DNA from: a virus
DNA length: 45,568 nucleotides
Virus record (IMG/VR): IMGVR_UViG_3300020057_000056
Span: 1 to 45,568 of that record
Direction: 5' to 3' (one strand)
Shown: positions 1 to 45,568 of the stretch, in pieces
Position numbering within the stretch: the first letter of the stretch is position 1
Layout of the letters: the number at the start of each line of letters is the position of its first letter
Notes under the pieces: model-generated
The model's input: only the letters and a program-made list of their open reading frames with translations
Database searches by the model: none
Told to the model about the DNA's origin: nothing
Made by a program: the position numbers and the translations under genes

Positions 1-228
1 TAGTATATCTATATATCTAATATACTAGTAGTTGCTTTAAGCCCACTTTACTGGGTACTGTCATAGCCTTAAGAATCCTTTCTAATTTATTCCTAAGGTT
101 ACCCTATCCTGAAGCCACCAAGCACGTTTTCGTATAGGTTCGATTCTCTTGGCTTAACCAGGTTATGTCCCCTAGACCTTTTATCTAGGGTGTATCTCAT
201 ACTTAGCTGTTATTATTGATAATGTCAA
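1..228. other. Non-coding, hairpin-rich region downstream of terL
   Basis: No credible gene is seen here. By eye there are five consecutive potential stem-loops: an 8-bp perfect inverted repeat (1-8 with 20-27), a short CCCA/TGGG hairpin (about 41-56), CCTTA/TAAGG (67-71 with 94-98), AAGCCA/TGGCTT (112-117 with 150-155) and a 7-bp perfect stem CCCTAGA/TCTAGGG (170-176 with 184-190, 7-nt loop). The last could sit in the 3' untranslated region of the leftward terminase mRNA, but no T-rich tract follows it on that strand, so it is not a classic intrinsic terminator. A tRNA-like T-loop (GGTTCGATTC, 137-146) precedes TTAACCA, but no cloverleaf can be drawn. Confidence 0.4.
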
Positions 229-1878
229 CTAGAACCGTTTCTTTCTTCGACCTATTAGATTATGAGATCGACTACTCTTAAGTAGTTTGTCGCTTGGGAC
301 AAAAGTGGTCATTTGAGCCACATTATGGGTAGCTGCGAGTAAATGTAACCAACTCATCGGTATATCATCATGCGAGGTTTGGTTACTGATTCTACCATCC
401 TCAGTCATAACTAACCCATTGAATTCTCTAATGATTTCCTCAGTCTTTAATCTATCTTCTGCAGTCTTGTAAGGGAATTTGATCTTCCCATTTTCCATAA
501 GAATACGTAAAGCAGGGATACCAGACTGTAGGCTATTCTTCCCAGACCTAGTTACCACGTTAGACTTTAAAGGTAGGTTAGTCTTCTTTTTGAAGAAGTC
601 TGAGTAGATCTTTTGAAAGGAGTTACTTTCCAACATGCCAAGAGTTACGTTGAACTGTCTACAGAACCGTGAGATCGTCTCTATTTGCTTGTCTACGAAC
701 ATATCTTGGTTTTCTGGGCTATCTCTGTACCGATCATAGTTTAACAGCGTGAGGGTGCCATTGCCGTCCATACGAGCGGTAGATATGACCGTGTAGTCTC
801 CCTGATTAGTCCCAGGCATACTAAAGTCAGCTCCCAAGAAGACCTTCTGGTTTCCATAGTAGTCTTTAACGTAGGAAGCGCGCTCATCTAGGCACTTCTC
901 TAGGATGTAAAGGGGAAATAGGCTGAGCTTATCGGACATAGGGTTATTCTGGAACTCTTTCTCAAAGGATACGATCCCGTAGGTCTTCCTGTAGTCCTCA
1001 AGTTCATGCTCAGGTAACTGTTCAGGCCATATGGATTCTGCTGTTTCTTCATCATATGCCTTTAATTTCAAGAACTTAAAGGAGCTGGAAGCTCCGAGTT
1101 TATGTAGTAAATCATCTTTATGCTGAGCTGTCCCAACGAATAAGATCCTGGCATTCTTGGTAGCCATCGGCCTAATAGTCTGGGCATAGTAGTTAAACAG
1201 GTCTTCCCGTTGCTGTTTAGTCAAAGAGTTCTGGTTTGATAGAACATCGTCCAGAATGATAGAGTTTGGGTGATTCCCTCTTAACTTGGCTGTAAAGCTC
1301 TTTACCTTGATAATGCAATCATTCTTTAACTTGACCTCGTTCTTGTTCCAAACGCTGTCCTTAGAGGTCTTCTCGATCATTAGAGCGTCCTTTAGGGCCT
1401 CATTATCTTCGATAATCTGCTTTATTTCTTCTAGAATCCGTTTTGCCTGATCCTCTGTTTCAGATAAGATCATGGTAAACTTGGACTTTTGGTAAAAAGC
1501 TAGCCAGATACTTAAACAAACGCTAAAGAAATGGGACTTGCCAACCCCCCGAGGTGCCAGGGTTATGGCCCGGTCGGCGTATACCTGTGCTGCGAACTTC
1601 CTATGGAAGTCCTTTACAGTGAAATGTAGTACTTGCTCAAAGAATAATAGGTAGTCAAATTCAGAGATTTCTTCAATAAAATCAGCACTTTGTAGGTAGT
1701 TTATATACTTTTCTTCAGTATTAAGCTTATGTCGCTTAATCAAGTATTCTGAGACTTCTTTTGGCAGAGGTTTGGATAAAAGTGAATGATAATAGGCATT
1801 AGGGTCCCCTAGGAAATTCTCGTCTGGAGTATCCGGCTCTGGAGAAGAAGGGGGAATTTCCTTTTCATTGTCTGACAT
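229..1878 (-). CDS. terL: Terminase large subunit (packaging ATPase-nuclease)
   Basis: This is the motor that pumps DNA into the prohead and cuts concatemers. The N-terminal ATPase has a Walker A motif APRGVGKS (about residues 108-115) and a Walker B SIILDD (about 206-211). The C-terminal RNase H-fold nuclease shows GADFS followed by GDYT (about 350-362), an acidic residue in MLESNS and the late HDD motif (SHDDIP). Its 549 residues are normal for a large terminase. It is the only minus-strand gene and diverges from the scaffold and capsid genes across 127 bp. No small terminase or portal gene adjoins it here. The ATG at 1878 follows an extended -10 promoter closely but has only a weak Shine-Dalgarno sequence. 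The family call is firm. Confidence 0.95.
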   Translation of the reverse strand: MSDNEKEIPPSSPEPDTPDENFLGDPNAYYHSLLSKPLPKEVSEYLIKRHKLNTEEKYINYLQSADFIEEISEFDYLLFFEQVLHFTVKDFHRKFAAQVYADRAITLAPRGVGKSHFFSVCLSIWLAFYQKSKFTMILSETEDQAKRILEEIKQIIEDNEALKDALMIEKTSKDSVWNKNEVKLKNDCIIKVKSFTAKLRGNHPNSIILDDVLSNQNSLTKQQREDLFNYYAQTIRPMATKNARILFVGTAQHKDDLLHKLGASSSFKFLKLKAYDEETAESIWPEQLPEHELEDYRKTYGIVSFEKEFQNNPMSDKLSLFPLYILEKCLDERASYVKDYYGNQKVFLGADFSMPGTNQGDYTVISTARMDGNGTLTLLNYDRYRDSPENQDMFVDKQIETISRFCRQFNVTLGMLESNSFQKIYSDFFKKKTNLPLKSNVVTRSGKNSLQSGIPALRILMENGKIKFPYKTAEDRLKTEEIIREFNGLVMTEDGRISNQTSHDDIPMSWLHLLAATHNVAQMTTFVPSDKLLKSSRSHNLIGRRKKRF

Positions 1879-1901
1879 AGTGGGGATCTTTCTTTAAAGC
1901 C

Positions 1902-1910
1902 AGTATATCA
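1902..1910 (-). promoter_or_regulatory. Predicted extended -10 promoter for terL
   Basis: Read on the minus strand, the sequence is TGATATACT: a TGn extension plus TATACT (5 of 6 matches to TATAAT), about 25-30 bp upstream of the terminase start. No good -35 hexamer lies at the normal spacing, which extended -10 promoters tolerate. The inverted repeat at 1918-1949 begins just upstream, so a protein bound there could control it. Confidence 0.45.
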
Positions 1911-1917
1911 CAAGTCT

Positions 1918-1949
1918 ATGAAATATTTTCCAATATGTAAATATTTCAT
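1918..1949. promoter_or_regulatory. 11-bp perfect inverted repeat, candidate operator
   Basis: ATGAAATATTT (1918-1928) and its exact reverse complement AAATATTTCAT (1939-1949) are separated by 10 bp. The repeat lies between the leftward terminase and rightward scaffold genes, in the -35/spacer zone of the rightward extended -10 promoter and just upstream of the leftward one. That placement suits an operator for a dimeric regulator of both late units. An RNA hairpin role is less likely because it would form at or before the transcript start. Confidence 0.5.
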
Positions 1950-1957
1950 GGTACACT
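1949..1957 (+). promoter_or_regulatory. Predicted extended -10 promoter upstream of scaffold gene
   Basis: TGGTACACT combines a TGn extension with TACACT (4 of 6 matches), 49 bp before the scaffold ATG. The -35 position (about 1929-1934) has no consensus hexamer and lies inside the inverted repeat, suggesting dependence on or blockage by a bound regulator. Confidence 0.35.
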
Positions 1958-2005
1958 AAACTCTGGTTCTATTTAAACTTTTACAAGTTTACGAAAGGAA
2001 GATCA

Positions 2006-2635
2006 ATGAGTACTGAAAATAAAGACCAAGTAAAGCCCGAAGCTAAAGTTTCAGAAGGTTCTGAAAATTCAGCAAACGTAGCGGCTATTAAGAAAGAACT
2101 TGAAGAAAAGCTCGAATTAGAGCAAGAATTGGCCCGAGCTAAAACTCGTGCTAAAGATACCGAGTCTAAGTTGCAAGAAACTGCAGACCAATTCAAGGCC
2201 CTTGCCCAACAATTTGATGACTTGAAGAAGAAATCAATGAGTAAGGAAGAACTAGAAGCTTCTGAAAAGAAACAACTTTCAGAAGAAAACTCTAAGTTAA
2301 AAGAAAAAGTTTCTGGCTTAGAAGTTAGCCTAAAGCAAAAAGGCATTGAGATTACTCGTATTAAAGTAGCTCATGAAGAAAGACTTCCTGCCGACCTAAC
2401 CGATATGGTTACCGGAGACAGTGAAGAAGAGATTCGTGCCAAGGCTAAGAAATTAGCTGCACATCTTAGAAGTAATAGAGAGTCTGAGACTACTATTATT
2501 AATAAAGTTAGAGAAGTTGGTACTGAAACAGGAACAAAAGAAGGTGTACAACCTCAAGGACAGCAAACGGGAAGCAAGAAACCTCAAAACTTTCAAGAAG
2601 CGAAAGACGCTCTCTATAAAAAGTTTGTCGGTTAA
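2006..2635 (+). CDS. Capsid scaffolding protein (DUF4355-like)
   Basis: A 209-residue, highly charged, almost wholly helical protein. Residues about 25-110 form a long Glu/Lys/Leu coiled coil. They are followed by a short segment with LPADLTDMVTG, resembling the LP-x-DL turn of phage scaffold families such as DUF4355, and by a polar Gln/Gly/Lys-rich tail that could contact the capsid. Position directly before the major capsid gene supports a scaffold that guides shell assembly and is then lost. No protease is visible nearby, so how it leaves is unknown. A good Shine-Dalgarno (AAGGAAG, 1995-2001) supports the start. Confidence 0.75.
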   Translation: MSTENKDQVKPEAKVSEGSENSANVAAIKKELEEKLELEQELARAKTRAKDTESKLQETADQFKALAQQFDDLKKKSMSKEELEASEKKQLSEENSKLKEKVSGLEVSLKQKGIEITRIKVAHEERLPADLTDMVTGDSEEEIRAKAKKLAAHLRSNRESETTIINKVREVGTETGTKEGVQPQGQQTGSKKPQNFQEAKDALYKKFVG

Positions 2636-2641
2636 TTCTCC

Positions 2642-2670
2642 TTGTACTTAATTGAATGTGCACTTATAAT
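2642..2670 (+). promoter_or_regulatory. Predicted sigma-70 promoter for major capsid gene
   Basis: A perfect TATAAT (2665-2670) is preceded after exactly 17 bp by TTGTAC (2642-2647; three of six match TTGACA). It lies between the scaffold stop and the capsid start, and the capsid gene is closed by a strong terminator, so the pair could give a separate high-level capsid transcript. Confidence 0.5.
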
Positions 2671-2695
2671 TATTAACTAAGGGAGAGGGACTAAT

Positions 2696-3733
2696 ATGTC
2701 AATATTACGCTTTACACCGAGTTCTGGAAGTATTCTTCCTGCACTTGGGGCGAACCGCGCTGAGCTTAACGATCTTTTCGAAGATGCAGTTACTAACCAG
2801 CTTAACGATGATAACTTACTTCGAACACTTCTACCTGAATTACCTATGGTCGGAAACCCATACGGAATCAGGCTACGAACTGGTCGCAACGCTACCGCTG
2901 CAATGAAGGCAGAACCTGCTGATGGTTCGTTCTCACAAACAGACGCTAACTTCGGAAATCAAGACCGATTACGAGCTGCTGTTTTAGCTGAAATTGTACA
3001 AATCGGTATCCAAATTTCTGACTATATGATGGCTTCGGCTTCCGGCGCAGGCGGGCTAGATATCATGGTAGAAGAAATTGAAGGCGCGACAATGGACTTC
3101 CGAGATTTGGAAGAAAAACAATTGTTTGCTATCAACTCTGGAACCATTGCTGGTGAAAGTGCACAAAACTTTACCGGACTACGACATATCATCCAAGATA
3201 GTACTCCTACTCCTACGGACACGGATACTCTTTATGGACTTGATAGAACTGCTAGCACTGTTCTTTTCTCGAATGCCCAATACGGCGCAGTTCCTGGAAC
3301 GCCAGAAGCTATTACACGACAAAAGTTAGATACAGCGATGCGTGACGTATTTACGGATGGAGCTCGTGGCTCTCTTTGGATTACGAAACCTGAGCAACTC
3401 GACAGTATCAATGACTTATTTTCCGCTGGACAACGCTTCATGAATGAAGTTGAAATCGAAGCCGGATTTGTAGTTCAAAGTTACCGTGGAATTCCAATCG
3501 TTGTGTCAGTAAACTGTTCGGATACGAACGGTGCTACACTAGTAAATGACGCTGCCGGACCTGGCGATGTGTTCTTGCTTGATCGACGTTTTATCGAAAA
3601 GCGAGTTCTAAAATCTCCTTCCTTAACAGCTATTGCTAAAGATGGACCAACTGAGAAAATGTATCTTGAAGCTTTCGAAAATCTCGTAGCCAAGAAACCA
3701 AATGCTCACGCAGCTATCTACGACTTGAACTAA
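2696..3733 (+). CDS. Major capsid protein (HK97 fold)
   Basis: A 345-residue protein that I read as the HK97-fold head shell subunit. The N-arm runs into a Leu-rich helix (NQLNDDNLLRTLLPELP), then an extended-loop region with ADGSFSQTDANF, and a spine-helix-like segment near residues 100-145. The C-terminal half has the strand-rich pattern typical of the A-domain (SYRGIPIVVSVNC, GDVFLLDRRFIEKRVL). There is no long N-terminal delta domain, in keeping with the separate scaffold gene upstream. A strong ribosome site (GGGAGAGG), its own promoter and a terminator fit a protein made in hundreds of copies per virion. Confidence 0.88.
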   Translation: MSILRFTPSSGSILPALGANRAELNDLFEDAVTNQLNDDNLLRTLLPELPMVGNPYGIRLRTGRNATAAMKAEPADGSFSQTDANFGNQDRLRAAVLAEIVQIGIQISDYMMASASGAGGLDIMVEEIEGATMDFRDLEEKQLFAINSGTIAGESAQNFTGLRHIIQDSTPTPTDTDTLYGLDRTASTVLFSNAQYGAVPGTPEAITRQKLDTAMRDVFTDGARGSLWITKPEQLDSINDLFSAGQRFMNEVEIEAGFVVQSYRGIPIVVSVNCSDTNGATLVNDAAGPGDVFLLDRRFIEKRVLKSPSLTAIAKDGPTEKMYLEAFENLVAKKPNAHAAIYDLN

Positions 3734-3751
3734 TAGTTCGTTGAAAATTAA

Positions 3752-3787
3752 AGAAGTGGGGTGGTAAAATACCCCACTTCTATTTTT
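3752..3787 (+). terminator. Rho-independent terminator after major capsid gene
   Basis: AGAAGTGGGGT (3752-3762) pairs perfectly with ACCCCACTTCT (3771-3781) across an 8-nt loop and is followed by ATTTTT. An 11-bp stem plus T-tract is a classic intrinsic terminator. Some read-through must occur unless the neck genes have an unseen promoter, since none is evident before 3804. Confidence 0.9.
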
Positions 3788-3803
3788 CTAGAAAGGACCT
3801 CAA

Positions 3804-4148
3804 ATGCTTCGATATGGTAAACAATCTCCTTCGTCTGATGAAGCGAGCCCTGATAAACTTAACCGAGAACGAATGGTTGAGAAAGCAGCCGCTAAATTTA
3901 TCAGAAAACTTGAACTGATGGTAGAGTCTAAATTACCAAAAGAACATATTCTTGCTTCAGCAGCACAATATGGATTAGAGACAGCTGATTATTCTAAAAA
4001 AATATCTGACTATCTCGGCATTGTAAGCCCTGCTCCTGAAACAGTATCGAAGTCTCAGAAGCCGACTCACAAAAAATCTGAGTCGAAGAAAGAAGCTAAG
4101 ACAGAAGAAGTTGTTGCAAAACAACTAGAGTCTTCTGAAGCTGAGTAA
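3804..4148 (+). CDS. Small charged protein, neck region, function unknown
   Basis: A 114-residue protein I do not recognise. The N-terminal third is polar. Residues about 23-75 look helical (EKAAAKFIRKLELMVESKLPKE), and the last 40 residues are a Lys/Glu/Ser-rich low-complexity tail. It lies immediately after the capsid terminator with a good Shine-Dalgarno (GAAAGGA) and ahead of the head-completion genes, so a minor head or assembly role is likely by position only. It is too short and lacks motifs for a protease or portal. Confidence 0.6.
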   Translation: MLRYGKQSPSSDEASPDKLNRERMVEKAAAKFIRKLELMVESKLPKEHILASAAQYGLETADYSKKISDYLGIVSPAPETVSKSQKPTHKKSESKKEAKTEEVVAKQLESSEAE

Positions 4149-4173
4149 CAGTCGTGAAATCGAGGGGATTTAA

Positions 4174-4599
4174 GTGTTACAGCGGAAGACCACAATTACA
4201 TACTGCAAAAATTCTGACCTAAGACTCCGTTTTCCAGATATCAAAAACTATCTCGATTCCAATTGGTCCGATCAAAATGTAGAGCACTACCTCAACGAAA
4301 TGAGAAACCAATCTCATTTATGGATCAACAATCAACTAGAAGCTTTTGAGCTTCAAACTTTCGCTTTAGATAACGACAAACGCATTATCGAAGCAGACTA
4401 CTCAATATATTTAGTACTAAGAGGCTCTTCCAAAAGAGTTTCTCCAGATTTACTGGAAAGATTTCTTTCAGATTCCCGTAATGGACTTGCTGAAATTGAG
4501 AAGAAAAAATCATCCAGAAAAAACCTCAATTCCCAAACGAGCCGCTTTTCCAGACAACGAACTAAGATGAAGGATTTCGGCAACTTAGGGGACCGTTAA
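4174..4599 (+). CDS. Putative head-tail connector / head-completion protein
   Basis: A 141-residue protein with a GTG start, chosen because CGAGGGG lies six bases upstream. The opening TYCKNSDLRLRFPDI, then a helical middle with conserved-looking Trp residues, resembles small head-completion adaptors that sit after the capsid gene in contractile-tail phages (gp6-like or DUF1320-like). The C-terminus is Lys/Arg/Ser rich. Its stop overlaps the next start (TAATG), so it is probably translationally coupled to the next neck protein. The assignment rests on order and overall pattern; no catalytic residues are expected. Confidence 0.5.
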   Translation: MLQRKTTITYCKNSDLRLRFPDIKNYLDSNWSDQNVEHYLNEMRNQSHLWINNQLEAFELQTFALDNDKRIIEADYSIYLVLRGSSKRVSPDLLERFLSDSRNGLAEIEKKKSSRKNLNSQTSRFSRQRTKMKDFGNLGDR

Positions 4600-5120
4600 T
4601 GGTTAAAATCACTTTAAGTGGTAAAGCCGTTGAACAGAGCGGAGGCCTTGTTAATTTCATGCAAGATTTAACAAAGGCTATAAACAGGGCTATAAACAGG
4701 TCTGTTGAAGCTGAGTCACGTAAGTTGGCTAAAACTGTAGTTCGTACATTCGAAAATCAAGCCCTACCTCTACCTGCTTTAAACGCAGACTACAAAAAAC
4801 AAAAGATAAAACAAGGTTTTGACCGACGCATTGGATTTAGGACTAAGTCTATGGTCAAAGCTATTAAATTCTTTAAAAATTCTAAGCGTAAATTCTTTGT
4901 CGGTGTCAGACGTCAAAATGCTTTGGGTAGAGCTAAGACTGTACAAAAGACCGCAATTCCTAAATACGCACGTTATTTTGAATTTGGAACGCCTAAACAA
5001 CCGCCACGGGCTGTATATACCCCACTTTTAAAGGCATCCCTGCCTAAATACTCTAGAACGATTAAGCGTGAGATTAGAGTAGCTATACACGATGTTGTAA
5101 CTATTTGGGGATGGATCTAA
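4599..5120 (+). CDS. Neck / tail-completion protein (HK97 gp10-like)
   Basis: A 173-residue basic protein resembling the HK97 gp10 / minor tail family. The N-terminal helix (about residues 20-50, FMQDLTKAINRAINRSVEAE) is followed by a Lys/Arg-rich beta region and the family-like segment ARYFEFGTPKQPPR, which recalls the Y-x-E-F-GT-x-x-x-P-x-R/P motif of gp10-like neck proteins. It starts within the previous stop (TAATG) and ends four bases before the next start. It is expected at the head-tail interface. Confidence 0.65.
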   Translation: MVKITLSGKAVEQSGGLVNFMQDLTKAINRAINRSVEAESRKLAKTVVRTFENQALPLPALNADYKKQKIKQGFDRRIGFRTKSMVKAIKFFKNSKRKFFVGVRRQNALGRAKTVQKTAIPKYARYFEFGTPKQPPRAVYTPLLKASLPKYSRTIKREIRVAIHDVVTIWGWI

Positions 5121-5123
5121 GTA

Positions 5124-5729
5124 ATGAATGGTATGGACTCAAGCCCATTTCCAGACCTAGGCCCTAAAACTGTAAGTAAATTACTACAGAATAGGCTGTC
5201 AGATATCGTCATTAGAGATCGACACGTCCCAGTTCAGTGGGAAAGCCCTGAAAGTTCAGAGCTTAAAGAGACCTACCCATGTATATATCTTGAATTTTTA
5301 GACCTAGAACGTGCTGACGACCGGCAATTTTCTGGTACAATAGACTATGCCTTTAACCAGTTATCTGATGGAACTTACGCAGATTCGGTTAGGATAAAAC
5401 AGCCTGATGCATACTTTGCCTCCTTCAGTGTTCATTTGTATGCAGAGAGTGTTGATGATACAATAGAGTTGGTAACAGAGGTCAATAGAAGGATACCCTC
5501 TTTTGGTTACCAGTTTATACTAAACGATGGAAAATACCGTTTAGCGGTTCAGAGACCTGAGCCAAGTATAAATGCGGATATTGTGGAAGATGTATTCTTT
5601 CATCGCATCTATACTTATCGGATTGAAAGCTACTTGTTTGACTATAGTTCACTAACAAGTCTTCCAACCCTAGATCAGAGTAATATAGACCTCAGCAAGG
5701 TCAACATAGAGGTAGTGGTAAAAGATTAA
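5124..5729 (+). CDS. Putative tail terminator / head-tail joining protein
   Basis: A 201-residue mixed alpha/beta protein. The pattern of an N-terminal helix (VSKLLQNRLSDIV), a strand (YPCIYLEFLDLE), a central SFSVHLYAE-type strand and a helix (DDTIELVTEVNRRI) matches small tail terminators that cap the tube and sheath and dock to the neck. It lies between the gp10-like gene and the sheath gene, where terminators are usually found. There is no diagnostic motif, so the assignment is by fold pattern and position. Confidence 0.45.
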   Translation: MNGMDSSPFPDLGPKTVSKLLQNRLSDIVIRDRHVPVQWESPESSELKETYPCIYLEFLDLERADDRQFSGTIDYAFNQLSDGTYADSVRIKQPDAYFASFSVHLYAESVDDTIELVTEVNRRIPSFGYQFILNDGKYRLAVQRPEPSINADIVEDVFFHRIYTYRIESYLFDYSSLTSLPTLDQSNIDLSKVNIEVVVKD

Positions 5730-5732
5730 GAT

Positions 5733-6050
5733 ATGAAAATAAGACATCTAAAAAATCAAATTAGAAGTTTTAATCTTATGAGTGGTAAATCACTTTACTT
5801 GTACCCACTAGCCGAAAATATCGAAATTTCTGAGCAAGATTTTTACCTTTCTAAAAAATTACAGCGGTACGTCAAAGACGAAAGGGCTGTAATAATTCAG
5901 GAAGATAGAGTTTACGGAGAAAGTCAAGTTAATGCCTTACAGGGCTTAGAGACTTACGAAAGAGGTCAAGCTTTCTCAACTAGTGATAATAATTCTTTGA
6001 GTAGTAATTCGAAGAAAAATAAAAAGAAGCAAAAGTCTTCGGAGGAATAA
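5733..6050 (+). CDS. Small protein preceding the tail sheath gene
   Basis: A 105-residue protein not recognised. Residues 1-60 have alternating hydrophobic strands (MSGKSLYLYPLAENIEIS) and then a short helix. Residues about 75-105 are a Ser/Asn/Lys low-complexity tail. Mu-like and other contractile phages often encode a small protein of this size (for example DUF2635) directly before the sheath, but I see no clear similarity. Start and stop sit snugly in the tail operon. Confidence 0.55.
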   Translation: MKIRHLKNQIRSFNLMSGKSLYLYPLAENIEISEQDFYLSKKLQRYVKDERAVIIQEDRVYGESQVNALQGLETYERGQAFSTSDNNSLSSNSKKNKKKQKSSEE

Positions 6051-6053
6051 AAA

Positions 6054-8492
6054 ATGGCAGCTCCTAAAGTCTTGATAAGAGAAGTTCAGTCAGGAACTAA
6101 TACAATTGTTGGTGTAGGCACCTCAGTTGCTGGTTTTGTTGGCTTAGCAGACAAAGGCCCTATCGGCCAAGCTCAACTTGTAAGTTCTTTCGAACAATAC
6201 ACACAAGAATATGGCGATTTTAGATCGGATTCATATTTGTCTCACGCTGTCTTAGGATTTTTCCAGAACGGCGGACAATCATGCTTCGTAGTTAGAACTG
6301 GACACTACAGCAATTTAGCCAATGGTATTTTAGAAGTTACTGAAAATGCCAAGTCGACTGTAACTATAGTTGATAGAAATGAATCGGCTTCGATTCTCCA
6401 AGTAGACGCTCTTAGCGAAGGAGATCATGGAAATGATCTAGCCATTAAAATTAGCAGAGCTTCAAATGAGTCTTCTTCTTTCAATAAAGTATTTGGTTCT
6501 GATGCGGGAGTATACACAGACAATACATCAGCTGCTAGATCTGCCGCCCTTTTCAAGGCTATGGTAGATGATGGTGGATCTTTCTCAGATTCTACTGTTG
6601 CCGCTGCTACTGCAGGTGGCGGAACTCCATTTAATGCATTAAGCGCCGCTCCTGCTATTGATGATGCTTTATATATTGGAGCTAAAGAACGAACTTTTGA
6701 TTCCATGTATTTCGGAATCTCTACGCCGGCTACGACTGCGGGTGTTGCCCAATTAGAGTATTGGAACGGATCTTCGTGGCAATCACTAAGCCCTACCACT
6801 GACCAGATCACTTCTGGTGGAATCACTTTTGGAGCCGCAGTTAATGCTAATGCTTTAGTACAATTTAGTGTTCCAGCTGACTGGAAACGAGTTTCCATAA
6901 ATAGTTCATTAGGTTACTGGGTTCGATACAAAGTTACGACAGTGTTCAGCGGCACTGCCCCACAAATTAACAGAGTAAGCTTAAGTGAAGACAAACCTTT
7001 TGGTGCCTTCACAGCTGTAGCAAGTAATGTAACTGAAACAGCCGCTGCCACAGCAGTCAATGATGTTATGTATCTTGGCTCTAATTCACCTTTCAAGTAT
7101 GCCGTACTTTCGTTACTAACCCCTGGAGATTCTTCAGGAATAGTAGCTTGGGAATACTGGAATGGTCAAAGTTGGTCTGCACTACAAAACATCACACAGA
7201 CTGTTGCCAATGCACAACACTTACGAGCATCTGGCACTGTTGGATGGGATTCCCCAAGTGATTGGAGAAAGACCTCTATCAACAGTAGCTCAAGCTTTTA
7301 TTTTGTTAGAGCACGAATTACCACAGACTATTCATCGGCTTATCCTTCATTAGACCACGCCTTACCCGCCTCAGACTTGTTTAAACTTTCAGTCTTGCTA
7401 TCAGGTACTGAAGTTGAGTCTTTTGATAACGTGCAAGTAGAAGACAGCTCCCTAGCTAGCTACGCAGAGTCTATTAATTCAGCACATGTAGCTGTTTCAG
7501 TATTGGCGAATGCAACTACTGCTCCTAACAATCGACCTATCGAAGTTGTTTCAGCAAGTCTCTCTGGAGGCCTATACGTAACATCTTCCGTTAATGACAA
7601 TGATTATGTTGGAAGTGAAGCTTCACTATCTGGCCTAGAAGCCCTACCAGATGAAGTTAACGTTGTAGTTATCCCTGGGATCAGAACTGAAGCTGTATAC
7701 AACGGTATGTTAAGTCACTGTGAGCGACAAGCAGATCGAATGGCTATACTTGAAGCCCCTGGAGATAGTAGCACAGATACACCACTTGAATTAGTTGAAC
7801 TAGTTCGTGATGAAGCTGCTTTAAATTCCAGCTATGGAGCTATTTATGACTATTGGATTTTAGTTCCTGATCCTGTAACAGGCATCAGAATCGCAGTCCC
7901 ACCTTCTGGGCATCTAGCCGGTATGTATGCCAGAGTAGACGAAGCTCGCGGTGTGTGGAAAGCTCCTGCTGGCGTCCAGGATGGACGACTTTTTGGAGCC
8001 CTTGGAGTAGTTCGAAAGACTTCTCAAGCTGAACGAGATTTGATGTATGATAACAAGATCAACCCGATCCGGGACCAAGCTGGTTTCGGAGTTTACGTTG
8101 ATGGATCAATTACACTAGCTCCTTTAGGAACGGATTTTGATCGAGTATCGGTCCGAAGATTGTTCTTATTTGTTGAAGAAAGTCTACAAGACGCTTCTGA
8201 AGTTTATAAGCATGAGCCTATTGACAGCAAGCTATTTGATAAAATGCGATCAAGCTATTCTTCCTTTTTACTAGACCTTTGGAGAAAAGGTGGACTAAGA
8301 GGAACTAAAGCTTCTGATGCATTCTTTGTAATAGTGAATGATAGCAATAACCCACCTTCATCTGTTAATAAACGACAAGTGAATGTAAAGATTGGTCTTG
8401 CAGCTCTACAACCAGCGGAGATGATCGTCCTTGAGTTCACGGTCGACAAGAGAGCCTTAAACGCCGAACTCGCATCACAAGGTTTAGTATAA
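6054..8492 (+). CDS. Contractile tail sheath protein with two inserted domains
   Basis: The 812-residue subunit forms the sheath that contracts to drive the tube into the host. The N-terminus (PKVLIREVQSGTNTI, then GTSVAGFVGLADKGP) and the C-terminal quarter (YVDGSITLAPLGTDFDRVSVRRLFLFVEESL, split here for description as the conserved RRL-FLFVEESL helix) are typical of sheath proteins. The C-terminal part supplies the strands that link neighbouring subunits. The middle (about residues 195-440) holds two tandem units, each with an EYWNG-SW motif (residues about 235 and 367), which probably project from the sheath surface. It is much longer than simple sheaths (about 400 residues in P2). A strong ribosome site (GGAGG) precedes it. 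Confidence 0.93.
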   Translation: MAAPKVLIREVQSGTNTIVGVGTSVAGFVGLADKGPIGQAQLVSSFEQYTQEYGDFRSDSYLSHAVLGFFQNGGQSCFVVRTGHYSNLANGILEVTENAKSTVTIVDRNESASILQVDALSEGDHGNDLAIKISRASNESSSFNKVFGSDAGVYTDNTSAARSAALFKAMVDDGGSFSDSTVAAATAGGGTPFNALSAAPAIDDALYIGAKERTFDSMYFGISTPATTAGVAQLEYWNGSSWQSLSPTTDQITSGGITFGAAVNANALVQFSVPADWKRVSINSSLGYWVRYKVTTVFSGTAPQINRVSLSEDKPFGAFTAVASNVTETAAATAVNDVMYLGSNSPFKYAVLSLLTPGDSSGIVAWEYWNGQSWSALQNITQTVANAQHLRASGTVGWDSPSDWRKTSINSSSSFYFVRARITTDYSSAYPSLDHALPASDLFKLSVLLSGTEVESFDNVQVEDSSLASYAESINSAHVAVSVLANATTAPNNRPIEVVSASLSGGLYVTSSVNDNDYVGSEASLSGLEALPDEVNVVVIPGIRTEAVYNGMLSHCERQADRMAILEAPGDSSTDTPLELVELVRDEAALNSSYGAIYDYWILVPDPVTGIRIAVPPSGHLAGMYARVDEARGVWKAPAGVQDGRLFGALGVVRKTSQAERDLMYDNKINPIRDQAGFGVYVDGSITLAPLGTDFDRVSVRRLFLFVEESLQDASEVYKHEPIDSKLFDKMRSSYSSFLLDLWRKGGLRGTKASDAFFVIVNDSNNPPSSVNKRQVNVKIGLAALQPAEMIVLEFTVDKRALNAELASQGLV

Positions 8493-8507
8493 TAGGAGAT
8501 ATTTAAC

Positions 8508-8975
8508 ATGGCAAAAATGAATGCATCAGATGGCAGTCTACCTGCTTTTACATTTCGAGTAGTACTAGGCGACTTGTCAATCGGATTTTCCGAAATTTCA
8601 GGATTAAAACAGGAAACTGAAGAAATCCTTTACAGAAATGGCGACGAAGCAACTCGACAGCATAAACTCAGAGGCTTAACTACCTTTCAAGATGTAACCT
8701 TAAAACAAGGGTTACTTCGAGACGGAGTCGCTATACAAGAAGCTCTTACCACATTCAACATTGAATCTGGTACTGCACAAGCTTCCCAGTATGTTTATGG
8801 AGAAGTTCGAATTGTTCAAATGGACCAAAGCGGTGCCGATGTTCTTGAATGGACATTAGAAAATGCTTGGGTCAGTTCTGTTGAAATCGATTCTTATGAT
8901 TCCAACTCTTCAGCACTACAGTTCTCTACTTTGACTTTGAAGCATGAAGGCCTACGCTACGCCAAGAAGTCCTAA
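8508..8975 (+). CDS. Tail tube protein (gp19 family), first of three
   Basis: A 155-residue member of the T4 gp19 / Hcp-like tube family (Pfam PF06841). Features seen are PAFTFRV, then IGFSEISGLKQETE, YRNGDE, LRGLTTFQDVTLKQGL and the C-terminal LENAWVSSVEIDSYDSNSS / LTLKHEGL. Rings of six such subunits stack to form the DNA conduit inside the sheath. It has the best ribosome site of the three paralogues (AGGAG) and is followed by a perfect 12-bp hairpin, consistent with the abundant tube protein. The order sheath then tube is standard. Confidence 0.9.
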   Translation: MAKMNASDGSLPAFTFRVVLGDLSIGFSEISGLKQETEEILYRNGDEATRQHKLRGLTTFQDVTLKQGLLRDGVAIQEALTTFNIESGTAQASQYVYGEVRIVQMDQSGADVLEWTLENAWVSSVEIDSYDSNSSALQFSTLTLKHEGLRYAKKS

Positions 8976-8993
8976 CAGACCTTTCTAAATATT

Positions 8994-9037
8994 ATTGGGA
9001 CAGAAAGACTCTATATTCTGTCCCAATCTGTCCCAAT
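8994..9037 (+). promoter_or_regulatory. 12-bp hairpin with duplicated right arm
   Basis: ATTGGGACAGAA (8994-9005) pairs perfectly with TTCTGTCCCAAT (9016-9027) across a 10-nt loop. The right arm's last ten bases, CTGTCCCAAT, are repeated immediately (9028-9037), so two alternative hairpins can form. No T-tract follows, so this is more likely an mRNA-stabilising, processing or attenuating element between the abundant tube gene and its paralogue than a simple terminator. Confidence 0.6.
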
Positions 9038-9050
9038 TCAGTTTAACATC

Positions 9051-9530
9051 ATGCCTAAACTTACTTCTACAGTTCCTGGCGCAATTCCAGGTTTCATGTT
9101 CAGACTAGACGTACAAGGATTATCCATTGGACAAGCTTCCAAAATTGATGGACTTTCCAGTACGACAGACGTAGTTACATATAGAGGCGGAGCTGAGGGC
9201 GATACTCTTAGAAAACAAAAAGGGTTGACCCAGTATGATGATCTAGTTATCGAACACATCTATAAAGCTGACTTTACTACATGGGCTTCGCTGGGATTAG
9301 TATTCGAACCCACCGCAGGTGCATTTGGAATATCATCCCCAATTTATAAATTTACTATTATAATCACTTTAATGGATCATGATGGGAACGACAGGGTTCA
9401 ATTCTTTGTGAAGAATGCTTGGATTAAATCTTATAAGATCAACAACTTAGATGCGAATACTTCAGCTTACGCAATCGAGCAACTCACTTTAGCTCATGAA
9501 GGTTTTTCTAGAATAGGTGTGGACATATAA
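9051..9530 (+). CDS. Tail tube-like protein (gp19 family), second of three
   Basis: A 159-residue paralogue of the upstream tube protein. It has PGFMFRLDVQGLSIGQASKIDGLSS, the YRGGAEGDTLRKQKGLTQYDD core and the C-terminal FVKNAWIKSYKINNLDANTS / QLTLAHEGF segment. In injection systems and several phages, extra tube-like proteins form the baseplate-proximal initiator rings on which the tube grows (as Pvc5, or T4 gp48/gp54 in function). A low copy number is suggested by the lack of a clear Shine-Dalgarno before 9051 and by the hairpin just upstream. Its stop overlaps the next start. Confidence 0.85.
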   Translation: MPKLTSTVPGAIPGFMFRLDVQGLSIGQASKIDGLSSTTDVVTYRGGAEGDTLRKQKGLTQYDDLVIEHIYKADFTTWASLGLVFEPTAGAFGISSPIYKFTIIITLMDHDGNDRVQFFVKNAWIKSYKINNLDANTSAYAIEQLTLAHEGFSRIGVDI

Positions 9531-10069
9531 TGCCAGTATTCGAGACTTTCGATGATATAATTCCATCCTACAAATTCTTAGTAGAAATACCAGGATTTGG
9601 GTCCGTGAATTTCTCTGCCGTAGAAGGAATGGGTTTTACCCACAGAGTCCAGAAGTACATCTCTGGAGGCACTTTCCAGTCTGCCGAATTGTATCTAGGA
9701 ACAGACTATCATGATGTGACTCTTCGTCGAGGCATGAGTAGGTCAGCACAGTTATACGACTGGGCTAATCATGCCGTAGCTATCTATGACGAATATTCAC
9801 AGCAAACTGAGTTTGGCCACCAATCTAAACAACAAAGTGTAGTACTTCCACACACTTATAAGGTTGATGTAACTATTAGCCAGCTATCCGTAGCAGGCAT
9901 TGTAATGAAAAAATGGGTGTTGACAGAAGCATGGGTAAAGGGTTACAATATCAGTAACTTAGATGCATCCCGTAGTGAACTAAGCTTTGAGTCTATCACA
10001 CTATCATGTTCTGGAATTTTATCGGATTTCGCAGTAGACACTACCTCTCTTGCTGGAATTCTTGTCTAA
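9530..10069 (+). CDS. Tail tube-like protein (gp19 family), third of three
   Basis: At 179 residues this is the longest of the three paralogues. Family landmarks are IIPSYKFLVEIPGFGSVNFSA, YISGGTFQSAELYLGTDYHDVTLRRGM, and VLTEAWVKGYNISNLDASRSE / ESITLSCSGI. It carries an extra loop (about residues 88-110). It is joined to the second copy by a one-base TAATG overlap, so the two are probably made in equal, low amounts and form stacked adaptor or initiator rings between hub and tube. Which of the three is the bulk tube is inferred from translation signals. Confidence 0.83.
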   Translation: MPVFETFDDIIPSYKFLVEIPGFGSVNFSAVEGMGFTHRVQKYISGGTFQSAELYLGTDYHDVTLRRGMSRSAQLYDWANHAVAIYDEYSQQTEFGHQSKQQSVVLPHTYKVDVTISQLSVAGIVMKKWVLTEAWVKGYNISNLDASRSELSFESITLSCSGILSDFAVDTTSLAGILV

Positions 10070-10082
10070 GAAAGGAAAATAA

Positions 10083-10835
10083 ATGGAACCTATTTCACAA
10101 TTATTTCAGTACCGAGAAAAGGAAGTTGAACTTCCCAATGGGTACTTAGATTCTGACGGAGTACTGCATAGAGCAGTTAACGTAAGAGAACTTTCTGGAG
10201 AAGAAGAAGATATCCTTTTAGATGAAACTGAGTCAAAGAACGGCACCACAATCACTAATATTCTAAATAGAGTGTGTAAGCTTAAAGACAAACCCACACA
10301 GAAATTTGTCTCCGATTTATTAATGGTGGATCAACTGTATTTACTAGTACAGACCCGGTCATTGACATATGGAGATACATTCAAGTTTGATCAACTTTGT
10401 TCAAACCAAGCGTGCCAAAAAATTTCCAGAGTTAATCTAGAACTTAGTTCCTTGAAATTCCAAGGATCAAGTAACCCTAAATCACTTGAAGAGACTATAG
10501 AGTTACCAAATACCGGTGTTTCTGTCAGATTCAAGAAGAATCAAGGAAAAGACCAAGGAAGTCTACAAAAGATTCAAAAGGGTGCCAAAGACAAAGTCTC
10601 GCAGTTACTCATGTACAGAATTATTGAACTGACTAAAGAAGGTGTTGAATACCCTAAAATGGTAGTCAAATCTTTGCCGGGGGAAGACCGAAAATTTCTC
10701 CGTGAATTTATGAGAAAATCTGAGGGGGATGCCGAAACAATGATAGACTTTAGTTGCTATCATTGCAGGCATGAAATGAAAATACAACTGCCGTTTGACC
10801 AGAATTTTTTTTGCTTAACGGAGGACGTAGACTAA
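10083..10835 (+). CDS. Baseplate / tape-measure-associated protein, T4 gp26-like
   Basis: A 250-residue protein of the T4_baseplate (gp26-like, PF12322) type. It has ELPNGYLDSDGVLHR, then VRELSGEEEDILL near residues 33-46, a DQLYLLVQTRSLTYGD segment (about 83-98) and two Cys pairs, C106/C111 and C225/C228, likely a zinc ribbon. In contractile systems this protein sits between tube and tape measure genes and helps assemble the hub or chaperones the tape measure. Near its end, codons 242-243 (TTT TTT) fall in a run of eight T, and a -1 slip there leads into the next ORF, giving a fusion of about 322 residues. Confidence 0.8.
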   Translation: MEPISQLFQYREKEVELPNGYLDSDGVLHRAVNVRELSGEEEDILLDETESKNGTTITNILNRVCKLKDKPTQKFVSDLLMVDQLYLLVQTRSLTYGDTFKFDQLCSNQACQKISRVNLELSSLKFQGSSNPKSLEETIELPNTGVSVRFKKNQGKDQGSLQKIQKGAKDKVSQLLMYRIIELTKEGVEYPKMVVKSLPGEDRKFLREFMRKSEGDAETMIDFSCYHCRHEMKIQLPFDQNFFCLTEDVD

Positions 10836-10839
10836 CGTC
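10805..10839 (+). other. Predicted programmed -1 ribosomal frameshift site
   Basis: The heptamer T TTT TTT (10805-10811) is in the correct phase for -1 slippage: zero-frame codons TTT (10806-10808) and TTT (10809-10811) re-pair one base back. Both frames are open only between 10799 and 10835, and the T-run (10805-10812) lies in that interval. Twelve bases downstream is a small 5-bp hairpin (GACGT 10824-10828 with ACGTC 10835-10839), a possible but weak stimulator. Location just upstream of the tape measure gene matches the conserved frameshift of lambda G/GT and P2 E/E'. Confidence 0.75.
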
Positions 10840-11050
10840 ATCCGATTACGGGAAAGATACATACTCCCTTACACTAGATATGGGAGCTACGACTTTGGAC
10901 AAGGCAGCTTTCGACATTTCTTACCACATGCACACTCCCATAAGTGATGTCTATAAAATGCCCGTAAAAAAGCGGATGTTGTTCCAGGAATTTTTAAAAG
11001 AGCAAAAGACTTTTGAGAACCAGGAACTAAACAAAAGCCGTAAAAAATAG
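10811..11050 (+). CDS. Frameshift extension ORF before tape measure (DUF6760-like)
   Basis: This ORF encodes 79 codons in the -1 frame relative to the gp26-like gene, ending just before the tape measure gene. The start given is a TTG with no Shine-Dalgarno, and no in-frame start follows the GGAGG at 10820-10824 at useful distance. I therefore infer it is translated mainly as the tail of a fusion, join(10083..10811, 10811..11050). The segment LDKAAFDISYHMHTPISDVYKMP then KRMLFQEFLKE resembles the small helical YHxHxP proteins that follow gp26-like genes in injection-system clusters (from memory, DUF6760) and P2 gpE'. It probably acts as a tape-measure assembly chaperone. Confidence 0.75.
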   Translation: MLNGGRRLTSSDYGKDTYSLTLDMGATTLDKAAFDISYHMHTPISDVYKMPVKKRMLFQEFLKEQKTFENQELNKSRKK

Positions 11051-11064
11051 CAGGTGTATCAAAA

Positions 11065-12771
11065 GTGGAAAATCTAGAGCTTGGTATAAATATTACTATT
11101 AATGGCAACGTAAACCAAGCTGCCAACCAAGCCGCTCGCGCACTGGGGAATGCCTCCAATGCTGTAGACAGGCTGAAAAGATCCTCTGAGGGATCTCTGG
11201 GTAGTTTATTAGCCATACAATCATCACTATTCGTCATAACTAAATTTGCAACTACTTTCGCCTCTTTGGGTTTTGGAATCGTAGGAGGGATAGTCGGTGC
11301 CTTCACTGCTGGTGTAAAATCTGCAGGAGAGTTTGAGAAATCTCTGGCCTTCTTAAGGGTTGCTACAGGAAAATCGTTCACTTTTGCAAAACAAGAAGTT
11401 AATCGCCTTGCTACATCTACGGACCTATCTACACAATCAATTGTTGATATGTCCAGAAGATTACTTGGAGTAGGTCTAACTGCCGACCAAGTTTTCAAAA
11501 AAGTAAAGGGCGCACAGAATTCAGGGATTGTAAATATTGCTGCGGCTATTTCCTCCCTATCCTCAATTGAACGTCCTAGAGCACTGGCCAGTATTGCGAA
11601 CATATTTCAGGACTTAAGTTCTGTTAATAGACTATTAAATACAACTGTGCCACAATCCATTAAAGATGCATTTTCCTCCGCAGCGAATGATGCTGAAAAA
11701 TTTAATATAGTACTAGGATTTTTAGATCAAAGATTTGGCGGCATCTTCGGTCCAGAGGGCCTAGGTGGAAGTTTCGTGTTTATTGCCACTAGAGCTTTCC
11801 AAAACTTACAGGATTTAATAAACAGAGCATTCTTACCTGCTCTAGAGAGTCTTACCCCTGTATTCCAGACTTTAGGAGCAGAGCTCACAAAGCTTAAAGA
11901 CGACGAAAAATTTATTGCAGCTTTAAACAAAACATTTGTCAGTCTTGCAAAAATAGCCAGTTCCGTTTTAAAGATCGTAGTACAAATCGGACTTGGCCTA
12001 GTAAAATTTATTGCAGCATTCCCAAATTTTACTACTGGAATTGTACTGACTACATTATTTGGGGGAGCACTTTTAGGTGTATTCGGCTTAATAATTTTCG
12101 GGGCGTCATCAGTAGCACTCCTCGGCCTATCTGTAGGAAAACTGACTACTGGACTGGCTGCTGCAAGCTCAGCAACGGGCCTTTTCGCATTAAATTTAAA
12201 AATACTACAGGCAGCCACTAATCCAGCCAGTATTGCACTACTTGGACTTGCACTGGGCGGAATCTTAGGGCTTTTACTATCAATAAATGAACTCCCCCAC
12301 TTTATGGATAGATTTGGACAAGGGGCTAAAATGCTAGGGGTTACTCTAGGGACAATTATAAACTCTTTAATCCTCATTGTTTCTTTAATTTCAGGAATTG
12401 TAGGGGCCGTAGCGGGATTTGCTCTGGGCGGTATCCCAGGAGCTATTGCAGGAGCTCTCGGCGGATTCGGCCTAACATTTGCTGGATTAAGTGGCCTAAC
12501 AGACTCTGGAGAACAACTTCAGAAGAATACCCTGCCTGTACAGCAAGAAACTTCTTCAATGACAAGAGTTTCTGGAGAAAGTTCAATGAACAGTAGTCTA
12601 CTAGATTTAGTAGATTCTTTTCAAGAAATGCGCCAGGATCTTAATAAACTAGGCAACAGACCTATTGACATAAATAATAACGTCATGCTTGATGGTAAGG
12701 TTGTCTCAAACACAGTTAACCAAATAAATAAGACAGAGACTGAACGACTCGGATTTATCCTACCGCCCTAA
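11065..12771 (+). CDS. Tail tape measure protein
   Basis: A 568-residue protein with GTG start. The N-terminus is polar and helical with Ala/Asn-rich repeats (NQAANQAARALGNASNAVDRL). It is followed by a membrane-like stretch (about 55-90, Gly/Phe/Ala rich), a helical centre and several long hydrophobic, glycine-rich segments (about 310-365, 385-410, 430-480). This matches tape measure proteins, which fix tail length, fill the tube lumen and may form a pore in the host membrane. At 568 residues it predicts a short tail if the usual rule of about 1.5 angstrom per residue holds. Position after the frameshifted chaperone pair supports the call. Confidence 0.9.
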   Translation: MENLELGINITINGNVNQAANQAARALGNASNAVDRLKRSSEGSLGSLLAIQSSLFVITKFATTFASLGFGIVGGIVGAFTAGVKSAGEFEKSLAFLRVATGKSFTFAKQEVNRLATSTDLSTQSIVDMSRRLLGVGLTADQVFKKVKGAQNSGIVNIAAAISSLSSIERPRALASIANIFQDLSSVNRLLNTTVPQSIKDAFSSAANDAEKFNIVLGFLDQRFGGIFGPEGLGGSFVFIATRAFQNLQDLINRAFLPALESLTPVFQTLGAELTKLKDDEKFIAALNKTFVSLAKIASSVLKIVVQIGLGLVKFIAAFPNFTTGIVLTTLFGGALLGVFGLIIFGASSVALLGLSVGKLTTGLAAASSATGLFALNLKILQAATNPASIALLGLALGGILGLLLSINELPHFMDRFGQGAKMLGVTLGTIINSLILIVSLISGIVGAVAGFALGGIPGAIAGALGGFGLTFAGLSGLTDSGEQLQKNTLPVQQETSSMTRVSGESSMNSSLLDLVDSFQEMRQDLNKLGNRPIDINNNVMLDGKVVSNTVNQINKTETERLGFILPP

Positions 12772-12779
12772 GAGGTAAT

Positions 12780-13445
12780 ATGGCATACGATTTTACAAAA
12801 TATCCTGCAAACAAAGTGACGATTCAACAAGTACCCTTGTCAGATATAACTCAAAAAGACCCGAGTGCTTTATCAATTGTTTGCTCTATTAACCCAGAGT
12901 CTATCAGTGAGTCAGTTGCGTTGAACATAGATAAAGTTCAACTGATAAACAACAACTTGCCAAGATCTATTGTATCTGGAACAAAGGGCCGGACTGTGAC
13001 TTTTACTCTACTGCTTCATGGGATGGCAAAGCCAGGTACAGCAGGGTTAAACTTTTCTGGTGGAAACTCAAGCACTTTCATATCTGCTGCAACATCTTTG
13101 GTGCCGTTTTCAGCCAATATAATAAGAGGCATACAGACTATCCAGGATGTAATAGGTAGTATATCGAGTAAACCAGAGTACCCAACTCCACAGCAAAGTA
13201 CAAACTACCTAAACGTAGACAAACAAATTTCAGACCTGTTTAAAATGCAAGTTCCTAAAGATGGAAATACTACACATTCACCAGTTAAGTTACTTGGATA
13301 CCCTGTGTATGAAGGGATGAATTTTTACATAGAAAATATACAAGTAAACAAAAAATTCTGGGACCAACAACTCAGAACAATGTTTGCCGAAGTTCAAATT
13401 ACCTTATTTCAAGTAGGCAAGAACAATCAATTCGGGAGATTTTAA
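12780..13445 (+). CDS. CIS-tube / LysM-type baseplate hub protein (Pvc7-like)
   Basis: A 221-residue beta-rich protein. The early segment ALSIVCSINPESISESVAL resembles the F-x-x-NPE-x(3,4)-S pattern that opens CIS_tube / Afp7-Pvc7 proteins, which pack around the central hub and attach it to the tube. A Gly/Ser-rich middle (about 75-145) follows, then a C-terminal LGYPVYEGMNFYIENIQVN strand set. It lies between tape measure and a small LysM-like gene and overlaps that gene by one base. There are no catalytic residues. The family call is moderately secure. Confidence 0.6.
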   Translation: MAYDFTKYPANKVTIQQVPLSDITQKDPSALSIVCSINPESISESVALNIDKVQLINNNLPRSIVSGTKGRTVTFTLLLHGMAKPGTAGLNFSGGNSSTFISAATSLVPFSANIIRGIQTIQDVIGSISSKPEYPTPQQSTNYLNVDKQISDLFKMQVPKDGNTTHSPVKLLGYPVYEGMNFYIENIQVNKKFWDQQLRTMFAEVQITLFQVGKNNQFGRF

Positions 13446-13774
13446 TGGCACTTATATTTGAAGGCAGTCGGTATCAGTATAAACCGCTTGAACAAGACGG
13501 CCCTGTCGTGCGAATCCCTTATTTCAAGGTAATTCAAAAAACGGACTATCCTGATAATATAACTATCAGACTAAAAGACTCTGATCGATTAGATACCTTG
13601 AGCTTCAACCTTTATGGCACCTCACACTATGATTGGGTTATAGCAGAATTCAACAATTTAAAACTGCCGTTTGAAGAATTAAAAAGCTTAGATACTATAA
13701 TCGTCCCTTCCCCACAAACACTATTTAACTCAATACTGCCATCGCTTAAGAATGATTTTGAGTCACTAAGATAA
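13445..13774 (+). CDS. Small tail protein, LysM / P2 gpX-like
   Basis: A 109-residue protein. Its core RLKDSDRLDTLSFNLYGTSHYDWVIAEFNNLKLPFEEL followed by a hydrophobic I-V-P motif (DTIIVPSP) is the LysM-like pattern seen in P2 gpX and T4 gp53-type proteins: DxxDxLSxxxYG, W-x-I-A-xxN and a terminal strand. Such proteins hold hub and wedge together and may bind peptidoglycan. Both ends overlap neighbours by TAATG, placing it in tight coupling with the hub genes. Confidence 0.75.
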   Translation: MALIFEGSRYQYKPLEQDGPVVRIPYFKVIQKTDYPDNITIRLKDSDRLDTLSFNLYGTSHYDWVIAEFNNLKLPFEELKSLDTIIVPSPQTLFNSILPSLKNDFESLR

Positions 13775-15291
13775 TGAGACCATATTTAGAATTATTAATT
13801 GGAAAAAATGCGAGTACTAATTCTAAAAATATTAGAAAGTCACATATCTTTGGGGGCTCTGGTGGATCAATCTTAGATACCCGTCTGGTAAATTTTCGTT
13901 TCGAAGAAAGCGATGGAGATGATATCGACAAAAATCGTAAGGGTAGAAAAGATATAGTATCCTTTACCTTCATCGATCAAGTCCCCGAGCTTCAAGGCTT
14001 TTTAAGTGATAGCAAGGAAATTGAAGTGGATGACCTCTTGTATATAAGGTATGGATGGATCATTGGCGACAAGGGCCAAAAAGTCCAACCAGACTTAGTG
14101 GAAAGAGAATTCAGAATTGTTAAGATAGAGCCCAAGTTTAATTCATCAATGAGTACCTTGACTGTTACAGCGTATGATCGGTCTGCTGATTTAGACAGAT
14201 TCATAACATCCATACTGTTAGACACTAAACTATCTGATGGAAGAGGAGCTGGTGCTGCTGAGAAAACACCTTTTAAAGCCGCACTCATGGAAATTGCCCG
14301 CATTGGGGGCCTTGAGTTAGATGAATCGGGAAGAGTTATTTTCGAAGACGCGCAAGGTAATACAATTGTTGAACTAGGCGGAAACTTAGCTATTCCCAGA
14401 GAGTCTTTAGCCTCATACCTCAAATATCTTGCCGAAGAAACGGGCAGTGTTTTTTATGTCGAAAACCGACGCTTATTTTTCGGAGCTCGGAAGATGCCTT
14501 CAAGAGATAAAATTGCCGCTACAATATTAAGAGGTTCTGATAAAACCGTATTTGATGTAAAGTCTAAGGAAGATTTAAGAGTGGTCCCGTTGTTAGATAT
14601 GTCGATTCAGAGAAAACTTGCAGTAGAAGGTGTTGCCTATAAGGTCCCTACACAAGATAAAAGAACGGGAGTCGTAGATGTCAGCCAAGTTTTAGCTAGT
14701 GAGTTGAGCCAGATTTTACTTATATCACTAGATATCGATTCAGGACAGCCGACTGTCCCTTTTAGACCGGCTCCTCTGTCCACAGAATACTCAAAACAAT
14801 TGAACATACCAATTGGAAAAGCAGAGGAAGTTTTAAATGATGCTATCATAAGTGAACGAGTTGAGACTTTCTTTAGCAAACCCTCATTTTTCACACAGCA
14901 AGAAGTATCTACAATTCTACAACAGCCTTCACCTTCAGCAATGGAAAAAGCAGGCCAGGCTATCTTGAGACAAAAACTTACTGATTTGACGCTGAAAGAG
15001 ACCACTGCAACTGTAAAGATTTTCGGTAACCCATTGATACGACATGGTAATTTAGTTAACATAGCCGGTAATATGCCCAAAAACTACAGTGGCACTTGGT
15101 ATGTACAGTCAGTGGAACACGATATTACCCCGAATAATTACTTTACTACGTTAAAATTAATGGCTGCGTCACCAGAAAACCCATTCTTTAGATCAGACAT
15201 TAAGAAATTTCAACAGAAAATTAACAAGACACAACAGAAAAAGCCTAATAAACTAGGCCGTATAATACCTGATGTGGCGAAAGGCCGGTAA
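13774..15291 (+). CDS. Baseplate hub protein (P2 gpD / T4 gp27-like)
   Basis: A 505-residue protein matching the gpD / gp27 hub, equal to the N-terminal half of VgrG. Seen are an N-terminal beta domain (SFTFIDQVPELQGFLSD, VDDLLYIRYGW), FRIVKIEPKFNSSMSTLTVTAYDRSADLDR, the middle SLASYLKYLAEETGSVFYVENRRLFFG module, and a C-terminal barrel ending GNPLIRHGNLVNIAG / GTWYVQSVEHDITPNNYFTTLKL, both typical of this family. A trimer of this protein joins the six-fold tube to the three-fold spike encoded next. The spike gene begins three bases downstream, so hub and spike are separate genes here rather than a single VgrG. Confidence 0.9.
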   Translation: MRPYLELLIGKNASTNSKNIRKSHIFGGSGGSILDTRLVNFRFEESDGDDIDKNRKGRKDIVSFTFIDQVPELQGFLSDSKEIEVDDLLYIRYGWIIGDKGQKVQPDLVEREFRIVKIEPKFNSSMSTLTVTAYDRSADLDRFITSILLDTKLSDGRGAGAAEKTPFKAALMEIARIGGLELDESGRVIFEDAQGNTIVELGGNLAIPRESLASYLKYLAEETGSVFYVENRRLFFGARKMPSRDKIAATILRGSDKTVFDVKSKEDLRVVPLLDMSIQRKLAVEGVAYKVPTQDKRTGVVDVSQVLASELSQILLISLDIDSGQPTVPFRPAPLSTEYSKQLNIPIGKAEEVLNDAIISERVETFFSKPSFFTQQEVSTILQQPSPSAMEKAGQAILRQKLTDLTLKETTATVKIFGNPLIRHGNLVNIAGNMPKNYSGTWYVQSVEHDITPNNYFTTLKLMAASPENPFFRSDIKKFQQKINKTQQKKPNKLGRIIPDVAKGR

Positions 15292-15293
15292 CC

Positions 15294-16442
15294 ATGGCTG
15301 GGATAAGACAAGAAGGCAGAAGATATTTATTCGGGCTCTACAAGGGACTAGTGGCTGTTAATACAGACCCAGAGTCCAGAGGCAGAATTAAAGTAAAGAT
15401 TCCAACTATTTGGAACCAACAAGTACACCCTACTTGGGCAGAACCTTCCTTTCCTAGTAACGAAGTATTTACTGTACCAACAGTAGGGTCTCAAGTATGG
15501 ATTGCATTTGAGGAAGGAGATCCCAATTCTCCTATCTATATAGGATCGTTCTTGAAGTCTTCTGAGCCCCATGTGTCCGCTAAGAATGCCTCCCCTCTAA
15601 ATAGAAGCATTAAAACTGCCAATAATTTAGAAGTAAGCCTCGATGATTCCATCAATGAAATACACATTCAAATCAAGGGAACTAATACCACTGCCAATGT
15701 TCTAGTACCAGGCCCTGCTACACTAGATGCTAAAGGCGAAGCATTTATGAAACTAGAAGAGGGTGGTTTGAAGCTAAATGCATACCAGCTCACTGTAGGG
15801 GTTCACCCGAAAACCGGAGCCACTATTAAGGATGTATGGACAATTGGATATGGCCACACCGGGCCAGATGTATACGAAGGACAGGTTATTGACGAAACCC
15901 AAGCAGATGATTTGTTTGCTGTAGATAAGACAGACTTCGAGACATCTCTATCAGCTCTGGTGAAAGTACCGTTAAACCAGAACCAGTTCAATGCTCTAAT
16001 GTCTCTGGTATATAATATCGGAATTCCAAACTTTGCGGAAAGTAACCAACTTAAGTTACTTAATGCGGGTAAGTATACCCAGTCTGCCGCTGAATTCGCT
16101 AGCTGGAGGCTAGCACGCGGGGTAGTTTCAAGGGGGTTAGTGGCTCGGAGAGCCCGAGAACTGGCTCTTTGGAACAGCCCAAGTGCCGCCTCAGAGTCCT
16201 CAGACCCCCCCATTAAGATAATCTTACGTAAGGATGGCAACAAAATCATCCTAGATGCAGAAGCCATAGAACTAGGTGAAGGCGCAACAGAGCCAATCGT
16301 TTTAGGGGATAGCTTCAAGAGCCTTTTTAATTCCCATGTTCATAATTATATTCCAGGAAGTCCGGGCCCTACAACCACTACATCACCTCCGACATCATCC
16401 ATGGGGTCAGGGCAATTGAGCGATATCAGCAAAGTAAAGTAG
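15294..16442 (+). CDS. Baseplate spike with embedded lysozyme domain (gp5/gpV-like)
   Basis: A 382-residue central spike. Residues about 10-100 form an OB-fold domain (LFGLYKGLVAVNTDPESRGRIKVKIP then VGSQVWIAFEEGDPNSPIYIGSF), as in gpV and gp5. Residues about 150-290 form a GH24 lysozyme-like domain with Glu 155/156 and the hallmark TIGYGHTG. The remainder is a beta-strand stem with KIILRKDGNKIILDAE and the tip motif NSHVHNYIPGSPGP, whose HxH resembles the metal-binding tip of gpV-type spikes. The lysozyme probably opens peptidoglycan at entry, as in T4 gp5. The canonical catalytic Asp appears replaced (Tyr-Gln-Leu) and an insertion of about 12 residues precedes TIGYGHT, so activity is uncertain. 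Confidence 0.9.
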   Translation: MAGIRQEGRRYLFGLYKGLVAVNTDPESRGRIKVKIPTIWNQQVHPTWAEPSFPSNEVFTVPTVGSQVWIAFEEGDPNSPIYIGSFLKSSEPHVSAKNASPLNRSIKTANNLEVSLDDSINEIHIQIKGTNTTANVLVPGPATLDAKGEAFMKLEEGGLKLNAYQLTVGVHPKTGATIKDVWTIGYGHTGPDVYEGQVIDETQADDLFAVDKTDFETSLSALVKVPLNQNQFNALMSLVYNIGIPNFAESNQLKLLNAGKYTQSAAEFASWRLARGVVSRGLVARRARELALWNSPSAASESSDPPIKIILRKDGNKIILDAEAIELGEGATEPIVLGDSFKSLFNSHVHNYIPGSPGPTTTTSPPTSSMGSGQLSDISKVK

Positions 16443-16468
16443 TAATATATGGTAGAATGGAGAGTATA

Positions 16469-16864
16469 ATGTCAATAAGCAAAGCTTTTTTAGGGAGAGG
16501 TCTCAAATACCCGCTAAGTGTTGGAAAAGACGGCGATTTCTCTAAAAACAGAGACAATACTGACCAGGTCAGAGACTCTATAATCTTCTTGCTACATACT
16601 AGGATCGGCGAAAGAGTCCATAGCCCACTTATTGGGTCTAGATTGATGGACTTTAAACATGAATCTAATAGCCCCCAGCTAAGGTCATTACTAGCCCAAG
16701 AGATCCTCAGGACTGTGGAAACTGGGGAACCGAGAATTTCAGACCTACAAGTAAACGTGGAATCGTCACCAAATAATGAACGAGTTGTTTTTATTAAAAT
16801 CAGCTTTACTGTAATACCGGAAAACGTAGAACAAAATCTTGTTTTCCCATTTTACCTGGATTAA
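16469..16864 (+). CDS. Baseplate wedge protein gp25-like (P2 gpW)
   Basis: A 131-residue member of the gp25 / gpW family, the sheath initiator linking wedge to sheath. The pattern FLGRGLKYPLSV, DQVRDSIIFLLHTRIGERVHSPLIGSRL and VFIKISFTVIPENVEQNLVFPFYL matches, with IGERV in place of the commoner GER-M/EPR motif. I prefer the ATG at 16469, because GGAGAG lies just before it; an upstream in-frame ATG at 16457 would overlap that ribosome site. It lies between spike and gp6-like genes as in P2 and injection-system clusters. Confidence 0.88.
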   Translation: MSISKAFLGRGLKYPLSVGKDGDFSKNRDNTDQVRDSIIFLLHTRIGERVHSPLIGSRLMDFKHESNSPQLRSLLAQEILRTVETGEPRISDLQVNVESSPNNERVVFIKISFTVIPENVEQNLVFPFYLD

Positions 16865-16866
16865 TT

Positions 16867-19560
16867 ATGTCAAATTTAATATTAAATTCTGAAGTAAACT
16901 TAAGCACTCGTGATTTCCAAGGGCTAAGACAAGCGTTTTTCGAGTATAGTCAAGCTAACTTCTCGGACATTTGGAGTGACTATAACGAAGGTTCTTTCGC
17001 TGCTGCAATCGCAGAAATTGTAGCGTATCTTGGAGATAACTTACACTTTTATATTGACAGACAAACACAAGATAATTTTCTGTCTACTACAAAAGATCGC
17101 CAAGCTGCCATTGAATTAGCGGCACTGATTAATTATTTTCCTGGAAATCCTAGCCCAGCCACAGGAGAAATAACATTATCTCTAGATGTGGGCACGTTTG
17201 ATTATGGAACTCCACTACTCAAAGGATTTCAAGTAAGTAACGGCAACGGAATTATTTTTGAAACTAACGACTCTGAGAGCATTTTATTTAATACAGCGAA
17301 TATTACGCTCGATGTAACAGAAGGTGAAACAATTGCAGAAACTACTTCTGGAATTGGCCCTCTAGCTATAGGCAGCGGCTCGCCTTTCCAATCATACACA
17401 CTGAGTAGAAAGAATGTAATTTTATCTAGGACTATAGCCGAGATTAATGACAATAGTGAATTAGTTGTTACAGTTGACGGTGACTTATATGACGTTACCG
17501 CAACACTATCTACAGCCCAATCTACAGACAAAGTTTATACGAGTAGGACCAGCGATTCTGATGAGACCGTCATTACATTTGGAAATGGCGAGTTTGGAGT
17601 AATACCAGGAGATGGATCAGTGATCCACGCTACCTATAGAGTACTTGCTGATGAAGATCAGAGAGCTCTACAAAATAATGGCAACTTAAATATTGACACA
17701 GTAATACAACTAATCAGTTCTAGAACTGGAGTACTGGCTGTATCTAATGATTCCCAAATGACTGGAGGTGGCCCTAGAGAGTCTCTAGAAGAAATAAAGA
17801 TTAATGCTCCAGCCAGCCTATCCGCTCTAAATAGAGCCGTGTCTTTGATGGACCACTCTATTCTAGCTAAGACTGTTACAGGAGTAGCAAAGGCTCTGGC
17901 AAGAGCCGGTGAAGGTAACTTTGATGTAGTAATACATGTTGCCCCAGACGGTGGCGGATTCCCAAGCACCACGCTCAAGAATTCCGTAGTTGCTTTCTTT
18001 GACGATAAAAAAATGGCAAAGACAACTATTTTTGCTAAAGACCCAATATACCAGCCAGTTCAAATCTCCCTGAAAGTTTTTGTTGAAGATACATCCAAAC
18101 AGTCTGAAGTTGTCATAGCTATTACATCGGCCGTAAACGATTTATTTGACTTTGATAATATGGAATTTGGCCGCCCAGTTTTATTAAAATCAACTGGGTT
18201 TGACAGCGACTTATTCGACTTCAATGAATATCTAGAGAGTGTTGCAGGAATAAGTAAAGTTAAGATAAACAAATTTACTCTAAAGCCAGCTATGTATGAA
18301 TTACTTGATTCAAATGCCGGTACCGCACACCTGAGTTCCAGAGGGACTGTCATCAGAAATCCAGCCAGGAACTATGAGTATAAGATTTTCATGCACACAG
18401 ATACTGACTATATTTTACAAAAAGGTATTATCGGAAACTCTGCTACATTAAATGACACAACTATTACCGACCCAAACCTAGATCTAACATTAGAGTCTGG
18501 CACAAGTACAGATGCAGGGTCAACTTTCTTACAAGACTCTAATCAATATTTCCAGCCTAACGTATTTGCTGGACAGACTCTTATTGATTCTGCAGGAACG
18601 TTCTTCCTCATTGCGTCTAACACACAAGACACAATTACTGTAACCGCTGGAACTCCAGCTGACGGTGCTTATGAAGTAGTAGAGAGATTAGTCGGCTATA
18701 AATTAAATCCAAATACATTAAGAAGCGATGTCTTTAATATTGTAGCCAATACTGGAAGCTCGGTCTCAGTAGCAAGTGGACTAGGCGCAGTGACTTCTGC
18801 GGGAGATGAGTATAGAATCTACCGACCTGAAACAAATCAGTTTGGCACTAACCCACTGGCTAACACAGCACCAGCAACTACGGGTACGATTACTTCCTAT
18901 ACCTACGGAAGTGGAACACTCAATAGTGTGACCGATTCAGCTCTAGCTGGCGTATACGCTGATGATGCGTTTAATGGATACCAATATATCTTAACTGATG
19001 GAAATGGACAGTACGAAGTGACTACCGTTCTAGACTACACTGGAGTATCGGGTATATTTACTCTTGGTGGACCTAGCTCTATCACTACAGAACCTTCAGC
19101 TTCAGACGCTTATATATGTTCTCCAAAGTATATAATGGGATCTGATTCTGCGGTGAACACATCTTTATTCCCCGCAACAAGTACGGAGTTTGAGTCGTCT
19201 CTACTCATTGGAAAGGGAGATGATTACTACAATGGATCTGTCGTTAAATTCCTGACGGGAAGTAATGAAGGCATTGTCAGAAGAGTAAATGATTACGTCT
19301 CGGCCACAGGACACTTTACCGTGGATGGACTTCCAAATGCTCCATCACATGATGATGAGTTTGAAGTATCTTTTAACTATGAAGATGACGCTGAGACGAT
19401 TGTGTTTTCTACCGTAATAGATTCTAACGGCGAAAATGGAGATGAGTTCCATTTTAATGTATCTGAATTAGTTGGAGACCTTATTCCTTCAGATATTCAG
19501 ATTCTGCAGATCGACACAGACACAGATCTAGTGATTAATGCTATCGGGGGAACTTCTTAA
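16867..19560 (+). CDS. Baseplate wedge protein gp6/gpJ-like
   Basis: An 897-residue protein. The N-terminal 120 residues (YNEGSFAAAIAEIVAYLGDNLHFYIDRQTQDNFLSTTKDRQAAIELA) are the conserved opening of the baseplate J / T4 gp6 family, followed by the RAVSLMDHSILAKTVTGVAKALA segment (about 325-345) and the C-terminal dimerisation region FFDDKKMAKTTIFAKDPIYQPVQISLKVFV (about 378-407). Residues beyond about 500 are an unusual beta-rich extension with short repeats of the type GxxVxSASGLGAVTSAGDEY, making it much longer than P2 gpJ. It forms the dimeric ring that ties the wedges together. The stop overlaps the next start. Confidence 0.87.
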   Translation: MSNLILNSEVNLSTRDFQGLRQAFFEYSQANFSDIWSDYNEGSFAAAIAEIVAYLGDNLHFYIDRQTQDNFLSTTKDRQAAIELAALINYFPGNPSPATGEITLSLDVGTFDYGTPLLKGFQVSNGNGIIFETNDSESILFNTANITLDVTEGETIAETTSGIGPLAIGSGSPFQSYTLSRKNVILSRTIAEINDNSELVVTVDGDLYDVTATLSTAQSTDKVYTSRTSDSDETVITFGNGEFGVIPGDGSVIHATYRVLADEDQRALQNNGNLNIDTVIQLISSRTGVLAVSNDSQMTGGGPRESLEEIKINAPASLSALNRAVSLMDHSILAKTVTGVAKALARAGEGNFDVVIHVAPDGGGFPSTTLKNSVVAFFDDKKMAKTTIFAKDPIYQPVQISLKVFVEDTSKQSEVVIAITSAVNDLFDFDNMEFGRPVLLKSTGFDSDLFDFNEYLESVAGISKVKINKFTLKPAMYELLDSNAGTAHLSSRGTVIRNPARNYEYKIFMHTDTDYILQKGIIGNSATLNDTTITDPNLDLTLESGTSTDAGSTFLQDSNQYFQPNVFAGQTLIDSAGTFFLIASNTQDTITVTAGTPADGAYEVVERLVGYKLNPNTLRSDVFNIVANTGSSVSVASGLGAVTSAGDEYRIYRPETNQFGTNPLANTAPATTGTITSYTYGSGTLNSVTDSALAGVYADDAFNGYQYILTDGNGQYEVTTVLDYTGVSGIFTLGGPSSITTEPSASDAYICSPKYIMGSDSAVNTSLFPATSTEFESSLLIGKGDDYYNGSVVKFLTGSNEGIVRRVNDYVSATGHFTVDGLPNAPSHDDEFEVSFNYEDDAETIVFSTVIDSNGENGDEFHFNVSELVGDLIPSDIQILQIDTDTDLVINAIGGTS

Positions 19561-20846
19561 TGAGCCTAATAATTACAAGAATTCCTGAGAATCTAGATCC
19601 ATATTTCACACAAATAGAGACGATCTGGACTGAAATTGAAGCTGCTGTAAATGATAGCGATGCACGTCTTCTATTCTTAGAAAACAACCCACCTCGCCAC
19701 ATTAAAGTAACTTTCATTGACCCAGTATCAACATCACTACCCTCAGGACCATCTATCACTATTGACGATGTAGTAGCCTCAAACGGGGATCTAATCTTGT
19801 TCACTAACCTAAATAGTGGAAATAACAGGGTTTATCTACTCTCTGGTATTGGAGTTAACGCAGCCTGGAGTGCACAAGACTTCTTTGGCCCTAGCTCTAC
19901 ATTAGACGAAGACCCAACAGACGGAGATATGGTCACAGCTACAAAAGGAGCCTTCTTTGCCAATCAGACAGCACAGTTTGATGGTACTGAGTGGAAGGTT
20001 AATAATGTTGTTAGACTATTTAACGGCTCTAGCTTCTGGGAACTTGGTTCTATCCAAGCTCTTGATATCATTAATAATTTTGTCGGAGAGATCTTCTCTG
20101 TACCCTATGCTGGCAGTGAGCACATGATTATAAACTTCTCTATTACTAGAGGAGCTACACATGAAACAGGTCAAATATTCATGTCTACGGATGGAACACT
20201 TGTAGATGTATCCGTAGCTAGTACATCCCCAGGAGCCTCTGGTATAGAGTTCCAAGGCAGTATATCTGGGTCTGATCTAGTCCTAGAGTACCTATCAGAC
20301 AATTTAGGTCCAAACGGGAAGCTCAAGTACTATACACAACGCTGGTCGGATACTATAGGTGGCCCTGCGGGCATTCCTAGTTATTCTGGAACTGGCGGAA
20401 ATCTGCTTGCAGCAGCTGGAAATAATAGAGAAATCCAATATAATGATGATGGTGACTTTGCAGCAGACTCAAGGTTTCAGTGGAATGCAGCAGTAGGGGC
20501 TATTAATCTAAATGGCATGGAAATTCAAGTACTTAGCCCAGAAACACCACTTTTAGACAATCAAACATCTGCAGCGACCTTTCATTCGTATGACTCGTCT
20601 GACTATAAACATGTGTTTATGGACTACTCTTTAGAGAGAGATGGCGAGACTCAAGCTGGAACTCTGGTGGTTACTAACAACCAGATAGCCGCATCTGTTA
20701 CAAATGACTTCAGTTCTACAGATAGTTTGGGTATAAATTTCTTTGCTGTAATAAACGGCAGTGATGTAAATCTACGATATACATCTACAAGTACTGGATT
20801 TAGCTCAATCTTGAGATTTGCAACCCGTAGATGGACCAATTCTTAA
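19560..20846 (+). CDS. Baseplate/fibre-associated protein with two RW-ending domains
   Basis: A 428-residue protein coupled to the wedge gene by TAATG. The first 60 residues are helical (IETIWTEIEAAVNDSDARLLFLE) and may dock to the baseplate. Residues about 60-160 are beta-rich. There are two copies of an approximately 75-residue beta domain, about 195-275 and 350-428. Each has a hydrophobic-Tyr/Phe-Ser-xxR start, a GSD-hydrophobic-x-L-x-Y motif and an ending xRW; a third related copy ends the next gene. I infer a short fibre, fibre adaptor or receptor-contacting protein. No enzyme motif is seen. Confidence 0.6.
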   Translation: MSLIITRIPENLDPYFTQIETIWTEIEAAVNDSDARLLFLENNPPRHIKVTFIDPVSTSLPSGPSITIDDVVASNGDLILFTNLNSGNNRVYLLSGIGVNAAWSAQDFFGPSSTLDEDPTDGDMVTATKGAFFANQTAQFDGTEWKVNNVVRLFNGSSFWELGSIQALDIINNFVGEIFSVPYAGSEHMIINFSITRGATHETGQIFMSTDGTLVDVSVASTSPGASGIEFQGSISGSDLVLEYLSDNLGPNGKLKYYTQRWSDTIGGPAGIPSYSGTGGNLLAAAGNNREIQYNDDGDFAADSRFQWNAAVGAINLNGMEIQVLSPETPLLDNQTSAATFHSYDSSDYKHVFMDYSLERDGETQAGTLVVTNNQIAASVTNDFSSTDSLGINFFAVINGSDVNLRYTSTSTGFSSILRFATRRWTNS

Positions 20847-20910
20847 GCTATTCATGGTATCATAAATAGGTACTTTACACAATCATATAATCACATAGGG
20901 GAAAAATCTC

Positions 20911-23034
20911 ATGGCTAACGTACACAAGTTTCAGCAGCCTGTTAGGGTAGGCGTCAAAGCTTCAGATCCAACAGGAGAACAAGGTCTCATATACTACAAT
21001 TCAACGGACAACGTATTTAGAATACGGGATGATGCCGGGTATGCTACTATTGCTGATAGATCGTTTCTATCAAGCACTTCCTCTGGAGAAGGTGCTTCCC
21101 AAATCGGTATTTTCGATACCGCAGCCAGTTTCACTTCAACTGACGTTGAAGGCGCTTTAGCAGAACTTTACACTTTAGCTTCTGCTGGTGGGTCAAGCAC
21201 TTTTGCGGACAACTTATTCAGAGTTCAAGATAATGGTGATGCCAGTAAAGAAATTGAATTCTCTTTAGGTGGCGCTACTGCATCGACCAAGATGACTTTA
21301 GTCAGTTCTCAAACTGCTAATAGATCACTTACTTTACCTAATACCACCGATACTTTAGTTGCTTTAGCATTGGCTCAAACTCTTACTAACAAGACTATAG
21401 ACGCTGATTCAAACACTATTACTAACATTGAAAATGCTGATATTAAAGCTGGTGCAGCTATCGACGCTGCTAAGATTCATGATGGATCAGTAAGTAATAC
21501 TGAATATGGCTATTTGGATGGAGTCACTTCTGCTATTCAAACTCAATTAAATGCCAAACAAACTACTACTTTAACCGATGGAAACATCCTAGTAGGTAAT
21601 GCATCTAACGTTGCTACTAGTGTAAACCCTTCCGGGGATGTTGATGTTTCGAATGCCGGAGTATTCTCGATCAGTGCTGGCGTAATTGTCAATGCTGATA
21701 TTAATGCTTCTGCTGCGATTGACGCTGCTAAGATTCATGATGGATCAGTAAGTAATACTGAATATGGCTATTTGGATGGAGTCACTTCTTCTATTCAGAC
21801 GCAAATCACAGCAAGAGCTTTAGACTCAGCTGTCATTAAAAAAGATGGTTCAGTAGCTTTTACAGCAGATCAATCGATGGGCGGCTTTAAGTTAACTAAT
21901 CTAGCTGCTCCTGCAATTAACGGTGATGCGCTTCGATTTAACCAACTAGGTGCAAACAATGGTATTGCAACACTAGACGGTGGCGGAAAAGTTCCTGTAT
22001 CTCAATTACCCAGTTCGATCATGACCTACGAAGGTGTTTGGAATGCAACTACTAATAGCCCTGCCCTTTCTGATGGAACAGGAGACGCGGGACAAGTTTA
22101 TAGAGTCAGTGTAGCGGGTTCCCAAAATCTAGGATCAGGATCTATTTCATTTGATGTAGGAGACTATGCAATTTACAATTCTTCTGGAACATGGGAAAAG
22201 TCTGATACGACAGATGCAGTAGCTTCTGTTAACGGACAAACTGGAATTGTAGTTTTAGATGCCGATGATATTGCTGAAGGAACTAATGTATACTTCACAG
22301 ATGAACGGGCTCAAGACGCAATTGGCGCAATGGTTGCAGATAGTTCAAAAGTATCGCTAACTTATGTTGATGGCACGCCTTCACTCACTGCAGATATTAT
22401 TGCAGGATCTTTAGTGAATGCTGATATTAACGCTTCAGCAGCTATTGATGCCGCAAAGATCCATAACGGTTCAGTAAGTAATACTGAGTTTGCATATCTT
22501 GATGGTGTTACATCTGCTATTCAAACTCAATTAAACGCCAAGGTAACAGGCCCAGCTTCCGCAACTGACAATGCTATTGCTAGATATGACTCTACCACTG
22601 GAAAATTACTACAAGACAGTACTTCTATACTGTCCGATGCAGGTGGAATGACTATTGCTGATCTCTGGAGAAGAGGCGATGGAAACTTAACTAATTATGT
22701 AGAAGAAGAATATAACCATTCTCAGACCCTTACTGCATCTACTACTGCTGTAGCATCAGCATTTACATTTGACAGTACTGTAGTTAAAGCAATTACAATT
22801 GAGTACACCATTCTTTCTGGAAACGAAAGAAGAGTTGGAAAGATTATGGTTGTTGGAGACAATCTTGTTTCTGTAGCTTCAGGCGCAACAAGCTTAACTG
22901 ACGAAATGAGTGAAACCGATGATGTTGGAGTTACCTGGACTGCCGCTCTTAATGGAGGTGATGTAGAGCTCAGCTATACGACCAGCGCCGGGGCTAAAAC
23001 AATGAGATCTGATATCAAACGATATCTTGCCTAA
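20911..23034 (+). CDS. Tail fibre protein with repeated shaft modules
   Basis: A 707-residue fibre. The N-terminus (KFQQPVRVGVKASDPTGEQG...) probably attaches to the baseplate. The shaft contains repeated units of the type DAAKIHDGSVSNTEYGYLDGV (about residues 185-205, 270-292, 510-530) joined by coiled or trimeric beta segments, and a bridge VSQLPSSIMTYEGVWNATTN-like region common in phage fibres. The last 85 residues form the RW/RY-ending beta domain shared with the upstream gene. Two of the repeat units are identical over 69 bp in DNA and match a third in the next fibre gene. A good ribosome site (AGGGGA) precedes it. Confidence 0.83.
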   Translation: MANVHKFQQPVRVGVKASDPTGEQGLIYYNSTDNVFRIRDDAGYATIADRSFLSSTSSGEGASQIGIFDTAASFTSTDVEGALAELYTLASAGGSSTFADNLFRVQDNGDASKEIEFSLGGATASTKMTLVSSQTANRSLTLPNTTDTLVALALAQTLTNKTIDADSNTITNIENADIKAGAAIDAAKIHDGSVSNTEYGYLDGVTSAIQTQLNAKQTTTLTDGNILVGNASNVATSVNPSGDVDVSNAGVFSISAGVIVNADINASAAIDAAKIHDGSVSNTEYGYLDGVTSSIQTQITARALDSAVIKKDGSVAFTADQSMGGFKLTNLAAPAINGDALRFNQLGANNGIATLDGGGKVPVSQLPSSIMTYEGVWNATTNSPALSDGTGDAGQVYRVSVAGSQNLGSGSISFDVGDYAIYNSSGTWEKSDTTDAVASVNGQTGIVVLDADDIAEGTNVYFTDERAQDAIGAMVADSSKVSLTYVDGTPSLTADIIAGSLVNADINASAAIDAAKIHNGSVSNTEFAYLDGVTSAIQTQLNAKVTGPASATDNAIARYDSTTGKLLQDSTSILSDAGGMTIADLWRRGDGNLTNYVEEEYNHSQTLTASTTAVASAFTFDSTVVKAITIEYTILSGNERRVGKIMVVGDNLVSVASGATSLTDEMSETDDVGVTWTAALNGGDVELSYTTSAGAKTMRSDIKRYLA
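21418..21797 (+). repeat. Exact 69-bp direct repeats in fibre gene
   Basis: The 69-bp sequence at 21463-21531 is identical to 21721-21789 and to 23463-23531 in the next fibre gene. The second and third copies remain identical over 87 bp (21711-21797 and 23453-23539). The first and third share another exact 38-bp block (21418-21455 and 23418-23455). A fourth, diverged copy lies near 22438-22520. Such identity between genes suggests recent exchange or duplication and offers sites for fibre recombination. Confidence 0.9.
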
Positions 23035-23050
23035 TAAATTCTAAGAGTGT

Positions 23051-23075
23051 GGGCCTAGAAATTTATCTAGAGCCC
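23051..23075 (+). terminator. Possible terminator hairpin between fibre genes
   Basis: GGGC-CTAGA (23051-23059) can pair with TCTAG-A-GCCC (23066-23075) leaving one bulged A and a 6-nt loop, followed by a weak T-rich stretch (TCCTTTG). It could be a partial terminator or an mRNA-stabilising hairpin between the two fibre genes. Confidence 0.35.
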
Positions 23076-23108
23076 TCCTTTGTGGAAATGGAAACGAAGG
23101 AGTAGACA

Positions 23109-25946
23109 ATGGCTAGTAATGATTTTTGGAAAGTCCGTAAAGGTATCGTAATCAAATCGACCCCCGCGGACCCCTCAACTCCTGACAATGGGAGTCTCTG
23201 GTATAATTCCACATTAAATAAATTCCGTAAAAGAGAGAATGGCGTAACAATTGATTTAGATGACTCTGGTTCTGATGTACATGGACCAGGAGCATCTACA
23301 GACAATGCTGTTGTTCGATGGGATGGTACGACCGGCCAGACTACTCAAAACTCTACGGTCACTATCAGTGACGCAGGGATTGTGGCTGGAGCATCTATAG
23401 ACGCTGACACCAATACAATTACTAACATTGAAAATGCTGATATTAAAGCTGGTGCTGCGATTGACGCTGCTAAGATTCATGATGGATCAGTAAGTAATAC
23501 TGAATATGGCTATTTGGATGGAGTCACTTCTTCTATTCAAACACAGTTCAGTAATAAAGTAACTGGACCAGCCTCAGCTACCGATAATGCAGTAGTTAGG
23601 TATAACTTAACTACTGGTAAACTGGCTCAAGATTCACTAGTAACTATTAGCGATACTGGTGCTGTAACTGGACTGACTACTTTAGTAGCTTCTGGTAGCG
23701 TGACTGCAGCTTCTTTGATTCCAACTAGTGCCACTATACCGGCAAATGGAATGTATTTACATGGTACCGGAGTACCAGGTATTTCTTCTAATAGCTTAGC
23801 TGCAGCTACTTTTTCATCAAATGGTACAGATACCTGGATAGGATTACACGCCACCTCCGGGAATAAAGGTATAATTCTAAATCAAGTAACTAATGGAGTC
23901 ACCGCCATAACAGGTGGAAATAGCTCGTCGAGTGCGGGAAATATCCATCTCTATGGTCAAACACACGCAACAAAAGCTAATGATATTGAACTAAGATCTG
24001 CAACCGCCATAAAATTAGGCTGGGACGATTCTGCAACACTATGGACAGCAACTGGAACATTTAATATTACACAAAATGCAGGTATTGGCGGCACGGCTTC
24101 CTCATCCTTTGTTTTAAGAGTGGGCGAAACTAACCCTTTAACTGGAGCGACTCAAGTAGGTGTAGGAATACCGATAGCTGGCACATCCGCAGCAACAGGT
24201 TCTATAGAAGGTATCAGGGCTACTGCCAATACTGGGGCAGCATTTACAGCTCCTTTTGTTTATAATTACTATAGTAATATTGCTACGAAGTTTGTAGGTT
24301 CTACGATTACCAGACGAATGGGGTTTGCTGGAGATCCAGTAACTGGCGGCACCAATAATGCTTTTCTTTCTGATAACTTTTCATTCACGGGTGACTGGTT
24401 CATTAACTCTACTAGTTCAAATGCCACCGGATTATCAGGTGCATTAGACTTAGCTCAAATTGCTAAACCTTCCAACCCTGCTGCTAGTAGAAATAGACTT
24501 TATTTCAAATCAGATGGAAACTTATATAAATTAGATTCAGCTGGAACGGAAGCTGGTAATATTAATAACGGTGGTAATACCTTCGGCGGTACCATTACAA
24601 TTGGTACAAATGATGCCTTTCCTATTAGCTTCACTACAAATAGCATTGTAAAAGGAAGTATTACATCTGCGGGGGCTTGGACACTTGGAGCTGCTGCTGC
24701 CACCCAGGCGCATGTAATTAACGGCAGTCTTACTTCCACCTTATCTAACACTGCTGCGTCATTTATTCCAACTAGCTCGTCAATTCCAGCGTTGGGCATA
24801 TACACAAGTTTCGCCAATCGAGTAACAATTGCAGCTAACTCTATAAGAGCGGCGGAGATTGGCGAATCATCAGGTAATGGGTTTATTGTTTTAGGCACTT
24901 CATCAGGAGGCTCATCTTCTGTACTCAGCGCCGTAAACGACGGCTCTGTAGCTTACAGCAGTAGCGGTAGCTCCAATAGCGGTGGAAACCTACAAGTTTT
25001 CGGCCCTAGTCATGCGACACTACCAAATCGAATAAACCTAAGACAAAGTTCGACAACTGTTTTGTCAGTAGCGGAAACAACTGGACTTATTACAATTGGG
25101 GCTGCTGCTTCCACCCAGGCGCATGTAATTAATGGCAGTCTTTCAATTAATATCAATGCGGACACTACTTCTAGACTAACCTTAGGAAATTCCAACTCTG
25201 GCGCTTCATCGTTTACAAACTTGATATTAAACAACAGTGGGTCGATCGGTAGTCAAGTGTCTATAAATTCACTTCTATCTGGGGCGGCAGCGAGTGTTGT
25301 CATAGCCTCACCTGGTGGGACGACCTTTACACGTTTTGGAAACACAACTACATCAAAATTTTGGATAGTAGGACAAGAAGCCAGTGCTAGCGATCAATTC
25401 GTAATCGCAAGAGGAACCGACATAGCGGCCAATCAATTTTTAAGAATTTCTGATGCTGGACTTATTACAATTGGAGCTTCCAGTTCGACGACTGTGGGAG
25501 TAGGCGGACAATTTAAAACAATTGTCGCTGAAGCGAATAACATCACCACGGCTGAAACGGATCTGCAGTCTTTCACCGTTCCCGCCAACATGCTCGTCAA
25601 CAATGGAGACGCCATTGAGTTCGAATGGTTCGGTACGATGACGACTGCAACGAACAAGAGAATTAAACTTTTCGTGAATGGTGCGGCCAGTATCAATACA
25701 GGTTCCTTGGCGTTTGGATCGGCTCGTTGGAAGCTGAAGTGCTACCTGCATAAATCGGCTTCGGACGTCGTTAAAGGTTGGGCGGTTTTTGAATCCGACC
25801 AAGCCGTGCTGACTCAGACGGTAGTTTATATCGAACAAGTGATTACTCTGAGTTCCAGCTTTATTGTAAAGATCACCGGAACCGGAACGAACACGAGCGA
25901 TATTATAGGTCGTGGAGCTTACAGCCGGTGGTACCCGGCACATTAA
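23109..25946 (+). CDS. Large tail fibre / receptor-binding protein
   Basis: The longest protein in the window (945 residues). It opens with a baseplate-binding-like segment (NDFWKVRKGIVIKST) and a repeated shaft with one SNTEYGYLDG unit identical in DNA to the upstream gene. A long beta-rich body follows, with two GAAA-x-TQAHVINGSL units (about 525-545 and 662-682). The final 145 residues (about 800-945) differ in style from the rest, with a beta-sandwich pattern (AETDLQSFTVPANMLVNNGDAIEFEWFGT then RIKLFVNG) and visibly higher GC content, suggesting a tip domain acquired from another source. Strong ribosome site GAAGGAG. Likely the main host-range determinant. Confidence 0.83.
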   Translation: MASNDFWKVRKGIVIKSTPADPSTPDNGSLWYNSTLNKFRKRENGVTIDLDDSGSDVHGPGASTDNAVVRWDGTTGQTTQNSTVTISDAGIVAGASIDADTNTITNIENADIKAGAAIDAAKIHDGSVSNTEYGYLDGVTSSIQTQFSNKVTGPASATDNAVVRYNLTTGKLAQDSLVTISDTGAVTGLTTLVASGSVTAASLIPTSATIPANGMYLHGTGVPGISSNSLAAATFSSNGTDTWIGLHATSGNKGIILNQVTNGVTAITGGNSSSSAGNIHLYGQTHATKANDIELRSATAIKLGWDDSATLWTATGTFNITQNAGIGGTASSSFVLRVGETNPLTGATQVGVGIPIAGTSAATGSIEGIRATANTGAAFTAPFVYNYYSNIATKFVGSTITRRMGFAGDPVTGGTNNAFLSDNFSFTGDWFINSTSSNATGLSGALDLAQIAKPSNPAASRNRLYFKSDGNLYKLDSAGTEAGNINNGGNTFGGTITIGTNDAFPISFTTNSIVKGSITSAGAWTLGAAAATQAHVINGSLTSTLSNTAASFIPTSSSIPALGIYTSFANRVTIAANSIRAAEIGESSGNGFIVLGTSSGGSSSVLSAVNDGSVAYSSSGSSNSGGNLQVFGPSHATLPNRINLRQSSTTVLSVAETTGLITIGAAASTQAHVINGSLSININADTTSRLTLGNSNSGASSFTNLILNNSGSIGSQVSINSLLSGAAASVVIASPGGTTFTRFGNTTTSKFWIVGQEASASDQFVIARGTDIAANQFLRISDAGLITIGASSSTTVGVGGQFKTIVAEANNITTAETDLQSFTVPANMLVNNGDAIEFEWFGTMTTATNKRIKLFVNGAASINTGSLAFGSARWKLKCYLHKSASDVVKGWAVFESDQAVLTQTVVYIEQVITLSSSFIVKITGTGTNTSDIIGRGAYSRWYPAH
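23418..23539 (+). repeat. Copy of fibre-gene repeat block
   Basis: This holds the third exact copy of the 69-bp unit (23463-23531) and the 38-bp block (23418-23455) that also occur in the upstream fibre gene. The reading frame is conserved, so the two fibres share an interchangeable shaft element. Confidence 0.9.
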
Positions 25947-26010
25947 GAGTGGCTAACAAAATAACCCTTGATTCGAGTTTTTAAGTAATAGTTGTATGCA
26001 ATAACCTATG

Positions 26011-26039
26011 TTGACTAACTAACAGACATTTGATAGATT
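26011..26039 (+). promoter_or_regulatory. Predicted extended -10 promoter before 26061 gene
   Basis: TTGACT (26011-26016), 17 bp, then TAGATT (26034-26039) preceded by TGA. The arrangement TTGACW-N14-TGnTAr is the same as at 30306 and 42001, so it likely starts the transcript for the downstream baseplate and fibre genes. Confidence 0.6.
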
Positions 26040-26060
26040 TACATAGAAAGGATACTAAAA

Positions 26061-26375
26061 ATGACTGAAAAAGAAACACCAAAAGAACCAGAATACGAGT
26101 CCAAGAAACTCTCAGAAACTCATGCACTTACAGTACAAAACATGAAACTGAGGGCAGAATTAAATAATGCCAAGATGCAAGACTTACAAAAAGATCTAGA
26201 ATCTCTTAAGGGAGCTCTAGGTGCATATGTAAATTCGATCAAAGGGGAATATTTCCCTGGAACTGATTCAGTAATGCTTAATGTAGAAGAAGGTCTTCTA
26301 CTTAAGAAAATTGAATCAAAAGCAGAGCAAGAACAAGAAGTTGCAGAGACTTCCGAGTTAGCTGCTTCTAAGTAA
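26061..26375 (+). CDS. Small coiled-coil protein, function unknown
   Basis: A 104-residue protein, strongly charged. Residues about 20-65 form a helical coiled coil (LTVQNMKLRAELNNAKMQDLQ). The end is acidic and Ala/Glu-rich. It is the first gene after a predicted promoter and precedes the gpI-like baseplate gene. No family is recognised; an assembly chaperone for fibres or a minor virion protein is possible by position. It has a Shine-Dalgarno (AAAGGA), although the spacing to the ATG is somewhat long. Confidence 0.6.
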   Translation: MTEKETPKEPEYESKKLSETHALTVQNMKLRAELNNAKMQDLQKDLESLKGALGAYVNSIKGEYFPGTDSVMLNVEEGLLLKKIESKAEQEQEVAETSELAASK

Positions 26376-26407
26376 ACTGTCTCTCTAGTTTGCTTTAATA
26401 GGATAAC

Positions 26408-28507
26408 ATGACAGAAATCACTTCATTTAGTGTTGAAACTAATTTTAAGCCGAATTCTATTAAAGCATCATGGTCTTTATCTGGAACTTTACAGGTAGAT
26501 GAACGTGTGATAATCAGACGTGCATTAACTACATACCCTAAGACCCCTGATGAAGGGACCTTAGTGCTTGATAGTACTGCAGATTCTGTAGTCACACTAG
26601 AGGATAATGACCTAGAAGAAAACCGCTATTTCTATTATACGATTTTCATCAAAGACACAAGCACCGGACTATATACAGAGCAGACTGGATCAAACATCGG
26701 ATTTGCTCTGTCGTACAAAGACTGGCAATCAGCCAACTCAGTATACCAACTTTTCCCAGAAGAAACTAAGGCCTTAGATGAACAAGGATCTGGAGACCTA
26801 AACCGCCTTTGTCTGTCCATAGGGAATATGATGGATCTATATAGATCTGAAGTATTTGTTATGGAGTACAACAGAAAGCCAGATAAGGCCCCAGATAATC
26901 TATTAGACTTCTTCTCAGAGAGTTTCGGTTTCCCAGCAGAACGAGGGATAGACTTAAATACCTTACGAAGAATCGGAGAAGGTATTGTATCTGTATACAA
27001 AAGAAAAGGCACTATCCCAGGTATTCAAGACTTTATAAAGCTTTTCACAGAGTTTGACAGTAAGATTATCGAGAGTGATACTCCAAATTTCTTATTGTAC
27101 GATGATGTCTCAGAGCTATACAGAGGAACCCTAACCTCTACTGGGATCAATTTCGCCACAGACAGCACACAGAACTGGGCAGTAGATCAGTGGCTTGGTG
27201 GTACGTTCCAAGACCAAGACCAAATTCGTAACTACAGAATTACTTCCAATAGCCTAGATACACTACAGTTAAATTCAGCCCCACCCGCTATTGTTTCAGA
27301 TTCAGGTACTATCGGACAAGGCCTCGATGATACCATCACAGATACCGCTGGAAACCTATCTCCAGTAACTGGCACAGCTTCAGGTGGACAGGTCAATGAA
27401 CTAAGGTCTGTAAGCCTACTAGGTACTTTCCCAGACCAGTACTGGAATCTCTCTTATTGCATTATTACTTCAGGAGCTAATGCTGGACTAAGACAGATTG
27501 TAAACAGCTTTGACTCAGATACAGGAACCTTGACTTTTGATGGAGACTTCCCAGCTCCTATCTCAGTTGGCGTTACATTTTCACTTCAACGGTATTTACA
27601 TGTTTATATTCCAGGCCTTACAGGCCTTGATGACCATGAGCTTGCTGGCAGACTACTTACTGTAACTGCAGGCACGAATTTAGGCCAGGAAGCCAAGATT
27701 GCCAGGAACTGGGAGTTTGATGGAGGAACTCAGATAGTTCTTTCTATACCATTCACTCTAGCCACAGACAATACTTCGGATGTAGAAATAGCCGACACAG
27801 GCATATTCTTTCAAGATACCAGCCAATCCTGGACTCCAGATGAATGGCGAGGCTATAAGATAACTATAGATGGGACAGATACCTTCAATATAGTAACTAA
27901 CAATGCTGATACCTTGCAACTATCCCCAGTCCATAATAACCAAGGAAGTCCAGAGACTTACCAGTTTTTTAACCTAGCTGATAACTATCCTACAGCCACA
28001 CACTCTTATGATATATACAACCAATACTTTGTGGCTAATGGAACACACAGGTTTATGGTCAGTGATCTAACTCCACCAAGCTTCTACGGCACTTCCAATG
28101 ACCCAGGCCAATTCCTGTTTGGGGGTACGACTAGAAGTATTGCTAGTATTGGCGGAGTAGGAGAATTTGAGTTGCCAATCGTCATCCTAGGTGCTATTGT
28201 AGAGTCTGGAAGATCGACTGACATTACTGTAAGTACTCTTACAGACAGTTCTGCGAACTTCCCAGTAAACGGATATGTAGGGTATAAATTAAACCCTAAT
28301 GACCAGCAGATTTTAGATTTTGAGATTGTGTCTAACACAGCCACACAAATTACAGTAGTTGGAAATATTACCTTGGTTGCGCAAACTGCAAATAATTACT
28401 ATATTATAAATAAGTCAAACTCAGCGAAGACTACACGATTGCATCAAACAATTTCACAATTTATGCCCTATAACTTAAAACCAATTATAACCCACGAGTT
28501 TTCTTAA
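26408..28507 (+). CDS. Baseplate protein gpI-like with beta-rich extension
   Basis: A 699-residue protein. Residues 1-95 form a fibronectin-type beta domain. Residues about 100-220 carry the P2 gpI-type tail protein pattern: LYRSEVFVMEYNRKPDKAPDNLLDFFSESFGF, with the hallmark VYKRKGTIPGIQDFIKLF (about 195-215). The rest is a long series of beta segments with repeated phrases such as DTLQL and GxIFFQDTSQSW / INFATDSTQNW, likely arms reaching towards fibres. gpI-family proteins close the wedge and hold fibres. It is far longer than P2 gpI (about 175 residues), so the family domain is embedded in a larger structural protein. Confidence 0.75.
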   Translation: MTEITSFSVETNFKPNSIKASWSLSGTLQVDERVIIRRALTTYPKTPDEGTLVLDSTADSVVTLEDNDLEENRYFYYTIFIKDTSTGLYTEQTGSNIGFALSYKDWQSANSVYQLFPEETKALDEQGSGDLNRLCLSIGNMMDLYRSEVFVMEYNRKPDKAPDNLLDFFSESFGFPAERGIDLNTLRRIGEGIVSVYKRKGTIPGIQDFIKLFTEFDSKIIESDTPNFLLYDDVSELYRGTLTSTGINFATDSTQNWAVDQWLGGTFQDQDQIRNYRITSNSLDTLQLNSAPPAIVSDSGTIGQGLDDTITDTAGNLSPVTGTASGGQVNELRSVSLLGTFPDQYWNLSYCIITSGANAGLRQIVNSFDSDTGTLTFDGDFPAPISVGVTFSLQRYLHVYIPGLTGLDDHELAGRLLTVTAGTNLGQEAKIARNWEFDGGTQIVLSIPFTLATDNTSDVEIADTGIFFQDTSQSWTPDEWRGYKITIDGTDTFNIVTNNADTLQLSPVHNNQGSPETYQFFNLADNYPTATHSYDIYNQYFVANGTHRFMVSDLTPPSFYGTSNDPGQFLFGGTTRSIASIGGVGEFELPIVILGAIVESGRSTDITVSTLTDSSANFPVNGYVGYKLNPNDQQILDFEIVSNTATQITVVGNITLVAQTANNYYIINKSNSAKTTRLHQTISQFMPYNLKPIITHEFS

Positions 28508-28534
28508 TTTGTATAAGATAACAGGAGATAGATA

Positions 28535-30283
28535 ATGGCCAATTTCGATGATACTTATGATGAAACAAGGAATCTTGTTGAGGTTGAATTCCAGAATGGA
28601 AAAGAAATTAAGCCCAATGAACTTAACGAGGCCCAAAGGATTGAACGTGTAAGACGCAGAAGAACAATCCAAGCACTAAAGAATGGGCTTAATAGTTTTA
28701 ACGGAGACGGTTTTAAAGTTGTTGAGAATTCCCCTAATACCAACCAGATTAAACTGTCTGCTGGAACTGGTTTTGTTGGAGGAGAAATTATCAGCCTAGA
28801 GAACGACTTAGTTGTTACAGGACTTACTACTCCAGGAGCACCTAGAGTAGATGAAGTTTACCTAGAAGTTAGAGAAGTTGAGCGAGACTCTACTACGTTT
28901 CCAGATACTGGAAATATTGCAATTGGAGAAACAACAACAAGATTACAACTTGTTGTTTCAGCTCAAGTAGCTGAAGGTGGTGTAACTCCAGCATCTACTG
29001 GAGAATTACATGTTGGCGGCATTGTTCGATTCCACATTGCCACACTGAATCGAGATGCCAATAATACTGTGACTACAGCTGAAATTACTGACACACGACC
29101 TCTTATTGGAATTTCAGTTCCAGAAGGTGGTACAGGACAATCCTCATTCGACAACGGAAAACTTATTGTAGGTAATGGAGGAGTAAACCCACTAACTCAA
29201 ATTGCGCAAGTATCTGATGGCAGAATTCTCAGGGACGAAGGTGCGGGTAATGACCCAAGCTGGGACACTGTTAATAATGTTCTCACAGACACTTTAGATA
29301 ATTCAGGTATTGTAGCTATTCAAGCTTTAGATGGAGACCCTGATACAGTTCACGGATACAACATCGAAAGATCTGTAAGTGGCGGTGATTTAATAATATC
29401 TTTGAAGAATAATCTTGGAACTGATCCATCTGCTAGTAACCCAGTCTACTATTCTTACAACACTTCTTTAGGAGCTTACGTAAAAGCTGCCGTCACTTCA
29501 GCTCTGTCTATAACGATTGTCGCCGCTCAAAGCTTTGGATACGATACAGTCGCAGACGCAGAACTTTTTGTGTACTTAATATACGACTCTGTCGATTTGA
29601 CAAGTCGATTGGCTGTAGCTAGAAGATCTCACTATGATAATGGCCGATTCCATCAAGTGTTCCCACTTAATGTCAACACACTTGAAACGGAAATCACTAG
29701 TACTGTTGTCTCAGGTATTTCCGCAACTCCACGACTATTGTGCCGAATCCCAGTATCAAGATCAGGGGCCGCTTGGACTGGATTCTTTGAATCAACAACC
29801 TTGATGCGTGATATGGATATTTCGAATCCTTCTACCGCTACTGCTTTATATGTAGCACACAAAAGAGTACTAACAGCTAGCGGCGGTATCTTAGGGGCTG
29901 TAGCCATCAGCAGTTCTTCAGGAATCTTTCAGACATCTTCAAGCTCATATGTCAATGTCACAAACCTATCAGTGACGCTCACACGTTCGGGAAACCGACC
30001 CGTTAGAGTTGAACTACAGACTAGTGATGTGTCAGATAACCAGACAGGGGTTTTTGGAGGAACAGGCATTGGTTACATAAAATTTTTAAGGGATGCAGTT
30101 GTTCTTGGAACTGTGTCCGTACAGCCGGCTGGTGATGCGAACGGGCCTCTAAACGGTGTGCCTTTGGCTACGATTGACGGCGGAAATCTGCCTTCAGCTA
30201 CTCACACATATACAGTACAGGCGAGAGTAGCAACTGGAACTTTACAGATAATTCGATTGAGATTAATTGTCCACGAAATGTAA
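28535..30283 (+). CDS. Baseplate or fibre structural protein (DUF4815-like start)
   Basis: A 582-residue protein. The opening EVEFQNGKEIKPNELNEAQRIERVRRRR, followed by DGFKVVENSPNTNQIKLSAGTGFVGGEI, resembles the start of phage DUF4815-type proteins (a PG-x-x-LQA-x-ELN-x-LQ pattern) that form baseplate or fibre adaptors. The middle is a beta-rich shaft containing the common fibre motif PEGGTGQSSFDNGKL (about residue 210). The last 150 residues are a beta-sandwich-like tip (GIFQTSSSSYVNVTNLSVTLTRSG). It lies directly after the gpI-like gene, consistent with a fibre attached to it. The functional level of detail is inferred. Confidence 0.65.
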   Translation: MANFDDTYDETRNLVEVEFQNGKEIKPNELNEAQRIERVRRRRTIQALKNGLNSFNGDGFKVVENSPNTNQIKLSAGTGFVGGEIISLENDLVVTGLTTPGAPRVDEVYLEVREVERDSTTFPDTGNIAIGETTTRLQLVVSAQVAEGGVTPASTGELHVGGIVRFHIATLNRDANNTVTTAEITDTRPLIGISVPEGGTGQSSFDNGKLIVGNGGVNPLTQIAQVSDGRILRDEGAGNDPSWDTVNNVLTDTLDNSGIVAIQALDGDPDTVHGYNIERSVSGGDLIISLKNNLGTDPSASNPVYYSYNTSLGAYVKAAVTSALSITIVAAQSFGYDTVADAELFVYLIYDSVDLTSRLAVARRSHYDNGRFHQVFPLNVNTLETEITSTVVSGISATPRLLCRIPVSRSGAAWTGFFESTTLMRDMDISNPSTATALYVAHKRVLTASGGILGAVAISSSSGIFQTSSSSYVNVTNLSVTLTRSGNRPVRVELQTSDVSDNQTGVFGGTGIGYIKFLRDAVVLGTVSVQPAGDANGPLNGVPLATIDGGNLPSATHTYTVQARVATGTLQIIRLRLIVHEM

Positions 30284-30305
30284 TGATTTTAAGGTCTTAT
30301 CCTCA

Positions 30306-30334
30306 TTGTCAAATCACCGTATATGTGGTAGAAA
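30306..30334 (+). promoter_or_regulatory. Predicted extended -10 promoter before phosphoesterase gene
   Basis: TTGTCA (30306-30311), 17 bp, TAGAAA (30329-30334), with TGG immediately before the -10. It shares the TTGWCW-N14-TGnTAr layout with the sites at 26011 and 42001. It lies in the 93-bp gap before the phosphoesterase gene. Confidence 0.5.
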
Positions 30335-30376
30335 GATAGTAATGAATATAAAACAAAATTGGACTAGGAGTTTTTC

Positions 30377-31675
30377 ATGAGCGATATGGCAGATAAAGCT
30401 AAACTAATTTCTAGTTTCAGAGCCCTTTGGGAGATCAAAGGATCTAAGCCTAACACTCGTGAGGCAGAAAAATCGGGCATTTCAGATCGACAAGTCAGAA
30501 AACATTTCGGTGGATGGACAGCACTTCAAGACCTCGCCGTCCCGGCAGCTTACGTTTTGCCACAAGATGGCACGATCATTGTTGGAAGATACAAAAGCCT
30601 TGCCAGGTCCGAGAAGAGAAAGAACGTAATCCAAGCCCACGAAATCGAACAGTATTTTCAAGAACTTGGCGCAGCTCTTTTAAAACAAGAACTAAAGCCT
30701 GTAAGGCTAAATAAAAAAGACATCAAGAAACATTTGAAATCGCTTCAGTCTCCGACTAGTACAGAGAGGGAACTTATCAGTATCTTAAGTGATACACACT
30801 ACGGGCTCAATGTATTCCCAGAAGAAGTTAACGGCAGAAATAGTTTCTCATGGAAAGAAGCTTGCAGAAGATCTGCTTTTTTCGCCAAAGAAATCAGCGA
30901 GTATAAACTACACCACAGAGACAGAACCAAAAAGTTACATTTCCTAGTTTTAGGTGATATTTTAAACGGCCAAATCCACGGAATTGGCGGTCTAGACAAT
31001 GATCTAATGACAATTCAGATGTGTGGTGCTTACCACATTCTATTCCATATGATTTCATACCTGTTAAACCACTTTGATACTATTGAGTTCACAGGGATTA
31101 CGGGAAATCATGAACGATTTCTACATAGAGATAAGGGTGGAAGACCTACGTCACAGAAGTGGGATAACTTTATTAACCCAATTTATTACACACTTTCAGC
31201 TCAGTTTAAAGGACGAGTAAAGTTTACTATACCACGAGGCCACCAGGCCTTTGTCGATACCATCGGAGGCAGACTCTGTTGTGTGCACGGAGACACAAAC
31301 TTTTCTGCAATAGGTAATCCAGGAACTTCTATCAACATGAAATCCCTATCCCATCAGGTAGAATCCTTCTCCAATGCGGAAGTTAAAGCTGGTAAACCTG
31401 CTATTAAAGCTCTCCTTGCAGGTCACGTCCATCAAGAGTTACAGGCACGTACAATGAATGGTATAGATGTAGTTGTGAATAGCTGCTTATCTGGCCTAGA
31501 TGGATTTGCCAATAGCCTCACAATTAACTCTTCTCTTCCTAGCCAGACAATTATTGAAGCTACTAAAGACTACGCGATCGGGGATGTACGAAGAGTCAGA
31601 TTCACAGAAGAGATCGATAACAACAAATCGCTGGACTTGATTATCCCAACATATAAAGGCGAGATAGTATTCTAA
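30377..31675 (+). CDS. Calcineurin-like metallophosphoesterase with HNH-repeat domain
   Basis: A 432-residue protein. Residues about 9-55 match the homing-endonuclease-associated repeat (PF18780-like): GSKPNTREAEKSGISDRQVRKHFGGWTAL, where FGGW-x-AL is the signature of this DNA-binding helix-turn-helix. From about 130 on is a metallophosphoesterase: SDTHYG (D-x-H), LGDIL, GNHE, CCVHGD and AGHVH in order, the full two-metal set. It may cleave DNA or nucleotides, perhaps as a recombination nuclease or a DNA-end processing enzyme. It sits between virion genes yet has its own promoter and ribosome site (GGAG, 30367-30370). Substrate unknown. Confidence 0.85.
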   Translation: MSDMADKAKLISSFRALWEIKGSKPNTREAEKSGISDRQVRKHFGGWTALQDLAVPAAYVLPQDGTIIVGRYKSLARSEKRKNVIQAHEIEQYFQELGAALLKQELKPVRLNKKDIKKHLKSLQSPTSTERELISILSDTHYGLNVFPEEVNGRNSFSWKEACRRSAFFAKEISEYKLHHRDRTKKLHFLVLGDILNGQIHGIGGLDNDLMTIQMCGAYHILFHMISYLLNHFDTIEFTGITGNHERFLHRDKGGRPTSQKWDNFINPIYYTLSAQFKGRVKFTIPRGHQAFVDTIGGRLCCVHGDTNFSAIGNPGTSINMKSLSHQVESFSNAEVKAGKPAIKALLAGHVHQELQARTMNGIDVVVNSCLSGLDGFANSLTINSSLPSQTIIEATKDYAIGDVRRVRFTEEIDNNKSLDLIIPTYKGEIVF

Positions 31676-31743
31676 ATGAAACAGGTACTTACGACTACAG
31701 ACAGTACTCAGAAACATGTTAAACTGAACTGGGGGAGAATATA

Positions 31744-31899
31744 ATGGGCTTTGGTAACTGTCCCTTTGGGCAACACCCTTTTGGTCATGGATGTGCAACT
31801 GTAACTTTAGTTGACAATATCTTTATTGAAGGCTTTAAAGCCACTCTTGACACTGAGATCCCTAATCCCCCACGAGCCACAAAGGCTATAGAGGAGTAA
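31744..31899 (+). CDS. 51-residue Gly-Phe-rich protein with Cys/His cluster
   Basis: This short gene encodes 51 residues. The evidence is an unusually strong ribosome site (GGGGGAG, 31731-31737) six bases before ATG, and an end that supplies the next gene's ribosome site (GAGGAG). The first 17 residues read GFGNCPFGQHPFGHGC after Met, with two PFG repeats and a C-x4-H-x3-H-x-C cluster that could bind a metal. PFG-repeat starts occur on some phage baseplate proteins. The rest is a short strand (ATVTLVDNIFI) and a polar tail. Likely a small virion protein; function unknown. Confidence 0.7.
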   Translation: MGFGNCPFGQHPFGHGCATVTLVDNIFIEGFKATLDTEIPNPPRATKAIEE

Positions 31900-31900
31900 T

Positions 31901-32803
31901 ATGTCCGCACTTATTACATGGAAACCGAATGAAGATTCTGATAATATAACCTCCTATCATATTGAGCGGTCTATTGTAGGGGTAGAGACTTCAAACGTAT
32001 CTCCCTATGCTATTACTGCTGGCCAGACTATTCAAATACGTATAGACGGTGGGAACCTACTCACTATAGCTTTAAACGCTATTACAAGCGGCGCTGCAAC
32101 TGCAGCCCAGATAGCTACCATTCTAGACGCAGCCCTAAATGCTCACGGAGGCTCTACCAAAGTTAGCTCTAACGGAACGAAAGTTATTATCTACTCTAAC
32201 CGACAGACAGATAGAGGTGGAGTTAATATAAAGGGTGGTACAGCCCTTGCAGGGTTAGGAATCCTTGCAGGCATACGCAAGTTTCAATCAGAAGTTGTTG
32301 ATATTGCTCAAGTTTCACATCCGACCGATACTTATACAGATGAAGATGGTGACGCAGGATATCAATACAGACTCAGAGCTGAGAACTCTTCCTCGGCCCT
32401 TTCAGGGCCTACAGCATGGTTCTCCCCGTTCAAAGAGGTTATCCCAACTTCAGTGATCTACGGCTATTTAATTGACCCTGAAGGAAAGGCCCTGGAAGAC
32501 ACCAGGGTACAGTTTGGTCCTCCCATCAACAAAAGACCCTCTGATGATGCACTAAGCGGCTTCCAGCCTAATTCCTCAGCCCAGGTAGGCATTTCCCTAG
32601 ATCATAAAGAAGTTTACTCTGATGCAAACGGTTACTTCCAGTTTGTAGTCCCAGCTAACACGCCTATACGGATTAAGATTGACTCCGTAGGCCATGACTT
32701 TGTATATAAAACTCCTACTGCTGGGTCACAAAAAGACTTTACCGACCTAACAGAAGCTACCTCCTACGCAAGTTTTGCACTAGAAGGTGGATGGGGCATC
32801 TAA
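31901..32803 (+). CDS. Virion protein: FnIII with nested flagellin-hook-like domain
   Basis: A 300-residue protein in three parts. Residues 1-30 (ALITWKPNEDSDNITSYHIERS) are the first strands of a fibronectin III domain that resumes at about 135-170 (YTDEDGDAGYQYRLRAENSSSALSG). Between them, about 45-125, lies a flagellin-IN-like domain: TIQIRIDGGNLLTIAL, TAAQIATILDAAL, a KVSSNGTKVIIYS strand and GLGILAG. Residues about 185-300 form a carboxypeptidase-regulatory-like beta sandwich (GYLIDPEGKALEDTRVQF then SDANGYFQFVVPANTPIRI). It probably decorates the tail or baseplate. The ribosome site overlaps the preceding small gene. Gene role inferred. Confidence 0.7.
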   Translation: MSALITWKPNEDSDNITSYHIERSIVGVETSNVSPYAITAGQTIQIRIDGGNLLTIALNAITSGAATAAQIATILDAALNAHGGSTKVSSNGTKVIIYSNRQTDRGGVNIKGGTALAGLGILAGIRKFQSEVVDIAQVSHPTDTYTDEDGDAGYQYRLRAENSSSALSGPTAWFSPFKEVIPTSVIYGYLIDPEGKALEDTRVQFGPPINKRPSDDALSGFQPNSSAQVGISLDHKEVYSDANGYFQFVVPANTPIRIKIDSVGHDFVYKTPTAGSQKDFTDLTEATSYASFALEGGWGI

Positions 32804-32804
32804 G

Positions 32805-33578
32805 GTGAGTAACTTAAGTTTACAGTTTTTAGGCCCGATTAATTATAAAGCCGAGATTCCTGAATCCCGGCTGTTTTTTCCACAGACAGGGGTAGCTATG
32901 CAGATGATTGAACTAAGAAGAAACGACAAACGGAGCTTCAATGTTCTTGTTAAGGACAATTTCGCCCGAGTCGTAAACTTACAAGGGGCTAGTATAAAGT
33001 TCGTCCTTAGGTCCAGAGATGCTATCCTAGGCCCAGACGGTGAGAGAGTCATTGTTGCCACACAGGAAGCTGTAACTATCTATGATCAGCTATCTTATGA
33101 GCACATAGGCCAGTTCAATGTTGTATTAGGTGAGGATGCTACTGAGACTGCAGGACAGTATAGAGCAGAGTTTCAAGTACAACTCAAAGGCATTGCCCAG
33201 AACAGAAAGACCCCAGAGTATGCTCTAGCGGATGACCAGACCCTCGTTTTGCTCGTTGACGGTGAAGAGCAGACCATTACTTTTGACTCTAACGATTTTG
33301 TTGATATATCTAATGCCACAGCTGCAGAAGTCGTGGCGGCTATTAATGCCCAGATTACAGGAGCTATTGCTTACGTGGTCCGGGCTAATATATGTGATAG
33401 CTATATTTTGATCCATTCGACCTCAGAGAACGGGTCTATTCAGGCCCACAGCGGGTCTGCTATCGATGCTCTAGGGTTCAACACCCTACTTCAAAGAGAC
33501 CAAACAGTAAGCTTGCCAGATGAAACACTTATTGTTAATATCAAAGAAGATCTAGACGAGCAGGAAGTTATAGACTAA
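32805..33578 (+). CDS. BppU-like baseplate protein with flagellin-hook-like domain
   Basis: A 257-residue protein. I choose the GTG at 32805, which follows GGATGGGG, over an in-frame GTG at 32787 that lies inside the previous gene. Residues about 35-125 follow the upper baseplate (BppU_N) beta-sandwich pattern: ELRRNDKRSFNVLVKDNFARVVNLQGASIKFVLRS then ETAGQYRAEFQVQL. Residues about 150-225 are a flagellin-IN-like domain (TLVLLVDGEEQTITF, AAEVVAAINAQI, SYILIHST, IDALGFN), the same kind as in the preceding gene. A peripheral baseplate or receptor-handling role is inferred. Confidence 0.65.
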   Translation: MSNLSLQFLGPINYKAEIPESRLFFPQTGVAMQMIELRRNDKRSFNVLVKDNFARVVNLQGASIKFVLRSRDAILGPDGERVIVATQEAVTIYDQLSYEHIGQFNVVLGEDATETAGQYRAEFQVQLKGIAQNRKTPEYALADDQTLVLLVDGEEQTITFDSNDFVDISNATAAEVVAAINAQITGAIAYVVRANICDSYILIHSTSENGSIQAHSGSAIDALGFNTLLQRDQTVSLPDETLIVNIKEDLDEQEVID

Positions 33579-33594
33579 TAGAAAGTGTAGCATT

Positions 33595-33816
33595 ATGAAA
33601 GTACATTTAGTATTCACCCTGCCGGAAGACAAAGCTGACCATAAATCGGCCCTGGAGGGGCCTTCTATGGCAATAGCTCTACAAGAGATTTACGATCAAA
33701 TCATACGTAAGCGTCTGAAATATGGAGAGTTATCTGATTCTGACGCGAAACTTCTGGAAGAAATTAAAACAGAATTCTTTGAGATACTAGACCAACATGA
33801 TCTGGAGCTATACTGA
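33595..33816 (+). CDS. Small acidic protein, function unknown
   Basis: A 73-residue protein with strands at the start (MKVHLVFTLPEDKAD) then helices (MAIALQEIYDQIIRKRLKYGEL and LLEEIKTEFFEILDQH). The shape suggests a small alpha/beta regulatory or binding protein; it is not recognised. The next gene starts inside it in another frame. The weak ribosome site GAAAG suggests low expression. Confidence 0.55.
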   Translation: MKVHLVFTLPEDKADHKSALEGPSMAIALQEIYDQIIRKRLKYGELSDSDAKLLEEIKTEFFEILDQHDLELY

Positions 33817-34015
33817 TGATGAAGAAGTCTTATATCTGAAACAAAGAATCTCTTTTCTTGAAGCTCAAATCAGCCTACAGAGTGCATTCAGATCTTACCC
33901 ACTCAGATCTCAAATGCCCGAATGCCGGCATCACATATATGCAGGCCCGTCATCAAACTGTGTTAACTGTGGCATGCAGTGTCCTGTACTCGGGTTTACA
34001 GGCCACTTGACTTAA
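33797..34015 (+). CDS. Small putative zinc-binding protein
   Basis: A 72-residue protein overlapping the previous gene by 20 bases. The N-terminal helix (EEVLYLKQRISFLEAQISLQ) is coiled-coil-like. The C-terminus has CRHHIY followed by CVNCGMQC, a Cys/His cluster that could bind zinc. No family is recognised. The start is uncertain because no strong ribosome site precedes it, but translation could be coupled to the upstream gene. Confidence 0.45.
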   Translation: MIWSYTDDEEVLYLKQRISFLEAQISLQSAFRSYPLRSQMPECRHHIYAGPSSNCVNCGMQCPVLGFTGHLT

Positions 34016-34042
34016 ACACATCCACCTCGTATATTGTATGTT

Positions 34043-35539
34043 ATGAGTGAGATACCTCTTTGGCTTCAGTCTCCACCGCCCAATCTGAAGCTCGACCAAT
34101 TTAAGCTTCCACTGTATCCATTCCAAAATTCTGGGGCAATCTTCTTAGCACAAAACCCCAACAGCCTTTTACGGGACTCTGTGGGACTTGGGAAATGCCC
34201 ACAATCTCTTGCAGCGTTTAATGCTCTTGTACGGAAACAACCCACCTTAAAATGTTTAATCGTAGTCCCGGCTTCTCTCATCCACCAGTGGAAAGACGAG
34301 ATTGAGAAATTCACTACTTTCAAATCTATTATCTATCGAGGTCAGAAAAAGACTAGAGATAATATAATGAAAACTTTTATAAGAGATCCAGAGATCCAGT
34401 GCCTTATAACTAACTATGAAATTGTCAGAAGGGACGAGGATAATTTCTTGGATCTACACCGTGAGTTTCCGTACATCATTATATTCGACGAGGCCCAGAA
34501 AATAAAGAACCACAGATCTAAAACAGCACAGGCAATTAAGCTGCTATCAATGCGCTCTAGTGGAAATAAACTTCTTACAGCTACACCTGTATTCAATAAC
34601 GTCCTAGATCTTTACGGACTATTTAAAATAATTAACCCGGCAGTTTTTGGGACGTATGTAAACTTCATGAATAATTTTACTAATTATTATATGATGGATA
34701 TGGGTAGTTACCAAATTCCTGTATACCAAGGCCCTAAAAATATCCCGCTACTTAAAGATAAAATCAAGGGCTATGTATTTGGCCGAGAAAAAAAAGACGT
34801 GTATAATCAACTACCTCCACTCACTTTCTCAGATAGATTTGTTGCCTTACCAGAACATCATCAAGAGATTTATGATGCACTTGAGCAAGAGAAGCTAATT
34901 GTGGATGATGTTGAAACTAAGGATATCGACAGGCTGGCAGCTCTCACTCACATGCAGAGTTGTGCTGATGCTGTAGAGCATTTAAACACTACTGTAGCTC
35001 CTTCACACCCTAAAATAGACGAGTGTATCCAGATCATTGAAGAAGAGTTTGATGACGACAAAATCATTGTGTACTCTAAGTTTACCCGGACAATAGACAT
35101 TCTAAATGCAGAACTAAAGAAAAAGAATATCGCCCACTTTAACATTGACGGCAGAATAGACGCAGCCCAAAGAGATGCGAATAAGAAAGCGTGGGAAAAT
35201 CATCCTGGAAAAGCCATCCTAGTTATCAGCTCTGCTGGTGGGGCTGGTTTAAATCTGCAAGCTGCTGGGACTATCATCTTTTTAAACCGACCCTGGTCTT
35301 ACGGAGAGCTATTACAAGTTTGCGGACGTATCCATAGAATCGGGACTAAGCATGAGAAATTGCTGATCATTAACTTATACTGTGAAGGCACCATTGACGA
35401 AGACATAAGAGATACGTTAAAGTCAAAGGAAGCCGTGTTTAATCGCCTATTCATTCAGGGAGGAGAAAATCTTGCAGAAAAAGACTTCAGCAGAGAAATC
35501 TGGAACAAAGCCTATCAAAGAGCTACTGCAAAAATTTAA
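34043..35539 (+). CDS. SNF2-type superfamily 2 helicase / translocase
   Basis: A 498-residue SF2 enzyme (ATG at 34043; a TTG nine bases earlier is possible). Motifs seen: Q-like LPLYPFQNSGAIFL, motif I DSVGLGKC (about 45-52), motif II FDEAQ (about 149), motif III TATPVFNN, and in the second RecA fold VYSKFTRTIDIL, SAGGAGLNLQAA and QVCGRIHRIG. GRIHRIG and DEAQ are SNF2-type. Motif I ends GKC instead of GKT/GKS. Phage SNF2 proteins may remodel protein-DNA complexes, aid replication or recombination, or counter host defence. No nuclease or DNA-binding extension is fused. Its end overlaps the next small gene by 68 bases. Confidence 0.87.
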   Translation: MSEIPLWLQSPPPNLKLDQFKLPLYPFQNSGAIFLAQNPNSLLRDSVGLGKCPQSLAAFNALVRKQPTLKCLIVVPASLIHQWKDEIEKFTTFKSIIYRGQKKTRDNIMKTFIRDPEIQCLITNYEIVRRDEDNFLDLHREFPYIIIFDEAQKIKNHRSKTAQAIKLLSMRSSGNKLLTATPVFNNVLDLYGLFKIINPAVFGTYVNFMNNFTNYYMMDMGSYQIPVYQGPKNIPLLKDKIKGYVFGREKKDVYNQLPPLTFSDRFVALPEHHQEIYDALEQEKLIVDDVETKDIDRLAALTHMQSCADAVEHLNTTVAPSHPKIDECIQIIEEEFDDDKIIVYSKFTRTIDILNAELKKKNIAHFNIDGRIDAAQRDANKKAWENHPGKAILVISSAGGAGLNLQAAGTIIFLNRPWSYGELLQVCGRIHRIGTKHEKLLIINLYCEGTIDEDIRDTLKSKEAVFNRLFIQGGENLAEKDFSREIWNKAYQRATAKI

Positions 35540-35726
35540 TGTTGTGATTTATAAATCACCTACAGGACTTCAGTATATAAAAGAAGATCATGGAACAAAC
35601 CAACACCCTCCAGTAGTTTTGCTAAAAAGTATTTGGGAAGCCCTAGGCAAACACAAAGATTCTAAAGCAGCTTACAAGGCCTACCTAGCAGACAAGAAGG
35701 CATCAACAAAAGGAGAAACAAAGTGA
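35472..35726 (+). CDS. Small protein ending in a single HEAT-like unit
   Basis: An 84-residue protein in a different frame overlapping the helicase end. I support the TTG start at 35472 because GGGAGGAG lies six bases upstream. The first half is basic and polar. The end, WEALGKHKDSKAAYKAYLADKK then KGET, is the same as the end of the next gene's product (ALGNYKDSKAAHKGFNADEKAFKKGET), and the stop overlaps the next start (GTGA). It looks like the ancestral or partner copy from which the HEAT-repeat gene's end was duplicated. Function unknown. Confidence 0.6.
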   Translation: MQKKTSAEKSGTKPIKELLQKFNVVIYKSPTGLQYIKEDHGTNQHPPVVLLKSIWEALGKHKDSKAAYKAYLADKKASTKGETK

Positions 35727-35748
35727 ACAAAGAATCGGAGATAAAGAC
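35641..35748 (+). repeat. Left copy of 108-bp gene-junction duplication
   Basis: This 108-bp segment spans the end of the small gene at 35472 and the start of the HEAT-repeat gene. It aligns without gaps to 36948-37055, which spans the end of the HEAT gene and the start of the 37030 gene, with 90 identical positions of 108 by hand count. Both copies contain the same type of stop/start overlap. Confidence 0.85.
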
Positions 35749-37033
35749 AGCTGCTCTCATTAAAGCTCTCAAAGATAAAGATCGGGGTGTTCGCTTGTCT
35801 GCTGCCAAAGCCCTAAGCAATCACACAGACTCTAAAGCTACCAACGCTCTCATTAAAGCTCTCGAAGATAAAAATCTACATGTTCGCTGGTATGCTGCCG
35901 TAGCTCTAGGCAAACACAAAGATTCTAAAGCTACCGATGCCCTCATTAAAGCTCTCAAAGGTAAAAATCTACATGTTCGCTGGTATGCTACCATAGCCCT
36001 AGGCAAACACAAAGATTCTAAAGCAGCTACCGATGCTCTCATTGAAGCTTTCGAAGATCAAGATTCGGGTGTTCGCATGTCTGCTGCCAGAGCCCTAGGC
36101 AATCACAAAGATTCTAAAGCAGCTACTGATGCTCTCATTAAAGCTCTCCGAGATGAAGATTGGTATGTTCGCAAGTCTGCTACCATAGCCCTAGGCACTC
36201 GCACAGATTCTAAAGCCGCTACCTATGCTCTCATTAAAGCTCTCGAAGATCAAGATTCGGGTGTTCGCTGGTATGCTACCATAGCCCTAGGCAAACACAA
36301 AGATTCTAAAGCCGCTATCGATGCTCTCCTTAAAGCTCTCAAAGATGAAGATCGGAGTGTTCGCTTGTATGCTGCCAAAGCTCTAGGCAAACACAAAGAT
36401 TCTAAAGTTACCGATGCTCTCATTAAAGCTCTCGAAGATAAAGATTGGTATGTTCGCAAGTCTGCTGCCATAGCCCTAGGCAATCACAAAGATTCTAAAG
36501 CGGCTACCGATGCTCTCATTAAAGCTCTCGAAGATAAAGATTGGTATGTTCGCAAGTCTGCTATCATAGCCCTAGGCACTCGCACAGATTCTAAAGCCGC
36601 TACCGATGCTCTCCTTAAAGCTTTCGAAGATAAAGATTGGCATGTTCGCTGGTCTGCTGCCTTAGCCCTAGGCAATCACAAAGATTCTAAAGCTACCGAT
36701 GCTCTCCTTAAAGCTCTCAAAGATGAAAATCCGGGTGTTCGCTGGTATGCTATCGACGCCCTAGGCAATCACAAAGATTCTAAAGCCGCTACCGATGCTC
36801 TCCTTAAAGCTCTCGAAGATAAAGATCCGAATGTTCGCAGGTATGCTGCCATAGCCATAGGCAAACACAAAGATTTTAAAGCTACCGATGCTCTCCTTAA
36901 AGCTCTCAAAGATAAAGATTGGTATGTTCGCAGGTATGCTGCCAGAGCCCTAGGCAATTACAAAGATTCTAAAGCAGCACACAAGGGGTTCAATGCAGAC
37001 GAGAAGGCTTTTAAAAAAGGAGAAACAGAATGA
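35723..37033 (+). CDS. HEAT-repeat protein of 13 near-identical units
   Basis: A 436-residue protein built almost wholly of 31-32-residue HEAT-like (PBS-lyase type) helix pairs, pattern DALIKALEDKD-xx-VR-xx-A-xx-ALG-x-xx-DSKAA, repeated 13 times. The framework is nearly invariant, and change is concentrated at four residues flanking the VR pair (for example WY..KS, SG..WY, LH..WY, RG..LS, PN..RY). In HEAT superhelices such positions lie on the inner binding surface. A short N-terminus (MNKESEIKT) and basic tail cap it. GTG start overlaps the previous stop, and its stop overlaps the next start. Likely a protein- or nucleic-acid-binding scaffold; the partner is unknown. Confidence 0.88.
   Translation: MNKESEIKTAALIKALKDKDRGVRLSAAKALSNHTDSKATNALIKALEDKNLHVRWYAAVALGKHKDSKATDALIKALKGKNLHVRWYATIALGKHKDSKAATDALIEAFEDQDSGVRMSAARALGNHKDSKAATDALIKALRDEDWYVRKSATIALGTRTDSKAATYALIKALEDQDSGVRWYATIALGKHKDSKAAIDALLKALKDEDRSVRLYAAKALGKHKDSKVTDALIKALEDKDWYVRKSAAIALGNHKDSKAATDALIKALEDKDWYVRKSAIIALGTRTDSKAATDALLKAFEDKDWHVRWSAALALGNHKDSKATDALLKALKDENPGVRWYAIDALGNHKDSKAATDALLKALEDKDPNVRRYAAIAIGKHKDFKATDALLKALKDKDWYVRRYAARALGNYKDSKAAHKGFNADEKAFKKGETE
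35750..36979 (+). repeat. Tandem array of 13 HEAT-coding units (93 or 96 bp each)
   Basis: Units of 93 or 96 bp differ by one optional Ala codon (SKA versus SKAA). Each contains the unchanged heptamer TGTTCGC. The two codons on each side vary while their third bases stay mostly fixed. Some unit types recur at non-adjacent positions, as expected if units are copied by recombination. Confidence 0.9.
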
Positions 37034-37055
37034 CCAAAGAATCGGAGATAAAGAC
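36948..37055 (+). repeat. Right copy of 108-bp gene-junction duplication
   Basis: The counterpart of 35641-35748. It covers the last HEAT half-unit, the basic tail, the ATGA stop/start overlap and the first nine codons of the 37030 gene, whose start (TKESEIKT after Met) copies that of the HEAT gene (NKESEIKT). Confidence 0.85.
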
Positions 37056-37179
37056 CGCCTACCTATCAGCACGTCATGCTTACGCTGGGGCTCGAAATAA
37101 CTACTATGTAGCACGTGATGCTTACACATTAGCAAGTGATGGTCTAGACCACTACGGCGAGTTAAACAGAAGAAAATAA
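37030..37179 (+). CDS. 49-residue protein sharing the HEAT gene's N-terminus
   Basis: A short gene with ATGA overlap to the HEAT gene and TAATG overlap to the next. GGAGAAACAGA upstream gives a ribosome site. The start, MTKESEIKTA, matches the HEAT protein's MNKESEIKTA, then diverges into a Tyr/Ala/Arg-rich helix (YLSARHAYAGARNNYYVARDAY) with a loose repeat of the type ARxAY. Function unknown. It may be the original gene whose 5' end was copied to make the HEAT gene. Confidence 0.6.
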   Translation: MTKESEIKTAYLSARHAYAGARNNYYVARDAYTLASDGLDHYGELNRRK

Positions 37180-37751
37180 TGAGCGAAAATAAAAAACTAC
37201 ACAGTTATGAAGGCGAGAAAGCCACAAGGACCGGAGCTTACTACGAAAAGCTCCTGAAGAAGTTCTGTGGCCCAGACTATCATAACTTACTTAGACCACA
37301 GAAGAGATCAGAAGTCCGACAGTTTCTTAGGTTTAGTAAGACTTCACTAGTCTACGGCATTCCCCAGGAAGTCAATTGCTTTCGAACCGAAGCTTTCAAT
37401 ATTATCGTACACAACCATTTAACTGCCGTTAGAACTAACGACACAGCCCTAGTCAAATTAAACTTCCATGAACTAGGAGAGTTACCAGACACCACTATTG
37501 AAAACAGCATGGAACTTTTAACCCCAGATTTCCTTTGGCTAGATATCTGTACCACGAAAAATTCCTTCATCCCACATCAAATTATGTTGATAGTTAACAT
37601 GCGAATGGAACAAGGCAAGCGTACAGTGATCTACTCTCCAGCAGCGGATGACCGGGCTTGGCAGCGTCTATATGAATCAGACGTTTTCATTAAGTTCCTG
37701 AATAGGTTTAAAGAAAAGTCACAGGCTCTCGAAGTTAAGGGGTACGAATGA
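37179..37751 (+). CDS. Replication-cluster protein before helicase, unknown function
   Basis: A 190-residue protein I do not recognise. The N-terminal 60 residues are basic and helical. The centre has a hydrophobic strand followed by Asp (DFLWLDICTT), then HQIMLIVNMRMEQGKRTVIYSPAADDRAW, a strand pattern reminiscent of a degenerate RecA-like or loader ATPase Walker B and sensor region, but no Walker A is present. It overlaps the DnaB-like helicase gene by four bases (ATGA), so a helicase loader or partner is plausible by position. That is inference only. Confidence 0.55.
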   Translation: MSENKKLHSYEGEKATRTGAYYEKLLKKFCGPDYHNLLRPQKRSEVRQFLRFSKTSLVYGIPQEVNCFRTEAFNIIVHNHLTAVRTNDTALVKLNFHELGELPDTTIENSMELLTPDFLWLDICTTKNSFIPHQIMLIVNMRMEQGKRTVIYSPAADDRAWQRLYESDVFIKFLNRFKEKSQALEVKGYE

Positions 37752-39094
37752 GCGAAGCAACACAATATTCCTATAACGTTCTTTCAGGCTTATTCTCTGA
37801 TAGAGTAATTAAACTGAAAGCGCAGATCAAGCAGAGCTACTTCACAGACCCAGCTCAAATGCAGCTATACACTTTCTGCACTGAATTTTATGCGAGTACT
37901 AAAACTGTACCAACAGTTCAAGTTGTAGAAGATGCATTTAAAGATAAACTGTGGGACATCCAACAAGAAGTAAAGACAATTCTCGGCAAGCTCAATGTAC
38001 TAATTGATGACGCCCTTTTCGAACACTCACTACAGAATTTCATACAAGACCATAAGATTTCACTCCTGGTCAGTAACTCAAAAAAGGTCGCAAATGTACA
38101 GTCCATTGGCTTCGACAAAGTGCTAGATGATACTCGTAAAGTCCTGAACACAATTACCGGCATTGAGAATTCAAAGCTCAATATCTACAACTCTGATATT
38201 AAAGATGATGTTGACTCCTTCTTAACGAGAACGTTCGATAAGACTATTGATACTCCGGGCATCCCTGTTAGAAATCCCATCATCAACAGAATTACTGGTG
38301 GTATGCAGCCGAAGCGCCTGTGGGTTATAGCTGGAGCTTCGGGTGAATGTAAGTCTACCTATCTTAAAAATCTAGCGTACGATTCTTTAATCGCTGGCGC
38401 TAATACTTTCTACTGTACTGTGGAAGAAGACCAAGATCAGGTTCTTAGAGTACTAACTACTATTCACGTCTTTAGAAAGTATAGTGTTATCCTAGAATCT
38501 GCCAAATATAAAACCTACACTGCTGAGGAAGAAAAACTATTCAGACAAGCCCAAGAAGACTTCCTTAGCTTGAGCAGCAACATAACTATTTTTGAATTGC
38601 CGCAACGCTATAGCTACTCTAATTTTGAGAGCATGTTAACGCAACAGAACTCAATCAAAAAGATCGACGCAGTATTTCTAGATTACTTACTGCTCCTAAA
38701 GCCGGACAGTAAAAGATCTCAGCAGCATGAAGAGAGTGAACAGCTCTACAATGAAGCTAGACAGCTGGCTAATGGATTCGACGGGGGCCGTGGTATATTT
38801 GTTTGTACCGCCCACCAAGTTAATCGAGAAGGCTGGAAGAAGGCTAAGAAACGTGGTCATTATGTAGCCGAGGATTTAGCCAAGACAGTAGCAGCACAAC
38901 AAGCCCCAGATTTAGTTATTGCTAATTATCTTGATCCTGAGCTTAGATCTCAAAATGAACTCAGACAAAACCTGCTAAAGAACAGAGGTGGAGAATTCTA
39001 CAATGAACCTTGGATCTGTCCCATTCAGTTAGAGTGTGGAATTATCAACCCTCCTCTTGATATGGATGACATTCCAAAAGACCTTAAGCTATGA
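37748..39094 (+). CDS. DnaB-like replicative helicase
   Basis: A 448-residue RecA-type hexameric helicase. The N-terminal 130 residues are a helical DnaB-N-like domain. A linker (GIPVRNPIINRITGGMQPKRLWVIAG) leads to the ATPase core: Walker A G-ASGECKS (196-203), a catalytic Glu in TVEEDQDQ, Walker B AVFLDYLLLL and a DnaB-type sensor segment FVCTAHQVNREG. The second Gly of Walker A is Cys201, which is unusual. The core closely follows phage helicases of T4 gp41/DnaB type, with no primase fused. It should unwind the fork with the polymerase and SSB encoded downstream. Three tiny genes follow in ATGA overlap. Confidence 0.88.
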   Translation: MSEATQYSYNVLSGLFSDRVIKLKAQIKQSYFTDPAQMQLYTFCTEFYASTKTVPTVQVVEDAFKDKLWDIQQEVKTILGKLNVLIDDALFEHSLQNFIQDHKISLLVSNSKKVANVQSIGFDKVLDDTRKVLNTITGIENSKLNIYNSDIKDDVDSFLTRTFDKTIDTPGIPVRNPIINRITGGMQPKRLWVIAGASGECKSTYLKNLAYDSLIAGANTFYCTVEEDQDQVLRVLTTIHVFRKYSVILESAKYKTYTAEEEKLFRQAQEDFLSLSSNITIFELPQRYSYSNFESMLTQQNSIKKIDAVFLDYLLLLKPDSKRSQQHEESEQLYNEARQLANGFDGGRGIFVCTAHQVNREGWKKAKKRGHYVAEDLAKTVAAQQAPDLVIANYLDPELRSQNELRQNLLKNRGGEFYNEPWICPIQLECGIINPPLDMDDIPKDLKL

Positions 39095-39216
39095 GTTTAC
39101 GAGAAATATATAGTAGATTTGAACTAGAGTTTCACGTAGACTTACCCAGTGTATATTTTGGAGTTGTACATAACCACTTGGGGTTCAATCAATGGGTTTG
39201 GAGTATTCATAGATGA
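39091..39216 (+). CDS. Microprotein 1 of 3 (41 residues)
   Basis: A tiny gene starting in the helicase stop (ATGA) and ending in an ATGA overlap with the next. The product begins MSLREIYSRFELEFHVD, then VYFGVVH and a Trp-rich end. Its pattern MS-hydrophobic-xx-(I/V)-Y-xx-F-x-L is shared with the two following microproteins, suggesting tandem duplicates. Too short for a known domain; perhaps a subunit or inhibitor acting on the replication complex. The coupling and shared pattern support that it is real. Confidence 0.55.
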   Translation: MSLREIYSRFELEFHVDLPSVYFGVVHNHLGFNQWVWSIHR

Positions 39217-39356
39217 GCGTTGACGAAGTATACAAGTGTTTTAACCTGCACTTTTACAGAGCCGATGATAACGCAGGTGGATGGTGTGGCCTCTATAACT
39301 CCGACAAATTCGGACCCAAATTCAGCTATCTCTGGTGGATCGGAGTATTTAAGTGA
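39213..39356 (+). CDS. Microprotein 2 of 3 (47 residues)
   Basis: It begins MSVDEVYKCFNLHFY, the same layout as microprotein 1, then a Gly/Trp/Asn segment (AGGWCGLYNSDKFG) and an aromatic end (YLWWIGVFK). It overlaps both neighbours by stop/start sequences (ATGA, then a one-base TGATG overlap). The high aromatic content (Tyr, Phe, Trp) suits a small folded beta protein or a peptide bound to a larger partner. Function unknown. Confidence 0.55.
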   Translation: MSVDEVYKCFNLHFYRADDNAGGWCGLYNSDKFGPKFSYLWWIGVFK

Positions 39357-39487
39357 TGAGCCTAGAAAGAGTACTGATTAGCTTTGGCCTAGAGTGCCGA
39401 GTCAACTATTTCTGGTTTGGAATACATCGAGTCACCGCACCAGTCTACACAATAATCTGGGATATGTCTTTGAGGCCAACCAAATGA
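39356..39487 (+). CDS. Microprotein 3 of 3 (43 residues)
   Basis: It begins MSLERVLISFGLECRV, then FWFGIHR, echoing the YFGVVH of microprotein 1, and ends in a less related tail. It ends in an ATGA overlap with the zinc-protein gene. A GTG one codon earlier is an alternative start. With its two neighbours it forms an uninterrupted, translationally coupled series of three short relatives between helicase and zinc protein. Confidence 0.5.
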   Translation: MSLERVLISFGLECRVNYFWFGIHRVTAPVYTIIWDMSLRPTK

Positions 39488-39930
39488 ATGGGCTTAAGTT
39501 TACACTACAAGTATTAAAAGACTACGGCTACGAGATCCCGCAGATCAATAGAAACATCTGCTGCCTTTTCCATGAAGAAACTCGTCCATCAGCCAGACTC
39601 TACGAAACAGGAAGCTACCACTGCTGGTCAGGTAAGTGTGGCGCACACTTCTCCGATGGCCTAGGCGCTATCATGCAGATTGAGGGCTGTCACTACAAAG
39701 ACGCACTGACAATTGCTGGGAATAGATACGGATTTCAAGTACCTGAAAAAGACATGGTATCTATGAAAGAGTTTTATTCACTAGAAGAGGCAATAGTAAA
39801 AAAGGTTATCGAACAAAAACCTATGCTATTCTTGTCAGTCTACAAAACTTTAGATACAATCATATCAGAACGTGATTTAGATAAAATGAAAAAGCTTTAT
39901 ACAAAACTATCTCAAGGAGAAATTAAGTGA
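39484..39930 (+). CDS. Stand-alone CHC2 zinc-binding primase-type protein
   Basis: A 149-residue protein. I choose the ATG at 39484 (ATGA overlap; GAGG upstream) rather than an in-frame upstream start at 39394 that would cover microprotein 3. It carries a DnaG-type CHC2 zinc domain: CCLFHEETRPSARLYE then YHCWSGKCGAHFSDGLGAIM, where C-x2-H and C-x4-C supply the metal ligands, followed by YKDALTIAGNRYGF. That domain selects primase start sites on DNA, yet no TOPRIM catalytic domain follows. The final 60 residues are helical. It may act in trans with a primase outside the window. The stop overlaps the polymerase start (GTGA). Confidence 0.78.
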   Translation: MNGLKFTLQVLKDYGYEIPQINRNICCLFHEETRPSARLYETGSYHCWSGKCGAHFSDGLGAIMQIEGCHYKDALTIAGNRYGFQVPEKDMVSMKEFYSLEEAIVKKVIEQKPMLFLSVYKTLDTIISERDLDKMKKLYTKLSQGEIK

Positions 39931-41960
39931 GTAAAGAGTGGATGAATTCATGCTCCTTTACTTTAGTAGACTCTAAAGAGAAGCTCACATACCTAAAGAC
40001 TCAAATTGAGTCAGCTCAATTCGTAGGATTGGATCTAGAAACTACTGGACTTGACTGGCTATCAGACTGGATTGTTGGCGTAGCTATTTCTACCGGAGAA
40101 GATCAAGGCTACTATATTCCTATCGACCACAAAGATTCTAACAATCTCAGCATTGCTTTGGTAAAACAAGAGTTGCATGAGATCCTTCTAAAGAAGAAAG
40201 TTATCTACTTCAATGCCGCATTCGACCGAAGTATGCTTATCAAAGCAGATATGGATGTTCCTGGAGAAGATGCAATGCTTCTTATCTACCACAAAAATAC
40301 AGAGAAGTATAAGGCAGTCGGTTTAAAGAAAGCCTCTAAAGAGTTCTTGAACCGGGAAATGATCGAGTTCAAAGACCTATTCACAGACGAAGAGAAGAAG
40401 CGGGTAGACCGAAAAGTTCCGAGCCTAAAGTTGAATAAAAAACCAGCCACAGATTGCCTAGCCTATGCCTGTAGCGATGCGATTAATACTTGGTTACTTT
40501 ATAAGAAAGAGCGACATAGACTCCCGCCGAGAATGGAAAGTGTTTATGAGATCGACAATAAATTTATAGACTATATCTTAGCCATTCAAGATACAGGCTT
40601 CGATGTAGACCTCAAGTATCTTTCAGAATTACGTAAGCGTATTCAAGGTAAGATATCGATGCTGCAAGATCGAATGAATGCCGCAGCTGGGTTTGAAGTG
40701 AACCCCAATGCCTCCGCATCTATTTGGAAAGCACTGACCTCCTTCGGTGTAGAGCCCACTAAGTTCACGGAGAAATCCAATAAGCCAGCCTTTGACGCAG
40801 ATACTCTAGATGGAGTTGATCACCCGTTTGCTAAAGATGTTAGTGATTACAAGATCTTAACTAAGACCCTTTCAACCTACATAGACGCTCTAGAACAAGG
40901 TATCCATCCTAAAACAGGACGCTGCCACTCCCTATACCCCTATACTTTTACCTCTACAGGCCGCCTCTCCTCTACTGCTATGAAGGATACTAACATGAAG
41001 AAGTTAGGTATCAATGCACAGCAGGTAGCTAAGATGATCATATCGGACTCAAAACATGAGTTCTTTCAAGAGTTTAAGTCTGATTCTATCAGAAAAGCAA
41101 TCATCCCTCCTAAGGGTTATATCCTAGGCTCCTTAGACTGGTCAGCTGTAGAGCTCCGTATTGCAGCACACTTCTCCCAAGAACCCATCTGGCTAGAAGG
41201 GTTTAGGAAGAATGAAGACTTACATCAGAAGCTAGCAGATACTATTAACAATAAGCTAGGTCTAAACATAGATAGAACTAAAGCCAAGAATGCCCAGTTT
41301 AATATGTTATACGCTTTCTACTGGTCCACCTTTGCTGAGAACCAAGGAATCTCTATGGAAGAGGCTGAGATGCTCTATAAGGCCTTCTTCAGCACAGTGG
41401 TATACTATGACCGCTGGAGAGAGAGCTATAAGAAGCAAGCCTATACCCAGGGCTATTCAGAGACCATGTATGGACGTAGGCGTGTAGTGGGTAGCTATGC
41501 TGAAGCCAGAGATCTACAGAACTATCTCAAAAACTTAGATAAAAAGTATGAGAACTATAGCCGTGAGGAAAAGAGTCTGTACCGACAGTACCGTATGAAA
41601 CGGTCTCAGGGAGACCGGGAAGCTATAAACCATAGGGTCCAAGGGACTTGCCTAGACTTTATGAAGATAGCTGGGATTAAGATTTGCAAGGAAATGGCCC
41701 GGGAAGGGCTTTGGAGAACAGATGTAATCCCAATGATGGTCGTCCATGATGAAGCCAACTTTGCAGTAAAGGGCGAGATATTGACTATTGACCGGTCCGG
41801 GACGGACCCTTTAGTTATAGTATCTCCTGAAGCCACGGCCAACCTAGCCAAGATCAAGAAGATCATGGAGAACGTAGCCCCCGCTAACTTTTCTGTACCC
41901 CTTGTTTGTGAAGTAGAAGCCGGTTTAAACTGGAAAGAACTCTACAAACTTAAGGTTTAA
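39927..41960 (+). CDS. DNA polymerase, family A, with 3'-5' proofreading domain
   Basis: A 677-residue replicative polymerase. The 3'-5' exonuclease shows exo I GLDLETT (D36, E38), exo II FNAAFDR and exo III YACSDA. The polymerase has TSTGRLSS, motif A DWSAVELRI (D404), motif B (O helix) RTKAKNAQFNMLY with Phe at the residue 762-equivalent position, and motif C VVHDEA (H607-D608-E609). No 5'-3' exonuclease domain is present. All catalytic residues are intact, so it should be fully active and is presumably the phage replicase. GTG start in the previous stop. A hairpin spans its stop codon. Confidence 0.95.
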   Translation: MSKEWMNSCSFTLVDSKEKLTYLKTQIESAQFVGLDLETTGLDWLSDWIVGVAISTGEDQGYYIPIDHKDSNNLSIALVKQELHEILLKKKVIYFNAAFDRSMLIKADMDVPGEDAMLLIYHKNTEKYKAVGLKKASKEFLNREMIEFKDLFTDEEKKRVDRKVPSLKLNKKPATDCLAYACSDAINTWLLYKKERHRLPPRMESVYEIDNKFIDYILAIQDTGFDVDLKYLSELRKRIQGKISMLQDRMNAAAGFEVNPNASASIWKALTSFGVEPTKFTEKSNKPAFDADTLDGVDHPFAKDVSDYKILTKTLSTYIDALEQGIHPKTGRCHSLYPYTFTSTGRLSSTAMKDTNMKKLGINAQQVAKMIISDSKHEFFQEFKSDSIRKAIIPPKGYILGSLDWSAVELRIAAHFSQEPIWLEGFRKNEDLHQKLADTINNKLGLNIDRTKAKNAQFNMLYAFYWSTFAENQGISMEEAEMLYKAFFSTVVYYDRWRESYKKQAYTQGYSETMYGRRRVVGSYAEARDLQNYLKNLDKKYENYSREEKSLYRQYRMKRSQGDREAINHRVQGTCLDFMKIAGIKICKEMAREGLWRTDVIPMMVVHDEANFAVKGEILTIDRSGTDPLVIVSPEATANLAKIKKIMENVAPANFSVPLVCEVEAGLNWKELYKLKV

Positions 41961-41985
41961 TATAGTCTGCTGTATTTAACCTTAA
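41950..41985 (+). terminator. Hairpin across the polymerase stop codon
   Basis: TTAAGGTTTAATA (41950-41962) pairs with TATTTAACCTTAA (41973-41985), 12 of 13 positions, with a 10-nt loop. The stem includes the polymerase stop. There is no T-tract, so termination may be partial; it may instead protect the mRNA end. The next promoter follows 15 bp later. Confidence 0.4.
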
Positions 41986-42000
41986 ATAGACCAGCCCCTG

Positions 42001-42029
42001 TTGACAGTAAAACTAATTATTGATAAGGT
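42001..42029 (+). promoter_or_regulatory. Predicted extended -10 promoter for SSB gene
   Basis: A perfect TTGACA (42001-42006), 17 bp, then TAAGGT (42024-42029) with TGA just before. The -10 itself is a weak match, but the TGn extension and the exact -35 compensate. The layout equals those at 26011 and 30306. It would give separate strong expression of the SSB needed in quantity. Confidence 0.6.
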
Positions 42030-42064
42030 AAACTCAAGAGTTAACCATCCATGAAAGGAACTAT

Positions 42065-43072
42065 ATGACCATACAACCCAATTTCTCAGACGGTGAATTA
42101 GATCTAGACTCCCTTAATTCGGGAACGAAAAAGAAGTATGCCAAGATTATGTCTGTCCCTGCTGGGAAATCTACCTTTAGAATTTTACCCGTAACAGGGG
42201 GAAAGAAACCGTTTGTAGAGCATTGGTATCAATGGTTCAAGTTTGTAACTACGACTCCGGATGGAGAGTCTAAGACTTTCTGGTCTACAGGGAAGACAGC
42301 TGAGTTCAATAACCCTATCAGAGTTAAGCTCCAAGCTATTGGAAAACGTAAGTCTGAATTAGAAAAGGCTCATGGAGAATCCGTTGTTAATAGCAATGGA
42401 CAGACAAGCTTTAAAGTTAATGAAGAGAAGCTGCCTAAAGATATCCAAACTGAGTATCGAAAGCTTAAAGCAGCTGAGCGGTATTTGAAGTCTACACGTC
42501 ACGTGTTCTGTAATGCAGCCACTTTAGACGGAAGCCACACAGTTCTACGTATGCCTAAGACTGCTTATGAGTTAGTTAAGAATGAAGTTATTCGTTTGAA
42601 GAATGAAGGTGAAACTCTTAATGCTTTAAGTCTTTCAGATTCAACTACTGTTGCTGAAGGAAAAACTACACCGAGTTTTGGTGTATGGTTTGATTTTGAT
42701 CGTACAGGAGAAGGACTTGGAACTAAGTATGTTATTAAAGTTCGAAAGACTCGCACGAAAGTTGAAATTAATGGAAAGACTTTGATTGATGAGCAGTTTG
42801 ACCACACCCCTCTTTCAGATGAAATTCAATCTAACTATGCAAGCATGGTTGTAGATCTAGACACTCTTATCCCTTCTTACACCAATGAGGAACTCACCGA
42901 GATTCTTAAAGGCAACAAGAAAGTTGTGGATTTGAAGAATGGCTATACTCCTAAGGAAACTTCAGGAGCTAGCGAGCAGGAAGTATCTAGTGGAGATGCG
43001 CTGGAAGGACTGTCCTTGGATGATTCTGAAGTATCAGCCTTGCAAGATGATATTCCAACTATCGATCTTTAA
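42065..43072 (+). CDS. Single-stranded DNA-binding protein, gp32-like
   Basis: A 335-residue protein that I assign to the T4 gp32-type SSB group. It has GKSTFRILPVTGGKKPFVEHWYQWFKF near residues 34-62 (gp32-like R-hydrophobic-LP opening), a region with HVFCNAATLDGSHTVLRM, a conserved aromatic SFGVWFDFDRTG segment, and an acidic C-terminal tail with many Asp, Glu and Ser (about 300-335, ending DDIPTIDL) of the kind that recruits replication partners. It coats single strands at the fork and in recombination. It has its own promoter and ribosome site (AAAGGA). The alternative is a different OB-fold SSB family. Confidence 0.75.
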   Translation: MTIQPNFSDGELDLDSLNSGTKKKYAKIMSVPAGKSTFRILPVTGGKKPFVEHWYQWFKFVTTTPDGESKTFWSTGKTAEFNNPIRVKLQAIGKRKSELEKAHGESVVNSNGQTSFKVNEEKLPKDIQTEYRKLKAAERYLKSTRHVFCNAATLDGSHTVLRMPKTAYELVKNEVIRLKNEGETLNALSLSDSTTVAEGKTTPSFGVWFDFDRTGEGLGTKYVIKVRKTRTKVEINGKTLIDEQFDHTPLSDEIQSNYASMVVDLDTLIPSYTNEELTEILKGNKKVVDLKNGYTPKETSGASEQEVSSGDALEGLSLDDSEVSALQDDIPTIDL

Positions 43073-43107
43073 ACAGCCAGAGGCTTCATAACTGAAAGTA
43101 CCTTTAA

Positions 43108-43641
43108 ATGAAATTAGATGAAATTTACGGTGAGTTAATTAATCTTAATGAGATCTCTATACCTCCCGATGCGAAAGATCGCGGGTATGATTATATCTTT
43201 GAGATTGTAAGTCGGATTAGATCAGCACAGGATTTCTGTACAAGGTATTTAGTTGACTGTAATCAGAAGCTTAGCGCATCTAAAAAGATATTACTTGCAC
43301 GGCAAAGTGAAATTGATATGTATGTGTTTGAAGCCCTTAAAGTCAGGAAGTATTTAGAGCAGATCAAGTCTTTTCCAGAGAGAAAAGAAATGATTAAGCT
43401 AGAAGCTATTACTTCTATTGACATTAGAGGGGCTGAAGAACAGCATGATGCTCTATCTAATCTGAAGGATGCTCTTTCTAACACCCTTACTAATCTAAGG
43501 ACAGCGAAGGAAGAACTCAACATGATTATTGGATTACTTAAACAAGAGTTCAAAGACTCAAACTCGGGAGCTATGTGGAACAATCCACTACCTTCTAATA
43601 ACCATGAAAACCCTCTCAAGGACATGGAGTTTTTAGAGTAA
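43108..43641 (+). CDS. Coiled-coil protein in replication cluster, unknown function
   Basis: A 177-residue, mostly helical protein. Helices run from about residue 25 to 145 with heptad-like leucines (ARQSEIDMYVFEALKVRKYLEQI and LSNTLTNLRTAKEELNMI), and the end is polar with Pro/Asn. No family is recognised. It lies between the SSB gene and a gene with four Cys and overlaps that start by TAATG. A role as a loader or mediator of SSB-coated DNA would be speculation from position. Confidence 0.55.
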   Translation: MKLDEIYGELINLNEISIPPDAKDRGYDYIFEIVSRIRSAQDFCTRYLVDCNQKLSASKKILLARQSEIDMYVFEALKVRKYLEQIKSFPERKEMIKLEAITSIDIRGAEEQHDALSNLKDALSNTLTNLRTAKEELNMIIGLLKQEFKDSNSGAMWNNPLPSNNHENPLKDMEFLE

Positions 43642-44363
43642 TGAACTTCAACGATGAACTAGATTTAGGGACATTAGATGCAGCTCCAGAGCTTGTACCA
43701 CAAGCTGTAGTTGTTAACGAGACCTCTAAGGCAGTGAAGCTCGGTGGTAAACTAGGGCACTTTAATATTGTAGGTACGCACACCAATTTCAAATCGTTCA
43801 CTGCTGTAGTCCTAGATGTAAAGACCAAACGTATGTGGTTCATGGGAAATGGGACCTCTTACTTCTGCCGGTCTGATGATTCTAATAAACCTATCCAGTC
43901 AAGTTCTGAGAACTATAAACAACAGGCTCCGTCCTGCGGGATCTGTCCGAAAGCTAAGTGGAATGGAAGACAGAAGCCACCAGACTGTCAAAACTCTTTA
44001 GACCTAACCCTAGCCACTTTAACAGATGGTGTGCCTAAAGTTCTAGAAGTCTCCTTTAAAAGCTCTGGTATGAAAGAGATAAAGAATGCTCTAGAATACA
44101 TGTCAGAGAACGGAGGGCTGACTTTCAGCAAGCTTAAACTAGAGACCCAGATAATTGAAGGGAGAAACTTCGATTATTTTACTGTTGCTGTGGGAGAAAT
44201 TTCCCAATTGACAGATGAAGAGCGAGGGTCTATCCTACCTTTAGTGACTAAGTATTCCCCTAAAACTGAAACCATTCATTGGGAACAGCCCGCTGAGATT
44301 GAAATCACCAGTGATGAGGTTTCCTCTTTCAGCAGCAACTTAATTGAAATAGATTTGGAGTAA
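43641..44363 (+). CDS. Protein with four-Cys putative zinc site, replication cluster
   Basis: A 240-residue beta-rich protein. C76, C99, C102 and C116 (FCRSDD, SCGICPKAKW, PPDCQNSL) have the spacing of a zinc-binding site, C-x22-C-x2-C-x13-C, which also occurs in small phage proteins of unknown function near replication genes. The acidic end (SSFSSNLIEIDLE) resembles the tail of the SSB just upstream, so it may bind the same partners. It could be a single-strand-binding accessory protein. No enzyme motif is visible. Confidence 0.6.
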   Translation: MNFNDELDLGTLDAAPELVPQAVVVNETSKAVKLGGKLGHFNIVGTHTNFKSFTAVVLDVKTKRMWFMGNGTSYFCRSDDSNKPIQSSSENYKQQAPSCGICPKAKWNGRQKPPDCQNSLDLTLATLTDGVPKVLEVSFKSSGMKEIKNALEYMSENGGLTFSKLKLETQIIEGRNFDYFTVAVGEISQLTDEERGSILPLVTKYSPKTETIHWEQPAEIEITSDEVSSFSSNLIEIDLE

Positions 44364-44366
44364 CCA

Positions 44367-44870
44367 GTGTTTAAAGTTTATCTAGTACAAGTATTTAACT
44401 TATTAATAGTAGTGCCAATTATCATAATTACTGGACTAGGTGTGAATGCCTTACTCCCGAATGTAAATCAGGGAATTGTATTTGCTTTCACTGTGTTTCT
44501 CACAGCTGCCGTATTACTTGTTATCGATGCAGCAACGGCAGAATTTATCAAGTGGAAGTCTATGAGGACACTAAAGCAATACGGGTTTAAGACTGCTGGG
44601 GAAGCAGAGAAAGTTATGAGAGACTACACGGACTATCAGACACAGCTCTATCTCCTCCCACCTGAAGCTAAGAGAGAGATTATAGATAAGAGTAATAGAA
44701 CTGAGCAGCTCATTAAAGATTATGAAGGAAGGCCCCCGTTCTTTTTCCAGAACTTAGGGATGACTAAAGAAGAAGCTATTGAACAAGTTAAGAATGATTG
44801 CACGACTTGGCTAAAGCAGAGAGGATATCCAGTATGGGAATTTCCCCTAAAAAACCAGGACAAGTCGTAA
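44367..44870 (+). CDS. Membrane protein with two transmembrane segments
   Basis: A 167-residue protein with GTG start (GGAG six bases upstream). Two strongly hydrophobic helices lie at about 5-27 (VQVFNLLIVVPIIIITGLG) and 37-57 (IVFAFTVFLTAAVLLVIDAA), close together with a short turn, followed by a charged helical cytoplasmic domain. Holins can look like this but are usually shorter with little tail, so I do not call it one. It may anchor a replication or defence factor at the membrane. Its end overlaps the resolvase gene by 37 bases. Confidence 0.7.
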   Translation: MFKVYLVQVFNLLIVVPIIIITGLGVNALLPNVNQGIVFAFTVFLTAAVLLVIDAATAEFIKWKSMRTLKQYGFKTAGEAEKVMRDYTDYQTQLYLLPPEAKREIIDKSNRTEQLIKDYEGRPPFFFQNLGMTKEEAIEQVKNDCTTWLKQRGYPVWEFPLKNQDKS

Positions 44871-45553
44871 TAGGGTTAGACCTTTCTACTAAGCCGGGTT
44901 ACGCAATCCTAGCTGACGGAGAAAGACTTGCCTCTGGGACTTCGAGACCCCCAAGCCCCCTGTCTAGTATGAAGGGTGAATACCCATTTACTTACGTAGG
45001 TTTTACCCAGTCTGTTGTTGAAAACTTACTGTACAAAGTCATGACCCATATTCAGTTTTCTAAGTTACAGAATTCTGATGTAGATGTTATTGTGATTGAA
45101 GAGACAACTGCGAGTTCTCAAAACTACTCTCAAAAAATCTTAGAGTTTATTCACTATGAGTTTTTGAAGACAGTCACCGCTATATTCCCCGAAGCTAAAG
45201 TGATCTATATACGTGATTTAGTTTGGAAAAAGGCCAATGATGCGCATATGAACGCTGAAGAAAAGAAAAATAATTTAAAGCTTAGTCGACTAAAGAAAAA
45301 GAAGGCGGAAGAAAATCCAAATCTGAAGAAGATTATAGTCAAGAAAGACACTGACGGAACCCCAATTAAAAAAGTATCCAGACAAGATGCTTACATAAGA
45401 AAAGCAAATGAAATATTCAGCTTAGATTTGAAATTAGAAAATGAGGACGAGGCAGCAGCGTTATTATTAGCGAGAGCTTATCTCACAGGCGCCCCCCATT
45501 GCAATGGGCGACTTGATGGAGGAGTATATGTCAAAAAACCTGACGGGATTTAA
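44834..45553 (+). CDS. RuvC-like Holliday-junction resolvase
   Basis: A 239-residue RNase H-fold nuclease (ATG at 44834 after AGAGAGGA; a longer in-frame start upstream has no ribosome site). Acidic catalytic residues are in GLDLST (D16), VIVIEE, and NEDEAAALLLARAYL near the end, the usual RuvC order. A lysine-rich insertion (about 130-180, NLKLSRLKKKKAEENPNLKK) lies between the second and third motifs and may bind junction DNA. It probably resolves recombination or replication branches so the terminase can package. It is the last gene of the window. Confidence 0.8.
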   Translation: MGISPKKPGQVVIGLDLSTKPGYAILADGERLASGTSRPPSPLSSMKGEYPFTYVGFTQSVVENLLYKVMTHIQFSKLQNSDVDVIVIEETTASSQNYSQKILEFIHYEFLKTVTAIFPEAKVIYIRDLVWKKANDAHMNAEEKKNNLKLSRLKKKKAEENPNLKKIIVKKDTDGTPIKKVSRQDAYIRKANEIFSLDLKLENEDEAAALLLARAYLTGAPHCNGRLDGGVYVKKPDGI

Positions 45554-45568
45554 AATTAATACTTGGAC

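Follow-up and report, generated by a model that had tools for sequence, protein, structure and literature searches.

A predicted −1 frameshift in the gp26-like tail assembly chaperone gene of an uncultivated contractile-tailed phage

Tail assembly chaperones and the locus

Genes G and GT of phage lambda lie directly upstream of the tape measure gene and yield, by a −1 slip, a short and a long tail assembly chaperone, neither of which is expected in the virion. In contractile-tailed phages, P2 E/E′ and the tail assembly chaperones (TACs) of other myophages likewise have a −1 frameshift ahead of the tape measure gene. The slippery sequence of the Pakpunavirus TAC gene is GTTTTT (PMC12846349). 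The T4 gp26-like family is a tail assembly chaperone family, according to Vladimirov, Gautam and Davidson 2022 (Virology 566:9, pmid 34826709) as cited in PMC10885494 and PMC12846349. By the same second-hand accounts, frameshifting and the T4 gp26/gp51 pair have already been reported for the chaperones of T4-like phages. According to PMC12846349, poly-T slippery sequences are known in the TAC-N genes of these phages; PMC10885494 says that some T4-like phages have two chaperone genes, one short and one long and fused, in place of the frameshift.

The locus described here lies in a stretch of 45,568 nt (IMG/VR record IMGVR_UViG_3300020057_000056), the whole of which was analysed and is called the window. 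Like the TAC-N/TAC-NC pairs of T4-like phages described in these accounts, it has a gp26-like TAC-N, a T-rich −1 site just ahead of the tape measure gene and a homologous extension. Since the −1 device is already known in T4-like chaperones, the locus is a new, divergent member. The initial annotation placed it beside lambda G/GT and P2 E/E′, and the position directly upstream of the tape measure gene bears this out. The likeness to both is one of place and logic; lambda itself is a siphophage, and its slippery sequence differs.

The terminase gene of the window is at nt 229–1878 on the minus strand. The other genes include a scaffold, the major head protein, the sheath (nt 6054–8492) and three gp19-like tube proteins; downstream of the tape measure gene lie genes for the hub, gp25 and the wedge, followed by those for DnaB helicase and DNA polymerase. 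By these genes the window is a genuine contractile-tailed phage, small and uncultivated. The three gp19-like tail tube paralogues stand in tandem within one phage, at nt 8508–8975, 9051–9530 and 9530–10069.

The last of these tube genes (PF06841) adjoins on the 5′ side an ORF at nt 10083–10835 of the plus strand, which encodes a T4 gp26-like protein of 250 residues, the putative short form (TAC-N). On its 3′ side, nt 11065–12771 of the same strand encode the tape measure protein (phrog_167, 3e-6; phrog_991, 8e-6), the presumed client of the chaperone. The place between tube and tape measure genes is that of a tail assembly chaperone. The 0-frame protein matches PF12322 (T4_baseplate, gp26/gp51) over residues 31–243 with an E value of 5e-11 and 43.1 bits, against a curated cut-off of 24.5. 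In PHROGs it matches phrog_150 (9e-15) and weakly phrog_344, a tail assembly chaperone family. A sequence search of solved structures found nothing. In an AlphaFold2 model built from 32 sequences (pLDDT 90), the best PDB match is the HK97 gp13 tail assembly chaperone (2ob9) over residues 1–101, with a Z score of 6.9, which is below 8, and a Foldseek E value of 0.24 (probability 0.90); the second is YqbN (3klu), with Z 5.7, also below 8. The fold match, which is suggestive, and the gene position support the assignment of the modelled protein as a tail assembly chaperone.

A reading of the 0-frame product as a baseplate structural protein, on which the initial annotation had set the locus apart from lambda and P2, was rejected: the N-terminal fold is nearest to HK97 gp13, the gene has the chaperone position, and the gp26-like family is a chaperone family in the literature.

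Slippery site, frame geometry and predicted hairpin

The 0 frame ends at the TAA of nt 10833–10835. The −1 frame is open from nt 10799 to 11050, preceded by a TGA at nt 10796–10798. The 37 nt of nt 10799–10835 on the plus strand are thus the only stretch in which both frames are open. The heptamer T_TTT_TTT (nt 10805–10811) begins 6 nt into this overlap and belongs to a run of eight T at nt 10805–10812. The run reads CAG AAT TTT TTT TGC in frame, which puts the heptamer in phase for a −1 slip, as originally described. After 243 codons in the 0 frame, a slipping ribosome would read on into the −1-frame extension (nt 10812–11050, plus strand), which is accessible only after the slip, and would make a protein of 322 residues in which PFDQNFF is followed by LLNGGRR. 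The peptide IQLPFDQNFFLLNGGR is the junction of the predicted fusion, and IQLPFDQNFFCLTEDVD is specific to the short form.

The T run is the only one of at least 7 T in the window. With the codon usage of the window, 0.87% of random 13-codon stretches contain an in-phase homopolymer heptamer of A or T, and 5 such heptamers occur in its 13,486 codons. Given the two Phe residues, however, codon usage alone produces the heptamer in 33% of synonymous draws, so that the T run by itself is weak evidence. The case for a frameshift is carried by the frame relation, the conservation and the homology. The same 33%, and the proneness of homopolymers to error, could be taken to mean that the run and the open −1 frame are meaningless, or that a mutation or a sequencing error split one gene. 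An identical run of eight T, however, is present in three near-identical IMG/VR contigs from other metagenome samples (3300015360, 3300020195 and 3300020596), which differ from the window by 1–11 bases over 7–9 kb, making an assembly error unlikely. The extension is moreover a conserved domain, and the split frame with T_TTT_TTY recurs across many lineages. Chance or a broken gene is therefore close to refuted, and we give it hardly any weight.

A predicted stimulatory RNA hairpin (CGGAGGACGU / ACGUCAUCCG, nt 10819–10844, plus strand), absent from the initial annotation, starts 7 nt past the heptamer. Nt 10819–10828 pair with nt 10835–10844 in 9 of 10 positions. The fold has a z score of −2.67; folds as good are found at 3.7% of the coding sites of the window and in 2.6% of synonymous recodings. 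No comparable hairpin follows any of the four remaining A/T heptamers that are in phase in the window. Hairpins about 5–7 nt downstream of the heptamer are predicted also in the relatives L007, L020, L023 and L024. In 41 cyanophage-like sequences the mean minimum free energy is −11.1, against −8.3 ± 0.3 under protein-preserving codon permutation (0 of 300 permutations), a statistic in which the kinship of the sequences remains. The pairing in these sequences is 80.7%, with covariation above that of shuffles and mixed pair counts, and RNAalifold found no common hairpin across the 41. The hairpin of the window is likely real, as a predicted stimulator.

In the cyanophage-like contigs (L036–L115 and L023–L025), a hairpin is predicted about 5 nt past TTTTTTC, with some compensatory changes (CTC/GAG versus CAC/GTG).

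We infer the slippage, its rate, the effect of the hairpin and the roles of the two chaperones in the following form. Most ribosomes would terminate at nt 10835 and make the short form of 250 residues. A minority, delayed by the hairpin 7 nt downstream, would slip one base back on T_TTT_TTT, where both Phe-tRNAs can re-pair, and would yield the rarer long form (TAC-NC) of 322 residues with its additional C-terminal domain. The precedent of lambda gpG/gpGT suggests that the N part would coat the tape measure protein, whose gene comes next, and that recruitment of the tail tube subunits would fall to the C part.

The shift of frame might instead be made by RNA polymerase, slipping on the eight T to insert one extra U. 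Polymerase slippage begins near a run length of 8, and no other run of T in the window is as long as this one. Most of the −1 relatives, however, have at this site just six T followed by C, compared with eight T in the window, and six T then C is too short for productive polymerase slippage. The hairpins at ribosomal spacing downstream also speak for the ribosome, and slippage by the polymerase is accordingly a very improbable explanation.

The extension domain and its relatives

Scans of Pfam, PHROGs and NCBIfam with the window extension gave nothing meaningful, Pfam having no match even at E 10, and tblastn in phages returned chance matches only. Plasmid searches with the LuckySocke and SP-15 proteins found nothing. 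A sheath-based scan led back to the near-identical contigs already named and to two distant ones in which the locus was out of reach, and to nothing else.

A profile was built from the extensions of distant phage relatives, leaving out the window and T4, and was searched against the window and a 10-kb region of T4, which together have 1032 six-frame ORFs. The −1 ORF of the window ranks first (E 2.4e-4) and the T4 gp51 ORF second (E 0.003), the next having an E value of 0.64. The window extension outscores all 5000 of its own shuffles against the profile. By this profile evidence the extension is a conserved domain, homologous across the family. In nearly all the distant relatives collected from phage records, an extension ORF lies in a frame other than that of the gp26-like ORF and overlaps or adjoins its end, L017 being a weak case.

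The two domains also occur as one protein. T4 has two PF12322 copies, the hub assembly chaperones gp26 without the extension and gp51 with the extension in frame as its C-terminal domain, whereas each of the 13 other matched phage records has one copy. In T4 the short and the long protein thus come from two genes, by duplication and fusion, compared with the frameshift in the window. Two Bacteroidota injection-system clusters (ORFs L218:1357–2121 and L219:1324–2088) have both domains and the gene order sheath-tube-chaperone, but in a single continuous ORF that needs no frameshift. The junction of their domains falls at the same “-FF” as the predicted slip of the phages. These natural fusions mark both ORFs of the window as parts of one protein. 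The extension had earlier been likened to a separate gene of injection systems, presumably DUF6760-like; it does occur in such clusters, but in both loci examined it is fused in frame. A phmmer search with one injection-system C-terminus did not find the window extension, so the link from these systems to the window rests on the family profile.

With L218 and L219 encoding a single fused ORF, only the long form would be made in these systems.

The initial annotation held that the second ORF lacks a usable start of its own. This stands for ATG codons, since those at nt 10880 and 10928 are both without a Shine-Dalgarno sequence. It may not hold for TTG: the codon at nt 10895–10897 (plus strand), a possible alternative start, has GGGAG about 8 nt upstream, and starting there would give the entire conserved domain. 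A separate small protein might thus be made from this TTG or from the ATG at nt 10880, by coupled or independent initiation and with no fusion. In line with this, an ATG overlaps the 0-frame stop (TAATG) in L007 and L021, although the slippery run is present there too, and the annotations of SP-15, immuto and S-CAM9 give the extension as a small separate ORF.

In S-CAM9, the annotated “baseplate hub assembly catalyst” (L023:4211–4384) consists of the extension domain alone, read from an internal start, and is probably a mis-annotated frameshift product.

Against a separate protein, the −1 frame of the window is free of stops as far back as the heptamer, although an internal start does not require this, and T4 gp51 and bacterial injection systems have the extension and the gp26-like domain as one natural fusion. 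The slippery site and the frame relation are also conserved. T_TTT_TTY stands at the gene end in all 11 of the −1 lineages sampled (the window, LR756511, XacN1, Atu_ph07, Vibrio 2.275, PA5oct, 121Q, Melnitz, S-CAM9, S-PRM1 and AG-345). The same holds for 80 of 80 cyanophage-like contigs, in which the heptamer is invariably one codon ahead of the stop. Several −1 members have a −1 frame that is open from only 0–9 nt ahead of the heptamer. None of these lineages and contigs combines a missing slippery run with a second ORF that has an ATG and a ribosome site of its own. An exception to the conserved run was found later in L181 (nt 2211–2256), a member of the +1 clade described below, in which the extension is in the −1 frame and T_TTC_TTC takes the place of the T run. 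An internal start is thus an improbable source of the extension, though less so than polymerase slippage. The window protein is only about 25–29% identical to its nearest known relatives and, on the long branches of the tree, is not firmly placed.

A programmed −1 frameshift that yields a TAC-N and TAC-NC chaperone pair, joining the gp26-like protein to the downstream ORF as first proposed, is thus very probably the correct reading of this sequence. The geometry gives the fusion of 322 residues, and both the homology and the conservation of the heptamer back the −1 slip.

Predicted direction of the slip in the gp26-like family

A second class was seen among 87 contigs classified from one query (T4-like contigs L123–L210). 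The extension is in the +1 frame in 86 of these and in the −1 frame in one, L181. Of the +1 clade, 83 members have an in-phase TTT TTT. A T follows it in every one of these and precedes it in only 2 of the 83. The gene end of this class reads TTT TTT T(GG or AY) CCT. Seeing that Phe-Phe is common to the −1 and +1 classes, the contrast in heptamer and frame is hard to explain by the protein sequence. The tree suggests that the direction of the frameshift changed at least two or three times.

The site of the +1 class looks like one for a +1 slip in which both Phe-tRNAs re-pair. In L158 and L197, runs of eight T (AAT TTT TTT TGG) resemble that of the window, yet the extension is in the +1 frame. 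LuckySocke (L008:6725–6982) and LIS04 (L010:5572–5880) have +1 extensions without the TTT_TTT_T GG/AC CCT pattern; the gene end of LuckySocke, CTC TGA, resembles the +1 site of prfB.

The gp26-like chaperone gene has at its end a Phe-Phe run that may act as an evolutionary switch, a proposal for and against which we see even chances. A T in front (T_TTT_TTY) would give a −1 slip. TTT_TTT_T without a T in front, usually followed by GG CCT or AC CCT, would give a +1 slip into the same domain. The remaining state would be the in-frame fusion, as in T4 gp51 and the injection systems. No description of the +1 class was found in the literature searched, which covered the field in part. These +1 relatives are a more surprising by-product of the analysis than the −1 locus.

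With this locus, the frameshifted chaperones of T4-like contractile tails gain a deeply diverged lineage. For T4, whose gp26 and gp51 have long been entered as hub proteins or as assembly chaperones with an unknown action, it supports the view that the two are the short and the long tail assembly chaperone. It also explains why annotations of phage genomes overlook the extension or give it as a very small gene of its own, such as the “baseplate hub assembly catalyst”. With −1 slip, +1 slip, duplication and in-frame fusion to be compared within one family, the question of why phages need two forms, and some injection systems seemingly one, becomes testable.

Follow-up and report, generated by a model that had tools for sequence, protein, structure and literature searches.

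Natural alphaRep-like repeats, and repeat arrays with hypervariable sites in NLR-type receptors, are already known. In alphaRep binders the randomised positions of the unit are 18, 19, 22, 23, 26 and 30, with Val-Arg between both pairs; natural repeats of this kind commonly have proline at position 18 and none at positions 22–30, and the interface of an alphaRep complex, which is rich in Trp and Tyr, is formed by the concave faces that bear the variable residues (PMC3754942). The WD40 sensor arrays of fungal HNWD proteins consist of repeats that are almost identical apart from a few hypervariable sites, on which diversifying selection acts (PMC12222747), and the TPR and ANK arrays of NLR-type receptors are likewise built of near-identical repeats whose hypervariable sites, under diversifying selection, lie on the interaction face (PMC4986451). 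For the PRDM9 array, a mean dN/dS of 2.7 has been reported (Persi 2016, PMC5120217).

The window studied here, the whole stretch of 45,568 nucleotides of viral DNA, contains a plus-strand gene (35723..37033; 436 aa, GTG start) whose product is nearly all HEAT repeat with a short tail (Pfam HEAT_2, 3.8e-93). The GTG overlaps the upstream stop codon (GTGA), the gene's own stop overlaps the next ATG (ATGA) and a GGAG lies 7 nt 5' of the start, indicating that the gene belongs to a translationally coupled operon. Its surroundings are those of a replication module: upstream lies a gene for an SNF2-type helicase (34034..35539, plus strand), and downstream a DnaB-like helicase (37748..39094, plus strand) is followed by a primase zinc finger (39394-39930) and a family A DNA polymerase (39927-41960). 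Terminase, sheath and baseplate genes are present elsewhere in the window, which identifies a contractile-tailed phage (myophage). A role in the tail or in receptor binding was considered for the array and rejected, since its gene belongs to the replication operon, a long way from the tail genes.

The initial annotation had described an array of 13 HEAT units at 35750-36979. The measured span is 35747-36979 on the plus strand, and the 13 tandem units, of 93 or 96 nt (31 or 32 aa), start at 35747, 35840, 35933, 36029, 36125, 36221, 36317, 36410, 36506, 36602, 36695, 36791 and 36884; the longer units have a single additional alanine (DSKAATDA rather than DSKATDA). As that annotation stated, the heptamer TGTTCGC, consisting of the last base of codon 14 followed by GTT CGC, is unchanged in 13/13 units, and the codons it listed on either side are all correct. 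The third bases that it reported as constant are so at codons 14 (T), 17 (G) and 18 (T), and, beyond those it named, at codon 20 (C); codon 13 has a single exception, CTA, found in two adjacent units. Variation at codons 20 (GCC/ACC/ATC), 21 (K/V/I/R/L/D) and 25 (N/K/T) had been overlooked. The hypervariable codons of each unit are 13, 14, 17, 18, 21 and 25, which flank the invariant GTT CGC; their span, 35783..36958 (plus strand), opens with codon 13 of the first unit and closes with codon 25 of the last. At these six positions 12 of the 13 hexapeptides are distinct, and Trp and Tyr together make up 27% of residues, compared with 4.0% in the phage's other genes and 2/333 elsewhere in the units, giving the variable positions the appearance expected of a binding surface. 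Since the longest exact repeat within the array is 58 nt, short reads are expected to resolve the array; this, together with the same array in a second record, led us to reject an assembly artefact.

Profile searches matched the HEAT and PBS-lyase-like HEAT repeat families across the array, PF13646 with 306 bits (curated cut-off 27.7) and PF03130 with 203 bits (curated cut-off 20.9). The phycobilin lyases CpcE and CpcF and the protein NblB were rejected on their scores of 187, 110 and 133 bits, against NCBIfam cut-offs of 330, 220 and 300. The AF2 model shows paired helices throughout (mean pLDDT 91.8); the best PDB matches by both sequence and fold are alphaReps, with Foldseek returning alphaReps and PP2A-A. 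Together, the Pfam match and the modelled solenoid agree with the earlier identification of a HEAT array, and the protein is predicted, with near certainty, to be an alpha-solenoid. The resemblance to alphaReps that had been drawn previously extends one-to-one to all six randomised positions: codons 13, 14, 17, 18, 21 and 25 correspond to alphaRep positions 18, 19, 22, 23, 26 and 30 with a shift of five, so that the sites to be tested can be named independently of the phage array. Proline occurs among the variable codons at codon 13 only. In the AF2 model helix 2 begins at codon 13 (e.g. helix 147-158 in unit 5), and the i, i+4, i+8 spacing of the six variable sites agrees with the register of this helix. 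Position equivalence, helix register and the known alphaRep complexes would therefore place the variable face on the concave side of the solenoid.

With these six alphaRep positions set in advance as test sites, Nei-Gojobori estimates of pN/pS were 0.404/0.151 at the six positions and 0.099/0.078 in the remaining codons. Separate IQ-TREE codon fits for each partition were unstable, the frequencies from six codons absorbing the third-base effect, and a joint codon model with phage-wide frequencies and a single silent rate common to all codons was used instead. Under this model, omega was 7.8 at the six codons and 1.5 elsewhere, with 2dlnL of 44.0 against omega_hv = 1 and of 36.7 against equal omega, in keeping with the excess of amino-acid-changing differences that the initial annotation had noticed. 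The signal was robust to the choice of tree (star, 22.3; other-codon tree, 15.8; six-codon tree, 7.2), and 0/100 random 6-codon sets attained the observed statistic. The units have a common ancestry, so the raw n=13 exaggerates their independence. Null data sets simulated with omega_hv = 1 (25 replicates per case, some fully recombining, with each codon on its own shuffled tree) gave LRT maxima of 12.0 and 11.4 compared with the observed 44, and under equal omega the equality statistic was at most 7.3. Silent change was absent at codons 14, 17, 18 and 20; a mutational hot spot, which would elevate silent change at the same codons, was rejected, silent change being low at most of them. We conclude that positive selection very probably acts at the six alphaRep positions. 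Variation is indeed concentrated around the core, but to describe it as confined there was slightly too strong, as other positions of the unit also vary (omega ~1.5), with changes there that are not predominantly silent. Since omega exceeds 1 outside the six positions as well, part of the excess may reflect relaxed constraint, and relaxation may account for some of the change in the units.

The only close viral relative found was a 64.8-kb record, 99.99% identical across the shared stretch, in which the array is letter-identical; it provides the same array in a second assembly and is uninformative on live variation. Named phages yielded no match to the HEAT-array protein at 1e-5, and an alphaRep-like consensus was matched at 1e-3 by only 6/50,697 phage records. 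Within the limits of the consensus patterns used, scans found two weak loci in 2.9 million viral contigs and >500 loci in genomes. Among relatives sought by polymerase/helicase synteny, the sibling contig alone was close; the others, at most 28% identical in the polymerase, were excluded from comparison. Four other phage HEAT proteins (L103, L104, L111 and L112) contain at most two divergent motif-matching units and no homogenised array.

In a survey of 23 cellular or plasmid HEAT arrays of at least six units, omega was higher at the six positions in 22, significantly so (LRT >3.84) in 18. The value for the window ranks second, behind that of the cyanobacterial NACHT-HEAT protein L044 (8.8 vs 0.63). 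The same signature was seen in cellular arrays from unrelated phyla, and identity between the phage array and the cellular arrays compared is ~40% for each, with none standing out. The signature is thus less exceptional than the initial annotation implied, being common to many natural HEAT arrays. The plasmid array L020 of Streptomyces anulatus (1091-4894) provides a contrast case: nine of its units are identical across the 14 codons compared (PGVRHTALAALGWW), as in a very recent expansion without diversification.

Pairs of cellular relatives allowed the variable face to be compared with the rest of the protein. L046 and L047 carry arrays within orthologous HEAT-metallophosphoesterase proteins (Pfam NACHT was matched at the threshold used in L047 only, the same P-loop region being present in both); their N- and C-terminal parts are 83% and 85% identical, and their arrays, of 17 and 19 units, have one variable hexapeptide in common (13 and 15 distinct). 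L037 and L050 have N-terminal parts that are 88% identical and arrays of 7 and 22 units with zero hexapeptides in common. In cellular relatives, then, the variable face outpaces the rest of the protein. The comparison of unit number and variable residues among relatives that the initial annotation had proposed thus shows differences between cellular orthologues; for the phage, the single sibling has an identical array. All of these cyanobacterial proteins, together with L044 (NACHT-HEAT, some with a metallophosphoesterase), have homogenised arrays with hypervariable codons that mostly end in T or G.

The HEAT-array gene is bracketed by two 113-bp direct repeats on the plus strand that are 83% identical. 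The left copy (35639..35751) covers the junction between an 84-aa ORF (35472..35726, plus strand) and the HEAT gene, taking in the end of the former, a ribosome-binding site and the beginning of the latter; the right copy (36946..37058) covers, in the same way, the end of the HEAT gene, a ribosome-binding site and the beginning of a small ORF of 49 aa that comes next (37030..37179, plus strand). Since each copy spans an ORF end, a ribosome-binding site and the next start, recombination between them would delete the HEAT gene and leave its neighbours intact. The C-terminal part of the 84-aa ORF (ALGKHKDSKAA...KGETK) matches the closing residues of the final HEAT unit together with the tail, and the start of the 49-aa ORF (MTKESEIKTA) matches that of the HEAT-array gene (NKESEIKTA). 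The shared KGET(K/E) tails are partly due to the ribosome-binding site in both repeats. From this arrangement, the likely history is a tandem duplication over an ORF junction followed by expansion of HEAT units between the copies. Within the array, unit similarity is independent of distance (rho 0.05) and unit 6 looks as if pieced together from units 4 and 3. Such mosaics suggest recombination between units, for which a formal test was not significant (PHI p = 0.18).

In the sibling record (L105), an SbcC/SMC-like ORF at 5720-6826 contains a direct in-frame duplication of ~23 residues (LTPLPSRPENPSKLIILSEYCQ), so that tandem duplication in frame is again indicated for this phage. The same record encodes adjacent ORFs at 10498-13278 that by eye resemble a vWA-type protein and a MoxR-like AAA ATPase and, past the end of the window (14709-15410), a putative lipoprotein with a collagen-like GVQGDQ repeat.

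A rigid solenoid with 78 selected surface positions is probably best read as an intracellular binder, and on balance we favour the following account, which takes up the diversified binding protein proposed in the initial annotation. The gene product would be an intracellular, stand-alone, alphaRep-like HEAT solenoid whose constant residues maintain the fold. In each unit, the six variable residues, with many Trp and Tyr among them, lie on one face of the second helix and would contribute to an extended concave surface for binding. The array would have been built as a 96-nt unit was duplicated in frame and exchanged again and again, with point mutations at the six codons retained by diversifying selection for binding. 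Its place in the replication operon suggests that, early or midway through infection, it binds a partner inside the host cell, most likely a protein. Since diversifying selection at particular positions is a usual mark of conflict (PMC12222747; PMC4986451), that partner would more probably be a host defence factor or a protein of a rival element than a replication partner of the phage; such a conflict-related target is plausible, if a little short of an even chance. That the array is aimed at variable host targets, as proposed earlier, is an inference, and any particular target a guess. It is rather doubtful that the locus is a natural evolvable binder cassette: a stand-alone HEAT array, excisable through the 113-bp repeats, that has diversified against changing proteins of host defence or of rival phages and that descends from, or imitates, the sensor arrays of bacterial NLR-like receptors.

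A fixed extended partner within the phage's own replication machinery is a real alternative to a conflict target. The array would then serve as a scaffold whose variable face fits that partner, one unit per patch, and such a unit-specific fit would likewise raise omega between units; the position of the translationally coupled gene between the SNF2 and DnaB helicase genes accords with this. We nevertheless consider a scaffold unlikely, because a conserved partner predicts broader conservation among phages and no relative of the array was found beside replication genes in the other phages searched. The possibility that selection for binding is dispensable, and that surface positions of a young, recently expanded array simply drift while the core is held, is unlikely as well. 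Young repeats are generally under relaxed selection (Persi et al., PMC5120217), omega outside the six positions is ~1.5 rather than below 1, and a minimum-change tally of the whole unit by hand gave ~44 amino-acid-changing to 10 silent changes, near the neutral ratio. Drift, however, cannot yield an omega_hv of ~8 against the array's own silent rate, as the gap between simulated (<=12.0) and observed (44) LRT values indicates, and it is not expected to raise Trp and Tyr to 27%.

A molecular decoy is very unlikely. On this view the phage would have stolen the sensor array of a bacterial NLR-like (NACHT-HEAT) receptor and would use it to titrate that receptor's ligand or to jam the receptor itself. 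Arrays bearing the signature do include the C-terminal arrays of NACHT proteins, and the phage form is without an NTPase domain, but no cellular array stands out at ~40% identity, and stand-alone HEAT arrays occur in cells too. Adenine-directed mutagenic reverse transcription by a diversity-generating retroelement would account for variation of the first and second codon bases with the third fixed (NNT/NNG-like), but is extremely improbable given a wrong base pattern (most A's elsewhere in the unit are invariant, and the first two bases of codon 13 are never A), the lack of an RVT_1 match in the window or the 64.8-kb sibling (controls were positive; the records may be incomplete) and the recurrence of the signature in cellular arrays across unrelated phyla.

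If the favoured reading of a selected binder is correct, phages, like their hosts, deploy homogenised arrays with a selected variable face as fast-evolving binders, and this HEAT array offers a specific candidate for an inhibitor encoded by a phage, one with a target that could be fished directly. The analysis also supplies a general test, in which omega at preset alphaRep positions is measured relative to the array's own silent rate, and this test, applied to cellular HEAT arrays, revealed a diversifying signature in many of them, among these the arrays of cyanobacterial NLR-like receptors.

As far as these searches show, a stand-alone, homogenised and diversified HEAT array in a phage is new, and its position in a replication operon between 113-bp direct repeats is an unusual combination. 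The closest comparison is with alphaRep binders and their natural source repeats (Guellouz 2013, PMC3754942), which share with the phage array a two-helix unit of ~31 residues, the invariant Val-Arg, the same six variable positions and proline only at the first of these. The phage array differs from them in being natural, phage-encoded and homogeneous at the DNA level over 13 units, and its turn reads NHKDSKA(A) instead of IGDERA. The cyanobacterial NACHT-HEAT proteins (L044, L047 and L050, and L046 by orthology) have the same kind of unit and the same variable positions, with codons there that mostly end in T or G as in the phage; their arrays, however, form the C-terminal part of receptor-like proteins of 1,100-1,450 aa, whereas the phage array, ~40% identical, stands alone. 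As in NLR-type repeats, a few repeat sites of the phage array are under diversifying selection. Unit number varies between relatives in the HNWD WD40 and TPR/ANK arrays, as it does in the cellular HEAT orthologues. NLR sensors combine WD40, TPR or ANK repeats with NACHT or NB-ARC, whereas the repeats here are of HEAT type in a phage genome, and a profile search of the 436-aa protein returned HEAT-type and other repeat-type matches only, with no NACHT/NB-ARC or effector domain. The PRDM9 zinc-finger array is, like that of the phage, a recent tandem array with selected contact residues, but it consists of DNA-binding zinc fingers in animals. If the favoured reading holds, the phage array would be a natural counterpart of both alphaRep libraries and the sensor repeats of fungal NLRs.
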